Shown in pieces: positions 1 through 64,000 of a DNA stretch of 64,000 nucleotides. Each line of letters starts with the position of its first letter. Position 1 is the first letter of the stretch. The translations under genes and the position numbers were made by a program. The notes under the pieces were generated by a model. It saw nothing but the letters and a program-made list of their open reading frames with translations, had not been told where the DNA came from and did no database searches. Source of the DNA: Pelagibacterium sediminicola (GTDB taxonomy: Bacteria; Pseudomonadota; Alphaproteobacteria; Rhizobiales; Devosiaceae). Location of the stretch: the NCBI RefSeq assembly GCF_003390885.1, contig NZ_QMEL01000002.1, positions 62,001 through 126,000 on the forward strand, read 5' to 3'.

Positions 1-2
1 AG

Positions 3-869
3 CACCAGTTCGGTACGGACGCGAACGAGCCCGTCAAAGCACACGCGCTGATCGTTTCAGGAGGATGGCAGCCCGTCATCGGGCCCTGGCTTCTGGCCGG
101 CGGCACCGCGTCATGGGATGCAGCGCGCGGCCAGTTGATGGGCGAGGGAACTTCGGACCGGGTGGTGCTGGCCGGATCGGTTACGGGGATCGCGGGCACG
201 ACGGGGTGCATCGAAAGCGGCAAGGCCAGCATCGGCCAGTTGCGCGACGGCAAGCGGCGGGCGGTCGCCGACCCGCGGATCGACGAGATCCATGAAAGCC
301 GCGATGGCGAATTTTCGGTGCGCGCACCGGCATCGCACGGGTTGCCGCCCGCATGGCTCGGCCCGTCGCGCCGGGCCGCTATGACCGAACCGCCCCAGCG
401 CGGGATCGCCACCCTCCTGCCCCGCCGCCCGGGACAGGAGGTCGATATCCGGGCCGCCGATGTCGCCGATATTTCCGGAGCGATAGCAGGGGGCACCATC
501 GCGCCACGAGACGCGCCCAGCTACAGCGCGCAATGGCATATCCTGCCCCAAGCCTTCAAGGCCCCTGCCCCACCCGCAGTTCCGACGCACAGCGCACCGG
601 GCCTGCCCGGTTACCTCAAGGGCAGGTTCGGGCTATCGCAGGCGCAATGGCGCCTCGAACCGGACGGCGCGCGCGCCTTCGAGCCGGGCTGCCTCATTTT
701 CATCAACACCGACGAAACCCATCCGGCCAACACCATCGGCACGATCGTCTCGTGCACCAGCACCGATTGCATCGCGCTGATGGCGCGGACGGAGTTCGGC
801 GCTGGCGATATCGTCTATGTGAGGGATGGCACGGCGTGCACCCCGGCGCGGCTGCGGGGGAAGGTTTAG
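3..869 (+). CDS. Hypothetical protein, 5' end cut by the window
   Basis: The frame is open from the first bases of the window to a TAG at 867-869, giving at least 288 residues. An internal TTG at 135 is only a possible later start, because the upstream frame (for example GGWQPVIGPWLLAGG) reads as real protein, so I treat the gene as truncated at the left edge. The protein is rich in Pro and Gly, has no clear membrane segment, and ends in a small domain with two cysteines (CTSTDC). I do not recognise the family. It is followed directly by a palindromic repeat and converges with the next gene. Confidence 0.55.
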   Translation, partial: HQFGTDANEPVKAHALIVSGGWQPVIGPWLLAGGTASWDAARGQLMGEGTSDRVVLAGSVTGIAGTTGCIESGKASIGQLRDGKRRAVADPRIDEIHESRDGEFSVRAPASHGLPPAWLGPSRRAAMTEPPQRGIATLLPRRPGQEVDIRAADVADISGAIAGGTIAPRDAPSYSAQWHILPQAFKAPAPPAVPTHSAPGLPGYLKGRFGLSQAQWRLEPDGARAFEPGCLIFINTDETHPANTIGTIVSCTSTDCIALMARTEFGAGDIVYVRDGTACTPARLRGKV

Positions 870-888
870 GCTTTTATCGACGGCGGCA

Positions 889-1039
889 GCATCGCTGGCC
901 CCCTCATCCGACCTTTCGCTTCGCGAAAGCCCACCTTCTCCCACGAGGGGAGAAGGGTATTCCGTGGATATAGTGGCTCTTGAGCCCCCCTCTCCCCCCG
1001 TGGGAGAGGGGCTGGGGGTGAGGGGGCCAGCGATGCCAG
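889..1039. repeat. Type A palindromic intergenic repeat
   Basis: This is a long inverted repeat. Its outer ends are ATCGCTGGCCCCCTCA and TGAGGGGGCCAGCGAT, and each arm holds a further hairpin (CTTCTCCC/GGGGAGAAG and CCCTCTCCC/GGGAGAGGG). Close relatives occur at 13320, 21654, 37648, 51494, 54344 and 58436. It lies between two convergent genes and could act as a transcription terminator for both. Confidence 0.85.
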
Positions 1040-1060
1040 CCTAAATACGCTAAACTGCGA

Positions 1061-2311
1061 TCAACCCTGTGCAACCCTGCGGTCGGCGCTGTCGCGGGCG
1101 CGGCGGAGGATGTCGGCGTATTCGGGGTTGTAGCGGATTTCGGCCATCTTGATTCCGGCGTCGAGCCGTTCGCGAGCCACGGGGTCGGCAGGATCGGCGC
1201 GGAACTGATCGAGCGCCCGGGTCACCAGCACCTCGACAGTCTGTCCCGTATCGGCCCATGTCTTGTCGAGCAGCGCGTTGACGGCGAGAGAATCGCGGCA
1301 TTTGCGGATGGTGGTCAGGAGGTAGAGCCCGTTGAGGGCCATCAGCACGTCGCCGGGATCGAGCTTGTCCGCCCCGTCGCGGGGACGGCGCAGGGCCTGG
1401 GTCACGTGCAGGCTGATTTCCTTCAAGGGCCGTTCGAGACGTTCGGAAAAGCGGGCCGTCAGGTCGGTGATAACGCTGCCCCAGAGCGATTTGCGCTCGA
1501 TTTCAAGATTGTAACTGATCGAACGCATCAGCCGATGGAACCGGTCGACCGATTTGCAGGCGAGATCGTGGTCGGCGAACATGCCGGGCTGGGGAGAAAG
1601 CCCGCCGATCTGGCTCTGGGCATGGCTGAGGATGGCCTCGACGAGCGGAGTATACCCGGCGCCCGAAACGTGGGTTTCGGTGTTGCCGCCCGAGAGGCGG
1701 ACCACCGCCGCCATGATGCGGCCCGGATTGGACATATAGCCCACCATGGCCTGCATCCAGAGCGCGCGGGTAAGGTAGTTGGTAATGTTGATGGTCTGGA
1801 GCGCCACACCCAGCGTTGCCTCGTCCTGAAGCCTGCCGATGGCCTGGCCGAAATTCCTGGCCTGTTCGAGCAGCGCGTGCCTTCGCATCGCCATGATGAC
1901 GTAAGGCAGCCTTTCCCGCGCGTCCTCTCCGCCCATCTGCATGGTGTTGCGCCGCTCGGTCTCGATGTCGTCCTTTTCGGCGGCGGCGTTTTCCTTCAGG
2001 CGCTCGAGCATCTCGGGCAGCATCGGAACGAAGGCGGCGGCAGGTTCGGCGCCGGAATCGATCGCATCGGCGATGCGTGCGGCCTCCAATGGGGCAAGGT
2101 CGCGGGCCATCCAGGTCCAGATGCTTTTGGCAAGCTCCCGGTCGATCGCGCCCCCCAGCGGGTGATAGACGGGGGGATCGACCAATACGTCGCTGAAGGT
2201 TGCGAGAAAGGCGTCGAGAGCCGGCGGCGCGGCGGCGTCCTTTTTGCCCGCGCTCCTGGTGGAGGGCGGCGGCGCTTTGGAAGCTGCGGCGCGGGACTTG
2301 CCTTTCAGCAT
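1061..2311 (-). CDS. Conserved hypothetical protein (416 aa)
   Basis: A 416-residue, mostly alpha-helical soluble protein. It opens with a basic, Ala/Pro/Lys-rich, probably disordered stretch (residues 1-30), followed by a long helical domain with no membrane segment and no enzymatic motif that I can name. It stands alone between the repeat at 889-1039 and the lipoprotein gene at 2451-2924. High coding quality and normal codon use argue that it is real. I do not recognise the family and propose no function. Confidence 0.7.
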   Translation of the reverse strand: MLKGKSRAAASKAPPPSTRSAGKKDAAAPPALDAFLATFSDVLVDPPVYHPLGGAIDRELAKSIWTWMARDLAPLEAARIADAIDSGAEPAAAFVPMLPEMLERLKENAAAEKDDIETERRNTMQMGGEDARERLPYVIMAMRRHALLEQARNFGQAIGRLQDEATLGVALQTINITNYLTRALWMQAMVGYMSNPGRIMAAVVRLSGGNTETHVSGAGYTPLVEAILSHAQSQIGGLSPQPGMFADHDLACKSVDRFHRLMRSISYNLEIERKSLWGSVITDLTARFSERLERPLKEISLHVTQALRRPRDGADKLDPGDVLMALNGLYLLTTIRKCRDSLAVNALLDKTWADTGQTVEVLVTRALDQFRADPADPVARERLDAGIKMAEIRYNPEYADILRRARDSADRRVAQG

Positions 2312-2450
2312 AAGGAATTACCGGGGATGAAATGGATCAGTGCATACGCGGGACGACTGTAGGCCCCGAACGTAAATAAACCTTTGTCCCAAAAGGGAAA
2401 CGGTGCCGGAACCATACGCCCGGCATCGTTTCATGCGATCCGGCGAGGGA

Positions 2451-2924
2451 TCAGGCGTTGACCACGTTCCACGCGCCATCCGCCTCGCGGCAGGCGGTGC
2501 CGGATTTGGTATAGGTCTGGCCGCTGACGGTCACGCGATGGGAAAATTCCCGGCAATCGAGGTTGTTGACACGGACATAGGGGCCGACCGAGACCTGCCC
2601 GCTGGCGCCCGAAGCGCTCCAGTTGCGCGGCGCGCCGGGGCGACCGAACTGGAGGGCATAGAACTGGGCGTCGTTGGCCGCGCTACGCTGGGCAGAACTG
2701 AGCTGGCCGAGCACACCGGCATCGAGATAGGAATAGCTGCCCGGATCGAGGCGCGCCTGCTGGATCGTCTGGACCTCCGTGGGTTGGGGGGTCTCAAAAT
2801 CGGGCAGCGCCGTCGTCTGGGGGGCGGGAAAGGCGGTCCGGGTCGAGGGGAAGCCTCCCGTGCGGCTACACGCCGCGACGGTCAGGGCAAGACCCACCAG
2901 CAGAGCTGCTTTGAGAATGTTCAT
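2451..2924 (-). CDS. Outer-membrane lipoprotein, 17-kDa surface-antigen-like
   Basis: The 157-residue product begins with a lipoprotein signal peptide (hydrophobic residues 5-18, lipobox VAAC with Cys19), so it should be lipidated and anchored in the envelope. The C-terminal half carries the pattern of the 17-kDa surface antigen family: a conserved Cys-Arg-Glu-Phe (NLDCREF), a short beta segment ending TKSGTACRE, and a terminal DGAWNVV. The two cysteines in this part probably form a disulphide. The middle is Ala/Gln/Ser rich. It sits downstream of the feuPQ-like operon but is separated from it by about 80 bases. Function beyond an envelope role is unknown. Confidence 0.7.
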   Translation of the reverse strand: MNILKAALLVGLALTVAACSRTGGFPSTRTAFPAPQTTALPDFETPQPTEVQTIQQARLDPGSYSYLDAGVLGQLSSAQRSAANDAQFYALQFGRPGAPRNWSASGASGQVSVGPYVRVNNLDCREFSHRVTVSGQTYTKSGTACREADGAWNVVNA

Positions 2925-3003
2925 TTTTGTTTACCTCTCCATGGGGCCGCGCCCATTATGCGTGCTGAATCTAAAGTCCTATACGGCAAAATTGCGTTCA
3001 AGC

Positions 3004-4356
3004 TCATAGGCGTACGCCACCCCTTGCCGAGGGTAGCAGCAATGTCGCCTTGAGCCCGCCCAATTCAGACCGCGTTAATGTCAGAGAACCCCCGTACACA
3101 TCCACAAGTTCCTTGACGATATCGAGACCAAGCCCGCTTCCGGGCGTTTTTTCGTCGAGCCTGACGCCTCTTCGCAACACCTGCCCGGCCTCTTGGTCGG
3201 TCAGCCCCGGTCCGTCGTCATCGATCTCGACCCGCACCTGACGCCCCTCGGCGCCGGCGGACAGCCGGACGGTGGAGCGGGCCCATTTGCAGGCATTGTC
3301 GAGCAGGTTGCCCGCCATTTCCTCAAGATCGCTCTCATCGCCCCGGAACCATGGCGTTGTTTCATCGATCGCGGTCGCGATATCGCAATGCTTGTTGATC
3401 TTTGCCATGACGCGCCCAAGCCGGGCAAGGACGGCAGCGGTATCGGCGCGCTTGCCGATGACGCTCGAACGGGCGGCGAGCCGGGCCTTATCGAGATAGG
3501 TCGCAACGATGCGCGACATGTTTTCGGTTTCGCTCATCACCGTGCGGGCCAGAAGGCCGTTATCCGCCCCGGCCTCGTTGCGGAGCACGGCGAGCGGGGT
3601 CTTGAGGCCATGGGCGAGGTTGCCGACCTGATTGCGCGCGCGCTCGATGATCTGAGTATTGGAGCGCATGAGTTCGTTGACCTCGTCGGCCAGCGGCGAA
3701 ATCTCCTGCGGGAAATCGCCTTCGACTGTCGGGCGCTCCCCTTCGCGCACCGCCTCGACGGCCTCGCGCAGCCGCTCGATGGGGCGCAGCGCGAAGCGGG
3801 CGAGCATGGCGCTCATGGCGGCAAGGATCAGCGCAACCACGCCAAGCACGATGATCGCCTGCCCGCGGAAGGCCGAGGCCTGGCTTTCGAGATCGGAAAG
3901 ATTGCCCGTGACGAGAATGGAGATACGCCCGGCCGCATCGAGCGTGATCCAGCGCTCGACCACGCGCAGGCGCTGGCCGTATGCATCGGTGACGACGCCG
4001 CTTCGCGCGCCGGAGGGATCGAACGCACCGCCCAGTTCGGGCAGCACGGTGCCGATAAGGGAGGAGGAAAAATTGATGACGGCGCCCGCTTCATCGCGAA
4101 TCTGCCAGTACCAGCCCGAGGTGGGGCGGGTGAAACGGGCATCGGCGACGGCCAGTTCGGCCGAGCCGGGCGTTTCGCCCGAAAGCGTCTGGCCGACCAG
4201 CGAGGCGATATGGAAATCGAGGCTTTCCGAAAGGTCGCGGTCGAGCGCCTGGGTATAAAGCTCGGTGAGAAGGAACGCCGTCGCCACCAGCGCGATGATC
4301 AGCCAGCCCGCCGAGAGCCAGAACAGCCGGAATGCAATCGAGCCGCGCTGCATCAA
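3004..4356 (-). CDS. feuQ: Sensor histidine kinase, FeuQ/PhoQ type
   Basis: A 450-residue inner-membrane sensor kinase. Membrane segments lie at about 12-32 and 166-188 and flank a periplasmic sensor domain of about 130 residues. A HAMP linker follows, then the HisKA box NLAHGLKTP with the phosphoacceptor His249, then an HATPase_c domain with N box (DNACKWA), G1 (DDGPGL) and G2 (GSGLGLDIV). The start codon overlaps the stop of the upstream response regulator by four bases (ATGA), so the two are translationally coupled. In rhizobia the FeuPQ pair responds to hypo-osmotic conditions and controls cyclic glucan export; that role is inferred by homology here. Assignment to FeuQ rests mostly on the partner. 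Confidence 0.75.
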   Translation of the reverse strand: MMQRGSIAFRLFWLSAGWLIIALVATAFLLTELYTQALDRDLSESLDFHIASLVGQTLSGETPGSAELAVADARFTRPTSGWYWQIRDEAGAVINFSSSLIGTVLPELGGAFDPSGARSGVVTDAYGQRLRVVERWITLDAAGRISILVTGNLSDLESQASAFRGQAIIVLGVVALILAAMSAMLARFALRPIERLREAVEAVREGERPTVEGDFPQEISPLADEVNELMRSNTQIIERARNQVGNLAHGLKTPLAVLRNEAGADNGLLARTVMSETENMSRIVATYLDKARLAARSSVIGKRADTAAVLARLGRVMAKINKHCDIATAIDETTPWFRGDESDLEEMAGNLLDNACKWARSTVRLSAGAEGRQVRVEIDDDGPGLTDQEAGQVLRRGVRLDEKTPGSGLGLDIVKELVDVYGGSLTLTRSELGGLKATLLLPSARGGVRL

Positions 4357-5012
4357 TCAGCGATGATCTGGTAGCCGAGACCCCTGATCGTCTGGATGAG
4401 GTCGTCGGGCAGCTTCTTGCGCAGGCGGCCGACGAATACCTCGATGGTGTTGGAATCGCGGTCGAAATCCTGATCGTAGAGATGCTCGGTCAACTCGGTC
4501 CGCGAGATGACCTTGCCCTTGTGCAGCATGAGGTAGGAGAGGAGGCGAAATTCGTGGGAGGTGAGCTTGATGGCCTGCCCATCGACGGTGACGCGCCCCG
4601 CCTTCACATCGAGCCGGACGGGCCCGGCGGTGATTTCGTTGGAGGCGTGGCCCGCCGCGCGGCGGACGAGGGCTCGCAAACGCGCCAGTACTTCTTCCAT
4701 GTGAAAGGGTTTGGCGACGTAGTCGTCGGCGCCCGCATCGATCCCCTGCACCTTGTCGCTCCAGCGGTCGCGGGCGGTCAGAAGCAGCACGGGCATGGCG
4801 CGCCCTTCCCGCCGCCAGGCTTCGAGCACGGAAATGCCGTCCATCTGCGGCAGCCCGATATCGAGGACCACCGCATCGTAAGGCTCGGTATCGCCCAGAA
4901 AATGCCCTTCCTCGCCATCGCTGGCGCTGTCGACCACATAGCCGGCATCGGTCAGCGCCGTCACGAGCTGCCTGTTGAGGTTTTCGTCGTCTTCGACAAC
5001 CAGTATCCGCAT
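4353..5012 (-). CDS. feuP: Response regulator, OmpR/PhoP family, FeuP-like
   Basis: A 219-residue regulator with an N-terminal receiver domain (acidic pocket EDD at 8-9, phosphorylated Asp51 in VVLDIGLPQMDG, Lys101 in KPF) and a C-terminal winged-helix DNA-binding domain. The segment DQDFDRDSNTIEVFVGRLRK and the ending RGLGYQIIAD match my recollection of rhizobial FeuP. I chose the ATG at 5012, which has a purine-rich GGGGCGGGG just upstream and begins exactly at the receiver fold (MRILVVEDD). A longer reading from 5084 would overlap the gene in front. It is the middle gene of a PepSY protein, regulator, kinase operon. Confidence 0.85.
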   Translation of the reverse strand: MRILVVEDDENLNRQLVTALTDAGYVVDSASDGEEGHFLGDTEPYDAVVLDIGLPQMDGISVLEAWRREGRAMPVLLLTARDRWSDKVQGIDAGADDYVAKPFHMEEVLARLRALVRRAAGHASNEITAGPVRLDVKAGRVTVDGQAIKLTSHEFRLLSYLMLHKGKVISRTELTEHLYDQDFDRDSNTIEVFVGRLRKKLPDDLIQTIRGLGYQIIAD

Positions 5013-5037
5013 CTGCCCCGCCCCGGCCGAACCGCTG

Positions 5038-5337
5038 TTATCGTGCGCTGATGGTGAGATTACGCGCTTCGCCCGAGGCTTCAAGCACGGCGATTACGTA
5101 AACCGGCGCGCCGCCCTGTTCGCAGACCTTTACGTCGAGAATCTGCGTCGAGCCGGGTATACCCTCCCGCGCCCGCGCATCGGCCAGCGAAAGAATCTGC
5201 CCGCTGGCGACGGCGGCCTGAATGGCGGCATTGTCCCAGCACGCTCCTTGCGCAAACGCGGCCCCCGCCCCCACGGGCAGGACCAGCGTTGCGGCGAGCG
5301 CGGCAGAAACAAATCGGGAAAGAAGAACTTTTTTCAT
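5038..5337 (-). CDS. Small periplasmic PepSY-like protein, possible FeuN-type modulator
   Basis: A 99-residue secreted protein with a Sec signal peptide (residues 1-29, ending AFAQG) and a mature domain of about 70 residues that reads like a single PepSY unit: a helix with ILSLADARAREG, then strands ILDVKVCE and PVYVIAVLE and the terminal NLTISAR. It is the first gene of the operon with the response regulator, 25 bases ahead of it. In Sinorhizobium meliloti a small periplasmic protein, FeuN, encoded next to feuP, restrains the FeuQ kinase. The position and size here fit the same job, but equivalence to FeuN is inference, since PepSY proteins are common beside PhoPQ-like systems. Confidence 0.7.
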   Translation of the reverse strand: MKKVLLSRFVSAALAATLVLPVGAGAAFAQGACWDNAAIQAAVASGQILSLADARAREGIPGSTQILDVKVCEQGGAPVYVIAVLEASGEARNLTISAR

Positions 5338-5389
5338 GCGCCATCAATAGCGCGAGTTTGCTGAACTGCAAATGAATGGGTGGGGTGTA

Positions 5390-5584
5390 TCAGAACCGCT
5401 TGTCGCAACCCGCATCTTTCAGGATGCCATTGGTGGTGTGGCGGCTTTTGAGATTTCGGGGCACAAGAATGATCCTGCCCGCATCATTCTGCCACTTCTC
5501 GTGGGAGCCCTTGGCGTTCTCCTTATAGAAAAAGCCGAGCGCCTTTATCTCCTTGCAGACTTCCTTGTAGAAGCCCTCCGGCAT
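5390..5584 (-). CDS. hicA: Type II toxin HicA-like mRNA interferase
   Basis: A 64-residue basic protein with the HicA fold signature: the catalytic-His segment AKGSHEKW, followed by IILVPRN and the C-terminal NGILKDAGC. The family folds like a double-stranded RNA-binding domain and cleaves mRNA without DNA binding. The start codon shares one base with the antitoxin stop (TGATG), so translation is coupled. The antitoxin-first order (hicB before hicA) is one of the two usual arrangements. Confidence 0.85.
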   Translation of the reverse strand: MPEGFYKEVCKEIKALGFFYKENAKGSHEKWQNDAGRIILVPRNLKSRHTTNGILKDAGCDKRF

Positions 5585-5832
5585 CAGGCCGTCGCCAGAT
5601 GCCGGGGAGGGTTGAGGATGATGGAGGGGATGAGATCGCGCAGCGAGAGCGTTTGCAGGTCGGGCTTGAGGTGGTTTTCAATGATCAGTTCTGGCGCTGT
5701 ATCCAGAACGATCTCCTCAAATTCCTTGAAGGTCACAGCCTCGACGTGCAAGCCGATGATGTCGCTTTCGGAATAGAAGATTTTTGCGTCCTCATCCCAG
5801 AGGGCACTGACGACAAATCTGCGTTTCGCCAT
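5584..5832 (-). CDS. hicB: HicB-like antitoxin (DUF1902 type)
   Basis: An 82-residue protein with the partial RNase-H-like fold of HicB antitoxins: strands FVVSALWDEDAKIFYS and DIIGLHVEA, followed by the helix TFKEFEEIVLDTAPELI. It resembles the DUF1902 branch and lacks an obvious C-terminal helix-turn-helix or ribbon-helix-helix, so autoregulation may need another partner or be weak. It is co-transcribed with, and neutralises, the HicA toxin directly downstream. The pair lies between the feu operon and the gene transfer agent cluster. Confidence 0.75.
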   Translation of the reverse strand: MAKRRFVVSALWDEDAKIFYSESDIIGLHVEAVTFKEFEEIVLDTAPELIIENHLKPDLQTLSLRDLIPSIILNPPRHLATA

Positions 5833-5905
5833 GCTGATTTCCTTCAGGGAGACGCTTTAAGATCCGTCTAATATGACCTTCCGGCGAGATTTTTCAATGC
5901 CGGGC

Positions 5906-6091
5906 CTAAGCCCGCCCCACCTCGCTCTTGATCCCCCGGCGCAGGAAGATGATGCCCAGCGCTTCCATGACGAGCTGCGCGCCGGAGTATTCGCCGAAGA
6001 CCGGGATGGTGATCCCGGCGAACTGGGCAATTCCGATGGCCAGCATCAAAAAGCCGATGACGTAGGTCTTGTAGCCGTCGAGAACGGTCAT
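5906..6091 (-). CDS. Possible nested in-frame product: 61-aa holin-like membrane protein
   Basis: Inside the endolysin frame, codon 189 is an ATG preceded by a full Shine-Dalgarno AAGGAG at 6100-6105 with eight bases of spacing. Translation from it would give MTVLDGYKTYVIGFLMLAI and so on: a short N-terminus, one clear transmembrane helix, an amphipathic helix and a basic RRGIK tail. This resembles small phage membrane proteins that are normally separate genes. The SD match is better than that of most true starts nearby. What is seen is the SD, the ATG and the membrane helix; that the product exists, and that it acts as holin or regulator of lysis, is inference. Confidence 0.45.
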   Translation of the reverse strand: MTVLDGYKTYVIGFLMLAIGIAQFAGITIPVFGEYSGAQLVMEALGIIFLRRGIKSEVGRA

Positions 6092-6655
6092 ATCGTTCAC
6101 TCCTTGGGGGTTGTCGGGCGCGGGGGCGCTGGCGGCGTCGGCCAGTGCGGTTGCACGGATGTCGGCGACGCGGTTCGTCCAGCCGCGCCCGAAGGTCGAA
6201 AAGATCGCAAGGCGCTGGAGGAAGCCGAGACGCTGGTCGCAAAGGGCGTTGATGAGGGCGCGGGTATCACGCCGGGCGACCGCATCGAGGGTGACGGGGC
6301 CGACAAAGCCGTCCTCGACAACGCCGACCAGCGCCTGCAGCGTCTTTACGGCTCGGTCGGGGCCGGAATTGACGGCGTAGTCGAAGACGGCGAGATCGAG
6401 GCCCGGCGGAAGCGAGGCAGCCTTCACGCGCTCCCAGTAAAGTGCCTTGTAGATCCCGGCGGCCTCGGCTTTTTCGAGTACCCTCACCTCAGCCTTGTCG
6501 AGCGCCCACCAGGGCTCCACACCGCGCCAGCGGGCCAGCGTCTTGTGGGTGATGCCCATATTGGTGGCGCCGCCGGGGTCGGAGGGATGATCGGCATATC
6601 CGCCCTCGTGCTTTAAAATCTGCGCAAGGCAATGGGTCCAGCGCGAAGCGGGCAT
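5906..6655 (-). CDS. Endolysin, glycoside hydrolase 108 family, with C-terminal membrane segment
   Basis: A 249-residue protein. Residues 5-105 form the GH108 (N-acetylmuramidase) domain with the diagnostic HEGGY motif, whose Glu17 is the expected catalytic acid, followed by DPGGATNMGIT. Residues 106-165 match the peptidoglycan-binding half (GFVGPVTLDA). After an Ala/Pro linker (about 170-188), the C-terminus holds a hydrophobic membrane helix (YVIGFLMLAIGIAQFAG) and a terminal FLRRGIK. An SD (GGAGA) precedes the ATG at 6655. It is the last gene of the gene transfer agent cluster and probably helps release particles. An internal, well-placed start may yield the membrane part separately (see the next entry). 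Confidence 0.8.
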   Translation of the reverse strand: MPASRWTHCLAQILKHEGGYADHPSDPGGATNMGITHKTLARWRGVEPWWALDKAEVRVLEKAEAAGIYKALYWERVKAASLPPGLDLAVFDYAVNSGPDRAVKTLQALVGVVEDGFVGPVTLDAVARRDTRALINALCDQRLGFLQRLAIFSTFGRGWTNRVADIRATALADAASAPAPDNPQGVNDMTVLDGYKTYVIGFLMLAIGIAQFAGITIPVFGEYSGAQLVMEALGIIFLRRGIKSEVGRA

Positions 6656-6681
6656 GGTTTGGTCTCCGTGGGAAAAAGAAA

Positions 6682-7626
6682 TCAGGCGTTGTCGGCGTAG
6701 CTCAACGCGATCCAGTCCGTGCCGCGCCGCACCAGCATCAGGCTGTCCTCGAACGCATCGAGTACCCGGTCCCCGCCGAGCTTGAGATTGCCGGTGCCAT
6801 CCTTGAAGGTGAGCGTCGTCCCCGCCGTGCCGGCAAGGATCAGCAAGGCGCCGTCAAAGCCACCGGTGATCGTGTCGATCTCGTCGGTCAGCCCCGTCTC
6901 GGGCGCGGGGACGGCGCAGCTTGTCGTCACCGCAAGGATGCCCGATGCGATGGTGGGAAAACTGACCGTCGAACCGGCCATCTGATCGAAGCGCACGAAG
7001 CCATCGGTCCGGTCGAGCGTCATCGCCGTCGACCAGGCCTCGCCATCCGGGCTGACCTTGAAGGCGAAGTCGTCATTGCCCGAAAGTCCGATTTCGGCGC
7101 GGCCCGACCAGCCGGACTGGAAGATCAGCGTGGCGCTATCGGCCGCCGTCTCCTTGTTGAGCGTCAGGCGCAGATTGCCGTTGCCGCCATCGCCATCGGG
7201 AATGGCGGTGAACAGCGCCGCTTCGGAGCGTACCGCAAGCCGGTTGGTTTCGTCCGGCAGCGCGCCGATGCCGAGGCCGGAGACGTTGGAAAGGAAGGCG
7301 CGCCAGTTCCCGCCCTCGAAGATGACGGGCGCGGCATCGGTTTCGTCCCAGGCGACCCAGCCGGTCCGGGGGATAAGGTAGCGCCAGCCGCCCTCGGTCC
7401 AACAGGCAAGCTGGCCGTCCCGGCCTTCCCATGCCGCTGTTGCGCCCGTGCCGATGGCGAATGTTTCGCCCGGTTCGGGTGTTTCGGGCGGATCGGTCAG
7501 GTCGCGCGCCGTCAGCCGCAACTGGGTGGCGGCATCGAGGATCAGCAGCGCCTCGTTATGGGTGACGTGTTTTTGCGCCTGTTCGGCGGCGATAAGCGGC
7601 AGGTCGAGCCGCGCGGTCGAGGTCAT
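6682..7626 (-). CDS. DUF2793 tail-associated protein
   Basis: A 314-residue protein. Residues 1-90 match the DUF2793 domain found at the ends of alphaproteobacterial gene transfer agent and phage tails (SD-like start MTSTARLDLPLIAAEQAQKH, then ACWTEGGWRYLIPR and GWVAWDET). The remainder is beta-rich and repetitive, with a C-terminal lobe resembling phage fibre domains. Its start overlaps the stop of the gp15-like gene by four bases (ATGA), so it is the next cistron of the same operon. A tail-tip or fibre component is the likely role; no enzymatic motif is visible. Confidence 0.75.
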   Translation of the reverse strand: MTSTARLDLPLIAAEQAQKHVTHNEALLILDAATQLRLTARDLTDPPETPEPGETFAIGTGATAAWEGRDGQLACWTEGGWRYLIPRTGWVAWDETDAAPVIFEGGNWRAFLSNVSGLGIGALPDETNRLAVRSEAALFTAIPDGDGGNGNLRLTLNKETAADSATLIFQSGWSGRAEIGLSGNDDFAFKVSPDGEAWSTAMTLDRTDGFVRFDQMAGSTVSFPTIASGILAVTTSCAVPAPETGLTDEIDTITGGFDGALLILAGTAGTTLTFKDGTGNLKLGGDRVLDAFEDSLMLVRRGTDWIALSYADNA

Positions 7627-10600
7627 GGGAACGCTCCGGTTGATGTGGCGCCCGGACCAAGCTCCGGGCTGATCTGGGTGACGGTGAAGGTGAAGGCGGA
7701 TGGCTGCTCGCCGAAGTCGGCGGCCTGCTGGGCGGCGGTGTAGATCGTGCCCGGCGTATCGGAGGTGACGGTCCGCACCCTCTCCGGCCCGTCGAAAATC
7801 TCCACGCTGTAGCGCTCTGGCAAAAAATCGAGCGGCATGTCGCCATAGGCCCAGCCCGTGCCGGAAGCGCGGCTGCGGCGGGTCCAGCTTAGCGAAACAT
7901 CGTCAGTGCCAGGATCGCGGAAGGCCACGAGATGGACAGGAGACAGCGGGGCCGCCGGTTCGATGCCCAGCGCGATATCCAGATTCGTCCCCTCGGCGTC
8001 CTCAACGCCCGCATAAGCCTTGAGGGCGCGGGTTGTGCCAAGATTGTCCTTCGGCACCGGCATGCGCACCACACGGTTGTCGAGAACCATTACGGATGCT
8101 TGTACCGTCGCCTCGCCGGGCGATGTACCATCAAGGCCCCGCAACAGGCCGGTGAGGCGATAGGCACCCGTTTCGACCAGTTCGGCATCGGCGAACCCGA
8201 TGACCTCCCAGTCGCCGTTGGCAAGCTCTACGGCGATGCGGTTGACGCCCGAAAGCACAGCGCCGGGCGCAGCCGAAGCCAGATGGCCGCTGAAGAGGTT
8301 CACGAGAAGCGGTGCCTCGTAGGACCAGATCTCCGAAAGCCCTTCGGGCATGGTTGCGGCGAGTGTGCCGAGAAAGGCGGGGCGATTGAGCGTGGCAACG
8401 GCGGCACCGGTCGTTGAATCGCGGATATCGATCGCGCCGGGCCACGGGGCGGCAAAGGCGCCCAGCACAAGCTCGGTCCCACCGCCCGCAACCGGCAGAT
8501 GCGCGGCGGCGAATAGCGGATCGGCGCCCGCAACTGGCACGATCCGCCCGCTGCGGCGCGGCTCGGAAACCACCGTGGCGGGCACTGCTTCGCCATGGGC
8601 GCGGGCGCCGATGGCGCGGCTGGCCCCGTCGCGCACCTCGCCCACGAGGAACGGCCCGTCGGTCTCCCCGGCAATGGTGACGATATCGGCGGGCTCGAGG
8701 GCCAGAAGCGATGGCGGCAGCTTGAAATCGAGCGTGTCGCTGCCGCGCGCCATGCGGGCAATCATCGCTTCGGCGGCAAGGCGGGCTGCCGAAGGATCGA
8801 GCACGAGGCCCGTATTTTCTGCCGCGATGCGCGTGCCGCCATGGGAAAGGGCCAGCACGGACGCAGCCTGATAATCGCGGCCCCGGTCGATGAACGAAAG
8901 GGTCAGCCGCCCGGCAGCTTCAGCGGGGTCTCCGCGCCGCCGGGCGAGAACCGGGCCGTCCTCACGCACCATCCGGCCATGGTCGAGCACGAGCGGCTCG
9001 CGGTCGTCCGGCGCAATCCAGTTGAGCCCTTCCGGGCCATCGCGCGGCACGAGACCGGTGGCCTCGGTCACCATGGCCAGGACATCGCGCATGGTCGCGA
9101 CCGCCTCGATGGTCAGGCCCTGGATCAGCGGCGGGGCGACGTCGATCCTGCCGACATCCACGCCATAGGCATCGGCCACTGCCCCGATCATCTCATCGAC
9201 CGCCGCAACGCCAAGCCGTCCGTTGAGCCAGTGGCCGGTGGCGTAATTGTCGCCATCGGACCAGATATCGGTGAAGGCGGGGAAGGCCGGATAGGGCCGC
9301 GCGTCCCAACACCAGATATAGATGCGCTCAAAATCGAGCATCGCGCCGCCTCTGGCCTTCCAGTATTGGAGGCAGGCGCGCAGCATCTGGCGCTGGATCA
9401 GCGCATCGGGCAGGCCGGACGAGAAGGGCGGGCGGGCATCCTCGGCGCTCTTGGGGTCGCCAAAGGCGTTGGGCGCGTTGGGGCCCTTGTCCACCGCGCC
9501 GCAACCCAGTTCAGTCAGCCATATCGGCTTGCTTTTGGGCACCCACGCGGTGGGCGTCGCAGACCGTACGCCGCCGACGCGGTTGTGGTGGGGCTGGCTC
9601 CACCAGTTTTCGAGGTCCTTATAGCGCCAGATCCATGGCTCGCCATGCCCCGCATCAGTTATGGGGGAGCGTTCGCTGCCGGCGCGCGCGCCGGCGCTGG
9701 CATAGTACCAGTCGAACCCCTCCCCGCCCGCGATGTTGGCGGCAAGATAGTCCGTGTCGTAGATCGAGCGCGCGTGCTGGGCGTCGGGGTGGTCCCGGCC
9801 ATCGCGCCAGTCGGCGAGCGGCATGTAATTGTCGATGCCCACCGCATCGATATTGGAGTCGGCCCACAGCGGGTCGAGGTGGAAGATCATGTCGCCCGGC
9901 GCATCGGCGGGCTGGTAGCCGAAATATTCCGACCAGTCGGCGGCATAGACGATCTTGGTGCCGCCCCCAACGATGTCCTGCACGTCCCCGGCCAGCGTTT
10001 TCAGCCCGTTGACGAAGGGAAACGCAATCGCGCCCGAGCGCACTTGCGTAAGCCCGCGCATTTCCGAGCCGATCAGGATGGCATCCACACCGCCCGCCGC
10101 TTCGGCGAGCTGGGCGTAATGCAGGATCATCTCGCGATAGCCGGAATTGAGGAAGGCGTCGACCTGCGTGGTGGCCGCGCCCGTTTTGTCGGGAGAGCCG
10201 GAAGCGCCCGGCGCGGGATGGCACGTGATCCGCCCGCGCCAGGGGTAAGCCGGCTGTCCGCTTTCGAGCGTATAGGGATCAAGCCGGGTGTTGGACGTGG
10301 GAATGTCCATCATCACGAACGGATAAAGCGTCACCTTGATGCCGCGCGACCGGAGATCGGCGATGGCCCGGCGCACCGTCGCGTCCGATGGCGTGCCGCC
10401 ATAGGCCGGTCCGCCAGCGTGGCTCGAAACGGTATTGGCCGTGCCCCGCGTGCGCCCGGCGACGGACCACTGGGCATCCTTGATCTGCCGGGAGGCGGAT
10501 TCGACGCGCGGCTCCACCGCGCAATTGCCGCAGCGCAGATCGGTGCCGAACCAGGAGACGACGAGTCCCACATGCTCGAGATTGGGGCAGAGCGCGGTCA

Positions 10601-11360
10601 ACTCGTCCATCGATACGTCCCAGTCCGAACGCATCGCGCTCATATGGGCGTTTTCCGGCGCCGTGCGGCCCGCGCCCACGATCCTGACGCGGGGCATCGG
10701 GTCGTAGCCGAATTCGGTGGAGCCGGGGATGACGCAGACGGCGCGCAAATCCTTTTCCAGTTCCCCCACCGGGCGGCAGAGTTCGACGCTGAGATTGGGA
10801 ATGCGGTTGCCGAACTGCTTGAGCGGCAGGCGCTCGAAAACGAGATAGCAGAGTCCGCGATAGCCCGGCACCTGCCCCGCCCCCTGCCGCGCCACCATGA
10901 AGCTGTCGGGCTGCTGGCTGGCGGTACCACGATAAAAGCGGACGGTCAGCCCTTCGGTTTCGAGCGGCTTGCCATCGGCCCAGATGCGCCCCAGGTGGGC
11001 GACCGGGCCTTCGCAGAGCGCCAGCGCGAAACTGGCAGCGATAACGTCCTCCTCCTCGCGCTGGCCGCCGAGGCCCTTGCTGCCGGAAGTCTCCTGCGGC
11101 AACCGTTCCAGATCGGTCGCCCAGATGATGTTGCCCGACACCCGGCTCCAGCCGAACAGGCGCGGCACGGACACGCCTTCGCTCGAACCGGTGATGCGGA
11201 TATCGCTTCCGGTGCGCTGCGGCGCGCTTTCGCCAAAGATCTGCGCATCCACCGCGCTGCCCGCCAGCGCTCCGAGCGCGCGCCCGATGGTCGCCCCGAT
11301 GGGGCCGCCGAGCATACCGCCAACGACCTGCCCGGCCAGCGAAAGTGCCAGTGTTGCCAT
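7623..11360 (-). CDS. GTA host-specificity/tail-tip protein, gp15-like
   Basis: A 1245-residue protein, close to the length of RcGTA gp15. It starts with a Gly/Ala-rich hydrophobic stretch (GQVVGGMLGGPIGATIGRALG), as in phage tail fibre-hub proteins. The central part (about 300-650) contains the GTA TIM-barrel-like domain, with segments such as ILIGSEMRGL and PIWLTELGCGAVDKGPNAPN. The C-terminal half matches the phage tail protein domains of gp15 homologues, including an FN3-like module near the end. In RcGTA this protein forms the megatron tail tip that contacts the recipient. The gene begins three bases after the NlpC/P60 gene ends and is intact. Confidence 0.9.
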   Translation of the reverse strand: MATLALSLAGQVVGGMLGGPIGATIGRALGALAGSAVDAQIFGESAPQRTGSDIRITGSSEGVSVPRLFGWSRVSGNIIWATDLERLPQETSGSKGLGGQREEEDVIAASFALALCEGPVAHLGRIWADGKPLETEGLTVRFYRGTASQQPDSFMVARQGAGQVPGYRGLCYLVFERLPLKQFGNRIPNLSVELCRPVGELEKDLRAVCVIPGSTEFGYDPMPRVRIVGAGRTAPENAHMSAMRSDWDVSMDELTALCPNLEHVGLVVSWFGTDLRCGNCAVEPRVESASRQIKDAQWSVAGRTRGTANTVSSHAGGPAYGGTPSDATVRRAIADLRSRGIKVTLYPFVMMDIPTSNTRLDPYTLESGQPAYPWRGRITCHPAPGASGSPDKTGAATTQVDAFLNSGYREMILHYAQLAEAAGGVDAILIGSEMRGLTQVRSGAIAFPFVNGLKTLAGDVQDIVGGGTKIVYAADWSEYFGYQPADAPGDMIFHLDPLWADSNIDAVGIDNYMPLADWRDGRDHPDAQHARSIYDTDYLAANIAGGEGFDWYYASAGARAGSERSPITDAGHGEPWIWRYKDLENWWSQPHHNRVGGVRSATPTAWVPKSKPIWLTELGCGAVDKGPNAPNAFGDPKSAEDARPPFSSGLPDALIQRQMLRACLQYWKARGGAMLDFERIYIWCWDARPYPAFPAFTDIWSDGDNYATGHWLNGRLGVAAVDEMIGAVADAYGVDVGRIDVAPPLIQGLTIEAVATMRDVLAMVTEATGLVPRDGPEGLNWIAPDDREPLVLDHGRMVREDGPVLARRRGDPAEAAGRLTLSFIDRGRDYQAASVLALSHGGTRIAAENTGLVLDPSAARLAAEAMIARMARGSDTLDFKLPPSLLALEPADIVTIAGETDGPFLVGEVRDGASRAIGARAHGEAVPATVVSEPRRSGRIVPVAGADPLFAAAHLPVAGGGTELVLGAFAAPWPGAIDIRDSTTGAAVATLNRPAFLGTLAATMPEGLSEIWSYEAPLLVNLFSGHLASAAPGAVLSGVNRIAVELANGDWEVIGFADAELVETGAYRLTGLLRGLDGTSPGEATVQASVMVLDNRVVRMPVPKDNLGTTRALKAYAGVEDAEGTNLDIALGIEPAAPLSPVHLVAFRDPGTDDVSLSWTRRSRASGTGWAYGDMPLDFLPERYSVEIFDGPERVRTVTSDTPGTIYTAAQQAADFGEQPSAFTFTVTQISPELGPGATSTGAFP

Positions 11361-11363
11361 GAA

Positions 11364-11780
11364 TTATTGTCCCGGAAATGCAAAGACGCCCGCGATGCGG
11401 CGCTGCCAGGCTTCGGTAAGGTCCGCCTCGACGACGCCAACCTGCTCCTGGGCATGAATGAAACGCCCCGCCTCCACCATGATCGCGCAATGGCGCGGCG
11501 GGCGGTGCCGGACGAGGGCGAAAAGGACGAGGTGCCCCGGCAATGGCTGCCCCTCGACCGCGACCATATGGCGGCGCGCCGCTCTTTCCAGCCCGCCGTC
11601 GCCCGCCGCGCGCCAGTCCGCGCCATAGGGCGGCACGGCCTGCGGCTCGCGCCCATAAAGCTCGCGCCAGACCCCACGCACGAGCCCGAGGCAGTCGCAG
11701 CCCGCCCCGCGCGTTGCCGCGCGATGGCGATAGGGCGTGCCCAGCCAGCGCCGCGCTTCGGCGATGATTTTCCCGCTCAT
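11364..11780 (-). CDS. GTA tail-tip cell-wall peptidase, NlpC/P60 family, gp14-like
   Basis: The 138-residue product is an NlpC/P60 cysteine peptidase. It has the catalytic Cys30 in GAGCDCLGLVRGVW, a His in RHCAIMVEAGRFIH, and the N-terminal EARRWLGTPYRH typical of the family. In RcGTA gp14 sits at the tail tip and opens the recipient peptidoglycan. The ATG at 11780 was chosen because it overlaps the stop of the gp13-like gene in an ATGA and gives exactly the family length; a longer reading in the same frame would run through the neighbour. It lies between the hub gene and the tail-tip gene, as in RcGTA. Confidence 0.9.
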   Translation of the reverse strand: MSGKIIAEARRWLGTPYRHRAATRGAGCDCLGLVRGVWRELYGREPQAVPPYGADWRAAGDGGLERAARRHMVAVEGQPLPGHLVLFALVRHRPPRHCAIMVEAGRFIHAQEQVGVVEADLTEAWQRRIAGVFAFPGQ

Positions 11781-12655
11781 CGCACCATCACGCCACCGTC
11801 GAGGCGGTCGGTGGCATTGGGGTAGCGCATAAGAAAATCGCTGCCCGGAATATGCGGGAAACCCTGAAAATTGGCGCCGTTGGAGAATTTTGTGCGGCAG
11901 GTCCCGAACTGCTTGTCGCATCCGGCGTAAACGGTCAGCGTATCGCCCGGCTCGGCCCAGTTGCCGACCGGGGAGGCGAACCCAAGCGTTCCGCCGGCAT
12001 GCTGCGTGATCGCGTCTTCGATCCCGATACGCTTGCCCGAGGTCCAGCGCGCGAAACCGTGGGTAAACCAGCCCTCGGCCAGGCTCCCAAGGCCGGTGAC
12101 AGCGAGCGTTGCCGGACCTCTGACCGCGCTGACCGTGGCGTTGCGCCTGTAGGCCGATGCCTCGAGATTGACCGTGCACCGTCCATCGCCGAGCGCGGCG
12201 TCGCACAGGTGCTGATAGAGCCTGCCTTTGGGCACATTGAGCGCGTGCTGGCCCGAGCGCAGTTCGGCGCGGAACACGCCGTCCTCGCGCACGATCTCGC
12301 CGATGGTATCGGCACGGATCAGCGCCCGCTGGTCCACATCGCGCCAGTTGACCCGCCAGCTTTCCACCCGCGCGCCATCATAGCGCCCGAGCAGGATGTC
12401 CTCCTCGGAAATGGCATCGGAATGGAGCACACCGAGCACTTCGGCGGTCTGGGCCTGCGCACCCGCGCGCTCGACGGTTTCGGAAGGATCGAGCCCGTGC
12501 GCCGGATTGAACCGGGTGCCGGCAAAATCGAGCGCCAGATCGTGATCGGTGAAACCGAGTACCACCCCGTCCCGGCGCACAATTTTCCAGCACCAGCAAA
12601 GCGTCGTCGCCCCGCTGGCGATATGATTGGCGAACCGGGAAGAAAAAGCCTTCAT
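11777..12655 (-). CDS. GTA tail hub protein, DUF2163, gp13-like
   Basis: A 292-residue DUF2163 / phage BR0599-family protein. The N-terminal domain has RRDGVVLGFTDHDLALDF; the C-terminal domain has the hallmark AGCDKQFGTCRTKF followed by NFQGFPHIPG. Four cysteines are arranged as two pairs (C151/C160 and C246/C253), consistent with metal or Fe-S cluster binding as reported for the RcGTA hub. Its start overlaps the gp12-like stop by ATGA and its stop overlaps the gp14-like start. It is intact and of family length. Confidence 0.9.
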   Translation of the reverse strand: MKAFSSRFANHIASGATTLCWCWKIVRRDGVVLGFTDHDLALDFAGTRFNPAHGLDPSETVERAGAQAQTAEVLGVLHSDAISEEDILLGRYDGARVESWRVNWRDVDQRALIRADTIGEIVREDGVFRAELRSGQHALNVPKGRLYQHLCDAALGDGRCTVNLEASAYRRNATVSAVRGPATLAVTGLGSLAEGWFTHGFARWTSGKRIGIEDAITQHAGGTLGFASPVGNWAEPGDTLTVYAGCDKQFGTCRTKFSNGANFQGFPHIPGSDFLMRYPNATDRLDGGVMVR

Positions 12656-13284
12656 TCGTCGAGCACCTCGATCAATGGGATATTAGGCGCAACCGCCGCG
12701 TCGAACCCCGAAAGCTCGACGTCGAGCCGGTCGGTATCGAAGCGCACGGGCACGTCGAACACGAAGCCCGCGGTCACAACCGCGCCATTGGCGGGCGCGG
12801 TGATGAGCGTCACGATGCCGGTTGAAAGGGCGACCGAGAATGCCCCGCCCGCCAGCGGCGAGCCATCGACCGCGAGGATGACGCTTCCCGTCACCGGTTT
12901 GGTGATCGGCCGCAAATAGGGATCGAAGCTCGCGCCGTAGCGCTTGACGAGCTGGAATTTGGTTTCCGCGCCGTCGCCCGTCCCGATCTCCTGGTCGAGC
13001 ACGGTGGGCGCCGCGCCATCGTTGCGCGAGGTGCAATCGAGCGCGTCGCGCCAGAGAAAGGCATGAAACCGCCCGCGCCGTTCCTCGAAGAATTCGAGCA
13101 CGGCCTGCATGTCGGCTTTCGACTTGACGCCGTAACCGGCATTGTACCGCCGCCGCGACCGCGCCCACCGGCTATTGCGCTCCTCGCGCCCGGAGGCGAG
13201 CGTCACCACATCGGTCAACCGCTGCGGGCCTCCGACGGCGCCGAGCGCGATATCGAGGGGGAAGCGGATTGGGTGGAAGGACAT
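12652..13284 (-). CDS. GTA distal tail protein, DUF2460, gp12-like
   Basis: A 210-residue DUF2460 protein: N-terminal FPLDIALGAVGGP, the conserved SGREERNSRWARSRRRYNAG, then EFFEERRGRFHAFLWRDALD. In RcGTA the equivalent forms the distal tail ring that links the tail tube to the hub. It is followed by the hub gene with a four-base overlap. Upstream it is separated from the tape-measure gene by about 190 bases occupied by a type A palindromic repeat, an interruption not expected in a tight structural operon. Confidence 0.9.
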   Translation of the reverse strand: MSFHPIRFPLDIALGAVGGPQRLTDVVTLASGREERNSRWARSRRRYNAGYGVKSKADMQAVLEFFEERRGRFHAFLWRDALDCTSRNDGAAPTVLDQEIGTGDGAETKFQLVKRYGASFDPYLRPITKPVTGSVILAVDGSPLAGGAFSVALSTGIVTLITAPANGAVVTAGFVFDVPVRFDTDRLDVELSGFDAAVAPNIPLIEVLDE

Positions 13285-13319
13285 TTTTGGGGTTCCTATA
13301 GGCGTTTGTGTCGTGGATG

Positions 13320-13452
13320 GATCGCTGGCCCCCTCACCCCCAGCCCCTCTCCCACGAGGGGAGAGGGGGGCTCGTGTGGTTGCCCCACGGTTCCCCTTCT
13401 CCCCTCGTGGGAGAAGGTGCCCCGAAGGGGCGGATGAGGGGGCAGCGATGCT
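13320..13452. repeat. Type A palindromic repeat inside the GTA cluster
   Basis: The sequence from ATCGCTGGCCCCCTCACCC to GATGAGGGGGCAGCGATGC forms a nested inverted repeat like the one at 889-1039, with two inner hairpins of the CTCCCACGAGGGGAGA type. It fills the gap between the tape-measure and distal tail genes. If it terminates transcription even partly, it would lower expression of the distal tail genes. Confidence 0.85.
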
Positions 13453-13475
13453 GCTTCAAACAGTGTGGATTCAGC

Positions 13476-14018
13476 CTAACTCCCCCGCCCGCCCCTGCGC
13501 ACCGCCCGCAGGAGCATGGCGTTGACCTCCGCTTCGGCGGCCAGAAAACTTCGCGCGTCCGAAGCCGTCACGTTGAAATTGACCGTCACCGCGCCACCGC
13601 CCGCGACGCCCAGTCGCCCATCGGCTCCGCGCTGGAGGGGCATCACAGCTTCCGGTCCAGCCTCCCCGGCCAGCCCCCACTGCCCCGGCATCGGGAAATA
13701 TGTGGGCGATCCGATCACGCCGCCCTTGGCAAACGGCTTCACCCCGCCCAGCGCCGGATTGAGGGAAGCGAACAGACTTTCGATGCTGCCGGACACCAGG
13801 GTTCCGAGCGGCTTCAACGCCGCCTTGAGGGCGATATCGGCAAAGGCGCGGCCGATTTCGCTTAAGAGGCCGCGCAGCGAGCGGCCTTCCATCATCGCGC
13901 CGCGCAAGCTGCGCGTCAGCGTTGCGCCGACCGACTGGCCGAGATCGCGGATGCGTTCGAGTTCGACCGGAATATCGGACAGTTCGCGGTCGAACGCCTC
14001 GCCGAAAAGTTCAGACAT
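13476..14018 (-). CDS. GTA tail tape-measure protein, gp11-like
   Basis: A 180-residue, short tape-measure protein. It has an amphipathic helical N-terminal half (residues 1-80) and a conserved C-terminal part with KPFAKGGVIGSPTYFPMPG, LAGEAGPEAVMPLQR and a terminal beta/helix segment. The same C-terminus occurs at the end of many long tape measures, and the family in RcGTA-type clusters is similarly short, predicting a short tail. I chose the ATG at 14018 because GGAGG lies six bases upstream; an ATG at 14030 lies in front of that SD. The gene overlaps the end of the small chaperone gene by eight bases. Confidence 0.85.
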   Translation of the reverse strand: MSELFGEAFDRELSDIPVELERIRDLGQSVGATLTRSLRGAMMEGRSLRGLLSEIGRAFADIALKAALKPLGTLVSGSIESLFASLNPALGGVKPFAKGGVIGSPTYFPMPGQWGLAGEAGPEAVMPLQRGADGRLGVAGGGAVTVNFNVTASDARSFLAAEAEVNAMLLRAVRRGGRGS

Positions 14019-14214
14019 TATTGCCTCCATCCGGGTGCAGTGCCATCAGCGCTTCAAGAGCCGAGCGGTCGAGCGGGCCCGCCGCGCCGCGCCCCGAAAG
14101 CCCGGCATGGGCCTCGGCCAGTTCACGCGGCGTCATCGCCCAGAAAAGCGGTGGCGGCAGGCGCAATACGCCCAGCCCGAACCGCATCATCTCGCTCCAG
14201 GGCAAGCGACTCAT
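14011..14214 (-). CDS. GTA small tail assembly chaperone, gp10.1-like
   Basis: A 67-residue protein of the Phage_TAC_2 / rcc01693 type: MMRFGLGVLRLPPPLFWAMT followed by the conserved PRELAEAHAGLSGRG. Its start overlaps the stop of the gp10-like gene (ATGA) and its end overlaps the tape-measure gene. In tailed phages two chaperone frames at this position coat the tape measure before tube assembly. Here they are separate overlapping genes rather than a frameshift product. Confidence 0.85.
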   Translation of the reverse strand: MSRLPWSEMMRFGLGVLRLPPPLFWAMTPRELAEAHAGLSGRGAAGPLDRSALEALMALHPDGGNNV

Positions 14215-14525
14215 TGCGCGTCCCCGAAGGTCGCCTTCAGAAGCTGCACGGCGATTTCCGCCGCGCCCCGCAGTCCGCCTTCGATCGCAAGCCGGGCGAG
14301 GTCATCGTCGGTCACCGGATGGCCCGCCCCGCGCAAGCCCGCGCCCAGAATGGCGGTGAGGTCGCGTGCCGAGATACGGCCTTGGGCAAACCGCTCGACG
14401 AGCCCGTTGAGATCGCCGGTCTGCAACCGGGCCTCGAGTTCGGCGAGCGCGCCCAGCGTCAGGCACAGCGTCATCGTCTCGCCGCCGATCTCGGCGTCGA
14501 TTTCACCCCTTTGGGGATTGGCCAT
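14211..14525 (-). CDS. GTA tail assembly chaperone, gp10-like
   Basis: A 104-residue protein of the GTA_gp10 family, with N-terminal RGEIDAEIGGETMTLCLTLG, the helix ALAELEARLQTGDLNGLVERF and a C-terminal helical segment with the VTDDDLARLAIEGG pattern. It lies between the tail-tube gene and the small chaperone as in RcGTA, and its stop overlaps the next start. The predicted role is in tail assembly rather than in the mature particle. Confidence 0.85.
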   Translation of the reverse strand: MANPQRGEIDAEIGGETMTLCLTLGALAELEARLQTGDLNGLVERFAQGRISARDLTAILGAGLRGAGHPVTDDDLARLAIEGGLRGAAEIAVQLLKATFGDAQ

Positions 14526-14536
14526 TTGGGGTCCTC

Positions 14537-14950
14537 CTAATCCGCCGTGAACGTGATCTCGCCCGCGCTTTCCAGCGCCAGCTCGAACGTCACCTCGCCT
14601 GCGTGATCGCCGGAAAACTCCAGCGCGACGATCTGGAACGGCCCCTCGACGGTCCCGAAATCGGGCAGGATCAGCTGCCAGTCGCGGATCGTTCCATCAA
14701 AGAACAGCGCCCGCACCTCGGCGTCCGAGGTCTTGTCCTTGAAGATGCCCGAGCCGGAGACCGAGGCGCGCTTGATGCCGCCTCCGGCCAGAAGCTCGCG
14801 CCAGCGTCCGGCGCTTTCCGCATCGGTGGTGTCGACGCTTGCCGCGTTGAAGGCGAGGCTGCGCGTGCGCAGGCCCGCCACGGTCAGAAAACTGCCCGAC
14901 CCGGTCTGGTCGAGCTTCAAAAGCATGTCCTTGCCGCTCTGGGCCGTCAT
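14537..14950 (-). CDS. GTA major tail (tube) protein, gp9-like
   Basis: A 137-residue tail-tube protein of the TP901-1 / Phage_tail_2 family. Signature parts are the N-terminal AQSGKDMLLKLDQ, the segment TDAESAGRWRELLAGGG, and the beta-rich end with SGDHAGEVTFELALESAGEI. It would polymerise into the hexameric rings of the tail tube. It begins close behind the tail-terminator gene (four bases after its stop) and is intact. Confidence 0.9.
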   Translation of the reverse strand: MTAQSGKDMLLKLDQTGSGSFLTVAGLRTRSLAFNAASVDTTDAESAGRWRELLAGGGIKRASVSGSGIFKDKTSDAEVRALFFDGTIRDWQLILPDFGTVEGPFQIVALEFSGDHAGEVTFELALESAGEITFTAD

Positions 14951-14953
14951 CGT

Positions 14954-15361
14954 TCAGTCCTTGGGTTCGGAGAAAAAGCGAAAGGTCACCGCCGCACGGG
15001 CGCGGCCGGTGGAAAGATCGATCCTGGTTTCGGTGCGCACATGGCGGCGCACCGTCAGCACGTGCTCGTCTGGCTCGATCGGGCCGGCCACCACCACCCG
15101 CTCGATGCGGTCGGCGATTTCGAGGGCGGCGCGGCGGGAGGGGTGCGGGGTCCAGCAATGGACGGTCATCCGATGCTCGAAGCCGGGCGTCTCATCGCCA
15201 TCGCGCGGCGCGGTGTCGTGGCTGAGGATGGTGACATAGGGCGGCTGGCGGCCCCTGGGCGGGGCGTCGAACACCGCGCCCGCCCCCACCAGCAGCGTCA
15301 GTGCAGCGTCAGAAGACCAGGCGGAAACAAGAGCGGTCTGGATGTCGTCGATAACGTTCAT
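14954..15361 (-). CDS. GTA tail terminator, DUF3168, gp8-like
   Basis: A 135-residue DUF3168 protein with ALVSAWSSDAALTLLVGAG, the conserved PPYVTI and the MTVHCWTPH strand, ending in VTFRFFSEPKD. In tailed particles this family caps the tail tube and joins it to the head. The ATG at 15361 was chosen because it gives the usual family length and follows the adaptor gene stop by four bases; a longer open frame upstream lies inside that neighbour. Confidence 0.9.
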   Translation of the reverse strand: MNVIDDIQTALVSAWSSDAALTLLVGAGAVFDAPPRGRQPPYVTILSHDTAPRDGDETPGFEHRMTVHCWTPHPSRRAALEIADRIERVVVAGPIEPDEHVLTVRRHVRTETRIDLSTGRARAAVTFRFFSEPKD

Positions 15362-15365
15362 CGGC

Positions 15366-15707
15366 CTACCCCACCATCGCGGTTTCGATGCACAGGCAGG
15401 CGAGATAAGCCCGCCGCCCGTTGATGTCCTCGGCCTCGACGATCTCCAGCGCCCGCCCGCAATAAACGATGCGGTCGCCGGGCTTGAGATCCTTGCGAAA
15501 ACGCATGGTGACGGCGTGGGTCGAGGTCGCGGTGCGCCCATCCCCTTCGCGCGAAAAGCGCGCCGAACGCGCCCGGACGCGTGCCCAGACGCTGGCAATG
15601 GGCAGGAACAGCGTTTCGTGCCCGCCATCGGGCGCAACGCTCATTTCGCGCTTCTGGAGCTGAACGCGGTCACGGAGTGTGCCGAGCGGCGGCGATAGCT
15701 CTCTCAT
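15366..15707 (-). CDS. GTA head-tail adaptor (head closure), gp7-like
   Basis: A 113-residue head-closure protein of the phage SPP1 gp16 type: LGTLRDRVQLQKRE at the N-terminus, IASVWARVRARSAR in the middle, and RKDLKPGDRIVYCGRALEIV towards the end. The start at 15707 overlaps the stop of the connector gene by ATGA. It bridges the portal-adaptor ring and the tail terminator. It is intact. Confidence 0.9.
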   Translation of the reverse strand: MRELSPPLGTLRDRVQLQKREMSVAPDGGHETLFLPIASVWARVRARSARFSREGDGRTATSTHAVTMRFRKDLKPGDRIVYCGRALEIVEAEDINGRRAYLACLCIETAMVG

Positions 15708-16273
15708 ATCCGCACCCGCCGGTAACTGGCGAGAATGCGGTCGAACCCCGACGGAATGATCCCAGCCGCGCCGACCGCAAGCACCGCGTCGCGGTTTTCG
15801 TACCAATAGGCAACAAGGGTCAGCAGCGCCTGGATGAGATCGGCGGGCACATCCTCAGGCGCCTTGCCATACCCGGCGGTATAGTCGATCTCGACGCCGA
15901 GCCGTTCGCGGATCGAAGGCCGGTTGCCGGGCAGCACCACGCGCGGCGGAATGCCGTGCCCGTCCAGCAGCGCCCCCTCGGTGTCGATGATGTGCGGCTC
16001 GCCATGCTCATCATAGGTACGGATTTCATCGAGCGACTGCACCGGGCCAACCGGTAGCATGACGATGCCGTTGGCAGGCCAGTCGTCCCGCACCAGCCGC
16101 CAGCTCTGCTCCAGCAGCGCCCGGCCCGTCACGCCCTCGATATGGACGCGCGCGGCGGTAATGAGGCTTTCGATCAGCCCGTCCTCGGCGTCATCGTCGA
16201 CCCTGAGATGAGCCTTGGCCTGGACGAGTGAAACCGGCTCCTGCGCGGGCCCCGCGAGAAGGAAGGAGGTCAT
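15704..16273 (-). CDS. GTA head-tail connector, gp6-like
   Basis: A 189-residue gp6-like head-tail connector. The N-terminal helix pair EPVSLVQAKAHLRVDDDAED and LIESLITAARVHIEGVTGR is the family signature, followed by the beta segment SWRLVRDDWP and the late motif EIDYTAGYG. It forms the adaptor ring beneath the portal. Its upstream neighbour is the capsid gene, but a type B repeat block of about 130 bases separates them. Confidence 0.9.
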   Translation of the reverse strand: MTSFLLAGPAQEPVSLVQAKAHLRVDDDAEDGLIESLITAARVHIEGVTGRALLEQSWRLVRDDWPANGIVMLPVGPVQSLDEIRTYDEHGEPHIIDTEGALLDGHGIPPRVVLPGNRPSIRERLGVEIDYTAGYGKAPEDVPADLIQALLTLVAYWYENRDAVLAVGAAGIIPSGFDRILASYRRVRI

Positions 16274-16311
16274 GTTGGTGCTCTTTATCGGTTGGTCGAT
16301 GGTCTGGAGCG

Positions 16312-16438
16312 CGTGGCTTCACCCCATCCCAGCCCTCCCCATCAAGGGGAGGGTGCTTTCTTTTCTGGGGCGTCCCCAAACGCACAAGGCCGGCACCTCC
16401 CCCCTTGTGGGGGAGGTTGGGAGGGGGGGCGGCGTAAG
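16312..16438. repeat. Type B palindromic repeat inside the GTA cluster
   Basis: Inverted repeat with outer arms CACCCCATCCCAGCCCTCC and its GGGAGG counterpart, and inner hairpins CCCTCCCC-ATCAAG-GGGAGGG and CCTCCCCCC-TTGT-GGGGGAGG. Similar blocks lie at 18529-18650 and 43708-43956. It fills the gap between the capsid and connector genes. Confidence 0.85.
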
Positions 16439-16442
16439 CCGA

Positions 16443-17686
16443 TCAATCCTCGGCAAATCTGAGCAGCTTGATCGCGTCGAAATCGGCGATCCCGCCGCCC
16501 ACGCGCTTGGTGGTGTAGAACAGCACGTAGGGCTTGGCCGAATAGGGATCGCGCAGGACGTTCACGCCCTGGCGGTCCACGATAAGGTAACCGCGCCGGA
16601 AATCGCCGAAGGCGATGGGGGTGGCATCATTGTCGATGTCGGGCATGTCCTCGGCCTCGACCAGCGGGAAGCCCATCAAGCTGGCGCGGCCATCGGGTGC
16701 GGCGGCAGGTTGCCAGAGGTAGTTGCCGTCGGCGTCCTTGAGCTTGCGGATCGCCCCTTGCGTGCGCCGGTTCATCAGCCAGGTGGCGTTCTGGCGGTAG
16801 CCGGATTTGAGCGCATAGACGAGGTCGATCAAGACGTCCGAGGCATCCGCGGGTGCCGATCCGCCGGGGAACCCGCCGTCGACACCGGTCGCGATATAGC
16901 CCAGCTTGTCCCACGCCCAGTTCTCTTCGGCAACGATGTCCGCATCGAGAAAGCCGGTGGGCTTGTTGGCGCCGTCCCCGAGGATGAAGGCGGCGGTTTC
17001 CTGTTCGGCAAAGGCGGCATTGACCTCCTCGGCGATCCACTGGCCGACATCGACGGCGGCGTCATCGAGGAAGTTCTGGGTTGCCGCGGGCATGGCGTAG
17101 AGTTCGGTCGTGGGGAAGGCGAGTTCGTCCAGCACCTGCGAACCGGTCTGGACGCGCGCCGCCGTCTCGCCTACCCATCCGACCTGCGGGCCGGTGATAG
17201 TAATCGGTTTTTTATAGACCGATGACGACACCTGCCGCACGCCGCAAATGGCGCGCATGGGCGAGATGGCCGTCAGGAGCCGCGAGATTTCGGTTTCGGT
17301 CTCTGCGGGCACGAGATAGCCGCCGTCTTCATTCGAGCCGACCGAGAGTGCCTTTTCCTCGCCGCGCTTCACATAGGCCGAAAAAGAGTCCTTGTATTCG
17401 TCGCCGGCGCACAGGCGGCCGGTTTCCAGCGCCGGGCGGGCGCGGTCGATGCTGGCCTTGTCGATGGCGGCTTTCCGGTCATCGAGAAAGGCGTTGAGCC
17501 GGTCGAGCTTGTCCTCGATCAGCGTATCGGCGCTCCCGCGCTTTCGATCTCATCGAGGCGCGCGTCGTTGGACGCCTTGAACTCCTCGAAAGCGGACATG
17601 AATTCGCCAAGCATGGCGTTGACGTCGCCCAAAACGGGGCTGGCCGCCGCCTTGTTTTCAAGGCGCGGTTGGATGGTCTTGGTCAT
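16443..17686 (-). pseudogene. GTA major capsid protein (HK97 fold), gp5-like, frameshifted
   Basis: The gene starts at the ATG at 17686 (SD AAGGAAC) with MTKTIQPRLENKAA, the N-terminal scaffold (delta) domain, and reads to LDEIESAGAPIR before a TGA at 17519-17521. The expected continuation, ADTLIEDKLDRLNAF and on through DEYKDSFSAYVKRGEEKAL into the HK97 capsid body (VPAETETEISRLL to IKLLRFAED), lies in another frame. The span of 1244 bases is one short of a multiple of three, and one added base near 17531-17540 restores ESAG-S-ADTL. The second frame has no ATG in its first part. This is either a real inactivating deletion or a sequencing error; no convincing slippery site is seen. Confidence 0.85.
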
Positions 17687-17699
17687 TGCTGTTCCTTTT

Positions 17700-18188
17700 T
17701 CAGCTAAACATGCGCGCTGCCGCGCCGAGCGTTGCGGCAAGCCGGGCCTCGTGCCCGTCGGGCGCGGAGGCGATCCGCGCCGCTTCCATCATCGGGAAAG
17801 TGACGATGGAAATTTCCCACAGGTCCACGGCCCAGAGCCGCCGGTGACCCGTCCCCCGGTCGCGGGTGGCGCGGACCGCGCGGAACCCGATGGAGAGCCC
17901 ATCGAGCGCGCCCTGCGCGATCAGGGATTTAAGATGAGCGGCGCGCGGCACCACATCGAGGAGGCGCCCCGAAACCCTCAATCCCCGCGCGTCCTCGACG
18001 ATCTCGTCCCAGAGCCCGATCGGCTCCTTGGGGTCGTGCTGAAACAGCAGCCGCACTCTTGCCGGGGCGCGCCTGCGGAGCGTTTCGGCAAAGGCGCCGG
18101 GCATGACGATATCGCCGCCCTGGTCGAGCTGGCCGAACAGCGAGGCGTAACCGGAAAACCGCCCGTCGGCATCGATAGTCGCACCCAT
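17700..18188 (-). CDS. GTA prohead protease, gp4-like
   Basis: A 162-residue HK97-type prohead protease (family S78): MGATIDADGRFSGYASLFG, QGGDIVMPGAF, the catalytic His51 in LFQHDPKEPIG, and Ser99 in GLSIGFRA, then LWEISIVTFPM. It removes the capsid delta domain during maturation. The ATG follows directly the stop of a 44-codon gene (TGAATG) and the gene ends 13 bases before the capsid start. It is intact. Confidence 0.9.
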   Translation of the reverse strand: MGATIDADGRFSGYASLFGQLDQGGDIVMPGAFAETLRRRAPARVRLLFQHDPKEPIGLWDEIVEDARGLRVSGRLLDVVPRAAHLKSLIAQGALDGLSIGFRAVRATRDRGTGHRRLWAVDLWEISIVTFPMMEAARIASAPDGHEARLAATLGAAARMFS

Positions 18189-18323
18189 TCAGCGCCCCGT
18201 CGGCTTGCGCCGTGTGCGCGGCGATTTTTGGGCCGCAAGCGTGCCCGCGAGCAGCCAGGCGAACTGGCGGAAGACCTGCTGGGCTTCCTGCTGGCCGGCC
18301 TTGCCTGTCTGGACTTTCTTCAT
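18189..18323 (-). CDS. Small basic GTA-cluster protein (44 aa)
   Basis: A 44-codon frame from the ATG at 18323 encodes MKKVQTGKAGQQEAQQVFRQ followed by a short hydrophobic stretch (FAWLLAGTLAAQ) and a very basic tail (KSPRTRRKPTGR). It starts one base after the stop of the 62-residue gene and its TGA directly abuts the protease ATG, so it is packed as a true cistron. No family is recognised. A basic, partly hydrophobic protein at this position may be a scaffold, minor capsid or membrane component; that is a guess. Confidence 0.55.
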   Translation of the reverse strand: MKKVQTGKAGQQEAQQVFRQFAWLLAGTLAAQKSPRTRRKPTGR

Positions 18324-18325
18324 GG

Positions 18326-18514
18326 TCAATCCTTCTCCCTGAAGAGGCGATTGAGGTGGGCGATTTCGGTGACGAACGCATTGAAGCGCCGGTTGGCGGT
18401 CGCCAGTTCACGCAGCAGGAACACGACGACCGCACTCGCCCCGCTCGCCCACAGGAACAGCGCCAGATGCGCAAGGTCCCCGCGGTCGAGGATGGTTTTC
18501 GTGATGTCGTCCAT
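18326..18514 (-). CDS. Small membrane protein of the GTA cluster, gp3.5 position
   Basis: A 62-residue protein with one clear membrane helix (LALFLWASGASAVVVFLL, about residues 18-36) followed by a charged, possibly coiled-coil segment (ATANRRFNAFVTEIAHLNRL). It occupies the place of RcGTA g3.5, between portal and protease, and leads directly into a 44-residue basic protein. Upstream lies a type B repeat block that separates it from the portal gene. Function unknown. Confidence 0.65.
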   Translation of the reverse strand: MDDITKTILDRGDLAHLALFLWASGASAVVVFLLRELATANRRFNAFVTEIAHLNRLFREKD

Positions 18515-18528
18515 GTTTCCAAACTCCG

Positions 18529-18650
18529 TGGGTCACCCCACCCCAACCCTCCCCATCAAGGGGAGGGTGTTTCCTTTGCTTGGCTATCTCCATACGCACA
18601 AGGCCAGCACCTCCCCCCTTGTGGGGGAGGTTGGGAGGGGGGATTCGGCG
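18529..18650. repeat. Type B palindromic repeat inside the GTA cluster
   Basis: The inner hairpins CCCTCCCC-ATCAAG-GGGAGGG and CTCCCCCC-TTGT-GGGGGAG are the same as at 16312-16438, as is the linker with CGCACAAGGCC. The right edge touches the portal stop codon at 18651-18653. Confidence 0.85.
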
Positions 18651-19823
18651 TCAGCCGAAATCAGCTCTTCCAAACCCGAGCAATTCCCGCTTCTCGTCAT
18701 CGCTGAGGAACGCCGCGTTCCCCACCCGCTCCCAATCGAGCTTGCGATCCGCCGCCAGCGCCTCGATCACGTCGAAGTCCGGCACCAGCGCCGCGCCGTC
18801 GAATGCAGGCGAGAGCCAGTGGTTGAGCGCGGCAAGCACCTTGGTGACGAGCGGGATCACCGTCTGCCGCCAGAGCGCACGGCTGGCTTCGGCGTAATTG
18901 GCGTAGGTGTTGTCGCCGGGAATGCCCAGCAGCATGGGTGGCACGCCGAAGGCCAGCGCGATCTCGCGCGCGGCGGCGTTCTTGGCTTCGAGAAAATCCA
19001 TGTCCTTGGGCGTGAGCGCGATGGCCTTCCAGTCCAGCCCGCCCTCGAGCACCATGGGGCGGCCCGCATTGAGCGCCCCGGCGAAACCTTCCTCGAGTTC
19101 GCCCTTGAGCCGCTGATACTGGTCTTCCGTGAGGTTCCCGGAGCCCGCATTGTAAACCAGCGCACCGGAGGGCCGCGCCGCGTTTTCCAGCAGCGCGCGG
19201 TTCCAGGCGGTCGCCGCGTTATGCGTTTCCAGACTGCCCTGCGCGGCATCGAGCGGGGCCTGCCCGTAATGATCGTCGAGCGGGTTGAACAGCGTCAGAT
19301 GCAGGACGCGCGCTATGGGCGCGGTGTCGAGCATCAGGCGCGCCGTCCTGCCTCCGGCGGTATAGGCGTAGCCCGTCGGCCACCCGTCGCGCCCCGCGAT
19401 CACCGTCATCCGATCGGGCCTGAGGCCATAGAGCCCCTTCACCACGCCATCGACGATCGCGGCATCAAGATAGGCGTTGCCCGCAATCTGGAGATAGGCA
19501 TAGACGCTTTCGAGCAGCGCCTTGCCATCCTCGCGCGGGTTGGGACGGGCGAGCAGGCCGAGCAGGGGATGCTCAGTCAGAACCGCGTTGCCATCCGCCA
19601 CTTCCAGCGGCACCCGCGCGGCGCTTTCGGCCACCAGCCGCACGCAGCGATAAGCCACCGGATTGCGCGCGAACCCTTCATTGGCCAGCGCCGCGAACCC
19701 CTTTTTCAGGCTGGTGCCGGTGCCCAGGTGCGACAGCGTGAACAGCGTCTGCGGTCCGGCCATCTTCCTTTCGGAAGGCACGGCGGCAGGGCCGGCAAAC
19801 AGCCGGGTGAACCAGTTTGGCAT
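18651..19823 (-). CDS. GTA portal protein, gp3-like
   Basis: A 390-residue HK97-family portal protein: VAYRCVRLVAESAARVPLEV, EHPLLGLLARPNP, YAYLQIAGNAYL, and the later FGVPPMLLGIPGDNTYANY with the helix ASRALWRQTVIPLV that lines the channel. It forms the dodecameric DNA gate of the head. Length and motif order fit the RcGTA portal. The stop codon lies at the edge of a palindromic repeat, so the last residues may have been altered by repeat insertion. Confidence 0.92.
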   Translation of the reverse strand: MPNWFTRLFAGPAAVPSERKMAGPQTLFTLSHLGTGTSLKKGFAALANEGFARNPVAYRCVRLVAESAARVPLEVADGNAVLTEHPLLGLLARPNPREDGKALLESVYAYLQIAGNAYLDAAIVDGVVKGLYGLRPDRMTVIAGRDGWPTGYAYTAGGRTARLMLDTAPIARVLHLTLFNPLDDHYGQAPLDAAQGSLETHNAATAWNRALLENAARPSGALVYNAGSGNLTEDQYQRLKGELEEGFAGALNAGRPMVLEGGLDWKAIALTPKDMDFLEAKNAAAREIALAFGVPPMLLGIPGDNTYANYAEASRALWRQTVIPLVTKVLAALNHWLSPAFDGAALVPDFDVIEALAADRKLDWERVGNAAFLSDDEKRELLGFGRADFG

Positions 19824-19841
19824 CGTGTTTTCCTTATAATC

Positions 19842-21119
19842 CTACCGCACCCTTGGCACCGGACCATCCTCGAGCATCAGCGCTGTAATGGCCCAGACCA
19901 GCGCGTCCACCCGGTCCGGCGAATGGCCATCGGCCATCCCGTCCGCGCCGAACACGCACATTTCGTCTTCGAGTTCGGGGAAGGGCTCGGCGTGCTTTAC
20001 CCGTCCCCGCGCATAGAGCGCCGCAACCGGTTCGGCCCGCACCCATTTGCCGCGTGTGGCGCGCACCTGGCGCACCGGCACCGCTCCATCCACGTGCGAG
20101 ATCAGCGTGCTCACCAGGTCGCCGCCCTGGTTGACCTCGGCAACGATGGCATCGGCCTCGAATTCATGGAACGCAACGACCGCAAGGCTCGCCCAGCGAT
20201 CCGGGCTCACGCCCCTCACCGTCCGGTCGGCCAGCACCACCGCGATCTCGTCGGCCCGCCCCGCAATAACGATACCGCAGGCATCCGAACGCGCATGGCC
20301 TGTGACCGGCGGGTCTACCGCGACGACGATCCGGCCCATATCCGGCGCCATGCCGATGCGTGCCGCCTCGATTCCGCTGCGCGTCCAGAGCGCGCCGGGC
20401 AAGTCCTCGATGAACTCGCCCTCCAGTTCCTGCCGCCCCAGCGCTGTGCCATCATAACGGCCCACCACAGCCGAAAGGAACGGCGGCGCGAGATTGGCCG
20501 CGTTATCGGAAGTGGGCATTACCGTTTTCACCGTCCCCGGCTCGGCCAGCAGCCGCTTCAGGAGCCGCGTGGGTTTTGGCGTCGTCGTCACGATCTGGCG
20601 CGGCCGGTCGCCCAGCCGCAGCGCAAATTGCAGCATGTCCCAGGCCGCTTCCGCATTGGGCCATTTGGCCAGTTCATCCGACCAGGCCGCCGCAAATTGC
20701 GGCCCGCGGAACCGTTCGGGATCATTGGCGGGCAGGAGCATGGCCTGCGCGCCATTGTTCCAGGTCAGGAGATGCCGCCCCGCATCGAAATGCGGGCGCT
20801 CGTCATGGGCGTGGATCGCCAGAAGACCCGAAACCCCTTCCACCATCACGGCCCGCGCCTCCGTCATGGTTTCGCCGACCAGCGCGATGGGCGAAACTGG
20901 CGGATCGGCCAGCGCCATCAGCCTGATCCATTCCGCCCCGGCCCGCGTCTTGCCTGAGCCGCGTCCGCCGATCAGAAGCCATGTCGTCCAGTCGCCGTCG
21001 GGCGGCGCCTGTTCGGTGCGCGCCCACCAGCTCCAGAAGCCGTATTCGCGGATGAAGGCTTCATCGTCGAGTTCGGCGACGAGCGGATGGATGCCCCCGT
21101 CAGCCCTTTTGCTGCTCAA
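19842..21119 (-). CDS. GTA large terminase, gp2-like
   Basis: A 425-residue DNA-packaging motor. Walker A is GGRGSGKT (51-58), Walker B ends in Asp148-Glu149 (AAWSDELAKW), followed by IVTTTPKPTRLLK. The C-terminal nuclease domain shows VAVDPPVTG and the late acidic DRVDALVWA. The start is a TTG at 21119 that lies inside the small-terminase gene (20-base overlap), consistent with coupling. All core motifs are intact. Confidence 0.92.
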   Translation of the reverse strand: MSSKRADGGIHPLVAELDDEAFIREYGFWSWWARTEQAPPDGDWTTWLLIGGRGSGKTRAGAEWIRLMALADPPVSPIALVGETMTEARAVMVEGVSGLLAIHAHDERPHFDAGRHLLTWNNGAQAMLLPANDPERFRGPQFAAAWSDELAKWPNAEAAWDMLQFALRLGDRPRQIVTTTPKPTRLLKRLLAEPGTVKTVMPTSDNAANLAPPFLSAVVGRYDGTALGRQELEGEFIEDLPGALWTRSGIEAARIGMAPDMGRIVVAVDPPVTGHARSDACGIVIAGRADEIAVVLADRTVRGVSPDRWASLAVVAFHEFEADAIVAEVNQGGDLVSTLISHVDGAVPVRQVRATRGKWVRAEPVAALYARGRVKHAEPFPELEDEMCVFGADGMADGHSPDRVDALVWAITALMLEDGPVPRVR

Positions 21120-21522
21120 GCTCGAATATCCGGCGCGAGAGGCGCTTTCTCATGTCCTGCAATTGCGGGCTGGACGGCTTGTTGCGCTGTGCCGACCGGC
21201 TGGCGACATCGAGTTCGATCAGTTTATCGAGCGTGCGCGCCATGTGGCCAAGCGCCTGCACTTCGGGCGCCCGGTCGTCATCGGCCATGTCGCTCAACTG
21301 GACGATCTGGTTCTCGAACAGCCCGAAAAGCTGGCCGATCAACGCATCGTGCCCCGCCCCGGTCGGTCTGGTATGGCGCAGCCGCCAGCCCTCGCACAAC
21401 CGCCTGCGGCGCAACGCCAGCAAGGTGATGCCATATTTTTCCACCAGTGCCGCCACCGGCATTTCGCCATCCTCATACTCGGCCCGGACGGCACCCCAAT
21501 CCGGCTCCGTGCTGCCCGACAT
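21100..21522 (-). CDS. GTA small terminase-like protein, gp1-like
   Basis: The 140-residue product opens with a helix-turn-helix-like module (WGAVRAEYEDGEMPVAALVE, then KYGITLLALRRRR), a central helical part, and a C-terminal coiled segment (MRKRLSRRIFELEQQKG). It is the first gene of the cluster, where RcGTA g1 encodes the small terminase, which has reduced sequence specificity so that random host DNA is packaged. The ATG at 21522 has GGAGGGG three bases upstream; a longer reading from 21561 is possible but lacks such an SD. The promoter should lie in 21523-21655, where I see no clear regulatory box. Confidence 0.8.
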   Translation of the reverse strand: MSGSTEPDWGAVRAEYEDGEMPVAALVEKYGITLLALRRRRLCEGWRLRHTRPTGAGHDALIGQLFGLFENQIVQLSDMADDDRAPEVQALGHMARTLDKLIELDVASRSAQRNKPSSPQLQDMRKRLSRRIFELEQQKG

Positions 21523-21653
21523 CGCCCCTCCAAAACAAAAGGGCACCGCCGCTGCCGGCAATGCCCATTTCTTCGACCATGGCAGAACTATAGCTGATCA
21601 GCGTGACGCGGGGATAAGTTCTTCCGGACCGGAAAATACGGCGTTCCGGAGAG

Positions 21654-21847
21654 GCATCGCAGCCCCCTCACCCCCAACCCCTCTCCCACGGGGGGAGAGG
21701 GGGGCTCGTGTTGCCTCCCCACGGTTACCCTTCTCCCCTTGTGGGATTGAGGAATGTCCCGAAGGGCAAATCGCTCCAGTGGAGCGATTTGAATGACGAA
21801 AGTGGGCTTTCGCGAAGCGAAAGGTCGGATGAGGGGGCTGCGGTGCC
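21654..21847. repeat. Type A palindromic repeat with nested 23-bp palindrome
   Basis: A type A repeat (CATCGCAGCCCCCTCACCC to GATGAGGGGGCTGCGGTG) is enlarged by an insert of about 45 bases whose core at 21768-21790 is the odd palindrome AAATCGCTCC-AGT-GGAGCGATTT. The block separates the start of the GTA cluster from the end of the M16 protease gene. Bases 21523-21653 in front of it would hold the GTA promoter. Confidence 0.85.
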
Positions 21848-21865
21848 TGCCCAAACGGCTGCCGC

Positions 21866-24772
21866 CTAAAGCACCTTCGTCAGCGTCAAGAACCCGTTCC
21901 GCTCCGTGTTTGCCTCGGTGAGCGCCTTTTCGGAACCCATCACCACCACGTGCCCATTGCGCGCCACCTCGGCGAGCAGATCGGCTGCGTCGGTGAAATC
22001 CTTTGCACTGGTTGCGAGCACCTGCTCGCGCCGTTCTTGCCGGTAGTCCTCGGTCACCCCCGTGAGGGTGCGGGTCAAGGCGGTATACCCCTTGGCGTCG
22101 GGCAATTGATAGGGATCGAGATCGCCGATGGTGCCGATGATCGAGCGTACGATGTCGCTTTCCGATACGCCCTTGCGCAAAAAGTCGGGCGCTGCGTCAT
22201 AGATGTCGAGCGTCGCAACGAGGTTGGGGTCGCGGTAAGAACCGAAGGCATAGGTATCGGCCAGGGGGCTATAGCTCGCAAACCCACCATAGGCCCCGCC
22301 CTCGACCCGCACCTTGTCCCAAAGATAGGCGGTTCCGAGATATTTGGTCACCACCGACAGCGCCGCGCTGGGGCTGTGTCCGAGTTTTTTGAGGTTCACG
22401 CCCTTTGCGACATAATTGACCTGCGCGGGGATGGTCAGCCCCTCATTGGCGGGCGCGGGCAGCGGCGACCAGTCGTGCCGGACAAAGCTGTGACGCGGCA
22501 GGGTCGCGGCGAAAGCGGCCAGTTCCTTTTCAAACCCGGCAAAAATCCCGGCATCCGTTGTGACATTGAACACCGCCGCCCCGGCATTGACCAGATGCTC
22601 GCGGATCGCCACCAGATCGGCCTCGACGCTGGCCCAGTCCTCATCGATCCGCCTTGCCAGGTCGCGAAGAAAGAAGAGTTGGGAAACGCCGGTGCATTGC
22701 TCATTGGCCCAGTCGGCCTCGTGCAGCGAAGCGCGGAGGCGCGAAAAGACCTTCTGGTGCCCCGAGGGCACCAATCCGGCCTCCAGATGCGCCTTGTTCT
22801 GCGCCACCATCTGGCGGATGCGCTCGCGGTTGTCGAGGCGCGCATCGGTCAGCGTGTCGGTGAGGATGGCAAGCATCTCCCCGGTCTTGTCGGCAGTCGC
22901 CTTGCCCCGGATGACCACATAGGCCGCCGCCTCATCCGTATCACGCACGGGCGCGATCAGACGGCTTGCAACGATGCCGCCGGTCGAGCGCCCGATGCGC
23001 TGGGACAGCGAAACGAAATCCTCTTTCGAGGTGCCGGTCTGCGACAGCGCCTGGGTGAAGATGGGCAGGTAGGGCACATACTCGCGCGGCAGCGATTTGA
23101 GATCGAAGCCGAGGTCGAAATAGACGATGCCATTGGTCGGCAGGTCGTGGAACAGCGTCCGCACGCCGTCGACCGCCATCTCCTCGCTGGGGATCGTAAC
23201 ACCTTCGCGCGGCAGGTCGGCGAGCGTCAGCGTGGGAATCCTTGCAAGGTCCTCGGGCCTGTCGACGGCGTTCTGCAGCGCCTTCAGCCGGCGGGTGGTT
23301 TCGATGGTGTCTTCAACTTCGTTATCGTTCATCGCCGCCCGGACCGCATCGAGCTTTTGCCGCTCGGCGGCGGCTTCCCGTTCGGCCTGCTCCTTGTCGG
23401 CCCTGACGACGACAGTCGAGCGATGCCCGTTTTTGATCAACAGCTTACGGATCAAGTCTTCCAGAACCGATTCACCTGACTCAAGCCGCGCTTTAAGCCG
23501 TTCAAGCGCTGATTCATATTTCAATCCGTCAAGTGGGTTGCCGCCATAGAGCCATTCGTTGAGTGCTGAAAAGAAGAACACGATGCCGCGCGGATATCCG
23601 CCCGTATTGTTCTCGCGAAGCTGGAACTCATAGGTATTGACGGTCGCTTCGACCGTCGCCCTGTCGATGCCTTTTTCGGCCAGTTCCTCGAGCCCTTCAA
23701 GGATCAGCGCTTCGAGCTTTTCGGCATCCTTCGGGTCGACGCCGCGCATGCCGGCGTAGAACCATGGCTGGCGGTACATGCCGTTGAGATAGGCCATGAC
23801 GGCTTCGCCCAACCCGGAATCGGTGAGCTTTTTATAGAGCGGGGCGGCCTGCGTTCCGAACAACGCCAGCGCCATCACATTGCGCGCAAGATTTTCCTCG
23901 ATGTCGTCGGTGGGATCGAACAGCCAGTTGACCGACACGAAGGCATTGCGCGGGTTGTCCTCGTCGGCGGGATAGCTCGCCTCGACCCGGACGGGTTTGT
24001 CGAACCGCTTCTGGAGCGGCACCACGGACGCGCGTTCGGTCCGCTCGAAACGCGAAAGCGCCGCATCGAGGATTTCGAGCCGCCGCGCCGGATCGTCATC
24101 GCCGTAGAAAATAATCTGGGCGTTGGAGGGGTGATAATAGCGCTCGTGAAACGCCTTGAACTGCTCATAGGTCAGATCCGGCATCACGCGCGGATCTCCC
24201 CCTGACGACAGCCCATAGGTCGTGTCGGGGAAAAGCGAGAATTGCGCGGTTACGCGGAACACGGTGTCGGGCGAGGAATAGGCACCCTTCATCTCGTTAA
24301 AGACCACGCCCTTGTAGATCAGCGGCGCATCGGGGTTTTCGAGTTCGTAATGCCAGCCTTCCTGCAGGAACGTCTCGCGGGAAATGAGCGGGAAGAACAC
24401 CGCATCGAGATAGACTTCGGTGAGATTGTAGAAATCGGCAAGGTTCTGGCTGGCCACCGGATAGACCGTCTTGTCGGGGAAGGTCATCGCGTTGAGAAAT
24501 GTATGCAGCGAGCCCTTGAGCATTTCAACGAACGGCTTTTTGACCGGGAACTTTTCCGAGCCGCACAGCACCGAGTGTTCGAGGATATGGGCAATGCCCG
24601 TCGAATCCTCGGGCGGGGTTGCAAACGAAATCCCGAACACCTTGTTTTCGTCGTCATTGATGAGCGAGAGCACTTCCGCACCGGTCTTCTTGTGCCGGTA
24701 GTGCCGGGCCAGCGCATTGACCTCGGGGATGTGTTCCTGTGCAATCAGGTCGAATGCGGGGTGGGCTGACAT
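21866..24772 (-). CDS. Zinc metalloprotease, M16C family (PreP/Cym1-like)
   Basis: A 968-residue single-chain M16C peptidase. The inverted zinc motif HILEH (His62, Glu65, His66) and the distal ligand Glu160 in VVFNEMKGAYSS are present, as is the second half typical of presequence peptidases. Such enzymes degrade short unfolded peptides inside a closed chamber, in bacteria probably as scavengers of signal peptides and other fragments. No signal peptide is visible, so it should act in the cytoplasm. It is monocistronic, divergent from the secreted-protein gene at 24935 with about 160 bases of shared upstream region. Confidence 0.9.
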   Translation of the reverse strand: MSAHPAFDLIAQEHIPEVNALARHYRHKKTGAEVLSLINDDENKVFGISFATPPEDSTGIAHILEHSVLCGSEKFPVKKPFVEMLKGSLHTFLNAMTFPDKTVYPVASQNLADFYNLTEVYLDAVFFPLISRETFLQEGWHYELENPDAPLIYKGVVFNEMKGAYSSPDTVFRVTAQFSLFPDTTYGLSSGGDPRVMPDLTYEQFKAFHERYYHPSNAQIIFYGDDDPARRLEILDAALSRFERTERASVVPLQKRFDKPVRVEASYPADEDNPRNAFVSVNWLFDPTDDIEENLARNVMALALFGTQAAPLYKKLTDSGLGEAVMAYLNGMYRQPWFYAGMRGVDPKDAEKLEALILEGLEELAEKGIDRATVEATVNTYEFQLRENNTGGYPRGIVFFFSALNEWLYGGNPLDGLKYESALERLKARLESGESVLEDLIRKLLIKNGHRSTVVVRADKEQAEREAAAERQKLDAVRAAMNDNEVEDTIETTRRLKALQNAVDRPEDLARIPTLTLADLPREGVTIPSEEMAVDGVRTLFHDLPTNGIVYFDLGFDLKSLPREYVPYLPIFTQALSQTGTSKEDFVSLSQRIGRSTGGIVASRLIAPVRDTDEAAAYVVIRGKATADKTGEMLAILTDTLTDARLDNRERIRQMVAQNKAHLEAGLVPSGHQKVFSRLRASLHEADWANEQCTGVSQLFFLRDLARRIDEDWASVEADLVAIREHLVNAGAAVFNVTTDAGIFAGFEKELAAFAATLPRHSFVRHDWSPLPAPANEGLTIPAQVNYVAKGVNLKKLGHSPSAALSVVTKYLGTAYLWDKVRVEGGAYGGFASYSPLADTYAFGSYRDPNLVATLDIYDAAPDFLRKGVSESDIVRSIIGTIGDLDPYQLPDAKGYTALTRTLTGVTEDYRQERREQVLATSAKDFTDAADLLAEVARNGHVVVMGSEKALTEANTERNGFLTLTKVL

Positions 24773-24934
24773 GGTGGCTCCTCTTGGGCAGATCCTTTGG
24801 GTAGATCATGTAGGCACAACATTGCCGAACGCCAACCGTTTCGTGGCCCGCGCAAACAATAGCGTGAAAACATATGGACTTGGGCGGCGCGGGCCACCAC
24901 ATTGGACTAAACCAATTTTGGGAGACTTGGCATA

Positions 24935-25573
24935 ATGGGCAAACACTGGCTGGCGTGGACAGTCGCGATGGCAGGGTTTTTGGCCGTTTCACCCCTTGCC
25001 GCGCAGCCCTCGCCGGAGCGTTGTGCGCTGATCGGTCCGGCGACTGAAAGGCTCGCCTGTTATGACAATCTGTTCCGCTCCGAGCAGTTCACCGGCGGAG
25101 ACGACGAAGACGTCACGCCCCAGCAGGGCATGTGGGCCAGCGGCGTCGAAATCTCCCAGATCGAGGGCACCGAGCGTCCTTTCGCAAGCCTGCAATCGGA
25201 ACAGTTGATCCCCGCCCTCCCCCGCGGCCGCGCGCCGGCACGCATGACCATCCTGTGCCTTGATGACAACACCGTCGTCCAGTTCGCTTTCGCAGGCTAT
25301 GCACTGGGCACGCCGACCTCGAACAGCGGCACGCTCACCATCCAGTTCGACCGCCTGCCCTCGCGCAGCCAGTCGCTGGAACTCAATACCGACCGCACGG
25401 CGCTGGGCTTTTTCACCGATACGCAGGCCATGGGGTTCCTCGAGCAGCTCCTGGACGCAGAACGCCTGTTCGTCCGTGCCCAACCGCAAGGCCAGCGCTC
25501 GGTCACCGTGAGCTTCCAACTCGAAGGCATCGAGGACGCGCTGGTCCCGGTGCGCGAAGCGTGCGGGTGGTAG
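24935..25573 (+). CDS. Secreted VasI/TagO-like protein
   Basis: A 212-residue protein with a Sec signal peptide (1-24, ending LAAQP). The mature part begins with the Cys-containing start typical of the VasI family (CALIGPATERLACYDNLF) and continues with MWASGVEISQIEG and ARMTILCLDDNTVVQF. VasI proteins were named in type VI secretion clusters, but no type VI gene is in this window and stand-alone relatives are common in alphaproteobacteria, so the name says little about function. An envelope location is likely. Its stop lies at the very edge of the repeat block at 25574. Confidence 0.65.
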   Translation: MGKHWLAWTVAMAGFLAVSPLAAQPSPERCALIGPATERLACYDNLFRSEQFTGGDDEDVTPQQGMWASGVEISQIEGTERPFASLQSEQLIPALPRGRAPARMTILCLDDNTVVQFAFAGYALGTPTSNSGTLTIQFDRLPSRSQSLELNTDRTALGFFTDTQAMGFLEQLLDAERLFVRAQPQGQRSVTVSFQLEGIEDALVPVREACGW

Positions 25574-25904
25574 ATTAAAGCGTTTCCAGAATAAGAGCGC
25601 CTAACAAAACCAGAGACGGCCACGACGCGCGCAATTTGTCCAGCCCGCAAGGCGCCGCGTGCAGCCGATACCGAGGTATCGGCAAGCGCGGGAACACTGC
25701 GGATGGGCAAATTTCGCGCGCCGCAGGTGGGGTTTGGACGGCCGCCTGCCGTGTCCAGTCGCTTGGCGATACCCCGGTATCGCCCACGCGCCTGTCCTTG
25801 CATCCGACTCGTCCAAACCCCATCGTGGCCATCTCTGGTTCTGTTAGGCGCTCTAAGTGGGCACCACTTATTCGGTTCGAAAACGCGATGAAGCAAAACT
25901 CTAG
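25574..25904. repeat. Rhizobial-type palindromic intergenic repeat, split by a MITE-like insertion
   Basis: The two outer parts, AAAGCGTTTCCAGAATAA (25577-25594) and TAAGTGGGCACCACTTATTC (25854-25873) followed by GGTTCGAAAACGCG, are halves of one palindromic repeat of a kind frequent in Rhizobiales. Joined with a single TAA they restore a perfect hairpin, GAATAAGTGG-GCA-CCACTTATTC, flanked by GCGTTT and AAAACGC arms. The block fills the whole 327-base gap between two convergent genes, and its right edge touches the mazF stop. Confidence 0.75.
25595..25853. mobile_element. MITE-like element, 259 bp, with terminal inverted repeats and TAA target duplication
   Basis: The ends are imperfect 31-bp terminal inverted repeats, beginning GAGCGCCTAACAAAACCAGA on the left and GAGCGCCTAACAGAACCAGA (reverse strand) on the right. 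Both flanks carry TAA (25592-25594 and 25854-25856). Inside, two hairpins carry the related tips CGATACC-GA-GGTATCG and GCGATACC-CC-GGTATCGC, and further inverted segments (GGGTTTGGAC and GTCCAAACCC) suggest a cloverleaf-like fold. There is no convincing coding frame, so it would need a transposase in trans. Confidence 0.7.
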
Positions 25905-26224
25905 GCAAAACCCAAAACCAGCGCCAGGGTCCGGTTGAGCGCGACCATTGTTTCATCGTCCAGATGGCCGATATGCTGTCCGATACGGCTGCGGCGCAAA
26001 GTCATGACCTTGTCGGCCATGATCTGGGAAGGAAACTGCAATCCGTTGCCGGTTGTGGGCGCGACCGGCACGCGCAGCAGCGGCGCGTCGGTCAGCGTGC
26101 TCGTCAGCAGTGCCACGATGACCGTGTCGGATTGGGAAAAATTATCCGACTGAATGATAACGGCCGGACGCGGCTTGCCGAAATCTCCGGGCGCGGCAAC
26201 CGCCACAATGTCCCCGCGCCTCAT
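25901..26224 (-). CDS. mazF: Toxin, MazF/PemK family endoribonuclease
   Basis: A 107-residue PemK/MazF-fold protein: MRRGDIVAVAAPGDFGKPRPAVIIQ carries the RG and PRPAV motifs, followed by VALLTSTLTDAPLLRVPV and the basic QIMADKVMTLRRSRIG. The fold cleaves mRNA at short sequences. Its ATG overlaps the antitoxin stop by four bases. The stop codon is contributed by the neighbouring repeat block. Confidence 0.85.
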   Translation of the reverse strand: MRRGDIVAVAAPGDFGKPRPAVIIQSDNFSQSDTVIVALLTSTLTDAPLLRVPVAPTTGNGLQFPSQIMADKVMTLRRSRIGQHIGHLDDETMVALNRTLALVLGFA

Positions 26225-26442
26225 TCCGCGCGGTCATCGAGATCGGCGAACGCCGCATCGAGGAAATCCATCAGACCGGCATCCGCGCGGTCCGCCTCCG
26301 CGACAATCGCCGACTGGCGCCTGCATTCGTCGCGGAAACCGGGCTGCCGCGTATCGGGCACCCAGATCTGTACCGGACGCATCCCTGCGCGGCGAAGCGC
26401 CTCGCGATGCTTTCTGACTCTTTCGCGAACCGATGAAGACAT
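26221..26442 (-). CDS. mazE: Antitoxin, MazE-type (DUF3018)
   Basis: A 73-residue acidic-tailed antitoxin of the DUF3018 family: SSVRERVRKHREALRRAGMR, the hallmark VQIWVPDTRQPGF, then a helical acidic C-terminus (DLDDRAE) that would wrap the toxin. It is the first gene of the pair and should autoregulate. Bases 26443-26500 in front contain the promoter. Confidence 0.8.
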   Translation of the reverse strand: MSSSVRERVRKHREALRRAGMRPVQIWVPDTRQPGFRDECRRQSAIVAEADRADAGLMDFLDAAFADLDDRAE

Positions 26443-26500
26443 GATTGTCTCCCTTATTCGCTGTTACATGTAACAAATCTTGTGCGCAGTGTCCAGTTCC

Positions 26501-28015
26501 CTAAACCGCCGACAGGAACATCGCGTATGCCGGATTGCCGGACTCGTCCCAGTGCGCATAGCCCAGTTCATCGAGATACGCCTCGAACGCATCGCGCTCG
26601 CGGTCCGGCACCTGAATGCCGGCCAGCACGCGGCCATAGTCGGAGCCGTGATTGCGGTAGTGAAACAGCGAGATGTTCCAGTCCGAACGCAGGCCCTCGA
26701 GGAATTTGAGCAACGCGCCGGGCCGTTCCGGAAACTCGAAGCGGTAGAGCAATTCGTCCACCAGCCCCTCGACGCGCCCGCCAACCATGTAGCGGATATG
26801 GAGCTTGGCGACCTCGTTGTCGGTCAGGTCCAGCACGTGATGGCCCGCGTTGCGCAGCGTTTCGATGATCGCCTGCTTTTCGCCCTCGCCGCCCTTCAAT
26901 TGCACGCCGACGAAAATCTGCGCGCGCGCGCCGGGCGCGTAGCGGTAGTTGAATTCAGTGATCGCGCGGTCGCCGATCAGCCGGATGAAGGCGCGGTAGG
27001 CGCCGGGCTTTTCCGGTATCGTCACCGCCAGAAGGGCTTCGCCGCGTTCGCCGATCTCGGCGCGCTCGGCCACATGGCGCAGCCGGTCGAAATTGATGTT
27101 CGCGCCCGAAGCGATCGCAACCACGGCGCCGGTTTGCTCAAGGTCCCGTGCGTGCTTGCGCACCCCCGCCAGCGCCACCGCCCCGGCAGGTTCCGCGATG
27201 GCGCGGGTGTGGTCGAAGATATCCTTGATCGCTGCGCAGATTTCATCGGTGGTCACCGTAACGATGCCGTCGAGATACTGGCTGCAGAGGCGGAACGTCT
27301 CGTCGCCCGCCTGCCGCACGGCAACGCCGTCCGCAAAGATGCCCACCTCCTTGAGCGGAACGGGCCGCCCCGCCTCCAGCGCCGCCTTCATCGATGCGGC
27401 GTCCTCGGGCTCGACGCCGATGACCTTGATATCGGGCCGCAGGAACTTGGCGTAGGTCGCGATGCCCGCCGCCAGCCCGCCACCGCCGACCGGCACGTAT
27501 ATCGCGGCAATGGGTCCCGAATGCTGGCGCAGGATCTCGACGCCGATCGTCCCCTGCCCGGCGATCACTTCGGGGTCGTCATAGGGGTGGACGAAGACAA
27601 GGTCCTGCTGCTCGCAGAGTTCGAGCGCGTGGACGCGCGCATCGTCGAACGCATCGCCGAAGATCACCGCTTCCCCGCCCAGCCGCCGGACCGCCTCGAT
27701 CTTGATCGAGGGCGTCGTGCGCGGCATGACGATGACCGAGCGCACGCCCATTCGGGTCGCCGAATACGCCAGCCCCTGCGCGTGGTTCCCCGCCGAAGCG
27801 CAGATCACGCCCCGGGCCTTTTCCGCATCGGTCAGCGTTGCGAGCTTGTTATAGGCCCCGCGCAGCTTGAACGAAAAAACCGGCTGCAAATCCTCGCGCT
27901 TGAGCAACACCGTCCGCCCCATGCGATCGGAAAGCGGCCCCATCCTTTCGAGCGGCGTTTCGATGGCGACGTCATAAACGCTCGATGAAAGAATGCGCCG
28001 GATGGTTTCCCGCAT
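26501..28015 (-). CDS. ilvA: Threonine ammonia-lyase, biosynthetic (IlvA)
   Basis: A 504-residue PLP enzyme that deaminates threonine to 2-oxobutanoate, the first step to isoleucine. The PLP lysine is Lys50 in FSFKLRGAYNK, with the glycine loop PVGGGGLAAGI and a C-terminal region (from about 325) with two ACT-like regulatory modules (GALLAVTIPEKPGAYRAFI and later FPERPGALLKFL), which mark the isoleucine-inhibited biosynthetic form. The ATG at 28015 has AGGA nine bases upstream; a TTG at 28036 overlaps the preceding gene and is less likely. It sits directly behind a DUF1697 gene. Confidence 0.92.
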   Translation of the reverse strand: MRETIRRILSSSVYDVAIETPLERMGPLSDRMGRTVLLKREDLQPVFSFKLRGAYNKLATLTDAEKARGVICASAGNHAQGLAYSATRMGVRSVIVMPRTTPSIKIEAVRRLGGEAVIFGDAFDDARVHALELCEQQDLVFVHPYDDPEVIAGQGTIGVEILRQHSGPIAAIYVPVGGGGLAAGIATYAKFLRPDIKVIGVEPEDAASMKAALEAGRPVPLKEVGIFADGVAVRQAGDETFRLCSQYLDGIVTVTTDEICAAIKDIFDHTRAIAEPAGAVALAGVRKHARDLEQTGAVVAIASGANINFDRLRHVAERAEIGERGEALLAVTIPEKPGAYRAFIRLIGDRAITEFNYRYAPGARAQIFVGVQLKGGEGEKQAIIETLRNAGHHVLDLTDNEVAKLHIRYMVGGRVEGLVDELLYRFEFPERPGALLKFLEGLRSDWNISLFHYRNHGSDYGRVLAGIQVPDRERDAFEAYLDELGYAHWDESGNPAYAMFLSAV

Positions 28016-28032
28016 GTGTTGATTTCCTGCCT

Positions 28033-28557
28033 TCAATTCGATTCGCCGCGCGCCGCCGCCATGTCCACCAGTCTGGCAATGGTATTCATGTTGCGCGCCG
28101 TTCCGTATCTGGCCGCCGGGATCTTCAATTTGGATTGTCCCATGCCGTCGCCGTAATGCACGTAAATCTCGCGCTTTCCCAGCGCAACCTTTTCCTCTTT
28201 TTGATGTGTGACGCGCTCCAGGGTGTCGGACGGGGGCGCATCGTCGAGAAACGTGACGAGGACCCTGTTGCCGGGACCGTCAGGGAACGGATTGGCATTC
28301 AGCACCGCCTGCATCTCCTCAGGCGTGCGCACGAGCACGCCGACCGGCTTGCCCGCATAGGCCTCCAGCCCTACCTCCAGCGCCGCCTTGGCGGCGCGCG
28401 GGTCGAGAGCGGTCCCGAAAACCAGATTGCCGCTGGCGATATAGGTTTGCGGGTCACTGAACCCGATCTCCCTGCATATCGCCTTGAGATCCTCCATGGG
28501 CAGCTTGCCGGTGCCCCCGACATTGACCGCACGCAGCAATCCGATCAGTACGTTCAT
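28033..28557 (-). CDS. DUF1697 protein
   Basis: A 174-residue DUF1697 protein: MNVLIGLLRAVNVGGTGKLP, EIGFSDPQTYIASGNLVF, and late QKEEKVALGKREIYVHYG with KLKIPAARYGTARN. The family is widespread but uncharacterised. It is soluble, and it may be transcribed together with ilvA, which starts 17 bases downstream. The ATG at 28557 begins the conserved region exactly. The roughly 210 bases upstream to the methyltransferase gene contain nothing that I recognise. Confidence 0.8.
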   Translation of the reverse strand: MNVLIGLLRAVNVGGTGKLPMEDLKAICREIGFSDPQTYIASGNLVFGTALDPRAAKAALEVGLEAYAGKPVGVLVRTPEEMQAVLNANPFPDGPGNRVLVTFLDDAPPSDTLERVTHQKEEKVALGKREIYVHYGDGMGQSKLKIPAARYGTARNMNTIARLVDMAAARGESN

Positions 28558-28769
28558 TCCCATTTCCACAGCGACTTCGCAACACAGGACCAATAAACGT
28601 CCCTGCCTCCAGATCACCTCAAGGCTAATCTCGTTTGCGGCGTATGACAAAGGCGCAGCGAAAAAAGGAGAAGGTCGGCCCCGGGCCTGCCGGGTATCAC
28701 TGAATGAACGATCTGCCCGCCGCCGCTCCTGAAATGCTTCCTCAAAATCCGTGCCTGATCCGTTTCGCC

Positions 28770-29876
28770 CTAAAGCACCCCCGTCCGCCACAACGTCACG
28801 CTGATCCCGCCATTGTCCACCGGTTTCCCCGGCGGCAGGAACGGCAGGCCGGTTGCCTTGGCCAGTGTCGCGTCCGCCGCGATCAGCCCCACACGCCAAC
28901 CGCTGAACCGTGCCGTCAGCACCTGTCCCATTTCCCGGTAAAGCGGAAAGAGTTTCTGGCGCTCGCCGAGCCGTGCGCCGTAGGGCGGGTTGATAATGAC
29001 CAGTCCCGCCGGCCCATCGGGCGGCACGATCTCTCCGACGGATCGCTGCTCGAAGGTACAAAACGCCTCCACCCCGGCCCGTTCGGCATTCTCGCGGCTC
29101 ATGCGCACCGCTCCGGCGTCCCGGTCGCTACCGTGGAACCGGACCGATGGGGTTTTGGGTTGAGCCCTCTTGCGCATCTCGGCCCAGGCCTGGGCATCGA
29201 AACCCTTCAGCAGCTCGAACGCAAAACTTCTCGCCCGACCCGGCATCAGCCCCGCCGCCATTTCGGCGGCCTCGATCACGAAGGTGCCCGATCCGCACAT
29301 CGGATCGAGCACCGGTTCGCTACCATCGAACCCGCATTGGCGCAGGAACAGCGCCGCCAGCGTCTCGCGCATCGGCGCCTTGTTCACCGCCTGCTTGTGC
29401 CCGCGCCTGTGCAGGCCCTCGCCGGACGTATCGATGCTGATAGTGCAGAGATCGTCCTCGATCCGCACCTTGATCTTCACCGGGGCATCCTCGGCAACCG
29501 GCGCCTCCAGTTCCTCGGCGATGGCCCGCACGACCCGCTGAGCCGCCGCGCCTGCGTGATAGATGCGCGATTTCCGGCACGTCGCCTCGACGCTTACCGG
29601 CACATCGGCCCGCAGAAAATCGCCCCACGGCACCTTTCGCGCCCGCTTGTCGAGCTGGGCAAGATGCATCGCGCGAAACGATGCAATCCGCACCAACACC
29701 CGGCTCGCGCCCCTGAGCTCGAGATTGGCCCGCATCGCCTCGGGCCAGCCGCCCTCGAACGCCACCCCGCCCGGCACGACGCGCGCACCTTCAAACCCGC
29801 ATTCCCGCGCCTCGCCGCAAAGCGCGCCTTCCAGCCCCGGCACGGCAACGAGAAAGATTTCAAACCTGGTATCCAT
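28770..29876 (-). CDS. THUMP-domain rRNA guanine-N2 methyltransferase (RlmL N-terminal type)
   Basis: A 368-residue class I SAM-dependent RNA methyltransferase. Residues 60-155 form a THUMP RNA-binding domain; the catalytic domain has the SAM motif DPMCGSGT (191-198) and the N6/N2-methylation motif NPPY (296-299). It corresponds to the first half of E. coli RlmL, which modifies G2445 of 23S rRNA; the C-terminal second methyltransferase of RlmL is absent. It is probably monocistronic. The specific target base is inference. Confidence 0.85.
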   Translation of the reverse strand: MDTRFEIFLVAVPGLEGALCGEARECGFEGARVVPGGVAFEGGWPEAMRANLELRGASRVLVRIASFRAMHLAQLDKRARKVPWGDFLRADVPVSVEATCRKSRIYHAGAAAQRVVRAIAEELEAPVAEDAPVKIKVRIEDDLCTISIDTSGEGLHRRGHKQAVNKAPMRETLAALFLRQCGFDGSEPVLDPMCGSGTFVIEAAEMAAGLMPGRARSFAFELLKGFDAQAWAEMRKRAQPKTPSVRFHGSDRDAGAVRMSRENAERAGVEAFCTFEQRSVGEIVPPDGPAGLVIINPPYGARLGERQKLFPLYREMGQVLTARFSGWRVGLIAADATLAKATGLPFLPPGKPVDNGGISVTLWRTGVL

Positions 29877-29890
29877 GCCTCTCAGTAGAC

Positions 29891-29962
29891 CGTTTCAGGT
29901 TTTGACGAAATCACCAAAAGCGCTGCCGCCAGACCATGTCGTTTCCGTTAAAACCTGAAACG
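29891..29962. repeat. Short inverted-repeat element with 13-bp perfect ends
   Basis: CGTTTCAGGTTTT (29891-29903) and AAAACCTGAAACG (29950-29962) are perfect inverted repeats 46 bases apart. The left end, with the following GAAATCACC, matches the ends of the longer elements at 31186, 40230 and 59500. It looks like an internally deleted member of that family. Confidence 0.7.
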
Positions 29963-29976
29963 ATCCACAAACCAAA

Positions 29977-30002
29977 CCGGCCCCCGCGAGCGCGGGGGCC
30001 GG
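29977..30002 (-). terminator. Intrinsic terminator of the DoxX-like gene
   Basis: An 11-bp GC stem (CCGGCCCCCGC/GCGGGGGCCGG) with a four-base loop is followed on the minus strand by TTTGGTTTG. It lies 24 bases after the DoxX stop. Confidence 0.7.
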
Positions 30003-30025
30003 CGCAAGGACCTAATCCGGCCGGA

Positions 30026-30496
30026 TCAGCCCAGAACGTAGCGCAGCCTCTCGTTCCGTGCGATGGGCCCGAGCCCGTTCACCCAGCCCTGCAAGCCCCA
30101 GAACCGGCCCGCCCCGATCGAGGCGAGGTAGATCATGATGAGCGAATAGATAACGTGGGCGTCGGTGAACACCTCCGGAAAGGAGAGTCTCGGCAGCACG
30201 TAGAGGATCATCAGAATCGAGCCGACCACTGCCGCGCCACGTAGGAAGACCCCGAGAAAGAGCGCGAGCCCTAAAAGCAGATGTATCCACGGGATCAGGG
30301 CGTCGATCAGGTAGATGAAGGGCGGCTGGGCAAGAAAGTTGAAAAAGAACGCGAAAGTGGACGCGTTGTTCAGGAGGTTGGCGGCCGTCCATGTGGGGTC
30401 GGGTATCTGGCGCAGCGCAGCGCCGAGGAAAACCCACCCTACGATGAAGCGGAAGGCCAGCAGGATCAGGCGTTGGAGAACTGTCGGTTCGGCCAT
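30026..30496 (-). CDS. DoxX family membrane protein
   Basis: A 156-residue integral membrane protein with four helices in the DoxX/DoxD pattern (LLAFRFIVGWVFLGAALRQ, FIYLIDALIPWIHLLLG, FLRGAAVVGSILMILYV, VIYSLIMIYLASIGAGRFWG). Family members are small quinone-associated subunits or have poorly defined envelope roles. The ATG at 30496 precedes the first helix by a few residues; longer readings add an unlikely Cys-rich leader. It is monocistronic with its own terminator. Confidence 0.75.
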   Translation of the reverse strand: MAEPTVLQRLILLAFRFIVGWVFLGAALRQIPDPTWTAANLLNNASTFAFFFNFLAQPPFIYLIDALIPWIHLLLGLALFLGVFLRGAAVVGSILMILYVLPRLSFPEVFTDAHVIYSLIMIYLASIGAGRFWGLQGWVNGLGPIARNERLRYVLG

Positions 30497-30658
30497 CGTG
30501 CATGCCCCATGATATGCAGCGCCGCAGATATTGCAGCCTTTCCTTACTGCATGAGGCCGATAATGACGCATTGAGCGCGGCCCGCCGTGATCTGGATCAA
30601 ACGGCAGACACAAATTGCCGCGCCAGCTATCGCCGAATTGGGCCGACGTTCACGCTCG

Positions 30659-31162
30659 CTATGGCAGCACGAAAGGCAGATCGGTGTCGCCCGTCGCCTC
30701 GCCAAGCGCGGTCAGCGCGGCGTGGACCTGTCCGCGGTGATGGGTCTGGTGGTTGAATATCTGCATCACGCACAGCGCGCGCGGCTTGCTCATTTCGCGC
30801 CCCGCCGCGCCGCTGAACCAGCGCAATTCGCCCTCAAGATCGGCCGGTGCAATCCGCTCGCCCCACGCGATGATATCGGCATCGAGGGCCTGACGCTGCG
30901 CCCACAGCTCATCGAAATCCTCGAGCATCGCACCGCTCTCCTTGATGGGAAGGTCGGGCGCCTCGGCCGCCCCGAAACGCGATAGCCAGATGCGATCGGC
31001 CCAGTAGAGATGGCTCAGCGTGCCGTGGATCGATGTCCAGAACAGCCCTCTGTCCGCCTTGCGTTCGGCGTCGTCCAGACGTAGCGCCGCTCCATAAATC
31101 CGGCGGTTTAGTTCCGCATTGTAGGCAACCATCGTCTGCACATAGCCCGGCAGGATCATCAT
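30659..31162 (-). CDS. DinB family protein
   Basis: A 167-residue four-helix bundle of the DinB/YfiT superfamily. Potential metal-binding histidines lie in SIHGTLSHLYWAD and in the C-terminal FNHQTHHRGQVHAAL, the usual three-His arrangement. Members act as metal-dependent thiol-transfer enzymes or stay uncharacterised. There are two candidate ATGs (31162 and 31159). It is monocistronic. Confidence 0.8.
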   Translation of the reverse strand: MMILPGYVQTMVAYNAELNRRIYGAALRLDDAERKADRGLFWTSIHGTLSHLYWADRIWLSRFGAAEAPDLPIKESGAMLEDFDELWAQRQALDADIIAWGERIAPADLEGELRWFSGAAGREMSKPRALCVMQIFNHQTHHRGQVHAALTALGEATGDTDLPFVLP

Positions 31163-31185
31163 CGTCTTTCCCTCCAGCTTACAAT

Positions 31186-31386
31186 CTAGAGTATTTCAGG
31201 TCTTGATGGAATCACCGAGGCTGTACGCGTGTGGAAACCGTGCTCTGGGCCCCGGTAACAAGTACCGGGAATCCAACGGCTTCCCTCCCAACCCAAACCT
31301 ACACCAAATCAAATACACAGGGATCCAGAGCGATCGCTCAAAACGCGCCGCTCTGTGCCGGTTCGATCAAAACCCGAAACCACTAG
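31186..31386. repeat. Dispersed 201-bp inverted-repeat element (CTAG-ended)
   Basis: Both ends carry CTAG followed inward by related sequences: AGTATTTCAGGTCTTGATGG on the left and TGGTTTCGGGTTTTGATCG on the reverse of the right. The interior contains GCTCTGGGCCCCGGTAACA and a short hairpin of the CCCGGTAA-type. Its right arm (GAACCGGCACAGAGCGGCGC on the reverse strand) is nearly identical to the left arm of the element at 59500. It has no coding frame and is probably a MITE. Confidence 0.7.
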
Positions 31387-31492
31387 CGCCGCTCCGTGGG
31401 GCTGGCAACGGGGCCGTGTGCAGCGAAACAACCGCAGAAAGCTTCCGTCAAAAACCGACGCACCCCTGCGATCCGGTTCTCGTCTCTTCGTG

Positions 31493-31515
31493 CCGTACCG
31501 TACGGTACGGTACGG
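31493..31515. promoter_or_regulatory. Palindrome upstream of ilvD
   Basis: CCGTACCGTACGGTACGG (31493-31510) is a perfect 18-bp palindrome built from GTAC units and is followed by TACGG and TTTTCCTTT. It lies about 125 bases before the ilvD start, where the leader or promoter is expected. It could be an operator or part of a terminator-like leader; nothing identifies the ligand or protein. The remaining upstream space holds the repeat at 31186-31386. Confidence 0.4.
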
Positions 31516-31639
31516 TTTTCCTTTACTTCCGGCCCGTGGCGGTCTAGAACTCGGGCCATCATGTTCCCGCGCCCGGAATCGGGGGACCGCGCGCAGGGCG
31601 ATGCTTTGGCATTTCCTCCCGGCAGGTCGTTTCATCATC

Positions 31640-33484
31640 ATGCCCGCATATCGTTCACGCACTTCCACCCATGGCCGCAACATGGCCGGCGCACGCGGCC
31701 TCTGGCGCGCCACCGGCATGAAGGACGGGGATTTCGGCAAGCCGATCATTGCCGTGGTCAATTCCTTCACCCAGTTCGTTCCCGGCCACGTGCACCTCAA
31801 GGATCTGGGACAGCTCGTCGCGCGCGAGATCGAGCGCGCGGGCGGGGTCGCCAAGGAGTTCAACACCATCGCCGTCGATGACGGCATCGCCATGGGCCAT
31901 GACGGGATGCTCTATTCCCTGCCCTCACGCGAGGTGATCGCCGACAGCGTCGAATACATGGTCAACGCGCATTGCGCCGATGCCATGGTCTGCATCTCGA
32001 ACTGCGACAAGATTACCCCGGGCATGCTCAACGCGGCCATGCGCCTCAACATCCCGGTGATCTTCGTTTCGGGCGGCCCGATGGAAGCGGGCAAGGTGAT
32101 GATCCGCGACCAGATGCAGGCGCTCGATCTGGTCGATGCCATGGTCGTTGCCGCCGACGACAGCTATAGCGACGAAGAGGTGCAAGCCATCGAGGAAAAC
32201 GCCTGCCCCACCTGCGGTTCGTGCTCGGGCATGTTCACGGCCAATTCGATGAACTGCCTCACCGAAGCCCTGGGCCTGTCGCTGCCCGGCAACGGCTCGA
32301 CGCTTGCCACCCACGCCGACCGTAAGCGCCTGTTTCTCGAGGCCGGTCACCTGATCGTCGATCTTGCCCGCCGCTATTACGAGCAGGACGATGGAAGCAC
32401 CCTGCCCCGCTCCATCGCCACGAAGGAAGCGTTCGAGAACGCCATGACGCTCGACATCGCCATGGGCGGATCGACCAATACGGTGCTCCATATCCTCGCC
32501 GCTGCCTATGAGGGTGAGGTGGATTTTTCCATGGACGATATCGACCGGCTATCGCGTCGCGTGCCGGTGCTGTGCAAGGTGGCGCCTGCCGTCGCCAACG
32601 TTCACATGGAGGACGTGCACCGCGCTGGCGGCATCATGTCGATCCTCGGCCAGCTCGACCGCGCGAACCTTCTCAACCGCGATTGCCCCACCGTCCACGC
32701 GCCGACGCTGGGCGATGCGCTCGACAAATGGGACGTCTCGCGCACCAATTCGGAAAGCGTCCGGCAGTTCTTCATGGCCGCGCCCGGCGGCGTGCGCACC
32801 ACGCAGGCTTTCTCGACCGAAAACCGCTGGAAGGAACTGGACCTCGACCGCACGGCGGGCGTCATCCGCTCAGCCGAAAACGCCTATTCCAAGGATGGCG
32901 GGCTTGCCGTGCTCAAGGGCAATATCGCGCTGGACGGGTGCGTGGTGAAGACCGCGGGCGTCGATGACTCGATCCTCAAGTTCACCGGCAAGGCCGTCGT
33001 TTACGAAAGCCAGGACGCCGCCGTTTCGGGCATCCTCACCGGCAAGGTCAAGGAAGGCGACGTGGTCGTCATCCGTTATGAAGGCCCCAAGGGCGGCCCC
33101 GGCATGCAGGAAATGCTCTACCCCACGAGCTATCTCAAATCCAAAGGGCTGGGCAAAGCCTGCGCGCTCCTGACCGATGGCCGCTTTTCGGGCGGCACCT
33201 CGGGCCTTTCCATCGGCCACGTTTCGCCGGAAGCCGCGCAGGGCGGCGCCATCGGGCTCGTCGAGCCGGGCGACCGGATCGAGATCGACATCCCCAACCG
33301 CACCATCAACCTGCTCGTCTCCGACGCCGAACTCGAGAGCCGCCGCGCCGCGATGGAAGAAAAAGGCGCCGATGCGTGGAAACCGGCGGAAAAGCGCAAG
33401 CGGAACGTAACCACAGCCCTCAAGGCCTACGCCGCCTTCGCCTCGTCCGCGGATCTGGGCGCGGTGCGGATCCTGCCGGAATAG
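31640..33484 (+). CDS. ilvD: Dihydroxy-acid dehydratase (IlvD)
   Basis: A 614-residue Fe-S dehydratase that converts dihydroxy-isovalerate and -methylvalerate to the keto acids of valine and isoleucine. It starts [20 protein letters not shown], closely matching E. coli IlvD. Cluster-binding cysteines are in [12 protein letters not shown] and [18 protein letters not shown]. The C-terminal [20 protein letters not shown] is the substrate-pocket signature. The ATG at 31640 gives the usual family length; the open frame further upstream covers repeats and is not protein. It works in the same pathway as ilvA about 4 kb away. Confidence 0.95.
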
Positions 33485-33605
33485 GCGGGCACCGCTCCCC
33501 TTTCCCGCTTCCATCCGCACCCACTCCGTCTCCCCCCGCGGCTTGCACAATATCTTCAATCCGATAGGCTTTGGTTCAACCCCTCCATTCCTTTCAGGCT
33601 CCCTC

Positions 33606-34556
33606 ATGCTCAAACCTACCGGGTCCACCCAGGACAGGCGCCTGTTTGCCATCGGCATCGTCCTCACCACCTATATATTCTTTGCGTTGTGCGATACGGC
33701 GGCCAAATGGATGGTGCTTTCGGGCATTCCGCCGCTACAGGTGGCGTTCGGGCGCTATATCGTGCAGTTCGCTTTCATGCTGGGACTGGCGCTGCCGGAA
33801 TCGGGGCTGGGCGCATTCCGATCGTCGCGCGGACTGGCGCTGACCGTACGCGGATTTCTGTTGCTGGGCATGACGGCGCTCAATTTCACGTCGCTACTCT
33901 ATCTGCCACTGACGCTGACCGCGACGATCATGTTCACCATCCCGCTCATGATCACCGCCCTTTCGGTGCCCATGCTGGGCGAAAAAGTAGGCTGGCGGCG
34001 CTGGGTGGCCATTCTTGTCGGCTTTGCCGGCATCATCGTCATCGTCCAGCCCTGGGGGGCGCAGTTCCACTGGGCGGTGTTCCTCTCACTTGCCTGTTCG
34101 TTCTCGGGCGCGCTCTATTACATCATGACGCGCAAGCTTGCCGGCAAGGAAAGCGCACTGACCATGCAGCTTTATGTCGGTGCCGTGGGAGCCATCGCGC
34201 TCCTGCCATTCGTCATAACGAGTTGGGTCTGGCCGGATTCGATCTTCATGTGGATCGTTTTCCTCAGCGTGGGCGTCGCGGCGATGACCGGGCATCAGAT
34301 CGCCATCACCGCGCATCGCTATGCGCCCGCCTCGGTGCTCGCCCCGTTCGGCTATACGCAGATCGTCTGGATGGCGCTCTCGAGCTGGCTCATCTTTGCC
34401 GAGCCGCCCGATATGTGGATGTTCGTCGGCACGCCGATCGTGGCGGCTTCGGGCCTCTATATCTGGCTGCGCGAGCGCGAACTGGCCAAGTCCGTCGCCA
34501 TGCGCGCGTCGCCCTCGGCGACCGATCAGGTGCTGGCCGAGGAGCCTGGCAAATAG
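33606..34556 (+). CDS. EamA/DMT family transporter
   Basis: A 316-residue protein with ten predicted membrane helices in two EamA repeats (for example IGIVLTTYIFFALCDTAAKW and the second half from about residue 160, FLSLACSFSGALYYIMTRK). It belongs to the drug/metabolite superfamily, whose members export amino acids or small metabolites. The ATG at 33606 was chosen because it directly precedes the first helix. It ends back-to-back with the convergent HlyIII gene, with no base between the two stops, so no terminator fits in between. Confidence 0.85.
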   Translation: MLKPTGSTQDRRLFAIGIVLTTYIFFALCDTAAKWMVLSGIPPLQVAFGRYIVQFAFMLGLALPESGLGAFRSSRGLALTVRGFLLLGMTALNFTSLLYLPLTLTATIMFTIPLMITALSVPMLGEKVGWRRWVAILVGFAGIIVIVQPWGAQFHWAVFLSLACSFSGALYYIMTRKLAGKESALTMQLYVGAVGAIALLPFVITSWVWPDSIFMWIVFLSVGVAAMTGHQIAITAHRYAPASVLAPFGYTQIVWMALSSWLIFAEPPDMWMFVGTPIVAASGLYIWLRERELAKSVAMRASPSATDQVLAEEPGK

Positions 34557-35246
34557 TCACAGCCGGCTGATGATCATGGCATCGAATATGGCGATCAGGT
34601 GCAGCGTGGCGCCGATAACGACGAAGGTGTGCCAGAGCACGTTCTGGAACCGCAGCCTCTCCCAGAGGTGAAAGACGATCCCCACCGAATAGGCGACGCC
34701 CCCGGCAACCAGCAGCCATAGGGCGGCGGTTGGCAGCGCTGCCGCCAGCGCGTGGAACGCAATCACCCCGCTCCATCCGATTGCAAGATAGAACGGGATG
34801 GCCATACGCCCGAAATGCTGCGGGACGAGGAGTTTCAGCGCCACCCCCACGATCGCCGTCGCCCAAACGAACAACAGCAGTTTTTCTGCAACCGGTACGT
34901 CGCCGAGGACCGCAAGGAACGGCGTATAGGTCCCCGCGATGAAAAGGAAGATCGCGGCCTGGTCGAGCCGGGCCAGCCAGGCTTTGAAATTGCCTTCCGG
35001 GCAGAGATTGAACGCCATGGATGCGGTGAGCAGGGTGACGAAGGAACCGATATAGATCGCCAGCGCGCCAATCTCGTCCTGCGCCGTCTGGAGTAGCGCG
35101 ACCGTCAAAAGAATGGTTCCGGGCACCAGCGCCACCAGAAGCCCGATCCCGTGCACCACCCCATCCGCGATCAGTTCGGCCCGCGTGAAGGCGCGGCGCT
35201 TGCGCAGGATATAGGCTCGTGCATTTCGGCTCGCGCTACCGCGCAT
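34557..35246 (-). CDS. Hemolysin III / PAQR-family membrane protein
   Basis: A 229-residue protein with seven predicted membrane segments and the family residues: the Glu/His-containing ELIADGVVHGIG at the start, SMAFNLCPEG near residue 80, the LDQAAIFLFIAGTYTPF segment, and LWHTFVVIGATLHLIAIF near the end. These carry the metal-site histidines of the PAQR/HlyIII hydrolase-like family. The true substrate in bacteria is not established. Its stop abuts the stop of the convergent transporter gene. Confidence 0.85.
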   Translation of the reverse strand: MRGSASRNARAYILRKRRAFTRAELIADGVVHGIGLLVALVPGTILLTVALLQTAQDEIGALAIYIGSFVTLLTASMAFNLCPEGNFKAWLARLDQAAIFLFIAGTYTPFLAVLGDVPVAEKLLLFVWATAIVGVALKLLVPQHFGRMAIPFYLAIGWSGVIAFHALAAALPTAALWLLVAGGVAYSVGIVFHLWERLRFQNVLWHTFVVIGATLHLIAIFDAMIISRL

Positions 35247-35338
35247 GCTGGCACCTCCGTGGGAATTCTTCCCATTGTCGTAAGCGTAAGCTCAAAGACT
35301 ATAACGAGAGGTAAGGCAGAATGATGAATGCGGTGCTG

Positions 35339-36025
35339 TCAAACATCGTGAACAGGAAATGACCTTGAAAATTGGGCCTCGCCCTCAGGCGTGAACGTCA
35401 CCACGCGCGAGCCCTTCTCCCGGCGGGCCCAGCCCTGGTCCTGCATATGGGTGAAAAGGGCGGCTCCCAGCCTTCCGGCCAGATGGTAGCGCCTTGCGCT
35501 CCAGTCGAGGCACGTCCGGCACAATTGCCGGCGCCCTCCGCTGCCGGGAACCGCCATCCCGAGCCCGGCGAAAAACCCTTTTCCCGTCTCGGTGAGCGCC
35601 ACGTTTTCTCCTAAGAGCGTTATCAGCCCGCGTGCAAGGAGGCTGTCGAACGCCGCCACGCCCATTTCTCCAGCCAGATGGTCGTAGCAGACCCGCGCCC
35701 GGCGCATCGCGGCATCGCGCGGTCCGGTACGGGTACGCATATGTCCCGCCCGCGCCGCCAGCCCCATCAGCGCCTCGATAGCCGTCGCGACTTCGGGGTT
35801 TGCCAGCGCGAAGTAATTGTGCCGCCCCTGCTTGCGCCGCGCGATCAGCCCGCCTGCTTCCAGCCGCGCCAGATGCCCACTGGCCGTCTGGGCGGTGATA
35901 TCAGCGGCCTGTGCCAGTTCCGTCGCGGTCAGCGCGCGCCCGTCCATCAGCCCGACGAGCATGTTCGCCCGGCCCGGGTCTCCCAGCAGCGCCCCGACGG
36001 CAGCGATGTTCGGCCCTTCCTTCAT
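35339..36025 (-). CDS. ArsR-family transcriptional regulator
   Basis: A 228-residue regulator. The N-terminal winged helix-turn-helix (GDPGRANMLVGLMDGRALTA, then ELAQAADITAQTASGHLARLE with the basic wing ARRKQGRHNYF) is of ArsR type. The longer C-terminal part contains CRTCLDWSARRYHLAGRLG, found in a subgroup of ArsR regulators that respond to unknown ligands. It is divergent from the monooxygenase-like gene at 36109 with 83 bases between, so it most likely controls that gene and itself. Confidence 0.85.
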   Translation of the reverse strand: MKEGPNIAAVGALLGDPGRANMLVGLMDGRALTATELAQAADITAQTASGHLARLEAGGLIARRKQGRHNYFALANPEVATAIEALMGLAARAGHMRTRTGPRDAAMRRARVCYDHLAGEMGVAAFDSLLARGLITLLGENVALTETGKGFFAGLGMAVPGSGGRRQLCRTCLDWSARRYHLAGRLGAALFTHMQDQGWARREKGSRVVTFTPEGEAQFSRSFPVHDV

Positions 36026-36108
36026 ACTTCGATCTTAACCGAACCATATTTGTGCAGCAACGGGCTATGCTATCGCCGCGTCAAGTTTTTCAAGCGGGTG
36101 GATATACG

Positions 36109-36453
36109 ATGATCGCCGTCATTTTCGAGCTCGAACCTGGCCCCGGCCGCACCGCCGATTATTTCGGCATCGCCGCTTTTCTCAGGCCGCAGCTCGAAAC
36201 CATGGACGGGTTCATATCCGTCGAGCGCTTCGAGAGCGTTTCAACGCCGGGAAAATTCCTGTCCCTGTCGTTCTGGCGCGATGAGGGGGCGGTGGCGAAC
36301 TGGCGTAATCTCGAGGCCCACCGCGAGGCGCAGGCCGCCGGCCGCAACGGCATTTTCGCCGGGTATCGGTTAAGGGTGGCCAGCGTCATGCGCGATTATG
36401 GTCTCACCGACCGCGCGCAGGCGCCCGCCGACAGCATCGCTGCCCACGGCTGA
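36109..36453 (+). CDS. ABM-domain (antibiotic biosynthesis monooxygenase-like) protein
   Basis: A 114-residue ferredoxin-like-fold protein: MIAVIFELEPGPGRTADYF, then DGFISVERFESVSTPGKFLS and SFWRDEGAVANWRNLEAHR, the usual ABM pattern. Small members may be cofactor-free oxygenases or heme-degrading proteins, but the catalytic residues are not diagnostic. The divergent ArsR gene indicates induction by a small molecule. It ends four bases from the stop of the convergent GAF-GGDEF gene. Confidence 0.8.
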   Translation: MIAVIFELEPGPGRTADYFGIAAFLRPQLETMDGFISVERFESVSTPGKFLSLSFWRDEGAVANWRNLEAHREAQAAGRNGIFAGYRLRVASVMRDYGLTDRAQAPADSIAAHG

Positions 36454-36457
36454 ACGA

Positions 36458-37501
36458 TCAGTGGAGCCGCGCCGTGGCGTCGGCGTGCGTATCATCGGAA
36501 AGGCCCACCGGCTCGGCATCGACCGGAGGAGCGAAAGCCACGCAATCGCGCCCCGCCCGCTTGGCGTTCACCACCGCCAGGTCGGCCTGGGCGAACCAGT
36601 GGACAGCGGATTTGATCGCGCCGTTGAGTGGAGCCACGCCAAAGCTGGCCGTGATCGAAACGACGCCCATTTCGGTACGAAACCGTAGCCGCCCAATCAT
36701 TTCGCGCAACCTTTCAGCGCATTGACTGGCTTCATAGGCGAGCGTTTCGGGCAGCAGCATGCCGAATTCAGCGCCAGCGATCCGTCCGAAAACATCGGTC
36801 GCGCGCAGCGCCGCGCGGCAGCGATTGGCGATGGCCTTAAGCACCTCATCGGCCATTTCCGGGCCCACGGCCGCATTGATCTGCGCGAAATTGTCGAGAT
36901 CGATAAAGACGAGGCAGGCCGGACGCTCGTAACGCACGGCACGGTCGAACTCGCGCTCCACATCCGTCTGGAATCGACGTCGGGTGAGCGCACCCGTTAT
37001 GAAATCGAAGCTGTCGGGCTGGCGCGCCGCGAGATGAGCAGCCGCGAGCCGGGCAAGATTGGAAAGGATTGCCACTTCGTTTTCCGAAAAGCGGCGCGGC
37101 CGGGTGTCCATCACGCACACGGTCCCCAGCGCATAGCCATCCGAAGACGTGATCGGCACGCCCAGATAGGCGCGCACGCCCTTGTCGCCCCGGACCAGAT
37201 CGAACCCGGCGTAAGTCTCGTCGGCCTGCGCATCGGGAATAAGAAGCGGCGCGTTGGCGGCGACCGCCGCCGCGCAGAAGGACTGTTCGAGCGGCAGTGG
37301 CGTGTCCTCGAGCCCGCGCACGGCGAGAAAGGACTGCTGGCTGCGTTCCACCGCCGTCACCGCGGCGACGGGTACCCCGAGCGCCATGCGCGCGATCTCG
37401 GCGATGCGGTCGAGACCATCCCCCATATTCGCGCTCGGAATGCCATGACGGAAGAGCGCGCCAATCCGGCCTTCGTCATCGGTGCCCGTTTCGATCGCCA
37501 T
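36458..37501 (-). CDS. GAF-GGDEF protein with degenerate active site
   Basis: A 347-residue cytoplasmic protein with an N-terminal GAF domain (about 30-160; DETYAGFDLVRGDKGVRAYLGVPI) and a C-terminal GGDEF domain (about 165-320; TGALTRRRFQTDVEREFDRA and LVFIDLDNFAQIN). The GGDEF signature itself is Ala-Gly-Ala-Glu-Phe (242-246), so the conserved first Gly and the metal-binding Asp are replaced and cyclic di-GMP synthesis is unlikely. It may instead act as a GTP or c-di-GMP sensor. The ATG at 37501 has GGA upstream. It is convergent with the ABM gene. Confidence 0.8.
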   Translation of the reverse strand: MAIETGTDDEGRIGALFRHGIPSANMGDGLDRIAEIARMALGVPVAAVTAVERSQQSFLAVRGLEDTPLPLEQSFCAAAVAANAPLLIPDAQADETYAGFDLVRGDKGVRAYLGVPITSSDGYALGTVCVMDTRPRRFSENEVAILSNLARLAAAHLAARQPDSFDFITGALTRRRFQTDVEREFDRAVRYERPACLVFIDLDNFAQINAAVGPEMADEVLKAIANRCRAALRATDVFGRIAGAEFGMLLPETLAYEASQCAERLREMIGRLRFRTEMGVVSITASFGVAPLNGAIKSAVHWFAQADLAVVNAKRAGRDCVAFAPPVDAEPVGLSDDTHADATARLH

Positions 37502-37647
37502 GGTACATTCCAGACTAAAGCTTCGCGTTTCCAACAGACTAACCCAAATTTGTGGAAAACTGCGTATTGGATGGCCCTGATGGTTACGAACTCGGAAACA
37601 TCCAGCGTCAGTTCGCTTGCAATCTCAGCAATCAGCGTTTTGGACAA

Positions 37648-37794
37648 GCACCGCACACCCCTCACCCCCAACCCCTCTCCCTCAAGGGGAGAGGGGGGCT
37701 CAAGAGCCGAGGCATCCCCGGAGTCACCTTCTCCCCTTGAGGGAGAAGGTGGCCGGAGCGAAGCGGAGGTCGGATGAGGGGTGCTACGATGCCA
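37648..37794. repeat. Type A palindromic repeat
   Basis: The block runs from CACCCCTCACCCCCAACCCC to GATGAGGGGTGCTACGATGC with inner hairpins TCTCCCTCAAGGGGAGAGG and CTCCCCTTGAGGGAGAAGG. It lies between two minus-strand genes, the lytic transglycosylase and the GAF-GGDEF gene. Confidence 0.85.
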
Positions 37795-37823
37795 GCTAAA
37801 AACGCCGGGGATGCAAATAGAAC

Positions 37824-39047
37824 CTACCGCAGCCGCGCCAGCAGCATGCTCGATGCATGGCCATCCGGCGTCAGCCCGCTGGCGCGCTGATAGGCGATGA
37901 TGCCCGCGCGGGTCTTGGGGCCGATGGCGCCATCGGGCGTACCGACATTGAAGCCCCGCGCGTTGAGCCGTTGCTGGAGTTCTGTGCGCATGGCCTTGTT
38001 GAGCCCGGTTTCGTTGGCCGGGAACGACCGCGCGAAACCGCCCACTCCCAGGATGCGGTCGGCGAGGTGGCCTACGGCCAGCGCGTAGTTGTTGGAGTTG
38101 TTGTACCGTTTGATGACATCGAAATTGTGCACCAGAAGGAAGGCCGGGCCCTGCGCGCCGGAAGGCAGGAACAGCCGCCCCTGATCGCCCGCGCGCGGGA
38201 AATCGCGCCCGCCGGTGCGGCGCACGCCCATCGCCTGCCATTGGCCCAGGGTCTGGCGGTCGATATCCCAGGCGCGTCCGTAATCGAAGCCGCCGGGCAG
38301 ATCGACCTCATACCCCCAGGTCTCGCCGTCGCGCCAGCCATGCGCCTTGAGGTAGTTGGCGGTCGAGGCCAAGGCATCGGGGATCGAACCCCAGATGTCG
38401 CGCCTGCCGTTGCCGTTATAATCGACAGCATAGGAAACAAAACTCGAGGGCATGAATTGGGTGTGCCCCATCGCCCCGGCCCACGATCCCACCATATTGG
38501 TGGGCGCGACGTGCCCCGCCTGCAATATCTGCAACGCGGTCAGCAGTTCGCGCTTGAAGAAATTATAGCGATACTGCCCGTAGGTCAGCGTCGCCAGCGC
38601 GTGGATCACGTTGTTGCCGCCCATATAGGAGCCGTAATTGGTCTCCATGCCCCAGATGGCCAGCACCACTTCCGGCTGCACGCCCCAGCGGTTGCGCACA
38701 TTGCCAAGCGTCTGGCTCCACTCCCCGCGCATGTTGCGGCCGGTCGAGACCCGGGCGGAACTCACCGCATCGCCCACATATTGCCCGGTGGTCTTGACCA
38801 CTTCGGGCTGGGTGCGCGTCAGGTCCATGATCCGCTGGCTGGGAGCGAACCCGGCAAAGGCCTGATCGAAGATGCCGCGCGAGACGCCGCGCGCCTGCGC
38901 TTCGGGCCAGATGGAGGAAACGAAATTGGGGACGCTGGCAAACGCCATGCCCGGCAGGGCCAGCGATGCACCCGCGCCAAGCGTCAGCGCCAGCGCGTGA
39001 CGGCGCGAGATACGGGGTGCAACAGGAGCAGGGGCTGTTTTACGCAT
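37824..39047 (-). CDS. Lytic murein transglycosylase, MltB/SLT_2 type, Tat-exported
   Basis: A 407-residue protein with a twin-arginine signal (SRRHALALTLGAG, Arg15-Arg16). The SLT_2 (MltB-like) catalytic domain spans about 40-330, with the acid Glu135 in IWGMETNYGSYMG and later GHTQFMPSSF. A C-terminal peptidoglycan-binding domain (about 340-405) has LQQRLNARGFNVGTPDGAIG. It cleaves glycan strands in the periplasm. A consensus CtrA site (39181-39196) lies about 135 bases upstream, suggesting cell-cycle control. It is monocistronic. Confidence 0.9.
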   Translation of the reverse strand: MRKTAPAPVAPRISRRHALALTLGAGASLALPGMAFASVPNFVSSIWPEAQARGVSRGIFDQAFAGFAPSQRIMDLTRTQPEVVKTTGQYVGDAVSSARVSTGRNMRGEWSQTLGNVRNRWGVQPEVVLAIWGMETNYGSYMGGNNVIHALATLTYGQYRYNFFKRELLTALQILQAGHVAPTNMVGSWAGAMGHTQFMPSSFVSYAVDYNGNGRRDIWGSIPDALASTANYLKAHGWRDGETWGYEVDLPGGFDYGRAWDIDRQTLGQWQAMGVRRTGGRDFPRAGDQGRLFLPSGAQGPAFLLVHNFDVIKRYNNSNNYALAVGHLADRILGVGGFARSFPANETGLNKAMRTELQQRLNARGFNVGTPDGAIGPKTRAGIIAYQRASGLTPDGHASSMLLARLR

Positions 39048-39180
39048 GGTAACACCTTACAAAAATCCAGCCTGCCGCCTTTTTACCCTGCCAATGTGGC
39101 AAGAGCCTGTCCGTGCCCCCGATCCCGGACGTTGGCGGCCTGATGCCGGTACGCAACTGCACCCATTCTGCACCCTGCCC

Positions 39181-39196
39181 GTTAAACGGGCGTTAA
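39181..39196 (-). promoter_or_regulatory. CtrA-type binding site upstream of the lytic transglycosylase
   Basis: On the minus strand the sequence is TTAACGCCCGTTTAAC, an exact TTAA-N7-TTAAC match to the CtrA consensus of alphaproteobacteria. It lies in the upstream region of the Tat-exported transglycosylase. Whether CtrA binds here is inferred from the motif alone. Confidence 0.5.
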
Positions 39197-39260
39197 GCAC
39201 GTTGCCCGTGAGGGCCCGGCGGTCCGTCCTGACGTTCAAACTCTCGTGACTGCCTCGAAT

Positions 39261-39737
39261 TCAAATCGTCCTGGCCAGCGCTTCGAGCTGATCGGCGCAG
39301 ATGCCCCAGCCTTCGTGAAAGCCCATCTTTTCGTGCTCTTCCTTGGTTTCGATGTTCCAGTGCTTGGCCCGCGCGATATAGCGCGTCTTGCCCCCCTCGT
39401 CGGCAAAGGTCAGTTCGCACACAAAGAACGGACGCTCGGAGGGCTCCCACGCCGAGGTGAAGGCATCGGTAAAGACCAGTTTTTCGTTGGGAACGACATC
39501 CAGATAGACCCCCGGATTGGGAAACTCGTTGCCTTCGGGGTCCGCCATCACCACCATGGTCGAGCCGCCGGGGCGGACATCGAGTTCGGCGCGCGGGGTC
39601 GACCACGGCTTGGGCGCGAACCACTGGACGAGGAGTTGCGGATCGGTCCAGCAGCGAAAGACCTTTTCGCGCGGCGCATCGATCAGGCGGTCGAGCACGA
39701 GTTCACGATCGCTTCTTGGGGTGGCGGGACTGGTCAT
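39261..39737 (-). CDS. SRPBCC (AHSA1-like) protein
   Basis: A 158-residue START-like-fold protein of the Aha1 C-terminal type: DRELVLDRLIDAPREKVFRC, WTDPQLLVQWFAPKPW, then MVVMADPEGNEFPNPGVYLD and the terminal MGFHEGWGICADQLEALA. The family binds small hydrophobic ligands; no enzymatic role is established. It is divergent from an ArsR-type regulator at 39886, a pairing seen often in alphaproteobacteria, and is likely under its control. Confidence 0.85.
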   Translation of the reverse strand: MTSPATPRSDRELVLDRLIDAPREKVFRCWTDPQLLVQWFAPKPWSTPRAELDVRPGGSTMVVMADPEGNEFPNPGVYLDVVPNEKLVFTDAFTSAWEPSERPFFVCELTFADEGGKTRYIARAKHWNIETKEEHEKMGFHEGWGICADQLEALARTI

Positions 39738-39885
39738 CGGTTTACTCCTTGGTTGATGCAGAAAAGACGGGAGCGGCCTATTCGATCCGACATAAGATGC
39801 GAAATAATCTTCCGCTGGCCCACATCCCTTGACAACCAGACCCGCCCGCACAACCGTATTTCTATCAAACCACCTGGTTATAAAA

Positions 39886-40233
39886 ATGAGCAAGCCGGAC
39901 AATCTCGACGCCATTTTCATTGCGCTTTCCGACCCCACGCGCCGCGCCATCCTCGCGCGGCTGATCGAGGGGGAGGCGAGTGTGATGGAACTGGCCGCGC
40001 CGTTCGCGATGAGCCAGCCCGCCATTTCCAAGCACATCAAGATGCTCGAGCGCGCCGGACTCGTCTCGCGCCGCCGCGATGCCCAGCGCCGGCCGGTCAA
40101 GATCGAAGGCCCCGCCCTCAAGGCGGCCACCGACTGGCTGGAGAGCTACCGTAAGGTCTGGGAACAGAACTATGCCCGGCTGGACGCCCTGCTCAACGAT
40201 CTCCAGCGCGCCGGGGAAAGCCCGAAGAACTAA
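39886..40233 (+). CDS. ArsR-family regulator of the SRPBCC gene
   Basis: A 115-residue winged helix regulator: IFIALSDPTRRAILARLIEG, the recognition helix region FAMSQPAISKHIKMLERAGL, and the wing SRRRDAQRRPVKI. No cysteine metal site is present, so it is not a metal sensor. It faces the SRPBCC gene with about 150 bases between; the inverted AACCA-CC-TGGTT at 39870-39881 just before the start may be part of an operator. Confidence 0.85.
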   Translation: MSKPDNLDAIFIALSDPTRRAILARLIEGEASVMELAAPFAMSQPAISKHIKMLERAGLVSRRRDAQRRPVKIEGPALKAATDWLESYRKVWEQNYARLDALLNDLQRAGESPKN

Positions 40234-40400
40234 AGCATTTCGGAGTTTGGCTGAATCACCTGCGTGACAGAGGGCTTTGCTCTGGACCCCGGTAATAAAT
40301 ACCAGGGTGACGCTGGAGGTTGTGGTTGGTTCCGGGCCAGTCTCCCCCTTCAATGTCACCCCGGTATTTATTACCGGGGTCCAGTGCGATCCCAGCCCAA
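40230..40400. repeat. Dispersed inverted-repeat element with CCCCGGTAATAAATACC hairpins
   Basis: The left end CTAAAGCATTTCGGAGTTTG, then GAATCACC, matches the family at 31186 and 59500. Inside, GCTCTGGACCCCGGTAATAA with ATACC and the later inverted GTCACCCCGGTATTTATTAC with CGGGGTCCAG form a large stem. The rest of the 386-base gap up to the symporter gene (40401-40619) shows nothing that I recognise apart from its promoter region. Confidence 0.65.
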
Positions 40401-40619
40401 CCATAACGGTCTCAGCCCGCCACACCTTTTTGAGTGCCCTCCCGGCCCGCGCCGGATTTGTTTCATATTCCCGCCGATAGCGGCCAAAATATTTCCATCT
40501 CTGCAAGGTCTTCGCAATCGCAGAGGCTTGGGAAAGGGCAGGCCCGGAACTAATATCTGGCCCAGCAAGCGGGTTCCGGGTTCTTAGTGCGCCCCCCGCC
40601 AGACAATACAGGCATTGCA

Positions 40620-41975
40620 ATGACAACCTCTTCGACGGCGGCCAGACCGCCCAGACCCCTATACACCAATTTCGGCTTCCAGGTTCTCGTCGCGCTCGTC
40701 GTCGGCGTCATTCTCGGGCTTATCGCGCGCGGCATCGGGCCCATCGATGGCGGACCGAACTGGCTGGCACAGACGCTTTCCACCATCGGTTCGGCATTCG
40801 TCACGCTTTTGCGCACAATGGTGCCGGTGCTGATCTTCACCGCGATCGTTGCCTCCATCGCCAATCTGCGTGAGCTCAACAATGCGGCACGTCTGGTGTG
40901 GCAGACGCTTTTGTGGTTCGCCATCACCGCGCTGATCGCGGTCGTGATCGGTATCGCGCTGGGGCTGATCTTCCAGCCCGGCCTCAACACCGCCGTCACC
41001 GAGGAGGCCGCCCGCCTGCCCTCACGCAACGGGTCGTGGCTCGATTTTCTCACCGGCCTCATCCCCGTCAACATCCTGGGACTCCAGGCGTCCACTCGCA
41101 TCACCGACGGCGGCGCCACGACCAGCCTCAATTTCAACGTCCTCCAGCTTCTCGTGCTCTCCATCGCCATCGGCGTTGCGGCGCTCAAGGTGGGTGACGC
41201 GGCCCAGCCGTTCCTCGATTTTACCAAGTCCTTCCTCAAGGTCGTGCACAAGCTGCTCTGGTGGGTGATCCGGCTGGTTCCCATCGGCACGGTGGGCCTG
41301 CTCGGCAATGCCATATACGCCTATGGCTGGGAAACGCTCGCGCAGCTCGGCGTTTATGCGGGCGCCATCTATATCGGCCTCGCCATCGTGCTGTTCGTCG
41401 TCTATCCGGCCCTTTTGTCGGTCAACGGGTTGAGCCCGATCCGCTATTTCCAGGGGGCGTGGCCCGCCATCCAGTTCGCCTTCGTTTCCCGCTCCTCGAT
41501 CGGCACCATGCCGATCACCGAGCGCGTCACGGAAAAGAACCTCGGCGTGCCGCGCGAGTACGCCGCCTTTGCGGTGCCGCTCGGCGCCACCACCAAGATG
41601 GATGGCTGTGCCTCGATCTATCCGGCGATCTCGGCGATTTTCGTCGCCCAGTTCTTCGGCATCGATCTGGGTATCCAGGATTATCTGCTGATCGTCTTCG
41701 TGGCCGTGGTCGGCTCGGCCGCCACCGCCGGCCTCACCGGCGCAACGGTGATGCTGACCCTCACGCTTTCGACACTGGGCCTGCCGCTCGAAGGCGTCGG
41801 CCTCCTGCTTGCCATCGACCCCATTCTCGACATGGGCCGCACGGCGGTCAACGTCGCGGGGCAGGCGCTGGTGCCCACCATCGTCGCCAAGCGCCAGGGC
41901 ATTCTCGATCAGGAATCCTATGACCGTATCGAGAGTATCGATGCGTTGGACGCTTCACCGGTGCCCGCAGAATAA
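40620..41975 (+). CDS. Dicarboxylate/amino acid:cation symporter (DAACS family)
   Basis: A 451-residue membrane transporter with eight helices and two re-entrant loops. Family motifs are the first hairpin SSIGTMPITE, the helix-7 motif ATTKMDG and the helix-8 substrate motif DMGRTAVNVAG. It imports an acidic or neutral amino acid, or a C4-dicarboxylate, with Na+ or H+; the sequence does not decide which. The ATG at 40620 immediately precedes the N-terminal basic stretch. An intrinsic terminator follows. Confidence 0.88.
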   Translation: MTTSSTAARPPRPLYTNFGFQVLVALVVGVILGLIARGIGPIDGGPNWLAQTLSTIGSAFVTLLRTMVPVLIFTAIVASIANLRELNNAARLVWQTLLWFAITALIAVVIGIALGLIFQPGLNTAVTEEAARLPSRNGSWLDFLTGLIPVNILGLQASTRITDGGATTSLNFNVLQLLVLSIAIGVAALKVGDAAQPFLDFTKSFLKVVHKLLWWVIRLVPIGTVGLLGNAIYAYGWETLAQLGVYAGAIYIGLAIVLFVVYPALLSVNGLSPIRYFQGAWPAIQFAFVSRSSIGTMPITERVTEKNLGVPREYAAFAVPLGATTKMDGCASIYPAISAIFVAQFFGIDLGIQDYLLIVFVAVVGSAATAGLTGATVMLTLTLSTLGLPLEGVGLLLAIDPILDMGRTAVNVAGQALVPTIVAKRQGILDQESYDRIESIDALDASPVPAE

Positions 41976-41984
41976 ACACCCCCC

Positions 41985-42014
41985 AAAGCCCCGGAGAAAT
42001 CCGGGGCTTTTTTC
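41985..42014. terminator. Bidirectional intrinsic terminator
   Basis: The stem AAAGCCCCGG / CCGGGGCTTT is followed by TTTC on the plus strand, and on the other strand by TTTGGGGGG. It serves the symporter gene and ends against the convergent dipeptidase stop. Confidence 0.85.
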
Positions 42015-43064
42015 TTAACCGCCCCAGGTCCGCTCCAGCAGATTTATCCAGTTCCTGTGGGTGATCCTGGCGATCAGATCGGCGCCATATCCCGCCTTTT
42101 CCATCGCTTCCACGAGATTGGGCAGGCCCGACGCATCGGTGATTGCTTCGGGCACAGTACAGCCGTCGAAGTCCGAGCCGATCCCCACCCCGTCCTCGCC
42201 GAGCCTTTCGAGCATATAGTCGAGATGCCGGATCGCCACATCGAGGTCCGTATCCCGCCGCGTGTGCTGTCCGTCTTCGCGCAGGAAGCCGCAGGCGAAG
42301 TTGAGGCCCACGAGGCCCCTGGATTCCGCGATGGCGTCGAGTTGCCTGTCGGTGAGGTTGCGTGGCGAGGCCGCCAGCGTATGAACGTTGGAATGGCTGG
42401 CAACGAGCGGTTTGCTGGAAACCCGCGCCACGTCCCAGAACCCCTTCTCGTTGAGATGCGAAAGGTCGATCAGCAGCCCGCGCTGGTTGCAGACCTTCAC
42501 CAGTTCCACCCCCGTGTCGGTCAGGCCCTCGCCGTGATCGGGGTCGCCCGGAAAGGTGAACGGCACGCCATTGCCGAAAATGTTGTTACGGCTCCAGGTG
42601 ATGCCCACGGAGCGCAGCCCGCGGGCATGCAGCCAGTCGAGCGCGGCGAAATCGCTGTCGATCACCTCCGCGCCCTCGATATGATAGACCATCGCCATCG
42701 CGCCCTCTGCCATCGCAGAGCGGATATCGGCGGCGCTGGTGCACAGCCGCAGCGCGCCATCCGAAGCCGCGATCAGGGCATCGCCCTTGTCCATCATCAG
42801 GCGCGTATAGTCTTCGGCCCGTTCGCGCGTAATGGGCCCGCCCATCACCGGCTTGCCCGCCAGCGCCCCGCCTGCGCCCTCCGGGTTGGGCGTGAACATC
42901 GCGAACAGCCCGCCCGCAAAGCCCCCCGCCCTCGCCTTGGGCTGGTCGATATGGAGCCCGCCCGTACCGTCGAAAAAATCGAAATTCTGATGCTTGCGGT
43001 CGGCCTCGACGAGCCTGAGCAATGTATCGTTATGGCCGTCGAAAACGGGAAATTCTGCCGGCAT
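42015..43064 (-). CDS. Membrane dipeptidase (M19, renal dipeptidase family)
   Basis: A 349-residue zinc amidohydrolase. The metal ligands appear in VFDGHNDTLLR (His-x-Asp), HIEGAEVI (bridging Glu), DLSHLNEKGFWDV and ASHSNVH (His), and GIGSDFDGC (Asp). It hydrolyses dipeptides, including D-containing ones. No signal peptide is visible, so it is probably cytoplasmic. The ATG at 43064 has AGGAG five bases upstream and was preferred to the one at 43085. It is convergent with the symporter gene, possibly linked as peptide or amino acid use. Confidence 0.9.
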   Translation of the reverse strand: MPAEFPVFDGHNDTLLRLVEADRKHQNFDFFDGTGGLHIDQPKARAGGFAGGLFAMFTPNPEGAGGALAGKPVMGGPITRERAEDYTRLMMDKGDALIAASDGALRLCTSAADIRSAMAEGAMAMVYHIEGAEVIDSDFAALDWLHARGLRSVGITWSRNNIFGNGVPFTFPGDPDHGEGLTDTGVELVKVCNQRGLLIDLSHLNEKGFWDVARVSSKPLVASHSNVHTLAASPRNLTDRQLDAIAESRGLVGLNFACGFLREDGQHTRRDTDLDVAIRHLDYMLERLGEDGVGIGSDFDGCTVPEAITDASGLPNLVEAMEKAGYGADLIARITHRNWINLLERTWGG

Positions 43065-43126
43065 TTCAACTCCTGTGCGCTTCATGCGCGACGAGACTGC
43101 ACCGATTCCGCCACACCCCGCAAAGC

Positions 43127-43160
43127 AAAGGCGCCGTCCCGGAAACGGGCAGCGCCTTTT
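43127..43160 (-). terminator. Hairpin terminator after the curlin-repeat gene
   Basis: AAAGGCGC ... GCGCCTTTT with an inner CCCG-GAAA-CGGG stem lies 22 bases past the stop of the curlin-repeat gene at 43182. Confidence 0.6.
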
Positions 43161-43181
43161 GTCAAGAATGGGTCCAGCGGT

Positions 43182-43586
43182 TTACCAGCCGAAGACGAAA
43201 CCGAGCCCGGTCTGGCCGCCATGCTGGTTGACATGGGCGTTCGTACCCTTGCCGAACTGGAACAGGCCATAGCTGTTGCCGCCACCATTCTGTTCGAGCG
43301 TACCGCTATGGTCGTTGCCTTCCTGATGGATAACCCCGAAATTCCCGCCCCCGTTCTGGAGCACACCGGCCATGTTGTTGATCCCGTTCTGGGTAATGCC
43401 GCCGCCCCCCTCGATACCCTGAAACAGCGCATACATGCCAAGGCCGAGATTCATGGCCTGCGCCTGATCGGCGGTGGTGGGAGCAAAATTGATCGAGAAC
43501 TGACCGCCAGCCTGGGCGGGCGCTGCAAAGCCGATGGCTGCCGTGATGAGTGCTGCGATTGCGGTCTTTTTGATATTGCGTGCCAT
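43182..43586 (-). CDS. Curlin-repeat secreted protein (CsgA/CsgB-like)
   Basis: A 134-residue protein with a Sec signal peptide (1-26, ending APAQAGG). Residues 60-125 carry imperfect curlin repeats rich in Gln, Gly and Asn (ITQNGINNMAGVLQNGGGN, VIHQEGNDHSGTLEQNGGGN, LFQFGKGTNAHVNQHGGQ). Such repeats form amyloid fibres on the cell surface. It could be the minor (nucleator) or an accessory subunit. A CsgH gene and a second curlin gene lie upstream on the same strand, separated by a large repeat block. Confidence 0.8.
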   Translation of the reverse strand: MARNIKKTAIAALITAAIGFAAPAQAGGQFSINFAPTTADQAQAMNLGLGMYALFQGIEGGGGITQNGINNMAGVLQNGGGNFGVIHQEGNDHSGTLEQNGGGNSYGLFQFGKGTNAHVNQHGGQTGLGFVFGW

Positions 43587-43707
43587 TGTTCCTGCTCCTT
43601 TATGTGTTGCGTCCGGCGTTCAGCCGATGGATGCACTTTGAGACAGGCGGCCTGAACCGATCCGGAAACGGGCGTTTATTCTGGGTTAAGGTTTGAGGCA
43701 TGAGCGT

Positions 43708-43956
43708 TCGTGGCCTCACCCCTCCCCAGCCCTCCCCATCAAGGGGAGGGCAATCGCATACGCTTCGGCTGTCGCCGAATCCCCCCTCCCCTTGCTGCGC
43801 TCGCAAGGGTCCACTGGACCCTTGCGTTCCGGCGATGCCGGAACCGCTTGCAAGTCCCCCACAAGGGGGGAGGTGCTGGCTTTGTACGTAGGGAGATAAC
43901 AAGGAAAAGGAAACACCCTCCCCTTGATGGGGAGGGCTGGGGAAGGGTGAAGCCAC
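43708..43956. repeat. Compound type B repeat with nested palindrome
   Basis: The outer arms GTGGCCTCACCCCTCCCC and GGGGAAGGGTGAAGCCAC form a large inverted repeat containing the type B hairpins (CCCTCCCC-ATCAAG-GGGAGGG). An additional insert holds the odd palindrome CGCAAGGGTCC-ACT-GGACCCTTGCG (43802-43826) and a further CCGGCGATGCCGG hairpin. It occupies most of the roughly 490-base gap between the two curli-related genes, together with the terminator at 44025. Confidence 0.85.
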
Positions 43957-44024
43957 AAACGCAGATTTATATGCGATAGCCCTTCCTCTTGAGGGAGGGG
44001 TGGGGGTAGCCGATGTCGCCCAAA

Positions 44025-44053
44025 CAAAAAAGCCCCGGCCAAAAACCGGGGCA
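44025..44053 (-). terminator. Intrinsic terminator after csgH
   Basis: On the minus strand the stem GCCCCGG-TTTTTGG-CCGGGGC is followed by TTTTTTG. It lies 24 bases after the csgH stop. Confidence 0.85.
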
Positions 44054-44076
44054 AGTTGGAGGCATGGGCTTTTGCG

Positions 44077-44463
44077 TCAGGCGTTCGTACTGATCCGCCC
44101 GCCGCACTCCACCGGCTGCCCGCCGGCATCGATGGTCAGCGTCACGTCATAGGCTGACGCCCCGCCGACATTGACCCGTCCGAGCGTCAGGGTTTCCCCC
44201 GCACGAGCGGAAAAGCCGCCGCCCTGGTTGATGCTGGTGCGGTTGCCGCCACCTGCGCTCTGGACCGAGAACCGGTAGGCTCCCTGCGTTGACACCTCGG
44301 CATGGTAGATCGCCTCAAGGGTGAAACCGCCATTGCCGGGGTTGGCGAGCACTTCGCAGCCGCTTGTCGCGTCTACTTGTGCGAGGGCCGTTCCCCCGAA
44401 GGCGACGGCGATGCCGCCGGCCGCCAGGGCAAAGGCATGAATGGGATTGAAGGTCCTGCTCAT
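44077..44463 (-). CDS. csgH: CsgH-like curli assembly modulator
   Basis: A 128-residue secreted protein with a Sec signal peptide (1-28, ending ALAQV). The mature part has the alphaproteobacterial CsgH pattern: an early Cys (SGCEVLANPG), GAYRFSVQSAGGGNRTSINQ, GGFSARAGETLTLGRV, and a second Cys near the end (VECGGRI). CsgH is a small periplasmic beta-sandwich that inhibits premature curlin amyloid formation. The ATG at 44463 has GGAGAG upstream. It lies between two curlin-repeat genes, supporting the assignment. Confidence 0.75.
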   Translation of the reverse strand: MSRTFNPIHAFALAAGGIAVAFGGTALAQVDATSGCEVLANPGNGGFTLEAIYHAEVSTQGAYRFSVQSAGGGNRTSINQGGGFSARAGETLTLGRVNVGGASAYDVTLTIDAGGQPVECGGRISTNA

Positions 44464-44491
44464 TATCGTCTCTCCCGTTCTATCACCCAGC

Positions 44492-44926
44492 TCAGGGGCA
44501 GGTCTGGACGAAGGCGGCCACATTGCCCGAACCGGCCTGATTGACCGTCGCGCCGCAGCCATTGCCGACCTGCACTCCGGCGGCGATGTTGCCGTTGCCG
44601 TCCTGGGTCAGAATGGTGGTGTGGTTGGAGCCGAACTGGCCGACGCCTGCCGCGTTGTTGTTGCCGTTCTGCCAGGTCTGGGCATCGTTGTTCCAGCCAT
44701 CCTGGCCGACGGCCGCGGTGTTGTTGTTGCCGTACTGCTCGCTGGTCGAGGCGTTCCACCAGCCATTCTGATGGACGCCGATGGTGTTGTTCCAGCCGGT
44801 CTGTACGCCGCCGGCCGCGTGACCGAAGCCCCACTGGTTGATGAAGACGTCGTTGGCCATTGCCGGGATCGAGACAAGGGAAAATGCCGCGACGACCGCG
44901 CCTGCGATAAGGGTCCTGGTGTTCAT
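44492..44926 (-). CDS. Curlin-repeat secreted protein, probable major subunit
   Basis: A 144-residue protein with a signal peptide (1-24, ending AMANDV) and at least five curlin-type repeats, each with a Gln-x-Gly and Asn ladder (VHQNGWWNASTSEQYGNNN, VGQDGWNNDAQTWQNGNNN, VGQFGSNHTTILTQDGNGN, VNQAGSGNVAAF). It should be exported and polymerise into surface amyloid. The ATG at 44926 has AGGAGAAGG upstream. It leads into csgH 28 bases downstream, so both are one operon. The export channel CsgG is not in this window. Confidence 0.85.
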   Translation of the reverse strand: MNTRTLIAGAVVAAFSLVSIPAMANDVFINQWGFGHAAGGVQTGWNNTIGVHQNGWWNASTSEQYGNNNTAAVGQDGWNNDAQTWQNGNNNAAGVGQFGSNHTTILTQDGNGNIAAGVQVGNGCGATVNQAGSGNVAAFVQTCP

Positions 44927-45077
44927 GTTCCTTCTCCTGCTCATGTGTTGCGGTGTGTTGCGTACCGCGTTGATGTCGTTTGCAGGATCAGGTGTAACGG
45001 GCTCGCCTCGAACGGCCCCTGAATTCCATATTCAGAAGCCGTTCATCGGCAGGATTTTTTTACCCTTCTGTTTTTCT

Positions 45078-45341
45078 TCAGGAAAATTGGTCCGCCAGAT
45101 CGGCCTTGCGCCGCAGCGGGTAGTTGCCCGACGCATAGAGCGCCTTGATGCGGGCACCCGAATATCCCTCTTGTCCGACGACGAGCAGCGCGCCGTGAAG
45201 GCTCACGGGTGCAGCTTCCTCGGTTGCAAAGCGGATCGCCTCGGCGGCGGTGCGGAAGGTCTTGGCCCCCTGCGCCAGCGCCGTGGCGCGGTCGCGGCCC
45301 AGATACAGCCGGGCACGGGCATTAAAATCAAATCGTGTCAT
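45078..45341 (-). CDS. Small conserved hypothetical protein (87 aa)
   Basis: An 87-residue soluble protein: MTRFDFNARARLYLGRDRA, AAEAIRFATEEAAPVSLHG, LLVVGQEGYSGARIKALYAS. Short proteins with this layout are common in Rhizobiales but lack a function. It is monocistronic. The 296 bases in front of it (45342-45637) hold a GC-rich hairpin region and the cspA terminator but no gene. Confidence 0.65.
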   Translation of the reverse strand: MTRFDFNARARLYLGRDRATALAQGAKTFRTAAEAIRFATEEAAPVSLHGALLVVGQEGYSGARIKALYASGNYPLRRKADLADQFS

Positions 45342-45598
45342 TTCTTGTTCTTTCGAGGCCGCCGGATGCGGCCAGTTTATCCATTGTTGTTCATGATCAC
45401 GCGCTTGATAGCCGTTCGACGGCACAATCCGATGACAATCGGACCGGCAGGAACGCCGGGCCATTCATTGCGTTATGGCCGGATTTCGCTAATGCGCGGG
45501 GTTTGTCAAAACGGGGCTCGACCCTCGCCCTTGCGGGGGAGCCACCAGTACACCGGCAAGTGCGGTGCAGGGGAGCGGGCGCGGGGGCCGCTCCGGGG

Positions 45599-45631
45599 AA
45601 AGGGGCGGGCGAAGAACCCGCCCCTTTTTAG
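45599..45631. terminator. GC-rich hairpin terminator downstream of cspA
   Basis: AAAGGGGCGGG and CCCGCCCCTTTTT form an 11-bp stem with an eight-base loop. It lies just after the cspA stop on the minus strand, where the following tract is TTT; the longer T tract is on the plus strand. Confidence 0.7.
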
Positions 45632-45637
45632 TCTGGC

Positions 45638-45844
45638 CTATTCGGCCTTGAGGTTGACGGCGGCAACCTTGCCGTCGCGTCCGTTCTCAAGGTCATAGGT
45701 CACGACCTGGCCTTCCGAAAGGGTGGAAAGACCCGAGCGCTCTACGGCCGAAATATGCACGAAGGCGTCCTTGGAGCCATCGTCAGGCGAAATGAAGCCG
45801 TAGCCCTTGGTCGTGTTGAAGAATTTTACAGTGCCGCGAATCAT
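45638..45844 (-). CDS. Cold-shock protein, CspA family
   Basis: A 68-residue CSD protein with both RNA-binding motifs: KGYGFISPDD (RNP1) and DAFVHISAV (RNP2). It begins MIRGTVKFFNTTKG. The ATG at 45844 has AGAGG nine bases upstream. Such proteins melt mRNA structure and may be cold-, growth- or stress-induced. A 5' leader of unknown length lies in 45845-46010. Confidence 0.9.
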   Translation of the reverse strand: MIRGTVKFFNTTKGYGFISPDDGSKDAFVHISAVERSGLSTLSEGQVVTYDLENGRDGKVAAVNLKAE

Positions 45845-46072
45845 GGCGCTATCCTCTTTCATGGTCTCCGCTGGGGCGGGTAGACCGAATTTCCCAATAC
45901 GCACCGTGCGCACAGGGTTTAACGTCGCAAAAATCAGGATTGGCCACAAAAACCGGCATTGCCGGGAAATCGAAAAGCCATCGATTGGCTGAAACGTAGC
46001 CGCAATATGGGCCCTTGCTGCTCAAAATGCAAGCCTTGTCGAATCAGTCCCGTTCGCGACGCCCCGGAGGGC

Positions 46073-46103
46073 TGAAAAAGCCCCGGCGCTCCCACGCCAG
46101 GGC
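46073..46103 (-). terminator. Intrinsic terminator after metY
   Basis: On the minus strand CCCTGGCGTGGGAGCGCCGGGG forms a hairpin followed by CTTTTTC. It lies 14 bases after the metY stop. Confidence 0.75.
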
Positions 46104-46116
46104 CATTCCCATAGGC

Positions 46117-47388
46117 TCAGAGCGCGTCGAGGGCCTGACCGACATCGGCCAGGATGTCCTCGATATCCTCGATCCCGACCGAGATACGGACGAGGTCCTC
46201 GGGGACCCCGGCGGTATCGAGTTCTTCGGGGCTGAGCTGGCGGTGCGTTGTCGTTGCCGGATGGCAGGCCAGCGTCTTGGCGTCGCCGATGTTGACGAGG
46301 CGATAGATCATCTTGAGGTTGTCGATGAACTTGCCGCCCGCTTCGCGCCCGCCGTTGACGCCGAAGCTCACGATCCCCGACGCCTTGCCGCCATACACCT
46401 TGTCGCAGACGGCCTTGTAGGGGCTCGAGGACAGCGCTGCGTAATTGACCCAGCTGACCTTGGGGTGCTTTTCAAGATATTCGGCGAGCGCGAGCGCGTT
46501 TTCGCAGTGGCGCTGGATGCGCAGGCCGAGTGTTTCGAGGCCCATCAGGAACAGGAACGCGCTCTGGGGCGAAAGGGCCGCGCCGGTATTGCGCAGCGGC
46601 ACCACGCGGCAGCGCCCGATATAGGCGGCAGCGCCGAGCGCCTCGGTATAGACCACGCCGTGATAAGAGGGGTCGGGCTCGTTGAGGATCGCGAAGCGCT
46701 CCTTGTTGGCCACCCAGTCGAACTTGCCCGAGTCGACGATGATCCCGCCGATCGAGTTGCCGTGTCCGCCGATATATTTGGTGAGCGCGTGAACGACGAT
46801 GTCGGCGCCCAGATCGATCGGGCGGCAGATATAGGGGGTGGCGACCGTGTTATCCACGATCAGCGGCACGCCGTGACGGTGGGCGATCTCGGCGAGCTTG
46901 CCGATATCGACCATGTTGCCGGCCGGGTTGCCGATCGATTCACAGAAGACGGCCTTGGTGTCCTTGTCGATCAGCTTGTCGATGGCGTCGTAATCGTCAC
47001 CGCGCGCCATGCGCACCTCGATGCCCTGGCGGGGCAGCGTGTGCATGAACAGATTGTACGTGCCGCCATAAAGCTGGCTGACCGAGACGATGTTGTCGCC
47101 GACGCTGGCGATGGTCTGGATCGCGTAGGTGATCGCCGACATGCCCGACGCCACCGCGAGCGCCCCGATCCCGCCTTCCATGGCCGCGACGCGCTCTTCG
47201 AGCACGGCGGTCGTGGGGTTCATGATGCGGGTATAGATATTGCCGGGCACCTTGAGATCGAACAGGTCCGCCCCGTGCTGGGTGTCGTCGAACGTGTAGG
47301 ACGTGGTCTGGTAGATCGGCACCGCCGCCGACTTGGTCGTCGGATCGGGGGTGTAGCCGTGGTGCAAGGCGATGGTATCGAGTTTCAT
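46117..47388 (-). CDS. metY: O-acetylhomoserine sulfhydrylase (MetY type)
   Basis: A 423-residue PLP enzyme of the Cys/Met metabolism family: [48 protein letters not shown], and the PLP lysine Lys204 in [13 protein letters not shown]. It makes homocysteine from O-acetylhomoserine and sulfide. The short-insert form and the sequence YTRIMNPTT point to MetY rather than MetB or MetZ. The ATG at 47388 has CAGGAG upstream. A leader with two strong hairpins precedes it. Confidence 0.9.
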
Positions 47389-47500
47389 CGAGGACTCCTG
47401 ATAAAGTGCTGGGCGGCACCATAGGTATGTGTCCCCCAGCATTCCAGAGGGTAAGCCTGACTTTGAAATGAAGTTTTCCCGAATATCCCTCTGGCGCGTT
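47389..47500 (-). promoter_or_regulatory. Structured 5' leader of metY
   Basis: The leader contains two stems: CCAGAGGG/CCCTCTGG (47487-47494 with 47444-47451, 35-base loop) and TGCTGGG/CCCAGCA (47435-47441 with 47407-47413). The second ends about 10 bases before the SD of metY. The sequence does not match the SAM-II consensus common in front of alphaproteobacterial methionine genes. It may be another SAM- or methionine-responsive element, or just an mRNA structure. Confidence 0.4.
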
Positions 47501-47530
47501 CTGCTTCCAATGCATCGCGGCTTTGGGGCA

Positions 47531-47560
47531 GAAAAAACCAGCCCGGCTTTCGCCGGGCTA
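47531..47560 (-). terminator. Intrinsic terminator of the YcgN-family gene
   Basis: On the minus strand AGCCCGGC-GAAA-GCCGGGCT with GG and then TTTTTTC follows the stop at 47612 by about 50 bases. Confidence 0.85.
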
Positions 47561-47611
47561 AAGGGGGTGGAAACAGAAGGCCGGGCTGGTGCCGTTACAG
47601 CCTGAAATGAC

Positions 47612-48061
47612 CTAATTCTCGGGCTCCCAATGGGGCCAGTCGACGATATGGCTTTCCCAGTCCTCGGTGTTGGCGTCTTCCTCGGCAACGGTGCGGCCCC
47701 GCACCGAAATGCCTGCCAGATGCACCGTTTCGGGGTCGCCCGAAACCAGCGGATGCCACCAGGCGAGCCCCCTGCCCTCGGCCAGCCGCCGATAGGCGCA
47801 GGATTTGGGAATCCAGGCGATTTCGGTTACCTTTTCGGGGGTCAGTTTGATGCAGTCGGGCACCTTGGCCTGGCGGTTGGGATAGTCGGTGCACCTGCAA
47901 CTTTCCCCGTCGAGCAGCTTGCAGCGCACATCGGAGGTATAGATTTCGCCGGTGTCCTCATCTTCGAGCTTCAAAAGGCAGCACTTGCCGCACCCGTCGC
48001 AAAGCGCTTCCCACTCCTCGGTGGTCATGGCCTCCAGCGGCTTGTCTTCCCAAAAGGCCAT
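47612..48061 (-). CDS. YcgN-family cysteine cluster protein (UPF0260)
   Basis: A 149-residue protein with the conserved cysteine set of the YcgN/YkgJ family: [14 protein letters not shown] near the N-terminus, [19 protein letters not shown], then VPDCIKL and PKSCAYRRL. This resembles Zn- or Fe-S-binding sites. The family is widespread and of unknown function. It has its own terminator and is divergent from the penicillin-binding protein gene. Confidence 0.88.
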
Positions 48062-48206
48062 TCCTAGTCCTGTCCTGCCCCGTCAACGCACAATTGTAGT
48101 GACCCACCCCTTGAAAAAACAATACAATAGCCATCATAACCACCGGCGCCACGCCCCTTGCCGGGCAATACCGGCGATGTGATGGCAGGAGGACGCGCAG
48201 GGCCAA

Positions 48207-50354
48207 GTGCAGGATCCGTTCTACAAAAAACAGAAGCGATCCAAAAGCCGCACCCGCTTGCTCGAAGCGGATGCGTGGCTGGATTCGTTCCTTTACGGCG
48301 GCTTGCGCTCCGTGGGGCGGTTCTGGACGCGGGTGCAGGACTTCTTTGCGCTGTTCACGGTGCGCGGCTTCAAGCGCATCTTTGTCGAGCTGGCGTCCGA
48401 CGCCCTGAGCTTTGGCGCGATCGGCGCGGTCCTGATGACCGCCTTTGCGCTTTCGGCCATGGATGCCACCGCCATCGGGCATTACAACAAGGCCGAGGAC
48501 TATTCGGTCACCTTTCTCGACCGCTATGGCAACGAGATCGGCCGGCGCGGCATCCGCTCGGACGATTCGGTCGAACTTTCAGCCATTCCCGATCATCTCA
48601 TCAAGGCGACGCTCGCCACCGAAGACCGACGCTTTTACGAGCATTTCGGCATCGATGTCTGGGGCACGTTCCGCGCATTCGTTTCAAACGTTGAAGGCGA
48701 CTCCTCGCTCCAGGGCGGCTCCTCGATCACCCAGCAGCTCGCCAAGCTTCTGTTTCTTTCCAACGAGCGCACCATCGAGCGCAAGATCAAAGAACTGTTC
48801 CTCTCCTTCTGGCTCGAAGCCAACTACTCCAAGGACGAGATCTTAAAGCTTTATCTCGACCGCGCTTATATGGGGGGCGGCGCGTTCGGGGTGGTGGCCG
48901 CCGCCGAGTATTATTTCGGCAAGGAGGTGCAGGATGTAACGCTCGCCGAGGCGGCGATGCTGGCGGGGCTCTACAAGGCCCCGGGGCGCTGGGCGCCTCA
49001 TATCGATCTTGCCGCCGCGCGCGGGCGCGCCAATATCGTGCTCTCGAACATGGTCAACGCTGGCTATCTCACCGAAGGCCAGGTCACCGCCGCGCGACGG
49101 CGGCCCGCCGAGCCTGTCGACCGGTCCGACGAGGTGGAAGCGCCCAATTATTTCCTCGACTGGGCCTTTCTTGAAACCAAGCGCATCGTTGGGGACAGCA
49201 ACGAGGTCGGGTTCGTCGTGCGCACGACGCTCGATCCCGAACTCCAGCGCGCCGCCGAGGATGCCATCATTTCGGTCATCCGCGAGGAAGGCCCCGCCTT
49301 TGCGGTGACGCAGGCGGCGATGGTCGGCATGGACCTCAACGGCGCGGTGCGCGCCATGGTGGGCGGGGTCGATTACGGCCAGAGCCAGTTCAACCGCGCG
49401 ACGGCGCCCAACCGGCAGCCCGGCTCGTCCTTCAAGCCGTTCGTTTATGCTACCGCCTTCGAGATGCTCGACATCACGCCGCGCTCCTCGATTTCGGACG
49501 CGCCCGTTTGCATCGGCAACTGGTGCCCGCAGAACTATGGCCGTTCCTATCGCGGGGCGACGACCATCAAGGCGGCGGTGGCCGCCTCTATCAACACCGT
49601 GCCGGTCCGCCTTTCGGTGCAGACGGGCCGCCAGCCCATCGCCGACATGGCGCACCGGCTGGGCATCCGCAACGAATTTCCCGTCACCGCCTCGCTGGCG
49701 CTGGGCGTCACTTCGGTGAGCGTCCTCGACATGGCCTCGTCCTACGCGGTCTTTGCCAATGGCGGCTACCGGGCGACGGGCTTCGGGATCACCCGCATCA
49801 CTACACTCAAGGGCGACGTGGTTTACGAGGCACGCCCCGGCCAGAACCGCGAGCGTCTTTTGAGCGAAGAGGTGGTGCTCTCGATGAACGACGTCCTCAA
49901 CGCCGTCAATTACGGCGGCACGGGCGGGCGGGCCGTGGTCGAGGGCGTACCGAGCGCGGGCAAGACGGGCACCACCAGTTCCTATCGCGATGCGTGGTAT
50001 ATCGGGTACACCGGCAATTACGTGGCTTCGGTCTGGTACGGGAACGACAATTACGCGGTGATGAACAACCTGACCGGCGGGCGCCTGCCCGCCCAGAGCT
50101 GGCAGAAATTCATGGCGTTCGCGCACTCCAATATCGAGGTCAACCCCCTTTACGGCGTGGACATGGCGCCTCGGCCGTTCGTCATCGCGGAAGGCGGCGC
50201 GCAAAGGGAAGGCGAGGACAGCGACGAGCGCGCGCCAAGCCTTGCTCCCGCGGCGGCGCTCAAGCTGCTCGATCTTTCCGAAAAAATGCGGCAGGCGCAG
50301 GCCGGCGGCGAGCCGCAGGCCACCCCGGTCGCCAATTTAAGCGAAAGTCCTTAG
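48207..50354 (+). CDS. Class A penicillin-binding protein (PBP1A family)
   Basis: A 715-residue bifunctional cell-wall synthase. A membrane anchor lies at about 68-88. The GT51 transglycosylase domain has Glu139 in TEDRRFYEHFGID and GGSSITQQLAKLL. The transpeptidase domain has Ser407 in the SSFK motif, SIN (461-463) and KTG (586-588). A 100-residue Ala/Glu-rich tail follows. It polymerises and cross-links peptidoglycan. The start is a GTG at 48207 with AGGAGG about 15 bases upstream. Two DUF1214/DUF1254 genes follow closely and may be co-transcribed. Confidence 0.9.
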   Translation: MQDPFYKKQKRSKSRTRLLEADAWLDSFLYGGLRSVGRFWTRVQDFFALFTVRGFKRIFVELASDALSFGAIGAVLMTAFALSAMDATAIGHYNKAEDYSVTFLDRYGNEIGRRGIRSDDSVELSAIPDHLIKATLATEDRRFYEHFGIDVWGTFRAFVSNVEGDSSLQGGSSITQQLAKLLFLSNERTIERKIKELFLSFWLEANYSKDEILKLYLDRAYMGGGAFGVVAAAEYYFGKEVQDVTLAEAAMLAGLYKAPGRWAPHIDLAAARGRANIVLSNMVNAGYLTEGQVTAARRRPAEPVDRSDEVEAPNYFLDWAFLETKRIVGDSNEVGFVVRTTLDPELQRAAEDAIISVIREEGPAFAVTQAAMVGMDLNGAVRAMVGGVDYGQSQFNRATAPNRQPGSSFKPFVYATAFEMLDITPRSSISDAPVCIGNWCPQNYGRSYRGATTIKAAVAASINTVPVRLSVQTGRQPIADMAHRLGIRNEFPVTASLALGVTSVSVLDMASSYAVFANGGYRATGFGITRITTLKGDVVYEARPGQNRERLLSEEVVLSMNDVLNAVNYGGTGGRAVVEGVPSAGKTGTTSSYRDAWYIGYTGNYVASVWYGNDNYAVMNNLTGGRLPAQSWQKFMAFAHSNIEVNPLYGVDMAPRPFVIAEGGAQREGEDSDERAPSLAPAAALKLLDLSEKMRQAQAGGEPQATPVANLSESP

Positions 50355-50358
50355 GGTC

Positions 50359-50934
50359 TTGGGTTTCCTGTTCCGCCTGCTCGCCGGCATATTCGTCGCC
50401 ATCGCCCTGGGCTTCGGCCTGAGCTGGTACGTGCTGACCGATGGGCGGTTGATCGCGGCGGTCCGGGCCGGTCCGTGGGCGGCCTGGCCCGATATCGGGC
50501 AGGAAAATCCCAACCCCTATTCACGCGCCTATCTCGCCCGCACCGGCGTCATGCAGCTAGGCTATGCCGAGGGTATCCAGTTTATCGCCATCACCGACAG
50601 CGCCGGGGAAACACTGGAACGGCGATGCACCTACCGGCTTGAGGGCGGCGTTCCGGGTGCAACGTTCTGGACACTCGTTGCAACGGACGCGGACGGCGCC
50701 AACGTCGCCGCCAGCCCCCAAGCTCTCGCCCTTCATTCCGAGCGGATCGCGCGGGGAGTGGAGGGCTCGGTCAATATCGCGGTCGGCCCCGATCTTGCTC
50801 CAGGCAACTGGCTCGAGATCGCCGGAGAAGGGCCATTCCAGCTCGCGCTCACCTTCTATGACGCCGCGATCTTTGCGGGCGGCTCGACGACCGTCAACCA
50901 GATGCCGGAAATCATGCGGGAGCGCTGCCGATGA
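50359..50934 (+). CDS. DUF1214 membrane-anchored protein
   Basis: A 191-residue protein with an N-terminal membrane helix (LFRLLAGIFVAIALGFGLSWYV) and a DUF1214-type extracytoplasmic domain: NPYSRAYLARTGVMQL, TYRLEGGVPGATFWTLVATD and LEIAGEGPFQLALTFYD. It starts with TTG a few bases after the PBP stop and overlaps the next gene by four bases (ATGA). DUF1214 and DUF1254 often occur together, either fused or as neighbours; function unknown. Confidence 0.75.
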   Translation: MGFLFRLLAGIFVAIALGFGLSWYVLTDGRLIAAVRAGPWAAWPDIGQENPNPYSRAYLARTGVMQLGYAEGIQFIAITDSAGETLERRCTYRLEGGVPGATFWTLVATDADGANVAASPQALALHSERIARGVEGSVNIAVGPDLAPGNWLEIAGEGPFQLALTFYDAAIFAGGSTTVNQMPEIMRERCR

Positions 50935-51476
50935 AACGTCTCCTCATCTGGCTTCTGGCCGGCGTGATGCTGGGTGGACTGATCCATCTCGTCGTCATCC
51001 TTACCCTCCCCGGCGCCGCGACCCGCGATCTCTGGGCCAGGCTCGCCACGGTCGAGGCAATCGAAGATTTCAAGGTGCTCGACGACATTGCGCCCGGTGC
51101 GCCGAACCCGCTGGGGCTCGACCCCGAACTTGTCTATGGCGTGTGCCAACTCGACCTGCGCGACGGGCCGGGCGTCGTCAACGGCGCTCTCCCTCTGGCC
51201 TTCTGGTCGGTAGCCGTGTTCGATCGTCAGGGCCACGTCATCTACGCCACCACCAACCGGTCGGGCGCGGGCGGAGCCATCGACATGGGCATTTTCAACC
51301 CGGCCCAGACGCGCCTTCTCGCCGAACAGCGCTTCGAGATCGCCGATGGGCTGTTGCTGGTCGAGGCGCCGGGCAATAACGTGATGGTCGTCCTCCGCCT
51401 CGCCCCCCCGCATGCGGCAATGCGGGACCGTTACGCCGAAGCGCTGGCGGGGCTGGAGTGTGGGACGATCAGGTAG
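50931..51476 (+). CDS. DUF1254 membrane-anchored protein
   Basis: A 181-residue protein with a membrane helix at 4-26 (LLIWLLAGVMLGGLIHLVVIL) and an extracytoplasmic domain of DUF1254 type (LDPELVYGVCQLDLRDGPG, LAFWSVAVFDRQGHVIYATT). It is translationally coupled to the DUF1214 gene. The two proteins probably form one envelope complex whose role is not known. The gene is followed by a type A repeat. Confidence 0.75.
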   Translation: MKRLLIWLLAGVMLGGLIHLVVILTLPGAATRDLWARLATVEAIEDFKVLDDIAPGAPNPLGLDPELVYGVCQLDLRDGPGVVNGALPLAFWSVAVFDRQGHVIYATTNRSGAGGAIDMGIFNPAQTRLLAEQRFEIADGLLLVEAPGNNVMVVLRLAPPHAAMRDRYAEALAGLECGTIR

Positions 51477-51493
51477 GGGCCGGCGTTTCTGGC

Positions 51494-51645
51494 TGGCATC
51501 GCGCACCCCTCATCCGACCTTTCGCTGACGCGAAAGCCCACCTTCTCCCTCAAGGGGAGAAGGGAACTCCGTGGATGTTTCGTCTTACGAGCCCCCCTCT
51601 CCCCTTGAGGGAGAGGGGCTGGGGGTGAGGGGTACTGCGGTGCCG
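51494..51645. repeat. Type A palindromic repeat
   Basis: The block runs from CATCGCGCACCCCTCATCCG to GAGGGGTACTGCGGTGCC with inner hairpins CTCCCTCAAGGGGAGAAGG and CTCTCCCCTTGAGGGAGAGG, and the sub-segment CCTTTCGCTGACGCGAAAG. It lies between two convergent genes. Confidence 0.85.
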
Positions 51646-51666
51646 ACTGGAAAAAGCCGGCGCAAC

Positions 51667-52491
51667 CTACTTCCGCACCAACGGCTCCGCCGGATAAGCC
51701 TGCCGCTCGAATCTCGACGGCAGCGGACCGTCTTTGCTGACGAATCCCGTCCCTGCCCCACCGCAGAAATCGCGGGCGCGGGCGCGGTGTACGTAGGTTT
51801 CCATTTCGGCGAGCCGCGCATCGACGATCCGCGCTTCCTCGTGCGGCGTTTCCACCAGCAGCCGGTCGAGCGCGGTGGAATACGCGTTAAAGCGGTAGCC
51901 GAGGGCGCGGACGAACCAGCTTATCTTCTGGTCGTTCTCCCATGTACGCGCGGCAACCTGATAGGTGCCGTCCGGCGCGCCCAGACTGACATTATCGACC
52001 GCGATGGCCCGCTGGCGGTCGACCTCGATCACCTTGCAGATGGCGATGAAAGTCGAGGGGATCGTTGCAAGATCATGCCCAATGTCGCTGGCAACGGTCT
52101 GGTAGCGCACCCGAGAGGATGCGTAGGTCTGGGCGCGCAGGTGCTGGTAATACCGGTCGGGATCGAAGCGCAGGTCGGTGGCGGCGGTCAGCCGCGTGCG
52201 CTGGAGTTCCACCGCCGTGTCGTAGAACCAGTCCTTTGCGTGGGGGGCGACGAGGAAACGCCAGACGCGGTCGTGCATCTCGCGTTCCTGATCGGTGAAA
52301 TTGAAGCGCGAGACCGGCTCGCCATCCGCCGAGGCGCGGGCCCGGCCCATTGCGGGCATGATCTCGTCGTGCAGCGCGCTGGGCGCGGCGCGGCCGAAAT
52401 CGCCCACCGGCCGGGCGCACCCTGCCAGCGCCGTGACCAGCGCAACCGCCAATATCGCGGCGAGCTTGCCGCGCCTGCCCCTCGTCTTCAC
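51667..52491 (-). CDS. Putative lipoprotein (274 aa)
   Basis: A 274-residue protein with a basic N-terminus, a hydrophobic stretch (LAAILAVALVTALAGC) and a lipobox Cys25, so it is probably lipid-anchored. The mature part is helical and charged (FNFTDQEREMHDRVWRFL, YDTAVELQRTRLTAATDLRF). I do not recognise the family. Its start overlaps the end of a short upstream frame by a few bases, suggesting a two-gene operon. Confidence 0.65.
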   Translation of the reverse strand: MKTRGRRGKLAAILAVALVTALAGCARPVGDFGRAAPSALHDEIMPAMGRARASADGEPVSRFNFTDQEREMHDRVWRFLVAPHAKDWFYDTAVELQRTRLTAATDLRFDPDRYYQHLRAQTYASSRVRYQTVASDIGHDLATIPSTFIAICKVIEVDRQRAIAVDNVSLGAPDGTYQVAARTWENDQKISWFVRALGYRFNAYSTALDRLLVETPHEEARIVDARLAEMETYVHRARARDFCGGAGTGFVSKDGPLPSRFERQAYPAEPLVRK

Positions 52492-52670
52492 CGTTCCGCC
52501 CGGCCCTTGCGTGCGCGTTTACGGCGGGGCTCCTGCTTGTTTTCCACAGCGACCGGCTCGCGTTCATAGCGTACGCCGGTGAACAGCAGGACCCTTGCGG
52601 GGGTCCCCCTGTCTGCGGCGTTCGACCCGGAACGCTGTGCTCTGGCACTGAATCTCAACACCCTACCCAT
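52488..52670 (-). CDS. Small basic protein upstream of the lipoprotein gene
   Basis: A 60-residue frame from the ATG at 52670 (an alternative is 52691) ends with overlap into the lipoprotein start. The sequence includes RVLLFTGVRYEREPVAVENK followed by a Lys/Arg-rich end (QEPRRKRARKGRAER). It is not Cys- or membrane-containing. The coupling and the patterned LLFTGVRYER segment favour a real gene, but it is short and basic, as GC-rich noise can also be. Confidence 0.45.
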   Translation of the reverse strand: MGRVLRFSARAQRSGSNAADRGTPARVLLFTGVRYEREPVAVENKQEPRRKRARKGRAER

Positions 52671-52765
52671 TGTGGCCTCACATCTTGCCACCCGGACAGC
52701 GCGCCCCCGCCGGCCCGATGCCGGTTCTGTCCCGATTTGGCAAGGCCATTAAGAATTCATCAAGG

Positions 52766-52781
52766 TTAATGATCCGCTAAC
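52766..52781 (+). promoter_or_regulatory. Near-consensus CtrA-type site before the DUF2336 gene
   Basis: TTAATGATCCGCTAAC matches TTAA-N7-TTAAC at all but one fixed position. It lies about 55 bases before the DUF2336 start, within the AT-rich stretch that probably contains the promoter. Confidence 0.35.
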
Positions 52782-52833
52782 AATTTTAATCGAATAGTGC
52801 AGTATAGAGTGGGTTTGCGCGAACGAATCAAAA

Positions 52834-53985
52834 ATGATCGGCTTTCAGCCTTACGAAACATTTCAGCTTCTGATTGAAACGGGTGGCGTCGAGCGCGCCA
52901 ATACCCTGCTTATTGCCGCGTGCGATGCCTATGCCCGCCGCCCCCGGCCGCTCGCGGCCGAAACCGAGCAGTTCGAGGCGCTGGCCGTAAGGCTCTTTCC
53001 CACCGCCGCCCCCACTGTGCGCACCAGGGCCGCAGCCATCCTTTCCAGCGCATCGCAGTTGACGCCCTCGCTCGAAATGCTGGTTTTCGAGAATCTGGGG
53101 ACCGGCCTTGTCGAGCACATCGCCACCGCGCCCGCCATTTCCGACGATGTGATGATGCGGCTGATCGACAAGGGCGATCTCGATATCATCGCGGCAATCG
53201 CGGGGCGCTACGACATATCCAATACGGTGCTGGCGCGACTCTTTCCCATCAACAGCCGCAAGATCTATCGCGCACTGGCCGCCAATGAGGGCATCGCGCC
53301 GCGCGGGGCCTATCTGTCGGCGCTGCTGCGCTCGGCCCAGATGGACCACAAGGTTGCCGCCACGCTCTCCCGGCGTACCGATTTCGACGCCGCGCTGCTG
53401 ACCACCATCTTTTTCGACCTGCCCGAGCGCGGGCGGCTCAACGTGTTGCAGGCCTTTGTGCACCGCAACATGCCGCAGGCCCCCATGATGCGGACCTTCG
53501 AGCATATTTCAGTCGCAACGGACGAGTTCACCGCCGCGCTGATGCGGCTTTTTTCCGACAACCGCCGCCCGGCCATCACCCGGCTGCTCACCCAGATCAC
53601 CGGGCTCGACGAGGTGCGATGCGGGGAGATCGCCCACGATACCAGCGGAGCGGCGCTGTTCGTCGTCCTGCGCGCCTTCGGCTGCACGGCCTATGACGGG
53701 CTCAAGGTGCTGATCCATGCAACGAGTCATGACGAGGACCGCTCCAAAACCCTTGCCGTTTTCGCGCGGCTGTTCGAGTCGGTGAGCACCCCGGCCATGG
53801 TCTATATGCTGAGTGCCTGGCGCGGCGACGTGAACCCGATGGAGTTGACCAGGCCGGAATTTGCGCCCCTTGCACAACCCAGCCGCCGCACGCCCGAACG
53901 CCAGCCCCTGCCGCGCACCGGTTCGCTGAGCGATCAGGCCATCGAGGCGCTCGGCAAGCTCCAGTCGGTCAGGCGGACGGGCTGA
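52834..53985 (+). CDS. DUF2336 protein
   Basis: A 383-residue, all-helical, probably repeat-like (HEAT-type) protein: RTRAAAILSSASQLTPSLEM, then VMMRLIDKGDLDIIAAIAGR and VLARLFPINSRKIYRALAAN, each matching the DUF2336 pattern. The family is largely alphaproteobacterial and of unknown function. A near-consensus CtrA site upstream hints at cell-cycle regulation. Its 3' end overlaps the convergent DUF1491 gene by 17 bases. Confidence 0.8.
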   Translation: MIGFQPYETFQLLIETGGVERANTLLIAACDAYARRPRPLAAETEQFEALAVRLFPTAAPTVRTRAAAILSSASQLTPSLEMLVFENLGTGLVEHIATAPAISDDVMMRLIDKGDLDIIAAIAGRYDISNTVLARLFPINSRKIYRALAANEGIAPRGAYLSALLRSAQMDHKVAATLSRRTDFDAALLTTIFFDLPERGRLNVLQAFVHRNMPQAPMMRTFEHISVATDEFTAALMRLFSDNRRPAITRLLTQITGLDEVRCGEIAHDTSGAALFVVLRAFGCTAYDGLKVLIHATSHDEDRSKTLAVFARLFESVSTPAMVYMLSAWRGDVNPMELTRPEFAPLAQPSRRTPERQPLPRTGSLSDQAIEALGKLQSVRRTG

Positions 53986-54313
53986 TCTCCAGCCCATGAC
54001 CGTCGCCACGCATTTCGAGCGACAGCACCCATAGATCGTCGTCGAACTCGGCTTCGCGCGCGATGCGCTCGCGCACGGTCAGCGGATCGGCATGATCGTA
54101 GCGCCGCTCGAAGACGCGGCCGCCATGGTCGTTTTCAATGAGGGCCGATGGCGCGGGGCTAAAAAGCGAGACGGTGCCGTTGAGGTGGTCGATCTCCACC
54201 CAGATCTGCCCCGCCGCAGGATCGCCCCGCCGGGACACGACGCACATATGCCCCAGATCGTTATGCCGCCGCACAAAGGCGGCGCACCATATGTCACTGC
54301 GCAGGCGCTGCAT
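53969..54313 (-). CDS. DUF1491 protein
   Basis: A 114-residue protein of the alphaproteobacterial DUF1491 family: RLRSDIWCAAFVRRHNDLGH, VSRRGDPAAGQIWVEIDHL, FERRYDHADPLTVRERI and LWVLSLEMRGDGHGL. The family is small and uncharacterised. The ATG at 54313 starts the conserved part; the frame further upstream crosses a repeat. It converges with DUF2336, overlapping it by 17 bases. Confidence 0.85.
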   Translation of the reverse strand: MQRLRSDIWCAAFVRRHNDLGHMCVVSRRGDPAAGQIWVEIDHLNGTVSLFSPAPSALIENDHGGRVFERRYDHADPLTVRERIAREAEFDDDLWVLSLEMRGDGHGLEISPSA

Positions 54314-54343
54314 GGTAGTTGTCCAGATTGTTGTATGCCGCAA

Positions 54344-54540
54344 GCATCGCAGCCCCCTCATCCGACCTTTCGCTTCGCGAAAGCCCACCTTCTCCCTCGA
54401 GGGGAGAAGGGCATCCGTGGGGCTGCCGCACGAGCCTCCCTCTCCCCTCGTGGGACTTCGAGGTGGTGGCGCAGCCACCAATCGCTCCAGTGGAGCGATT
54501 GGAGCCGAAGAAGGGCTGGGGGTGAGGGGGCCAGCGATGC
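54344..54540. repeat. Type A palindromic repeat with nested palindrome
   Basis: A type A repeat (GCATCGCAGCCCCCTCATCC to GGGGGCCAGCGATGC) carries an insert of about 58 bases that contains GGTGGTGGCGCAGCCACC and the odd palindrome AATCGCTCC-AGT-GGAGCGATT (54480-54500). It lies between the DUF1491 gene and the peptidoglycan-binding protein gene. Confidence 0.85.
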
Positions 54541-54574
54541 TTACAGTTGGAAACCGGAAAACTTCTCGCCCTGC

Positions 54575-55522
54575 TTACATATACGCGCCCGCCGCGACAA
54601 GCATGTCGAGAACGGCGGTGGAGACTTCGCCGGTGGCGGGGAAGTTGTTGAACACCTGGAACTTGCGGATGGCGAGGGCGGTGGTCTGGTCGGCCACCCC
54701 GTTTGCCTGCCCCTGCAGGAAGCCCAGCCGCGAAAGGCCGCGCTGGATTTCGCTTACGAGGTCGCGATCAAGGGCGGCGGGCACGCTGGGCGGCGCGGAG
54801 GTTTCTGCAAGGGGATCAAAAAGGGCCGCCTCAACGTCCGGTTCCCCGGCGGGCACCTCCTCTGCCGCAGCCGGCGCGGGTTCGAGCCCGGCGATGAGGG
54901 CATTGAGTTCATCCTGGGCGGGTTCGGCCACCACCTGCATGGGCCGGGGCGGCGCCTCGGAGGTGTTGAGGGGCGCGCTGCGCACCGCCTCGATCACCTG
55001 CGGCGAAGCGGCGCCCGTGCGCGGCAGGCCGTGGCGCTGCTCGAAGGCGCGGATGGCGTCGGCTGTCTTGGGGCCGTAATAGCCATCGACCGTGCCGTCG
55101 AAAAGCCCAAGCTGCTTGAGCTTTTCCTGCATGGCGGCGATGTCTGCATTGCCGATCAGGGTCTGGGCGGATTCCGGCTGGGATACTTCCGCCGGGGCCG
55201 GCACAGGCTGTGGCGCCGCGACCGGCTGGGCCGTCTCTTGCGCCGGCGCAACGAGAACCGGGCGCACTGGCGGCGGAGCGATCAGTTCAGCCACCGGCGT
55301 ATCCGCGACCGAGGTGAACATGGGTGCGGGGTGCCGTACCTCTTGCAGATAAAGCGCGTTGGTCCCCGCCATCAGGGTCAGCCCGGTCACAAGCACGAAG
55401 GCCGTTGATCCCATGGGGGAACGGACCATGCGCTCAAGGCACCATTGCCCGCCCCGGGCGGCGAGACCGGCAAGGCCCGCCCCGATAGCGAGCGGAATGT
55501 TCGTCATCGTGCTCGTCGTCAT
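54575..55522 (-). CDS. Peptidoglycan-binding protein with two PG_binding_1 domains
   Basis: A 315-residue protein with a short cytoplasmic start, a membrane helix (about 38-55, STAFVLVTGLTLMAGTNALY), a Pro/Ala-rich linker and two peptidoglycan-binding modules: MQEKLKQLGLFDGTVDGYYG with IRAFEQRHGLPRTG, and later IQRGLSRLGFLQGQANGVAD with IRKFQVFNNFPATG. It would tether the inner membrane to the wall. The ATG at 55522 overlaps the histidine kinase stop by four bases (ATGA), so the two are co-translated. Confidence 0.8.
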   Translation of the reverse strand: MTTSTMTNIPLAIGAGLAGLAARGGQWCLERMVRSPMGSTAFVLVTGLTLMAGTNALYLQEVRHPAPMFTSVADTPVAELIAPPPVRPVLVAPAQETAQPVAAPQPVPAPAEVSQPESAQTLIGNADIAAMQEKLKQLGLFDGTVDGYYGPKTADAIRAFEQRHGLPRTGAASPQVIEAVRSAPLNTSEAPPRPMQVVAEPAQDELNALIAGLEPAPAAAEEVPAGEPDVEAALFDPLAETSAPPSVPAALDRDLVSEIQRGLSRLGFLQGQANGVADQTTALAIRKFQVFNNFPATGEVSTAVLDMLVAAGAYM

Positions 55523-57330
55523 CGTGCTGCGCTTCTTTTTTCGTCTTCTAGCCATTTGGTTTCATCGTCAGGTCTTTGGCGGGGGGAATGCAGAGGCTCG
55601 ACATTGGCCTCGGCGACGCTTCCCGGCCCGTCGAGCGGCAGCAGCACGACGACCGTCGTGCCATTGCCCGGTTCGGATATGATCTCGATGCGCCCGTTAT
55701 GGAGCCCCACCAGCCCCTTGACGATCGAAAGGCCAAGCCCGGTGCCTTCGTAGCGGCGCGAGAGCCCGTCCTGTGCCTGCAGGAACGGCTCGCCGATCCG
55801 GCTGATCATCTCGGGCTTCATGCCGATCCCGGCATCGCTAACCGAGACCAGGAGCATCCGGCCCCGGCGCTTCATCGCGAGCCTGACCACGCCGCCGTCA
55901 TGGCTGAACTTGACGGCATTGGAGAGCAGGTTGATGAGCACCTGGCGACAGGCGCGCTCGTCGGCAACCAGCATGGGAAGGGCCACGGGCATATCGGCCT
56001 CGAGCCTTATACCACGATCGGCGGCGGATTTCTCGACGATCTGGATGCAGGGCTCGACCAGCGTCTCGGGCTTGAACGGCTCGGGCTGCACCTCGAACTT
56101 GCCCGCCTCGATCCTCGACATGTCGAGCAGCATGTTGACCACTTCGAGCAGGTGGTGCCCGCTCTGGCTGATGAGCGCGGCATATTCGCGGTGCTGGGCC
56201 GAAGGCTCGCCCCCGATCCCGGCCTGCATCATGTCGGAGAACCCAACGATCGCATTAAGTGGCGTGCGCAGTTCGTGGCCGACCGTGGCGAGAAAACGCG
56301 ACTTGGCCTGCGAGGCTTCCTCGGCGTCGACACGGGCCTTTTCAAGCTCGCTCTCGGCCTGCTTGCGGTCCGAAATATCGCGCAGGAGGCCGATGATCTC
56401 GCGGGGTGCGGTGCCTTCACCCTCATCGATCACGGGGGAAAGGTCGAGTTCCACCCAGATGAAGCGGGCAGGCTCGCCCGCCTCGCCATCCCGGCGCATG
56501 CGGATTTCCACCCCCGTACGCAAGCCCCGCTTGCCCGCATCCGAAAGCGCGGCCAGATAGGCGGGGCGGTCCATGACGTGGACGCGCTCGAAAAAACCGC
56601 TGCCATCGAGCTCGAAGCGCTGGCAGTTGAGCAGGGTCGCCGAGGATCTGGACAGGAACAGGATGCCGCCATCGGTATCGTAGCGCACCACGGCGTCCTT
56701 GACGCTTTCGACCAACATGGAAAACGTCTTGAGATGGTTCCGGCTGCTGGCATTGGCGGCGAAGTTGAGCCGGTTGGCGGTGACGGCGATGATCATCACG
56801 GCAGCGGCATAGGCCGCGATCCCGACGAACAGCCAGTCCGCCGTGCCGCCCGCAAAGGGGCTGGGCAGGTGCCCCGAGCGCACGCCAAGGCCGATGGCCA
56901 GCGCAAAGGCGGGCGACGCCCAGGCCAGGTGCTTGTAGCGGCTGTGGGACATCAGAAGCGCCTTCAACGTCGCCATCATGGCGATGGCGAGGCCGAAATC
57001 GAAGACGTCCGCGTCGACCAGCGTCAGCGCGCAGCCCACGATGGCGATCAGCGTCACCTGGCAGGCCAGTTCCTGCTCGAAGGCGCGCCGCATGTGGAAG
57101 ACCAGGGCCAGCGCCGCCAGGGCGAGCGCGATGGTGACCAGCATCACCGGAGCGGCACTGCCCATGATAAGCATGTAGATGGCGACGGGATAAGCGATGG
57201 CAACCGCGCCCAGTAGCAGGAGCGTATTGAAGAACAGGGCCTGCCTGCGCAACACATCGGGACGCGCGCCAGCCCATTGGGGGCCGGAAAACAGCATGCC
57301 AGGGGCTGAGAAAATGGAACGGTTACGCAT
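55519..57330 (-). CDS. PAS-containing sensor histidine kinase, DivJ/PleC-like
   Basis: A 603-residue kinase with six or so membrane segments between about 35 and 188, a PAS domain (200-325), a HisKA domain with phosphoacceptor His352 in VGHELRTPLNAIVGFSDMM, and an HATPase domain (NLLSNAVKFSHDGG, SDAGIGM, EGTGLGLSIVKGLVG). The polytopic N-terminus plus this HisKA box recalls DivJ/PleC kinases of the alphaproteobacterial cell-cycle network, but no response regulator is adjacent and other hybrid-free kinases share it. It is co-translated with a peptidoglycan-binding protein. The 300 bases upstream contain the promoter and an inverted GCATTTG/CAAATATGC. Confidence 0.75.
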   Translation of the reverse strand: MRNRSIFSAPGMLFSGPQWAGARPDVLRRQALFFNTLLLLGAVAIAYPVAIYMLIMGSAAPVMLVTIALALAALALVFHMRRAFEQELACQVTLIAIVGCALTLVDADVFDFGLAIAMMATLKALLMSHSRYKHLAWASPAFALAIGLGVRSGHLPSPFAGGTADWLFVGIAAYAAAVMIIAVTANRLNFAANASSRNHLKTFSMLVESVKDAVVRYDTDGGILFLSRSSATLLNCQRFELDGSGFFERVHVMDRPAYLAALSDAGKRGLRTGVEIRMRRDGEAGEPARFIWVELDLSPVIDEGEGTAPREIIGLLRDISDRKQAESELEKARVDAEEASQAKSRFLATVGHELRTPLNAIVGFSDMMQAGIGGEPSAQHREYAALISQSGHHLLEVVNMLLDMSRIEAGKFEVQPEPFKPETLVEPCIQIVEKSAADRGIRLEADMPVALPMLVADERACRQVLINLLSNAVKFSHDGGVVRLAMKRRGRMLLVSVSDAGIGMKPEMISRIGEPFLQAQDGLSRRYEGTGLGLSIVKGLVGLHNGRIEIISEPGNGTTVVVLLPLDGPGSVAEANVEPLHSPRQRPDDETKWLEDEKRSAAR

Positions 57331-57630
57331 CTGCTACTCAACTGTTCCGGGTAGAACACGCGACCCGGTGCCGGATCGATCCGGCGCTGGCCCCACACTT
57401 CACCAGAAGCCCTAACCCACCCTTAAATCGGGCGCGGGGAAACCAAAGGCGGCAGCGGGAGGGCCGTGTTTCTGCCGATAGCGTAAATAGAGTCTTGCTT
57501 AGCGGTGGGTTTCGGCGGTCTTGCGCATTTGCGTAAAATTTGAATCAAATATGCGGAAAATCCACGAGATCGCCTTTACGGGCCCCCGCTATGCTCAAAT
57601 CCAATCTTACGCATATGGATTGACCCCGCG

Positions 57631-57894
57631 ATGTTTCTCATGCGCTCCGCCTTCTGGCTCACCATTGGCTTCATGCTCGTTGCTCCCACAGCGGGCGCGG
57701 ATATGGACACCATGGGCGAAAAAGCCGGCCGGATCGCTCAGGAGAGCCAGCAGGCGCTGGCGACGGGGGTCAAGTCGATCGAATGCGATTCGCTCGAATG
57801 CGTGGTCGGGCGCGCCGTGGTGGTGGGCGCGCTCGAATCCAATGCCACGGCCCCTGCCCCCGTGCCGCCGCCCCGCCCGGACTGGGCCAGCTAG
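57631..57894 (+). CDS. Small secreted hypothetical protein (87 aa)
   Basis: An 87-residue protein with a signal peptide (1-23, ending PTAGAD). The mature part is a short helix with one cysteine pair (IECDSLECVVG) and a Pro-rich end (PAPVPPPRPDW). It could be exported to the periplasm. No family is recognised. It precedes sufE by 46 bases on the same strand and may share its transcript. Confidence 0.55.
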   Translation: MFLMRSAFWLTIGFMLVAPTAGADMDTMGEKAGRIAQESQQALATGVKSIECDSLECVVGRAVVVGALESNATAPAPVPPPRPDWAS

Positions 57895-57940
57895 CTTTTT
57901 ACGGTGGAATCGCGGGCCCGAAGCCATTACATAACGGCTT

Positions 57941-58369
57941 ATGCAGACCACAGCCGCCTTTGACGACATCGCAGAAAACCTTTCCTTTCTCGACGACTGG
58001 GAAGACCGCTACCGCTACATCATCGAACTCGGGCAGGGCCTGCCGCCGCTGGCCGAAACCGAGCGCACCGAAGCCAACCGCGTGCGGGGCTGCGCCTCGC
58101 AGGTGTGGCTGGTGACCGAGCGGGACGAAAGGGACGGCGAAACGGTGCTCACCTATCGCGGCGAATCCGATGCGATGATCGTCCAGGGGCTCGTTTCGAT
58201 CCTCCTCGCGCTCTATTCCGACCGCGCGCCCGCCGAAATCGCCGCCACCGATGCCCTGCCCGTTCTCGACGGGCTGGGGCTGCGCGAACACCTTTCCACG
58301 CAACGCTCCAACGGGCTGGCCGCCATGGTCAACCGCATCCGCAGCGATGCCAGGGCAATCGCGGGATAA
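57941..58369 (+). CDS. sufE: SufE-family cysteine desulfurase partner
   Basis: A 142-residue SufE protein: FLDDWEDRYRYIIELGQGLP, RVRGCASQVWL with the sulfur-accepting Cys51, and LTYRGESDAMIVQGLVSILL. It accepts persulfide sulfur from SufS for Fe-S cluster building. SufS and the rest of the suf operon are not in the window. It is followed by a type A repeat. Confidence 0.92.
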   Translation: MQTTAAFDDIAENLSFLDDWEDRYRYIIELGQGLPPLAETERTEANRVRGCASQVWLVTERDERDGETVLTYRGESDAMIVQGLVSILLALYSDRAPAEIAATDALPVLDGLGLREHLSTQRSNGLAAMVNRIRSDARAIAG

Positions 58370-58435
58370 CTGAACGGATTGGACGGATTGCGTTCAATTC
58401 GTTCAGTTATTTTTTGGCGGTTGGGGGTTTTGGCT

Positions 58436-58582
58436 GGCATCGCTGGCCCCCTCACCCCCAGCCCCTCTCCCACGAGGGGAGAGGGGGGCTCGTGTGGCTG
58501 CCCCACGGTTTCCCTTCTCCCCTCGTGGGAGAAGGTGGGCTTTCGCGCAAGCGAAAGGTCGGATGAGGGGGCCAGCGATGCT
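58436..58582. repeat. Type A palindromic repeat
   Basis: A near-identical inverted copy of the repeat at 889-1039: GCATCGCTGGCCCCCTCACC to GAGGGGGCCAGCGATGC, with inner hairpins CTCTCCCACGAGGGGAGAGG and CTCCCCTCGTGGGAGAAGG, plus CTTTCGCGCAAGCGAAAG. Confidence 0.85.
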
Positions 58583-58595
58583 TCCTGAACGCACC

Positions 58596-59048
58596 CTACC
58601 CCACCTCCGTCGGCCTTGCGCCCTCGCCCATCCAGCTTTGCGCCCCGTTCGGCTTCGGCCCTGTCGCCGATGCGGAGAGGCCGAAGTGGGCGGCCAGATG
58701 GTCGAGGCCGATCCTGAGGACCAGTTTGGCGCTTCGCCGGGGCCAGCCGCGTTCGGTTTCGATGGTCTGCAGACCCTTTTCGTAGCAGCACACATCGATG
58801 ACCACGGCGGCGCAATCGGCGGGCAGGGTGCGATGGATTTCGGCGAGGGCCCGGCGGGCTTCGGCGGCCATGTCGGTGATCCCGCCCGGCGCACCGGTGT
58901 TGGGCCCCGCCTTGGGCATGGGCGAATAGTGCATGGTGACACGCGGGGTCAGATGGGCACGATCGAAAAGCTGCGACACGCGGCGCGCGGTCTCGAGATG
59001 ATGGGGCTCGAGGAAGCCCTTCCCGGACCTTCGTTCAGACCGCAGCAT
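58596..59048 (-). CDS. DUF6456-type protein
   Basis: A 150-residue protein: GFLEPHHLETARRVSQLFDR, MAAEARRALAEIHRTLPADC, VVIDVCCYEKGLQTIETERG, and a C-terminal helix-turn-helix-like segment (SAKLVLRIGLDHLAAHFGLS) as in DUF6456 proteins of Rhizobiales, thought to be DNA-binding. Its start overlaps the end of the DnaA-like gene by 14 bases, so the two are coupled. A regulatory role is inference. Confidence 0.7.
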   Translation of the reverse strand: MLRSERRSGKGFLEPHHLETARRVSQLFDRAHLTPRVTMHYSPMPKAGPNTGAPGGITDMAAEARRALAEIHRTLPADCAAVVIDVCCYEKGLQTIETERGWPRRSAKLVLRIGLDHLAAHFGLSASATGPKPNGAQSWMGEGARPTEVG

Positions 59049-59409
59049 CGGCCACCACCTCCCGGCGGGCGCGGGACCCGGTTTCCATCCAGCCGGAAAT
59101 GGCATCCTCCAGAATTTCGATTTCACGGTCGACCGCATTATCCTCGCGCGCATCCTCGATAAGCGCGCAGGCATACGAGACGGTGGTCCGGTCGCGGCCG
59201 AAATAGCGGCCCACTTCGGTGAGGTTCAGCCCCAGCATGACATGGCACAGATACATGGCCAGTTGCCGCGCCGAGGCGATCGGCAGGCGCGAGCGCGTCG
59301 GGCTGAGCATATCGGCACGGCGCACCCCCTTATGGGCGGCAACGATGCGCAAAACCCGCGCACAGCCCATATCGGACACAGCGGGTGCGGAACGAGACTT
59401 TCGTGTCAT
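59035..59409 (-). CDS. Stand-alone DnaA domain IV-like protein
   Basis: A 124-residue protein whose core (about 40-95) is the DNA-binding domain IV of DnaA: RQLAMYLCHVMLGLNLTEVG, then RYFGRDRTTVSYACALIED, including the signature GRDRTTVSYA. The AAA+ ATPase part of DnaA is absent. Such truncated proteins are common in Rhizobiales and could compete for DnaA boxes or act as transcription regulators. It forms an operon with the DUF6456 gene. The ATG at 59409 is the only start with the full domain. Confidence 0.8.
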   Translation of the reverse strand: MTRKSRSAPAVSDMGCARVLRIVAAHKGVRRADMLSPTRSRLPIASARQLAMYLCHVMLGLNLTEVGRYFGRDRTTVSYACALIEDAREDNAVDREIEILEDAISGWMETGSRARREVVADAAV

Positions 59410-59499
59410 AGGACCACCTTCTCATAAATAGGATATAATTCCTATAACGAAGATGGATGGGGGCGGGGATAAGTACGGGGGCTTCATTTGCCGTCCCGG

Positions 59500-59717
59500 C
59501 TAGATCATTTCAGGTTTTGATTGAACCGGCACAGAGCGGCGCGTTTTGAAGGATCGCGCTGGATTGCCGGGAACGGGTCCCGGAATGACATTGGCGGCTT
59601 TGGCCGATACCTGCCCTATTCCCGCCTGTCACCCCGGGATTTATTCCCGGGGTCCAGACCGAACCCGCCGCAATCACGGGAGCCTCGATGATTCCATCAA
59701 ACACTGATCTGCTCTAA
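59500..59717. repeat. Dispersed inverted-repeat element, about 218 bp
   Basis: The left end CTAGATCATTTCAGGTTTTG, then GAACCGGCACAGAGCGGCGC, matches the reverse of the right arm at 31321-31386; its right arm (reverse strand TTTGATGGAATCATCGAGGC) matches the left arm there. The centre has CCCCGGGA-TTTA-TTCCCGGGG. Bases 59718-59817 hold another hairpin (ACCCCGGC-TTTC-GCCGGGGT) and no gene. Confidence 0.7.
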
Positions 59718-59817
59718 AGCCGGGACCCGTAGCAAACCATCCGCGACGGCGGGTGCCGAAGCATGGACCCCGGCTTTCGCCGGGGTAGCGAACAAAGCAA
59801 GTTGCAACTCCCGGAAT

Positions 59818-59843
59818 CAAAAAGGCCATCCGCGGATGGCCTT
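59818..59843 (-). terminator. Intrinsic terminator after mucR
   Basis: On the minus strand AAGGCCATCC-GC-GGATGGCCTT is followed by TTTGATT. It lies about 30 bases past the mucR stop. Confidence 0.85.
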
Positions 59844-59871
59844 GGTAAGAGTTTCCTCGATGGGATGACGG

Positions 59872-60294
59872 TCAGCCGGCCTTGCGGCCCAGCCCGTTTG
59901 CCTTGGCAAGCCTCGAGCGGGTTGCCGAGTAGGATGGTGCGACCATCGGGTAATCGGCGGGGAGACCCCACTTTTCGCGGTATTCTTCCGGCGAGAGATT
60001 GTAGTGGGTTCGCAGGTGGCGTTTGAGCGACTTGAACTTCTTTCCGTCTTCAAGACAGATGATGTAATCGGGCGTCACCGACTTGCGAATGGGCACTGCG
60101 GGCTTTTTTTCTTCAACAGGTTCGGCAGCCTCTTCCTGGGTGAGACCTTTGAGCGCGGCGTGAACTTCGGCAATGAGCTTGGGAAGATCGCCGGGGGCTA
60201 CCGCGTTGTTGCTCACATAGGCAGCGATGATCTCGGAGCTGAATTCCACGAGGTCGAGGTTGACCGGCGTTTCCGCAGGAGCGGTCATCGACAT
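59872..60294 (-). CDS. mucR: MucR/Ros family transcriptional regulator
   Basis: A 140-residue zinc-finger regulator. The N-terminal oligomerisation helix region (LVEFSSEIIAAYVSNNAVAP) precedes the Ros finger: Cys80, Asp83, His93 and His97 in a C-x2-D-x9-H-x3-H arrangement, in which Asp replaces the second Cys as in several rhizobial members. The end YREKWGLPADYPMVAPSYSA is invariant in the family. MucR silences AT-rich promoters, controls exopolysaccharide, motility and cell-cycle genes, and represses itself. The AT-rich 60295-60431 upstream region fits as its own target. Confidence 0.92.
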   Translation of the reverse strand: MSMTAPAETPVNLDLVEFSSEIIAAYVSNNAVAPGDLPKLIAEVHAALKGLTQEEAAEPVEEKKPAVPIRKSVTPDYIICLEDGKKFKSLKRHLRTHYNLSPEEYREKWGLPADYPMVAPSYSATRSRLAKANGLGRKAG

Positions 60295-60431
60295 TGCACT
60301 TCCTTTCTGGCCTGGGGGGAGCCAATATTTACACAACAATGAGAAATCCGCGTCATTTCACGGTTCTTGTCTAGGGTTATTTAACGTCCCTGACAAGCAT
60401 TTTACCATATATTGGCAGAATTTTGATTGTG

Positions 60432-60785
60432 CTAAAGTTTATTGGTTGTTGAACCAGGGTTTTCAAGTTCGTTGAGCACGGTTTCATCGCAAGGACGGTA
60501 TCCGGCAATATAGGCGGCACGGGCCAGAAGATGGGCCGAAATGGGCGCGGTGAGCATGAAAAAGACAATTCCCACCAGCGCGCGCAGGATGACCGCACCA
60601 TCGAACGAGACGAGCGCGATCGCCACCAGCACCGCCCCCGAACCCACCGTTCCGGCCTTGGAGGCGGCGTGCATGCGCGTATAAAGGTCGGGCAGGCGCA
60701 GGATGCCGATAACCGCCAGAAGGCTGAACAGCGCCCCGATGATGACCAGCGCGCCGGCCAGGTAGTGAAGGGTTTCCACGATCAT
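60432..60785 (-). CDS. mnhG: Multisubunit Na+/H+ antiporter subunit G (MnhG/PhaG)
   Basis: A 117-residue protein with three membrane helices, including [20 protein letters not shown] and the conserved [16 protein letters not shown]. It is the small G subunit of the Mrp/Mnh complex. It is last in the operon; its start overlaps the stop of mnhF (ATGA). A 31-residue hydrophilic tail is present. Confidence 0.9.
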
Positions 60786-61108
60786 CGGCGTGCCTCCGGG
60801 CGTGACTGCTCCTCGGCCGCCTGGCTGATCTGCCAGCGCTGCAGGATGAAGCGGGCGAAAGCGACGGTGGAGAGAAAACCCACAAGGCCCAGCGCGATGG
60901 CAATGTCGAGATAGAGCATGAAGCCGGTCCTGAGCGCGATGACCCCGATATAGCCGATGACCACCGCGACCAGCATATCGAGCGCCAGCACCCGGTCGGC
61001 TAGCGAAGGCCCGGCCGCGATGCGGTAGACGGCCAGGAGAAAGGCGAGGGTCAAAAGCCCGAGCGAGACGGTCGTTGCGAGGTGGAGAAATTCAGGCCCG
61101 CTCATCAT
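60782..61108 (-). CDS. mnhF: Antiporter subunit F (MnhF/PhaF)
   Basis: A 108-residue subunit with three helices and the F-subunit motif [20 protein letters not shown]. It overlaps mnhE upstream and mnhG downstream (ATGA in both cases). In the complex it pairs with MnhE and MnhG. The ATG at 61108 is the start that fits the overlap. Confidence 0.9.
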
Positions 61109-61584
61109 TGGAACACCTCGATGATCCTTGCCTCGAAGCCTTCGCGGATCGAGCGGATGGTCTCCTGCTTTTCGCCGATGTCGAGGGCGTGGACGTAAAG
61201 GGTCGATCGATCCTCGGAAACGTCGACGGACAGCGTGCCGGGCGTCAGCGTGATGAGGTTGGCAAGCAGTGTAATCTGCTGATCGGTCGTCACCGTCAGC
61301 GGATAGGCGAAGATCGCGGGTTTGAGCTTTGCATGCATGTTGGGGGACGCCACGAGCACCGCCACACGCCAGGCCGAAAGAATCAGTTCGGAAAAGAACA
61401 TCACCACGAGCCGGATAATGCGCCCAAGCCTGCGCAGGATGAAGGGCTGGTCCACCTTGTCCCGGATGAACAGGGTCGCCACAGCGCCGATGGCGCCGCC
61501 GAGCAGCAGATTCATCAGCGTGAAGGAGCCGGTGACGGCAGCCCACATCAGGGCAAGGACGATGACGAGAAGAACGAAGGTCAC
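61105..61584 (-). CDS. mnhE: Antiporter subunit E (MnhE/PhaE)
   Basis: A 159-residue subunit: an N-terminal pair of membrane helices ([35 protein letters not shown]), the helix [20 protein letters not shown], and the soluble C-terminal domain with the family segment [17 protein letters not shown]. It is translationally coupled to mnhD and mnhF by ATGA overlaps. Confidence 0.9.
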
Positions 61585-63164
61585 GGCTGGGCCACCTCCA
61601 CAAAGACCGCTGCAATATAGCGGGACGGGTCGAGCATGTCGAAACCGGCCATGCCGCTGGCGTTGAACAGCCAGTCGGGGAACAGGCCAAGCGCTGCAAT
61701 GAGCCCCGCCAGCACGACGACCGAGGGGAGCCCGAAGCGATTCTCAGCCCCCGAAAGTGCGCGCAGCATGGTGTTGCGCTGCTCGGACCGCTCACCCTCC
61801 GGCCCGTTGCGCCAGAAGACGTGCAGCCAGATGCGGCTGGTGGCGATGAGGGTGATAAAGGAATTGAGCAGGAGCCCCGAGACGATGAACCAGTCCCCTG
61901 CCCTCACCCCGCCTTCGACCAGCAACAGCTTGGGCCAGAAGCCGAGGAATGGCGGCAGGCCGGAAATGGTGAAGACCAGAAAGATGAAGACGGCCGAAAG
62001 CAGCGAATTGGCAGCGTAAATACCGCCCATCAGCCGAATCTCCGTGGTGCCGCTCATCTTTTCGACAAGACCGGCGGCAAGATAAAGCGCGGTGATCGTC
62101 AAGATGGAATGGACGCCATAAAACACCGCGCCGCCGATCCCGTGCATCGAGCCGAGCGAAAGCCCGGCAAAGAGCGCGCCGATGCCACCGATGACGAGAA
62201 AGCCGATGGCGCGACGGATATTGGTCTGGGCCAGCGCGCCGATCGGACCGAGCAGCAGGGTCGCCACGGCGATGACGGCGATGACCGGCTCGAGAGCAGC
62301 CCGCCCCTCGGGCAAGACGAACATCAGCACCCTTATGATGGCGTAGGCGCCCACCTTGGTCAAAAGCCCGCCGAACACGGCCGACACCGAAACCGCCGGG
62401 GTGTGATAGGAGGCGGGCAGCCAGGCATTGGCCGGGAAGGCGGCGGCCTTCACCCCGAAAGCGAAGAGAAACAGCGCCGCCAGCGTAAGCATGATGCCCA
62501 AGGGGATAGTGTCGGCCTTGGCGACGAGATCGGCGAAATTGAGGGTGCCGGTGACGCCATAGAGATAGGCGACCGTGGCGAGGAAAAAGGCCGTGGCGAG
62601 GAGGTTGAGAAAACCGTATTTCACCGCACCGTCGAGCTGGACCTTGCGCCCGCCCAGAATGAGCAGGCCAAAGGAGGAAATCAGCATCACCTCGAACCAG
62701 ACATAGAGGTTGAAGATATCGCCGGTGAGGAACGAGCCGCACACCCCGCAAAGCAGCAGCAGCAGCATGGGATAAAAGCCGAAACGATGCTCGCGGGCGT
62801 CGATCTCGCCTTGTGCGTAAAAGGCGACGAACAGCGCGGCGGCCGATGCGGCGAGGCTGAAGAGCGCGCTGGTCATGTCGGCGCCAAAGGTGATCCCGAA
62901 CGGTGGCAGCCATTTGCCCATGGTCATGGCTACGGGGCCGGTCTCGAGGACACGCAACACGAGCGTGACGTTGGAGACGACAATGGCGAGAATGATCGCC
63001 ACCGCAAAGGCCAGTTGCATGTCGCGATGACGGCGCAGCATGACCAGAAGCCCCGCGCCCAGCAGCGACAGGGCGACCGGCCAGACCACGACCCAATCAT
63101 CGATCGCGGTCGCCGTAGCGATCATCGCGGGGGGCAGGTCCAGGGATTGATATGGGCTCTCCAT
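61581..63164 (-). CDS. mnhD: Antiporter subunit D (MnhD/PhaD)
   Basis: A 527-residue polytopic protein of the NuoL/M/N-type proton-translocating family. Characteristic parts are FFDLY-type [20 protein letters not shown] (with the helix-5 Glu), the Lys-containing [36 protein letters not shown] and the discontinuous helix near [20 protein letters not shown]. It forms one of the ion channels of the complex. The ATG at 63164 lies 14 bases after the mnhC stop. Confidence 0.92.
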
Positions 63165-63178
63165 CGTCGGGCGTGGTC

Positions 63179-63556
63179 CTAATAGCTCAAGGGCGGGCGC
63201 GGCGCTTCGGGCGGCTCGGCAAGGCGCATGGTGTCGGTGTTGTCGGCATCGAGCTCCTGATAGGCGCGGTAGCCGAGCACGAGCAGGAAGGCAAAGAGGG
63301 CAAAGCCGATAACGATGGCGGTAAGGATCAGCGCCTGCGGCAAGGGATTGGCCGAGCCTTCGAGCGGCAGATAGTCGCCCGCCGGAACGATGGGAGGTAT
63401 CTCGACGGTGAGACGCCCGACCGTGAAGATCATGAGGTTGACGGCGTTGCCGAGCACCACGACGCCCAGCAGCATGCGGATGATCGACCGCGAGAGCAGG
63501 AGATAGACCGCGACGGCGAAAAATACTCCGATCAGACCGGCAAGCGCGACTTCCAT
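63179..63556 (-). CDS. mnhC: Antiporter subunit C (MnhC/PhaC)
   Basis: A 125-residue NuoK-like subunit: three helices (VALAGLIGVFFAVAVYLLLS, VVLGNAVNLMIFTVGRL, ALILTAIVIGFALFAFLLVL) including the conserved RSIIRMLLGVVVLGNAVNL and DPLPQALILTAIVIG-type segment NPLPQALILTAIVIG. It abuts mnhB (one-base overlap) and precedes mnhD. Confidence 0.92.
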   Translation of the reverse strand: MEVALAGLIGVFFAVAVYLLLSRSIIRMLLGVVVLGNAVNLMIFTVGRLTVEIPPIVPAGDYLPLEGSANPLPQALILTAIVIGFALFAFLLVLGYRAYQELDADNTDTMRLAEPPEAPRPPLSY

Positions 63557-63978
63557 CAGAAATGCTCCTCGTCGCTTTCGAGCGTGAGCGCGATGGTGGA
63601 CACCGCGCCGACCACCGCGGCATAGACGCCGATATCGAAGATCAGCGGGGTCGAAAGGGCGATTTCCCGCCCTTCGAGTTCAAAGATCCACCACAGCCCC
63701 GTAAGGAACGGAACCTCGGCAAACAGCGGCAGAAGGCCGGAAATGGCGGCGATGAACACACCGAAACCGGCAATGGTGATGGGGTGGACGACCATGGCCT
63801 TGCGCGCCTCGCGCACGCCGCAGGCGATGCCGTAAACCGCTAATCCCGATGCGCCGATGAGCCCGCCGATGAACCCGCCGCCCGGCTCGTTGTGGCCACG
63901 CAGCAGGACGAAAACCGAAAAGACCAGCATCAGCGCCGCGATGCCTGGCGCCACCGTGCGGAAAATGACCGTGTTCAT
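63556..63978 (-). CDS. mnhB: Antiporter subunit B (MnhB/PhaB)
   Basis: A 140-residue subunit with four helices and the family's [26 protein letters not shown] and [18 protein letters not shown]. It is a separate gene here, overlapping the mnhA end by four bases (ATGA) and the mnhC start by one base. In some rhizobia A and B are fused as PhaAB; here they are split. Confidence 0.92.
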
Positions 63979-64000
63979 GCTTTTGCCCTCCGGCGGCCGG
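63975..64000 (-). CDS. mnhA: 3' end of antiporter subunit A (MnhA), cut by the window
   Basis: The last codons read GRRRAKA and a TGA that overlaps the mnhB ATG. A basic C-terminus and a stop/start ATGA fit the end of MnhA, which is expected directly upstream. Only seven residues are in the window, so this rests on context. Confidence 0.45.

What the first reader, a model, noticed from the sequence alone, without database searches (positions are those of the whole stretch)
17519..17560. One-base frameshift splits the GTA major capsid gene
The delta-domain part ends with LDEIESAGAPIR and a stop, while ADTLIEDKLDRLN continues in the other frame. The gene spans 1244 bases (3n+2). Adding one base near 17531-17540 gives the expected ESAGSADTL. 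The second frame has an upstream stop and no early ATG, so no complete capsid is made without frameshifting. All other structural genes look intact, so this may be a recent loss of an otherwise preserved GTA, or a sequencing error.
Basis: seen in the sequence. Interest (0 to 1): 0.7.

Follow-up and report, generated by a model that had tools for sequence, protein, structure and literature searches.

The report
Broken capsid gene disables gene-transfer particles
A Pelagibacterium bacterium carries the genes for virus-like particles that shuttle DNA between cells, but one missing base breaks the gene for the particle's shell, so it most likely no longer makes them; several relatives have damaged or lost the same machinery in other ways.

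Summary
The frame break is real in the sequence. The GTA major capsid gene (g5) runs on the minus strand from 17686 to 16443 (1244 bases, 3n+2). The first frame stops after 55 codons; the rest, matching residues 49-414 of an intact relative, lies in another frame. Alignment with nine Pelagibacterium relatives moves the lesion slightly: the one-base shortfall lies at 17541-17545, so "SAGAPIR" is already out of frame and the conserved "KRGSADTL" opens the second frame. The 16 other cluster genes tested match P. limicola in one frame. Of 104 genes compared with P. limicola, the capsid gene was the only true frame break. Its main part is still conserved. This points to a recent loss rather than poor sequence, but no reads were available. 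Losses recur in the genus: P. luteolum has two different one-base gaps, again only in the capsid gene, and five other genomes have deletions; a gene tree needs at least two frameshift and four deletion changes. Programmed frameshifting or internal starts are poorly supported. GTA pseudogenization is already described (PMC10883770), so this is a clean, young example of a known process, possibly a "cheater" lineage.

The parts
17519..17686 (-). First-frame fragment of the GTA major capsid gene (g5): 55 aa from the N-terminal (delta/scaffold) part, stop TGA at 17521-17519
17541..17545 (-). Site of the one-base shortfall against nine Pelagibacterium relatives
16443..17549 (-). Second-frame part of the capsid gene (368 codons and stop), matching residues 49-414 of the P. 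limicola capsid; holds the PF05065 HK97-type domain
17370..17372 (-). First ATG/GTG/TTG codon of the second frame (GTG), at about residue 106; AAGGA lies about 16 nt upstream, a weak ribosome-binding context
21100..21561 (-). g1-like small open frame upstream of the large terminase (71% identical to P. limicola over 136 residues; no Pfam match)
19842..21119 (-). Large terminase (g2), single frame
18651..19823 (-). Portal (g3), single frame
17700..18188 (-). Head maturation protease (g4), single frame
15704..16273 (-). Head-tail adaptor (g6), single frame
15366..15707 (-). Head closure (g7), single frame
14954..15361 (-). Tail completion (g8), single frame
14537..14950 (-). Major tail protein (g9), single frame
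14211..14525 (-). g10 tail protein, single frame
13476..14030 (-). Tape-measure-like protein (g11), single frame
12652..13284 (-). g12, single frame
11777..12655 (-). g13 baseplate hub (PF09931, PF09356), single frame
11370..11780 (-). g14 NlpC/P60 protein, single frame
7623..11360 (-). g15 with GTA TIM-barrel domain (PF13547) and Rcc01698-like C-terminal domain (PF23666), single frame
6682..7626 (-). DUF2793 protein next to g15, single frame
5906..6655 (-). Glycosyl hydrolase 108 gene (PF05838, PF09374), single frame
58596..59174 (-). DUF6456 protein, like the GTA activator GafZ / C-terminal part of GafA; the domain is found in 13 of 13 genus genomes, including those without a GTA capsid
   Evidence: roles from PMC11150451 passages
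59035..59409 (-). 124-aa protein with a DnaA C-terminal helix-turn-helix domain overlapping the DUF6456 gene; GafY-like by position and domain (inferred)

Best explanation
The window holds an RcGTA-type head-tail cluster of a Pelagibacterium whose capsid gene has suffered a recent one-base deletion at 17541-17545. Translation yields a 55-residue N-terminal stub and no full-length capsid (shown by sequence). Without capsid, the terminase, portal, protease and tail genes can still be expressed, but no DNA-carrying particle should form (inferred). The strain is therefore most likely a GTA non-producer that keeps DNA-uptake genes, an early stage of the repeated GTA decay seen in the genus; the large deletions in relatives look like later stages (order inferred).
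For: Two-frame match to an intact relative; a one-base gap at a place where none of nine aligned relatives has one; only true frame break among 104 genes / 35,062 aa compared with P. limicola: 92 gave one unbroken match, and of the 11 other flagged rows ten were over-long start choices in the P. limicola reading frames and one a two-residue longer end; the 16 other cluster genes match P. limicola in one frame (their match to the window itself is trivial); capsid residues 49-413 have Ka/Ks 0.076; independent damage in the genus: P. luteolum has two one-base gaps in g5 only, and G001/G002, G004, G005, G009 have deletions; the tree needs at least 2 frameshift and 4 deletion changes; the flanking PreP gene, a control for assembly quality, is split in frame only in G025, G073 and G074 of the family and is whole in G000 and G007; ComEC and DprA domains in 13 of 13 genomes; pseudogenized clusters as recent cheaters proposed in PMC10883770 (passages).
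Against: No reads and no second isolate: the IMG/VR copy is letter-identical over 6,927 bases and is probably the same assembly. Conserved pieces are also what a sequencing error would leave. For capsid residues 53-413 the window has 4 private changes against 0 in P. limicola, while the other 15 cluster genes tested sum to 47 against 59; the N-terminal parts 1-46 and 53-104 have Ka/Ks 0.28-0.29, above the other cluster genes. These could mean slight relaxation, i.e. a less recent break. ComEC, DprA and DUF6456 are kept in GTA-less relatives too, so they do not single out a cheater.
Confidence: 0.82

Rival explanations
1. Assembly or sequencing error: the gene is whole in the organism.
For: No reads seen; the lesion lies in a short single-base run; other genomes show error-like breaks: Devosia sp. 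A8/3-2 (L046) in 8 cluster genes, the capsid included, and G025, G073, G074 in the PreP gene.
Against: No other true frame break in 104 compared genes; genome rated 100% complete, 0.1 contamination; a lone error would have fallen in g5 in a genus where g5 is broken in P. luteolum and the cluster is damaged in five more genomes.
Confidence: 0.11
2. Separate translation: the second frame starts internally (GTG 17372, or CTG 17522 overlapping the first stop), giving a nearly mature capsid plus an N-terminal stub in trans.
For: The GTG lies at about residue 106; in RcGTA residues 99-106 are described as the N-terminus of the ordered capsid (PMC7296036, passages). CTG at 17522 overlaps the TGA.
Against: Weak ribosome-binding context for the GTG; CTG is rarely a start (recalled); 7 of 9 aligned relatives have the same GTG as an ordinary in-frame valine, so it did not arise for this; the P. 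luteolum breaks lie inside the mature domain and could not be bypassed this way.
Confidence: 0.04
3. Programmed ribosomal frameshifting joins the two frames.
For: The RNA around the site folds somewhat better than shuffles (z -2.41; 3 of 200 shuffles as good).
Against: None of nine aligned relatives changes frame here: seven are full length in one frame, G009 is cut by a deletion further on, G007 is broken at other codons; no classical slippery heptamer seen by eye (sequence); breaks in other family genomes lie at different codons.
Confidence: 0.03

Closest known systems
RcGTA major capsid protein Rcc01687 (g5), PDB 6TB9/6TBA
   Same: The P. limicola orthologue aligns over residues 17-412, E 2.1e-86
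   Different: The window copy is split by a one-base shortfall
Pseudogenized alphaproteobacterial GTA clusters (Kogay and Zhaxybayeva 2024, PMC10883770; passages read)
   Same: Cluster kept with inactivating damage, recurrent loss, cheater reading proposed there
   Different: That text does not mention Devosia or 'frameshift' (term search); here one base in one gene is identified, with whole and decayed relatives in the same genus
Pelagibacterium luteolum CGMCC 1.10267 GTA (L044; G007 shows the same pattern)
   Same: Only the capsid gene is broken among the cluster genes tested
   Different: Two one-base gaps at other codons, in the mature domain

Membership tests
RcGTA-type gene transfer agent head-tail cluster | g2-g15 homologues in order on one strand | tested here: met
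   large terminase to GTA_TIM g15, 21119 to 7623
RcGTA-type gene transfer agent head-tail cluster | Unbroken capsid gene | tested here: not met
   two frames; so a functional GTA is not claimed
RcGTA-type gene transfer agent head-tail cluster | Old resident at a shared chromosomal place rather than a recent prophage insertion | tested here: inconclusive
   Collinear with P. limicola across most of the window; in other genomes the PreP gene lies on the same contig as the cluster or its remnant at roughly 0.3 to 70 kb (positions); full synteny not tested
RcGTA-type gene transfer agent head-tail cluster | Activator of the GafA/GafYZ kind present | tested here: met
   DnaA_C-type HTH protein overlapping a DUF6456 protein at 58596-59409; function not tested
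RcGTA-type gene transfer agent head-tail cluster | Release of particles carrying host DNA | not testable with these tools
   needs a culture
Pseudogene | Frame-disrupting lesion absent from orthologues | tested here: met
Pseudogene | Relaxed selection after the lesion | tested here: inconclusive
   4 against 0 private changes, yet Ka/Ks 0.076 and mostly mild changes
Programmed frameshift gene | Frame change conserved among orthologues | tested here: not met

The most novel reading that the evidence does not exclude
Breaking the capsid is a favoured first step of GTA loss: cells that lose the costliest structural gene escape the expense of particle making while keeping tail, lysis-side, activator and uptake genes, either as cheaters or with a headless tail product put to another use. 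Two Pelagibacterium lineages broke g5 independently and nothing else tested in the cluster.
Probability: 0.1. Interest if true: 0.6.

Novelty: new member of a known kind. Interest (0 to 1): 0.32.

Why it matters
GTAs persist although producing cells die, and how non-producers arise and spread is an open question. A cluster caught with one lesion and the rest intact, beside relatives at later stages and relatives still whole, gives one genus in which the order and cost of GTA loss could be measured.

Tried and rejected
Rejected: programmed frameshift (no conservation; only a weak RNA fold signal). Rejected: rescue by the second HK97-type capsid of the genome (G000:C1), whose neighbourhood holds a ClpP-like protease (by eye) and which is 49-54% identical. 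Tried: promoter and terminator scan near the gene, nothing that bears on the question. Tried: an independent copy in IMG/VR; the 100% hit is the same sequence.

Tried: enrichment of breaks in g5. Of 136 Devosiaceae genomes I counted by hand, from a list that the tool cut short, 99 with a g5 match of at least 66% identity; 6 are split in frame on one contig (G000, G007, G023, G073, G074, G106), 2 cut by deletion (G009, G048), 2 cut by contig ends (G017, G132), 1 has an in-frame stop (G089) (details). G025, G073 and G074 also have a split PreP gene; I treat them as error-prone, and without them 4 of 96 are split. Portal splits were G023, G025 and G050, with truncated portals in G004, G054, G077 and G135. 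The difference between g5 and portal is too small to claim enrichment. G023 has breaks in five cluster genes but a whole PreP gene: decay or error, undecided.

Mistakes mended: one search used a wrong reading frame as query; its numbers were discarded and done instead. A first reading that set one flagged 270-aa row aside as non-coding was wrong: it is the DUF6456 gene with an over-long start. The rows after g6 are empty or nearly so because its nine-genome filter left 0-3 columns; only TerL, portal, g4, g5 and g6 are used.

Full report
What is there. The window is G000:C35:62001-126000 of a 3.24 Mb draft in 46 contigs rated 100% complete. Named relatives from the genome scan place it with Pelagibacterium, nearest P. 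limicola NAJP-14, 94% in the capsid C-part. An RcGTA-like cluster lies on the minus strand from 21561 to 5906: g1-like frame, large terminase, portal, protease, capsid, adaptor, head closure, tail completion, major tail protein, g10, tape measure, g12, hub g13, NlpC/P60 g14, GTA_TIM g15, DUF2793 and glycosyl hydrolase 108. The numbers g1-g15 are assigned by order and recalled RcGTA naming. A small 62-residue frame between portal and protease is also open and conserved.

The break. From ATG 17686 to stop 16443 the gene has 1244 bases, 3n+2. The first frame gives 55 aa and stops at 17521-17519; the second is open from 17549. The P. limicola capsid matches as residues 1-52 and 49-414 in two frames. 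In a DNA alignment with nine relatives the window row has one gap, at 17541-17545, and no other row has one there. The end of the first frame, SAGAPIR, is therefore out-of-frame reading, and the second frame opens with the conserved KRGSADTL. The break sits in the N-terminal part; in RcGTA the ordered capsid is described from residues 99-106 on (PMC7296036, passages).

Intact copies exist. Of 13 Pelagibacterium genomes, seven have a full-length single-frame GTA capsid gene (G003, G005, G006, G008, G010, G011, G012), two have frame breaks (G000, G007), G009 is cut by a deletion, and G001, G002 and G004 have none (G002 and G004 do have more distant capsids of 38% and 47%). Of 27 loci from the genome collection 23 match in one frame; L044 and L046 are split, L043 is cut short, L048 starts at the locus edge. 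Of 32 IMG/VR loci 29 match in one frame, a few of them distant and partial; L121 (identical to the window), L145 (same pattern as P. luteolum) and L147 are split.

Error or mutation. Over 226 kb of the same contig against 256 kb of P. limicola, 104 genes (35,062 aa) were compared; 92 gave one unbroken match. The other 12 rows were the capsid gene and 11 that on inspection are ten over-long start choices in the P. limicola frames, where the real gene is whole in the window, and one two-residue longer end. In contrast Devosia sp. A8/3-2 has breaks in 8 cluster genes, as expected of a noisy assembly. The flanking PreP gene (Pfam PreP_C) is split in frame only in G025, G073 and G074 of the family; some further genomes have it cut by contig ends. 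Reads were not available, so error keeps about 11%.

Age. Ka/Ks of capsid residues 49-413 against P. limicola is 0.076; the other cluster genes range from 0.056 to 0.224. The N-terminal parts 1-46 and 53-104 have 0.29 and 0.28; whether that is usual for this region was not tested. At columns where outgroups agree, the window has 4 private changes and P. limicola 0 for residues 53-413; the other 15 genes tested sum to 47 against 59. In a stricter nine-genome test the window has 5 private capsid changes (F26L, G70D, A101S, V164I, K410R) where the others have 0 to 12. Relaxation is thus weak at most and the lesion is read as young.

The wider pattern. In P. luteolum (G007) only the capsid gene is broken, by two one-base gaps at other codons. 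G005 keeps head genes but has lost most of g6 onward; G004 has lost the portal C-part to g11 and has a terminase frame break; G009 has internal deletions; G001 and G002 keep g1, a terminase-g15 joint in one frame, DUF2793 and GH108; in G010 the DUF2793 gene is interrupted. On a tree of the PreP protein the frameshifts need at least two and the deletions at least four changes, with G010 counted as intact; two inner branches are weakly supported and two rows are identical. Decay is recurrent and has no one fixed direction, since G005 lost the tail side.

How it works, and what is known. With no capsid no particle should form, while activator and uptake genes remain: a DnaA_C-type protein overlapping a DUF6456 protein at 58596-59409, the arrangement of the Caulobacter GTA activators GafY and GafZ, which resemble the two ends of GafA (PMC11150451, passages), and ComEC and DprA domains in 13 of 13 genomes. 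The DUF6456 domain is also in 13 of 13. Because GTA-less relatives keep them too, they do not prove a cheater. Kogay and Zhaxybayeva write that pseudogenization and complete loss occur in multiple lineages and that pseudogenized clusters may be recently emerged cheaters (PMC10883770, passages); the capsid gene is where selection for translational efficiency is most pronounced (PMC9765227, passages), which fits a costly gene. Searches pairing Pelagibacterium or Devosia with 'gene transfer agent' listed 2 and 3 papers, none on this subject by title and abstract; nothing outside that library was searched.

Verdict. It is an ordinary but clean and young example of GTA loss, of moderate interest because the genus shows several stages side by side.

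Noticed in passing
L110 (G002) 12665-14974 and L112 (G001) 8958-11267: A deletion has joined the terminase N-part (residues 17-160) and the g15 C-part (608-1245) in one reading frame; a similar capsid-g15 joint in one frame lies in L117 (G048) 9660-11459.
   Followed up: partly
window 5906-6655: The GH108 gene is whole in six decayed clusters (G001, G002, G004, G009, G048, G089), while G005 keeps only its last 33 residues.
   Followed up: partly
window 58596-59409: A DnaA_C-type HTH protein overlaps a DUF6456 protein, a two-gene GafYZ-like arrangement also seen in P. limicola; RcGTA has one fused GafA.
   Followed up: partly
L002 1096-2382 (G000:C1): A second, unbroken HK97-type capsid gene (428 aa) beside a ClpP-like protease, likely a separate prophage.
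   Followed up: partly
L046 (Devosia sp. A8/3-2, CP104974): Frame breaks in 8 cluster genes of a record titled complete genome, which looks like assembly error.
   Followed up: partly
G023, G073, G074 capsid genes near codon 310: Frame breaks lie near the same codon in three family genomes, two of them error-prone; an error-prone run or a shared lesion.
   Followed up: no
L115 (G106) 3555-4768: Another capsid frame break, at codons 85-88; the neighbouring cluster genes on this 7.9 kb contig match in single frames.
   Followed up: no
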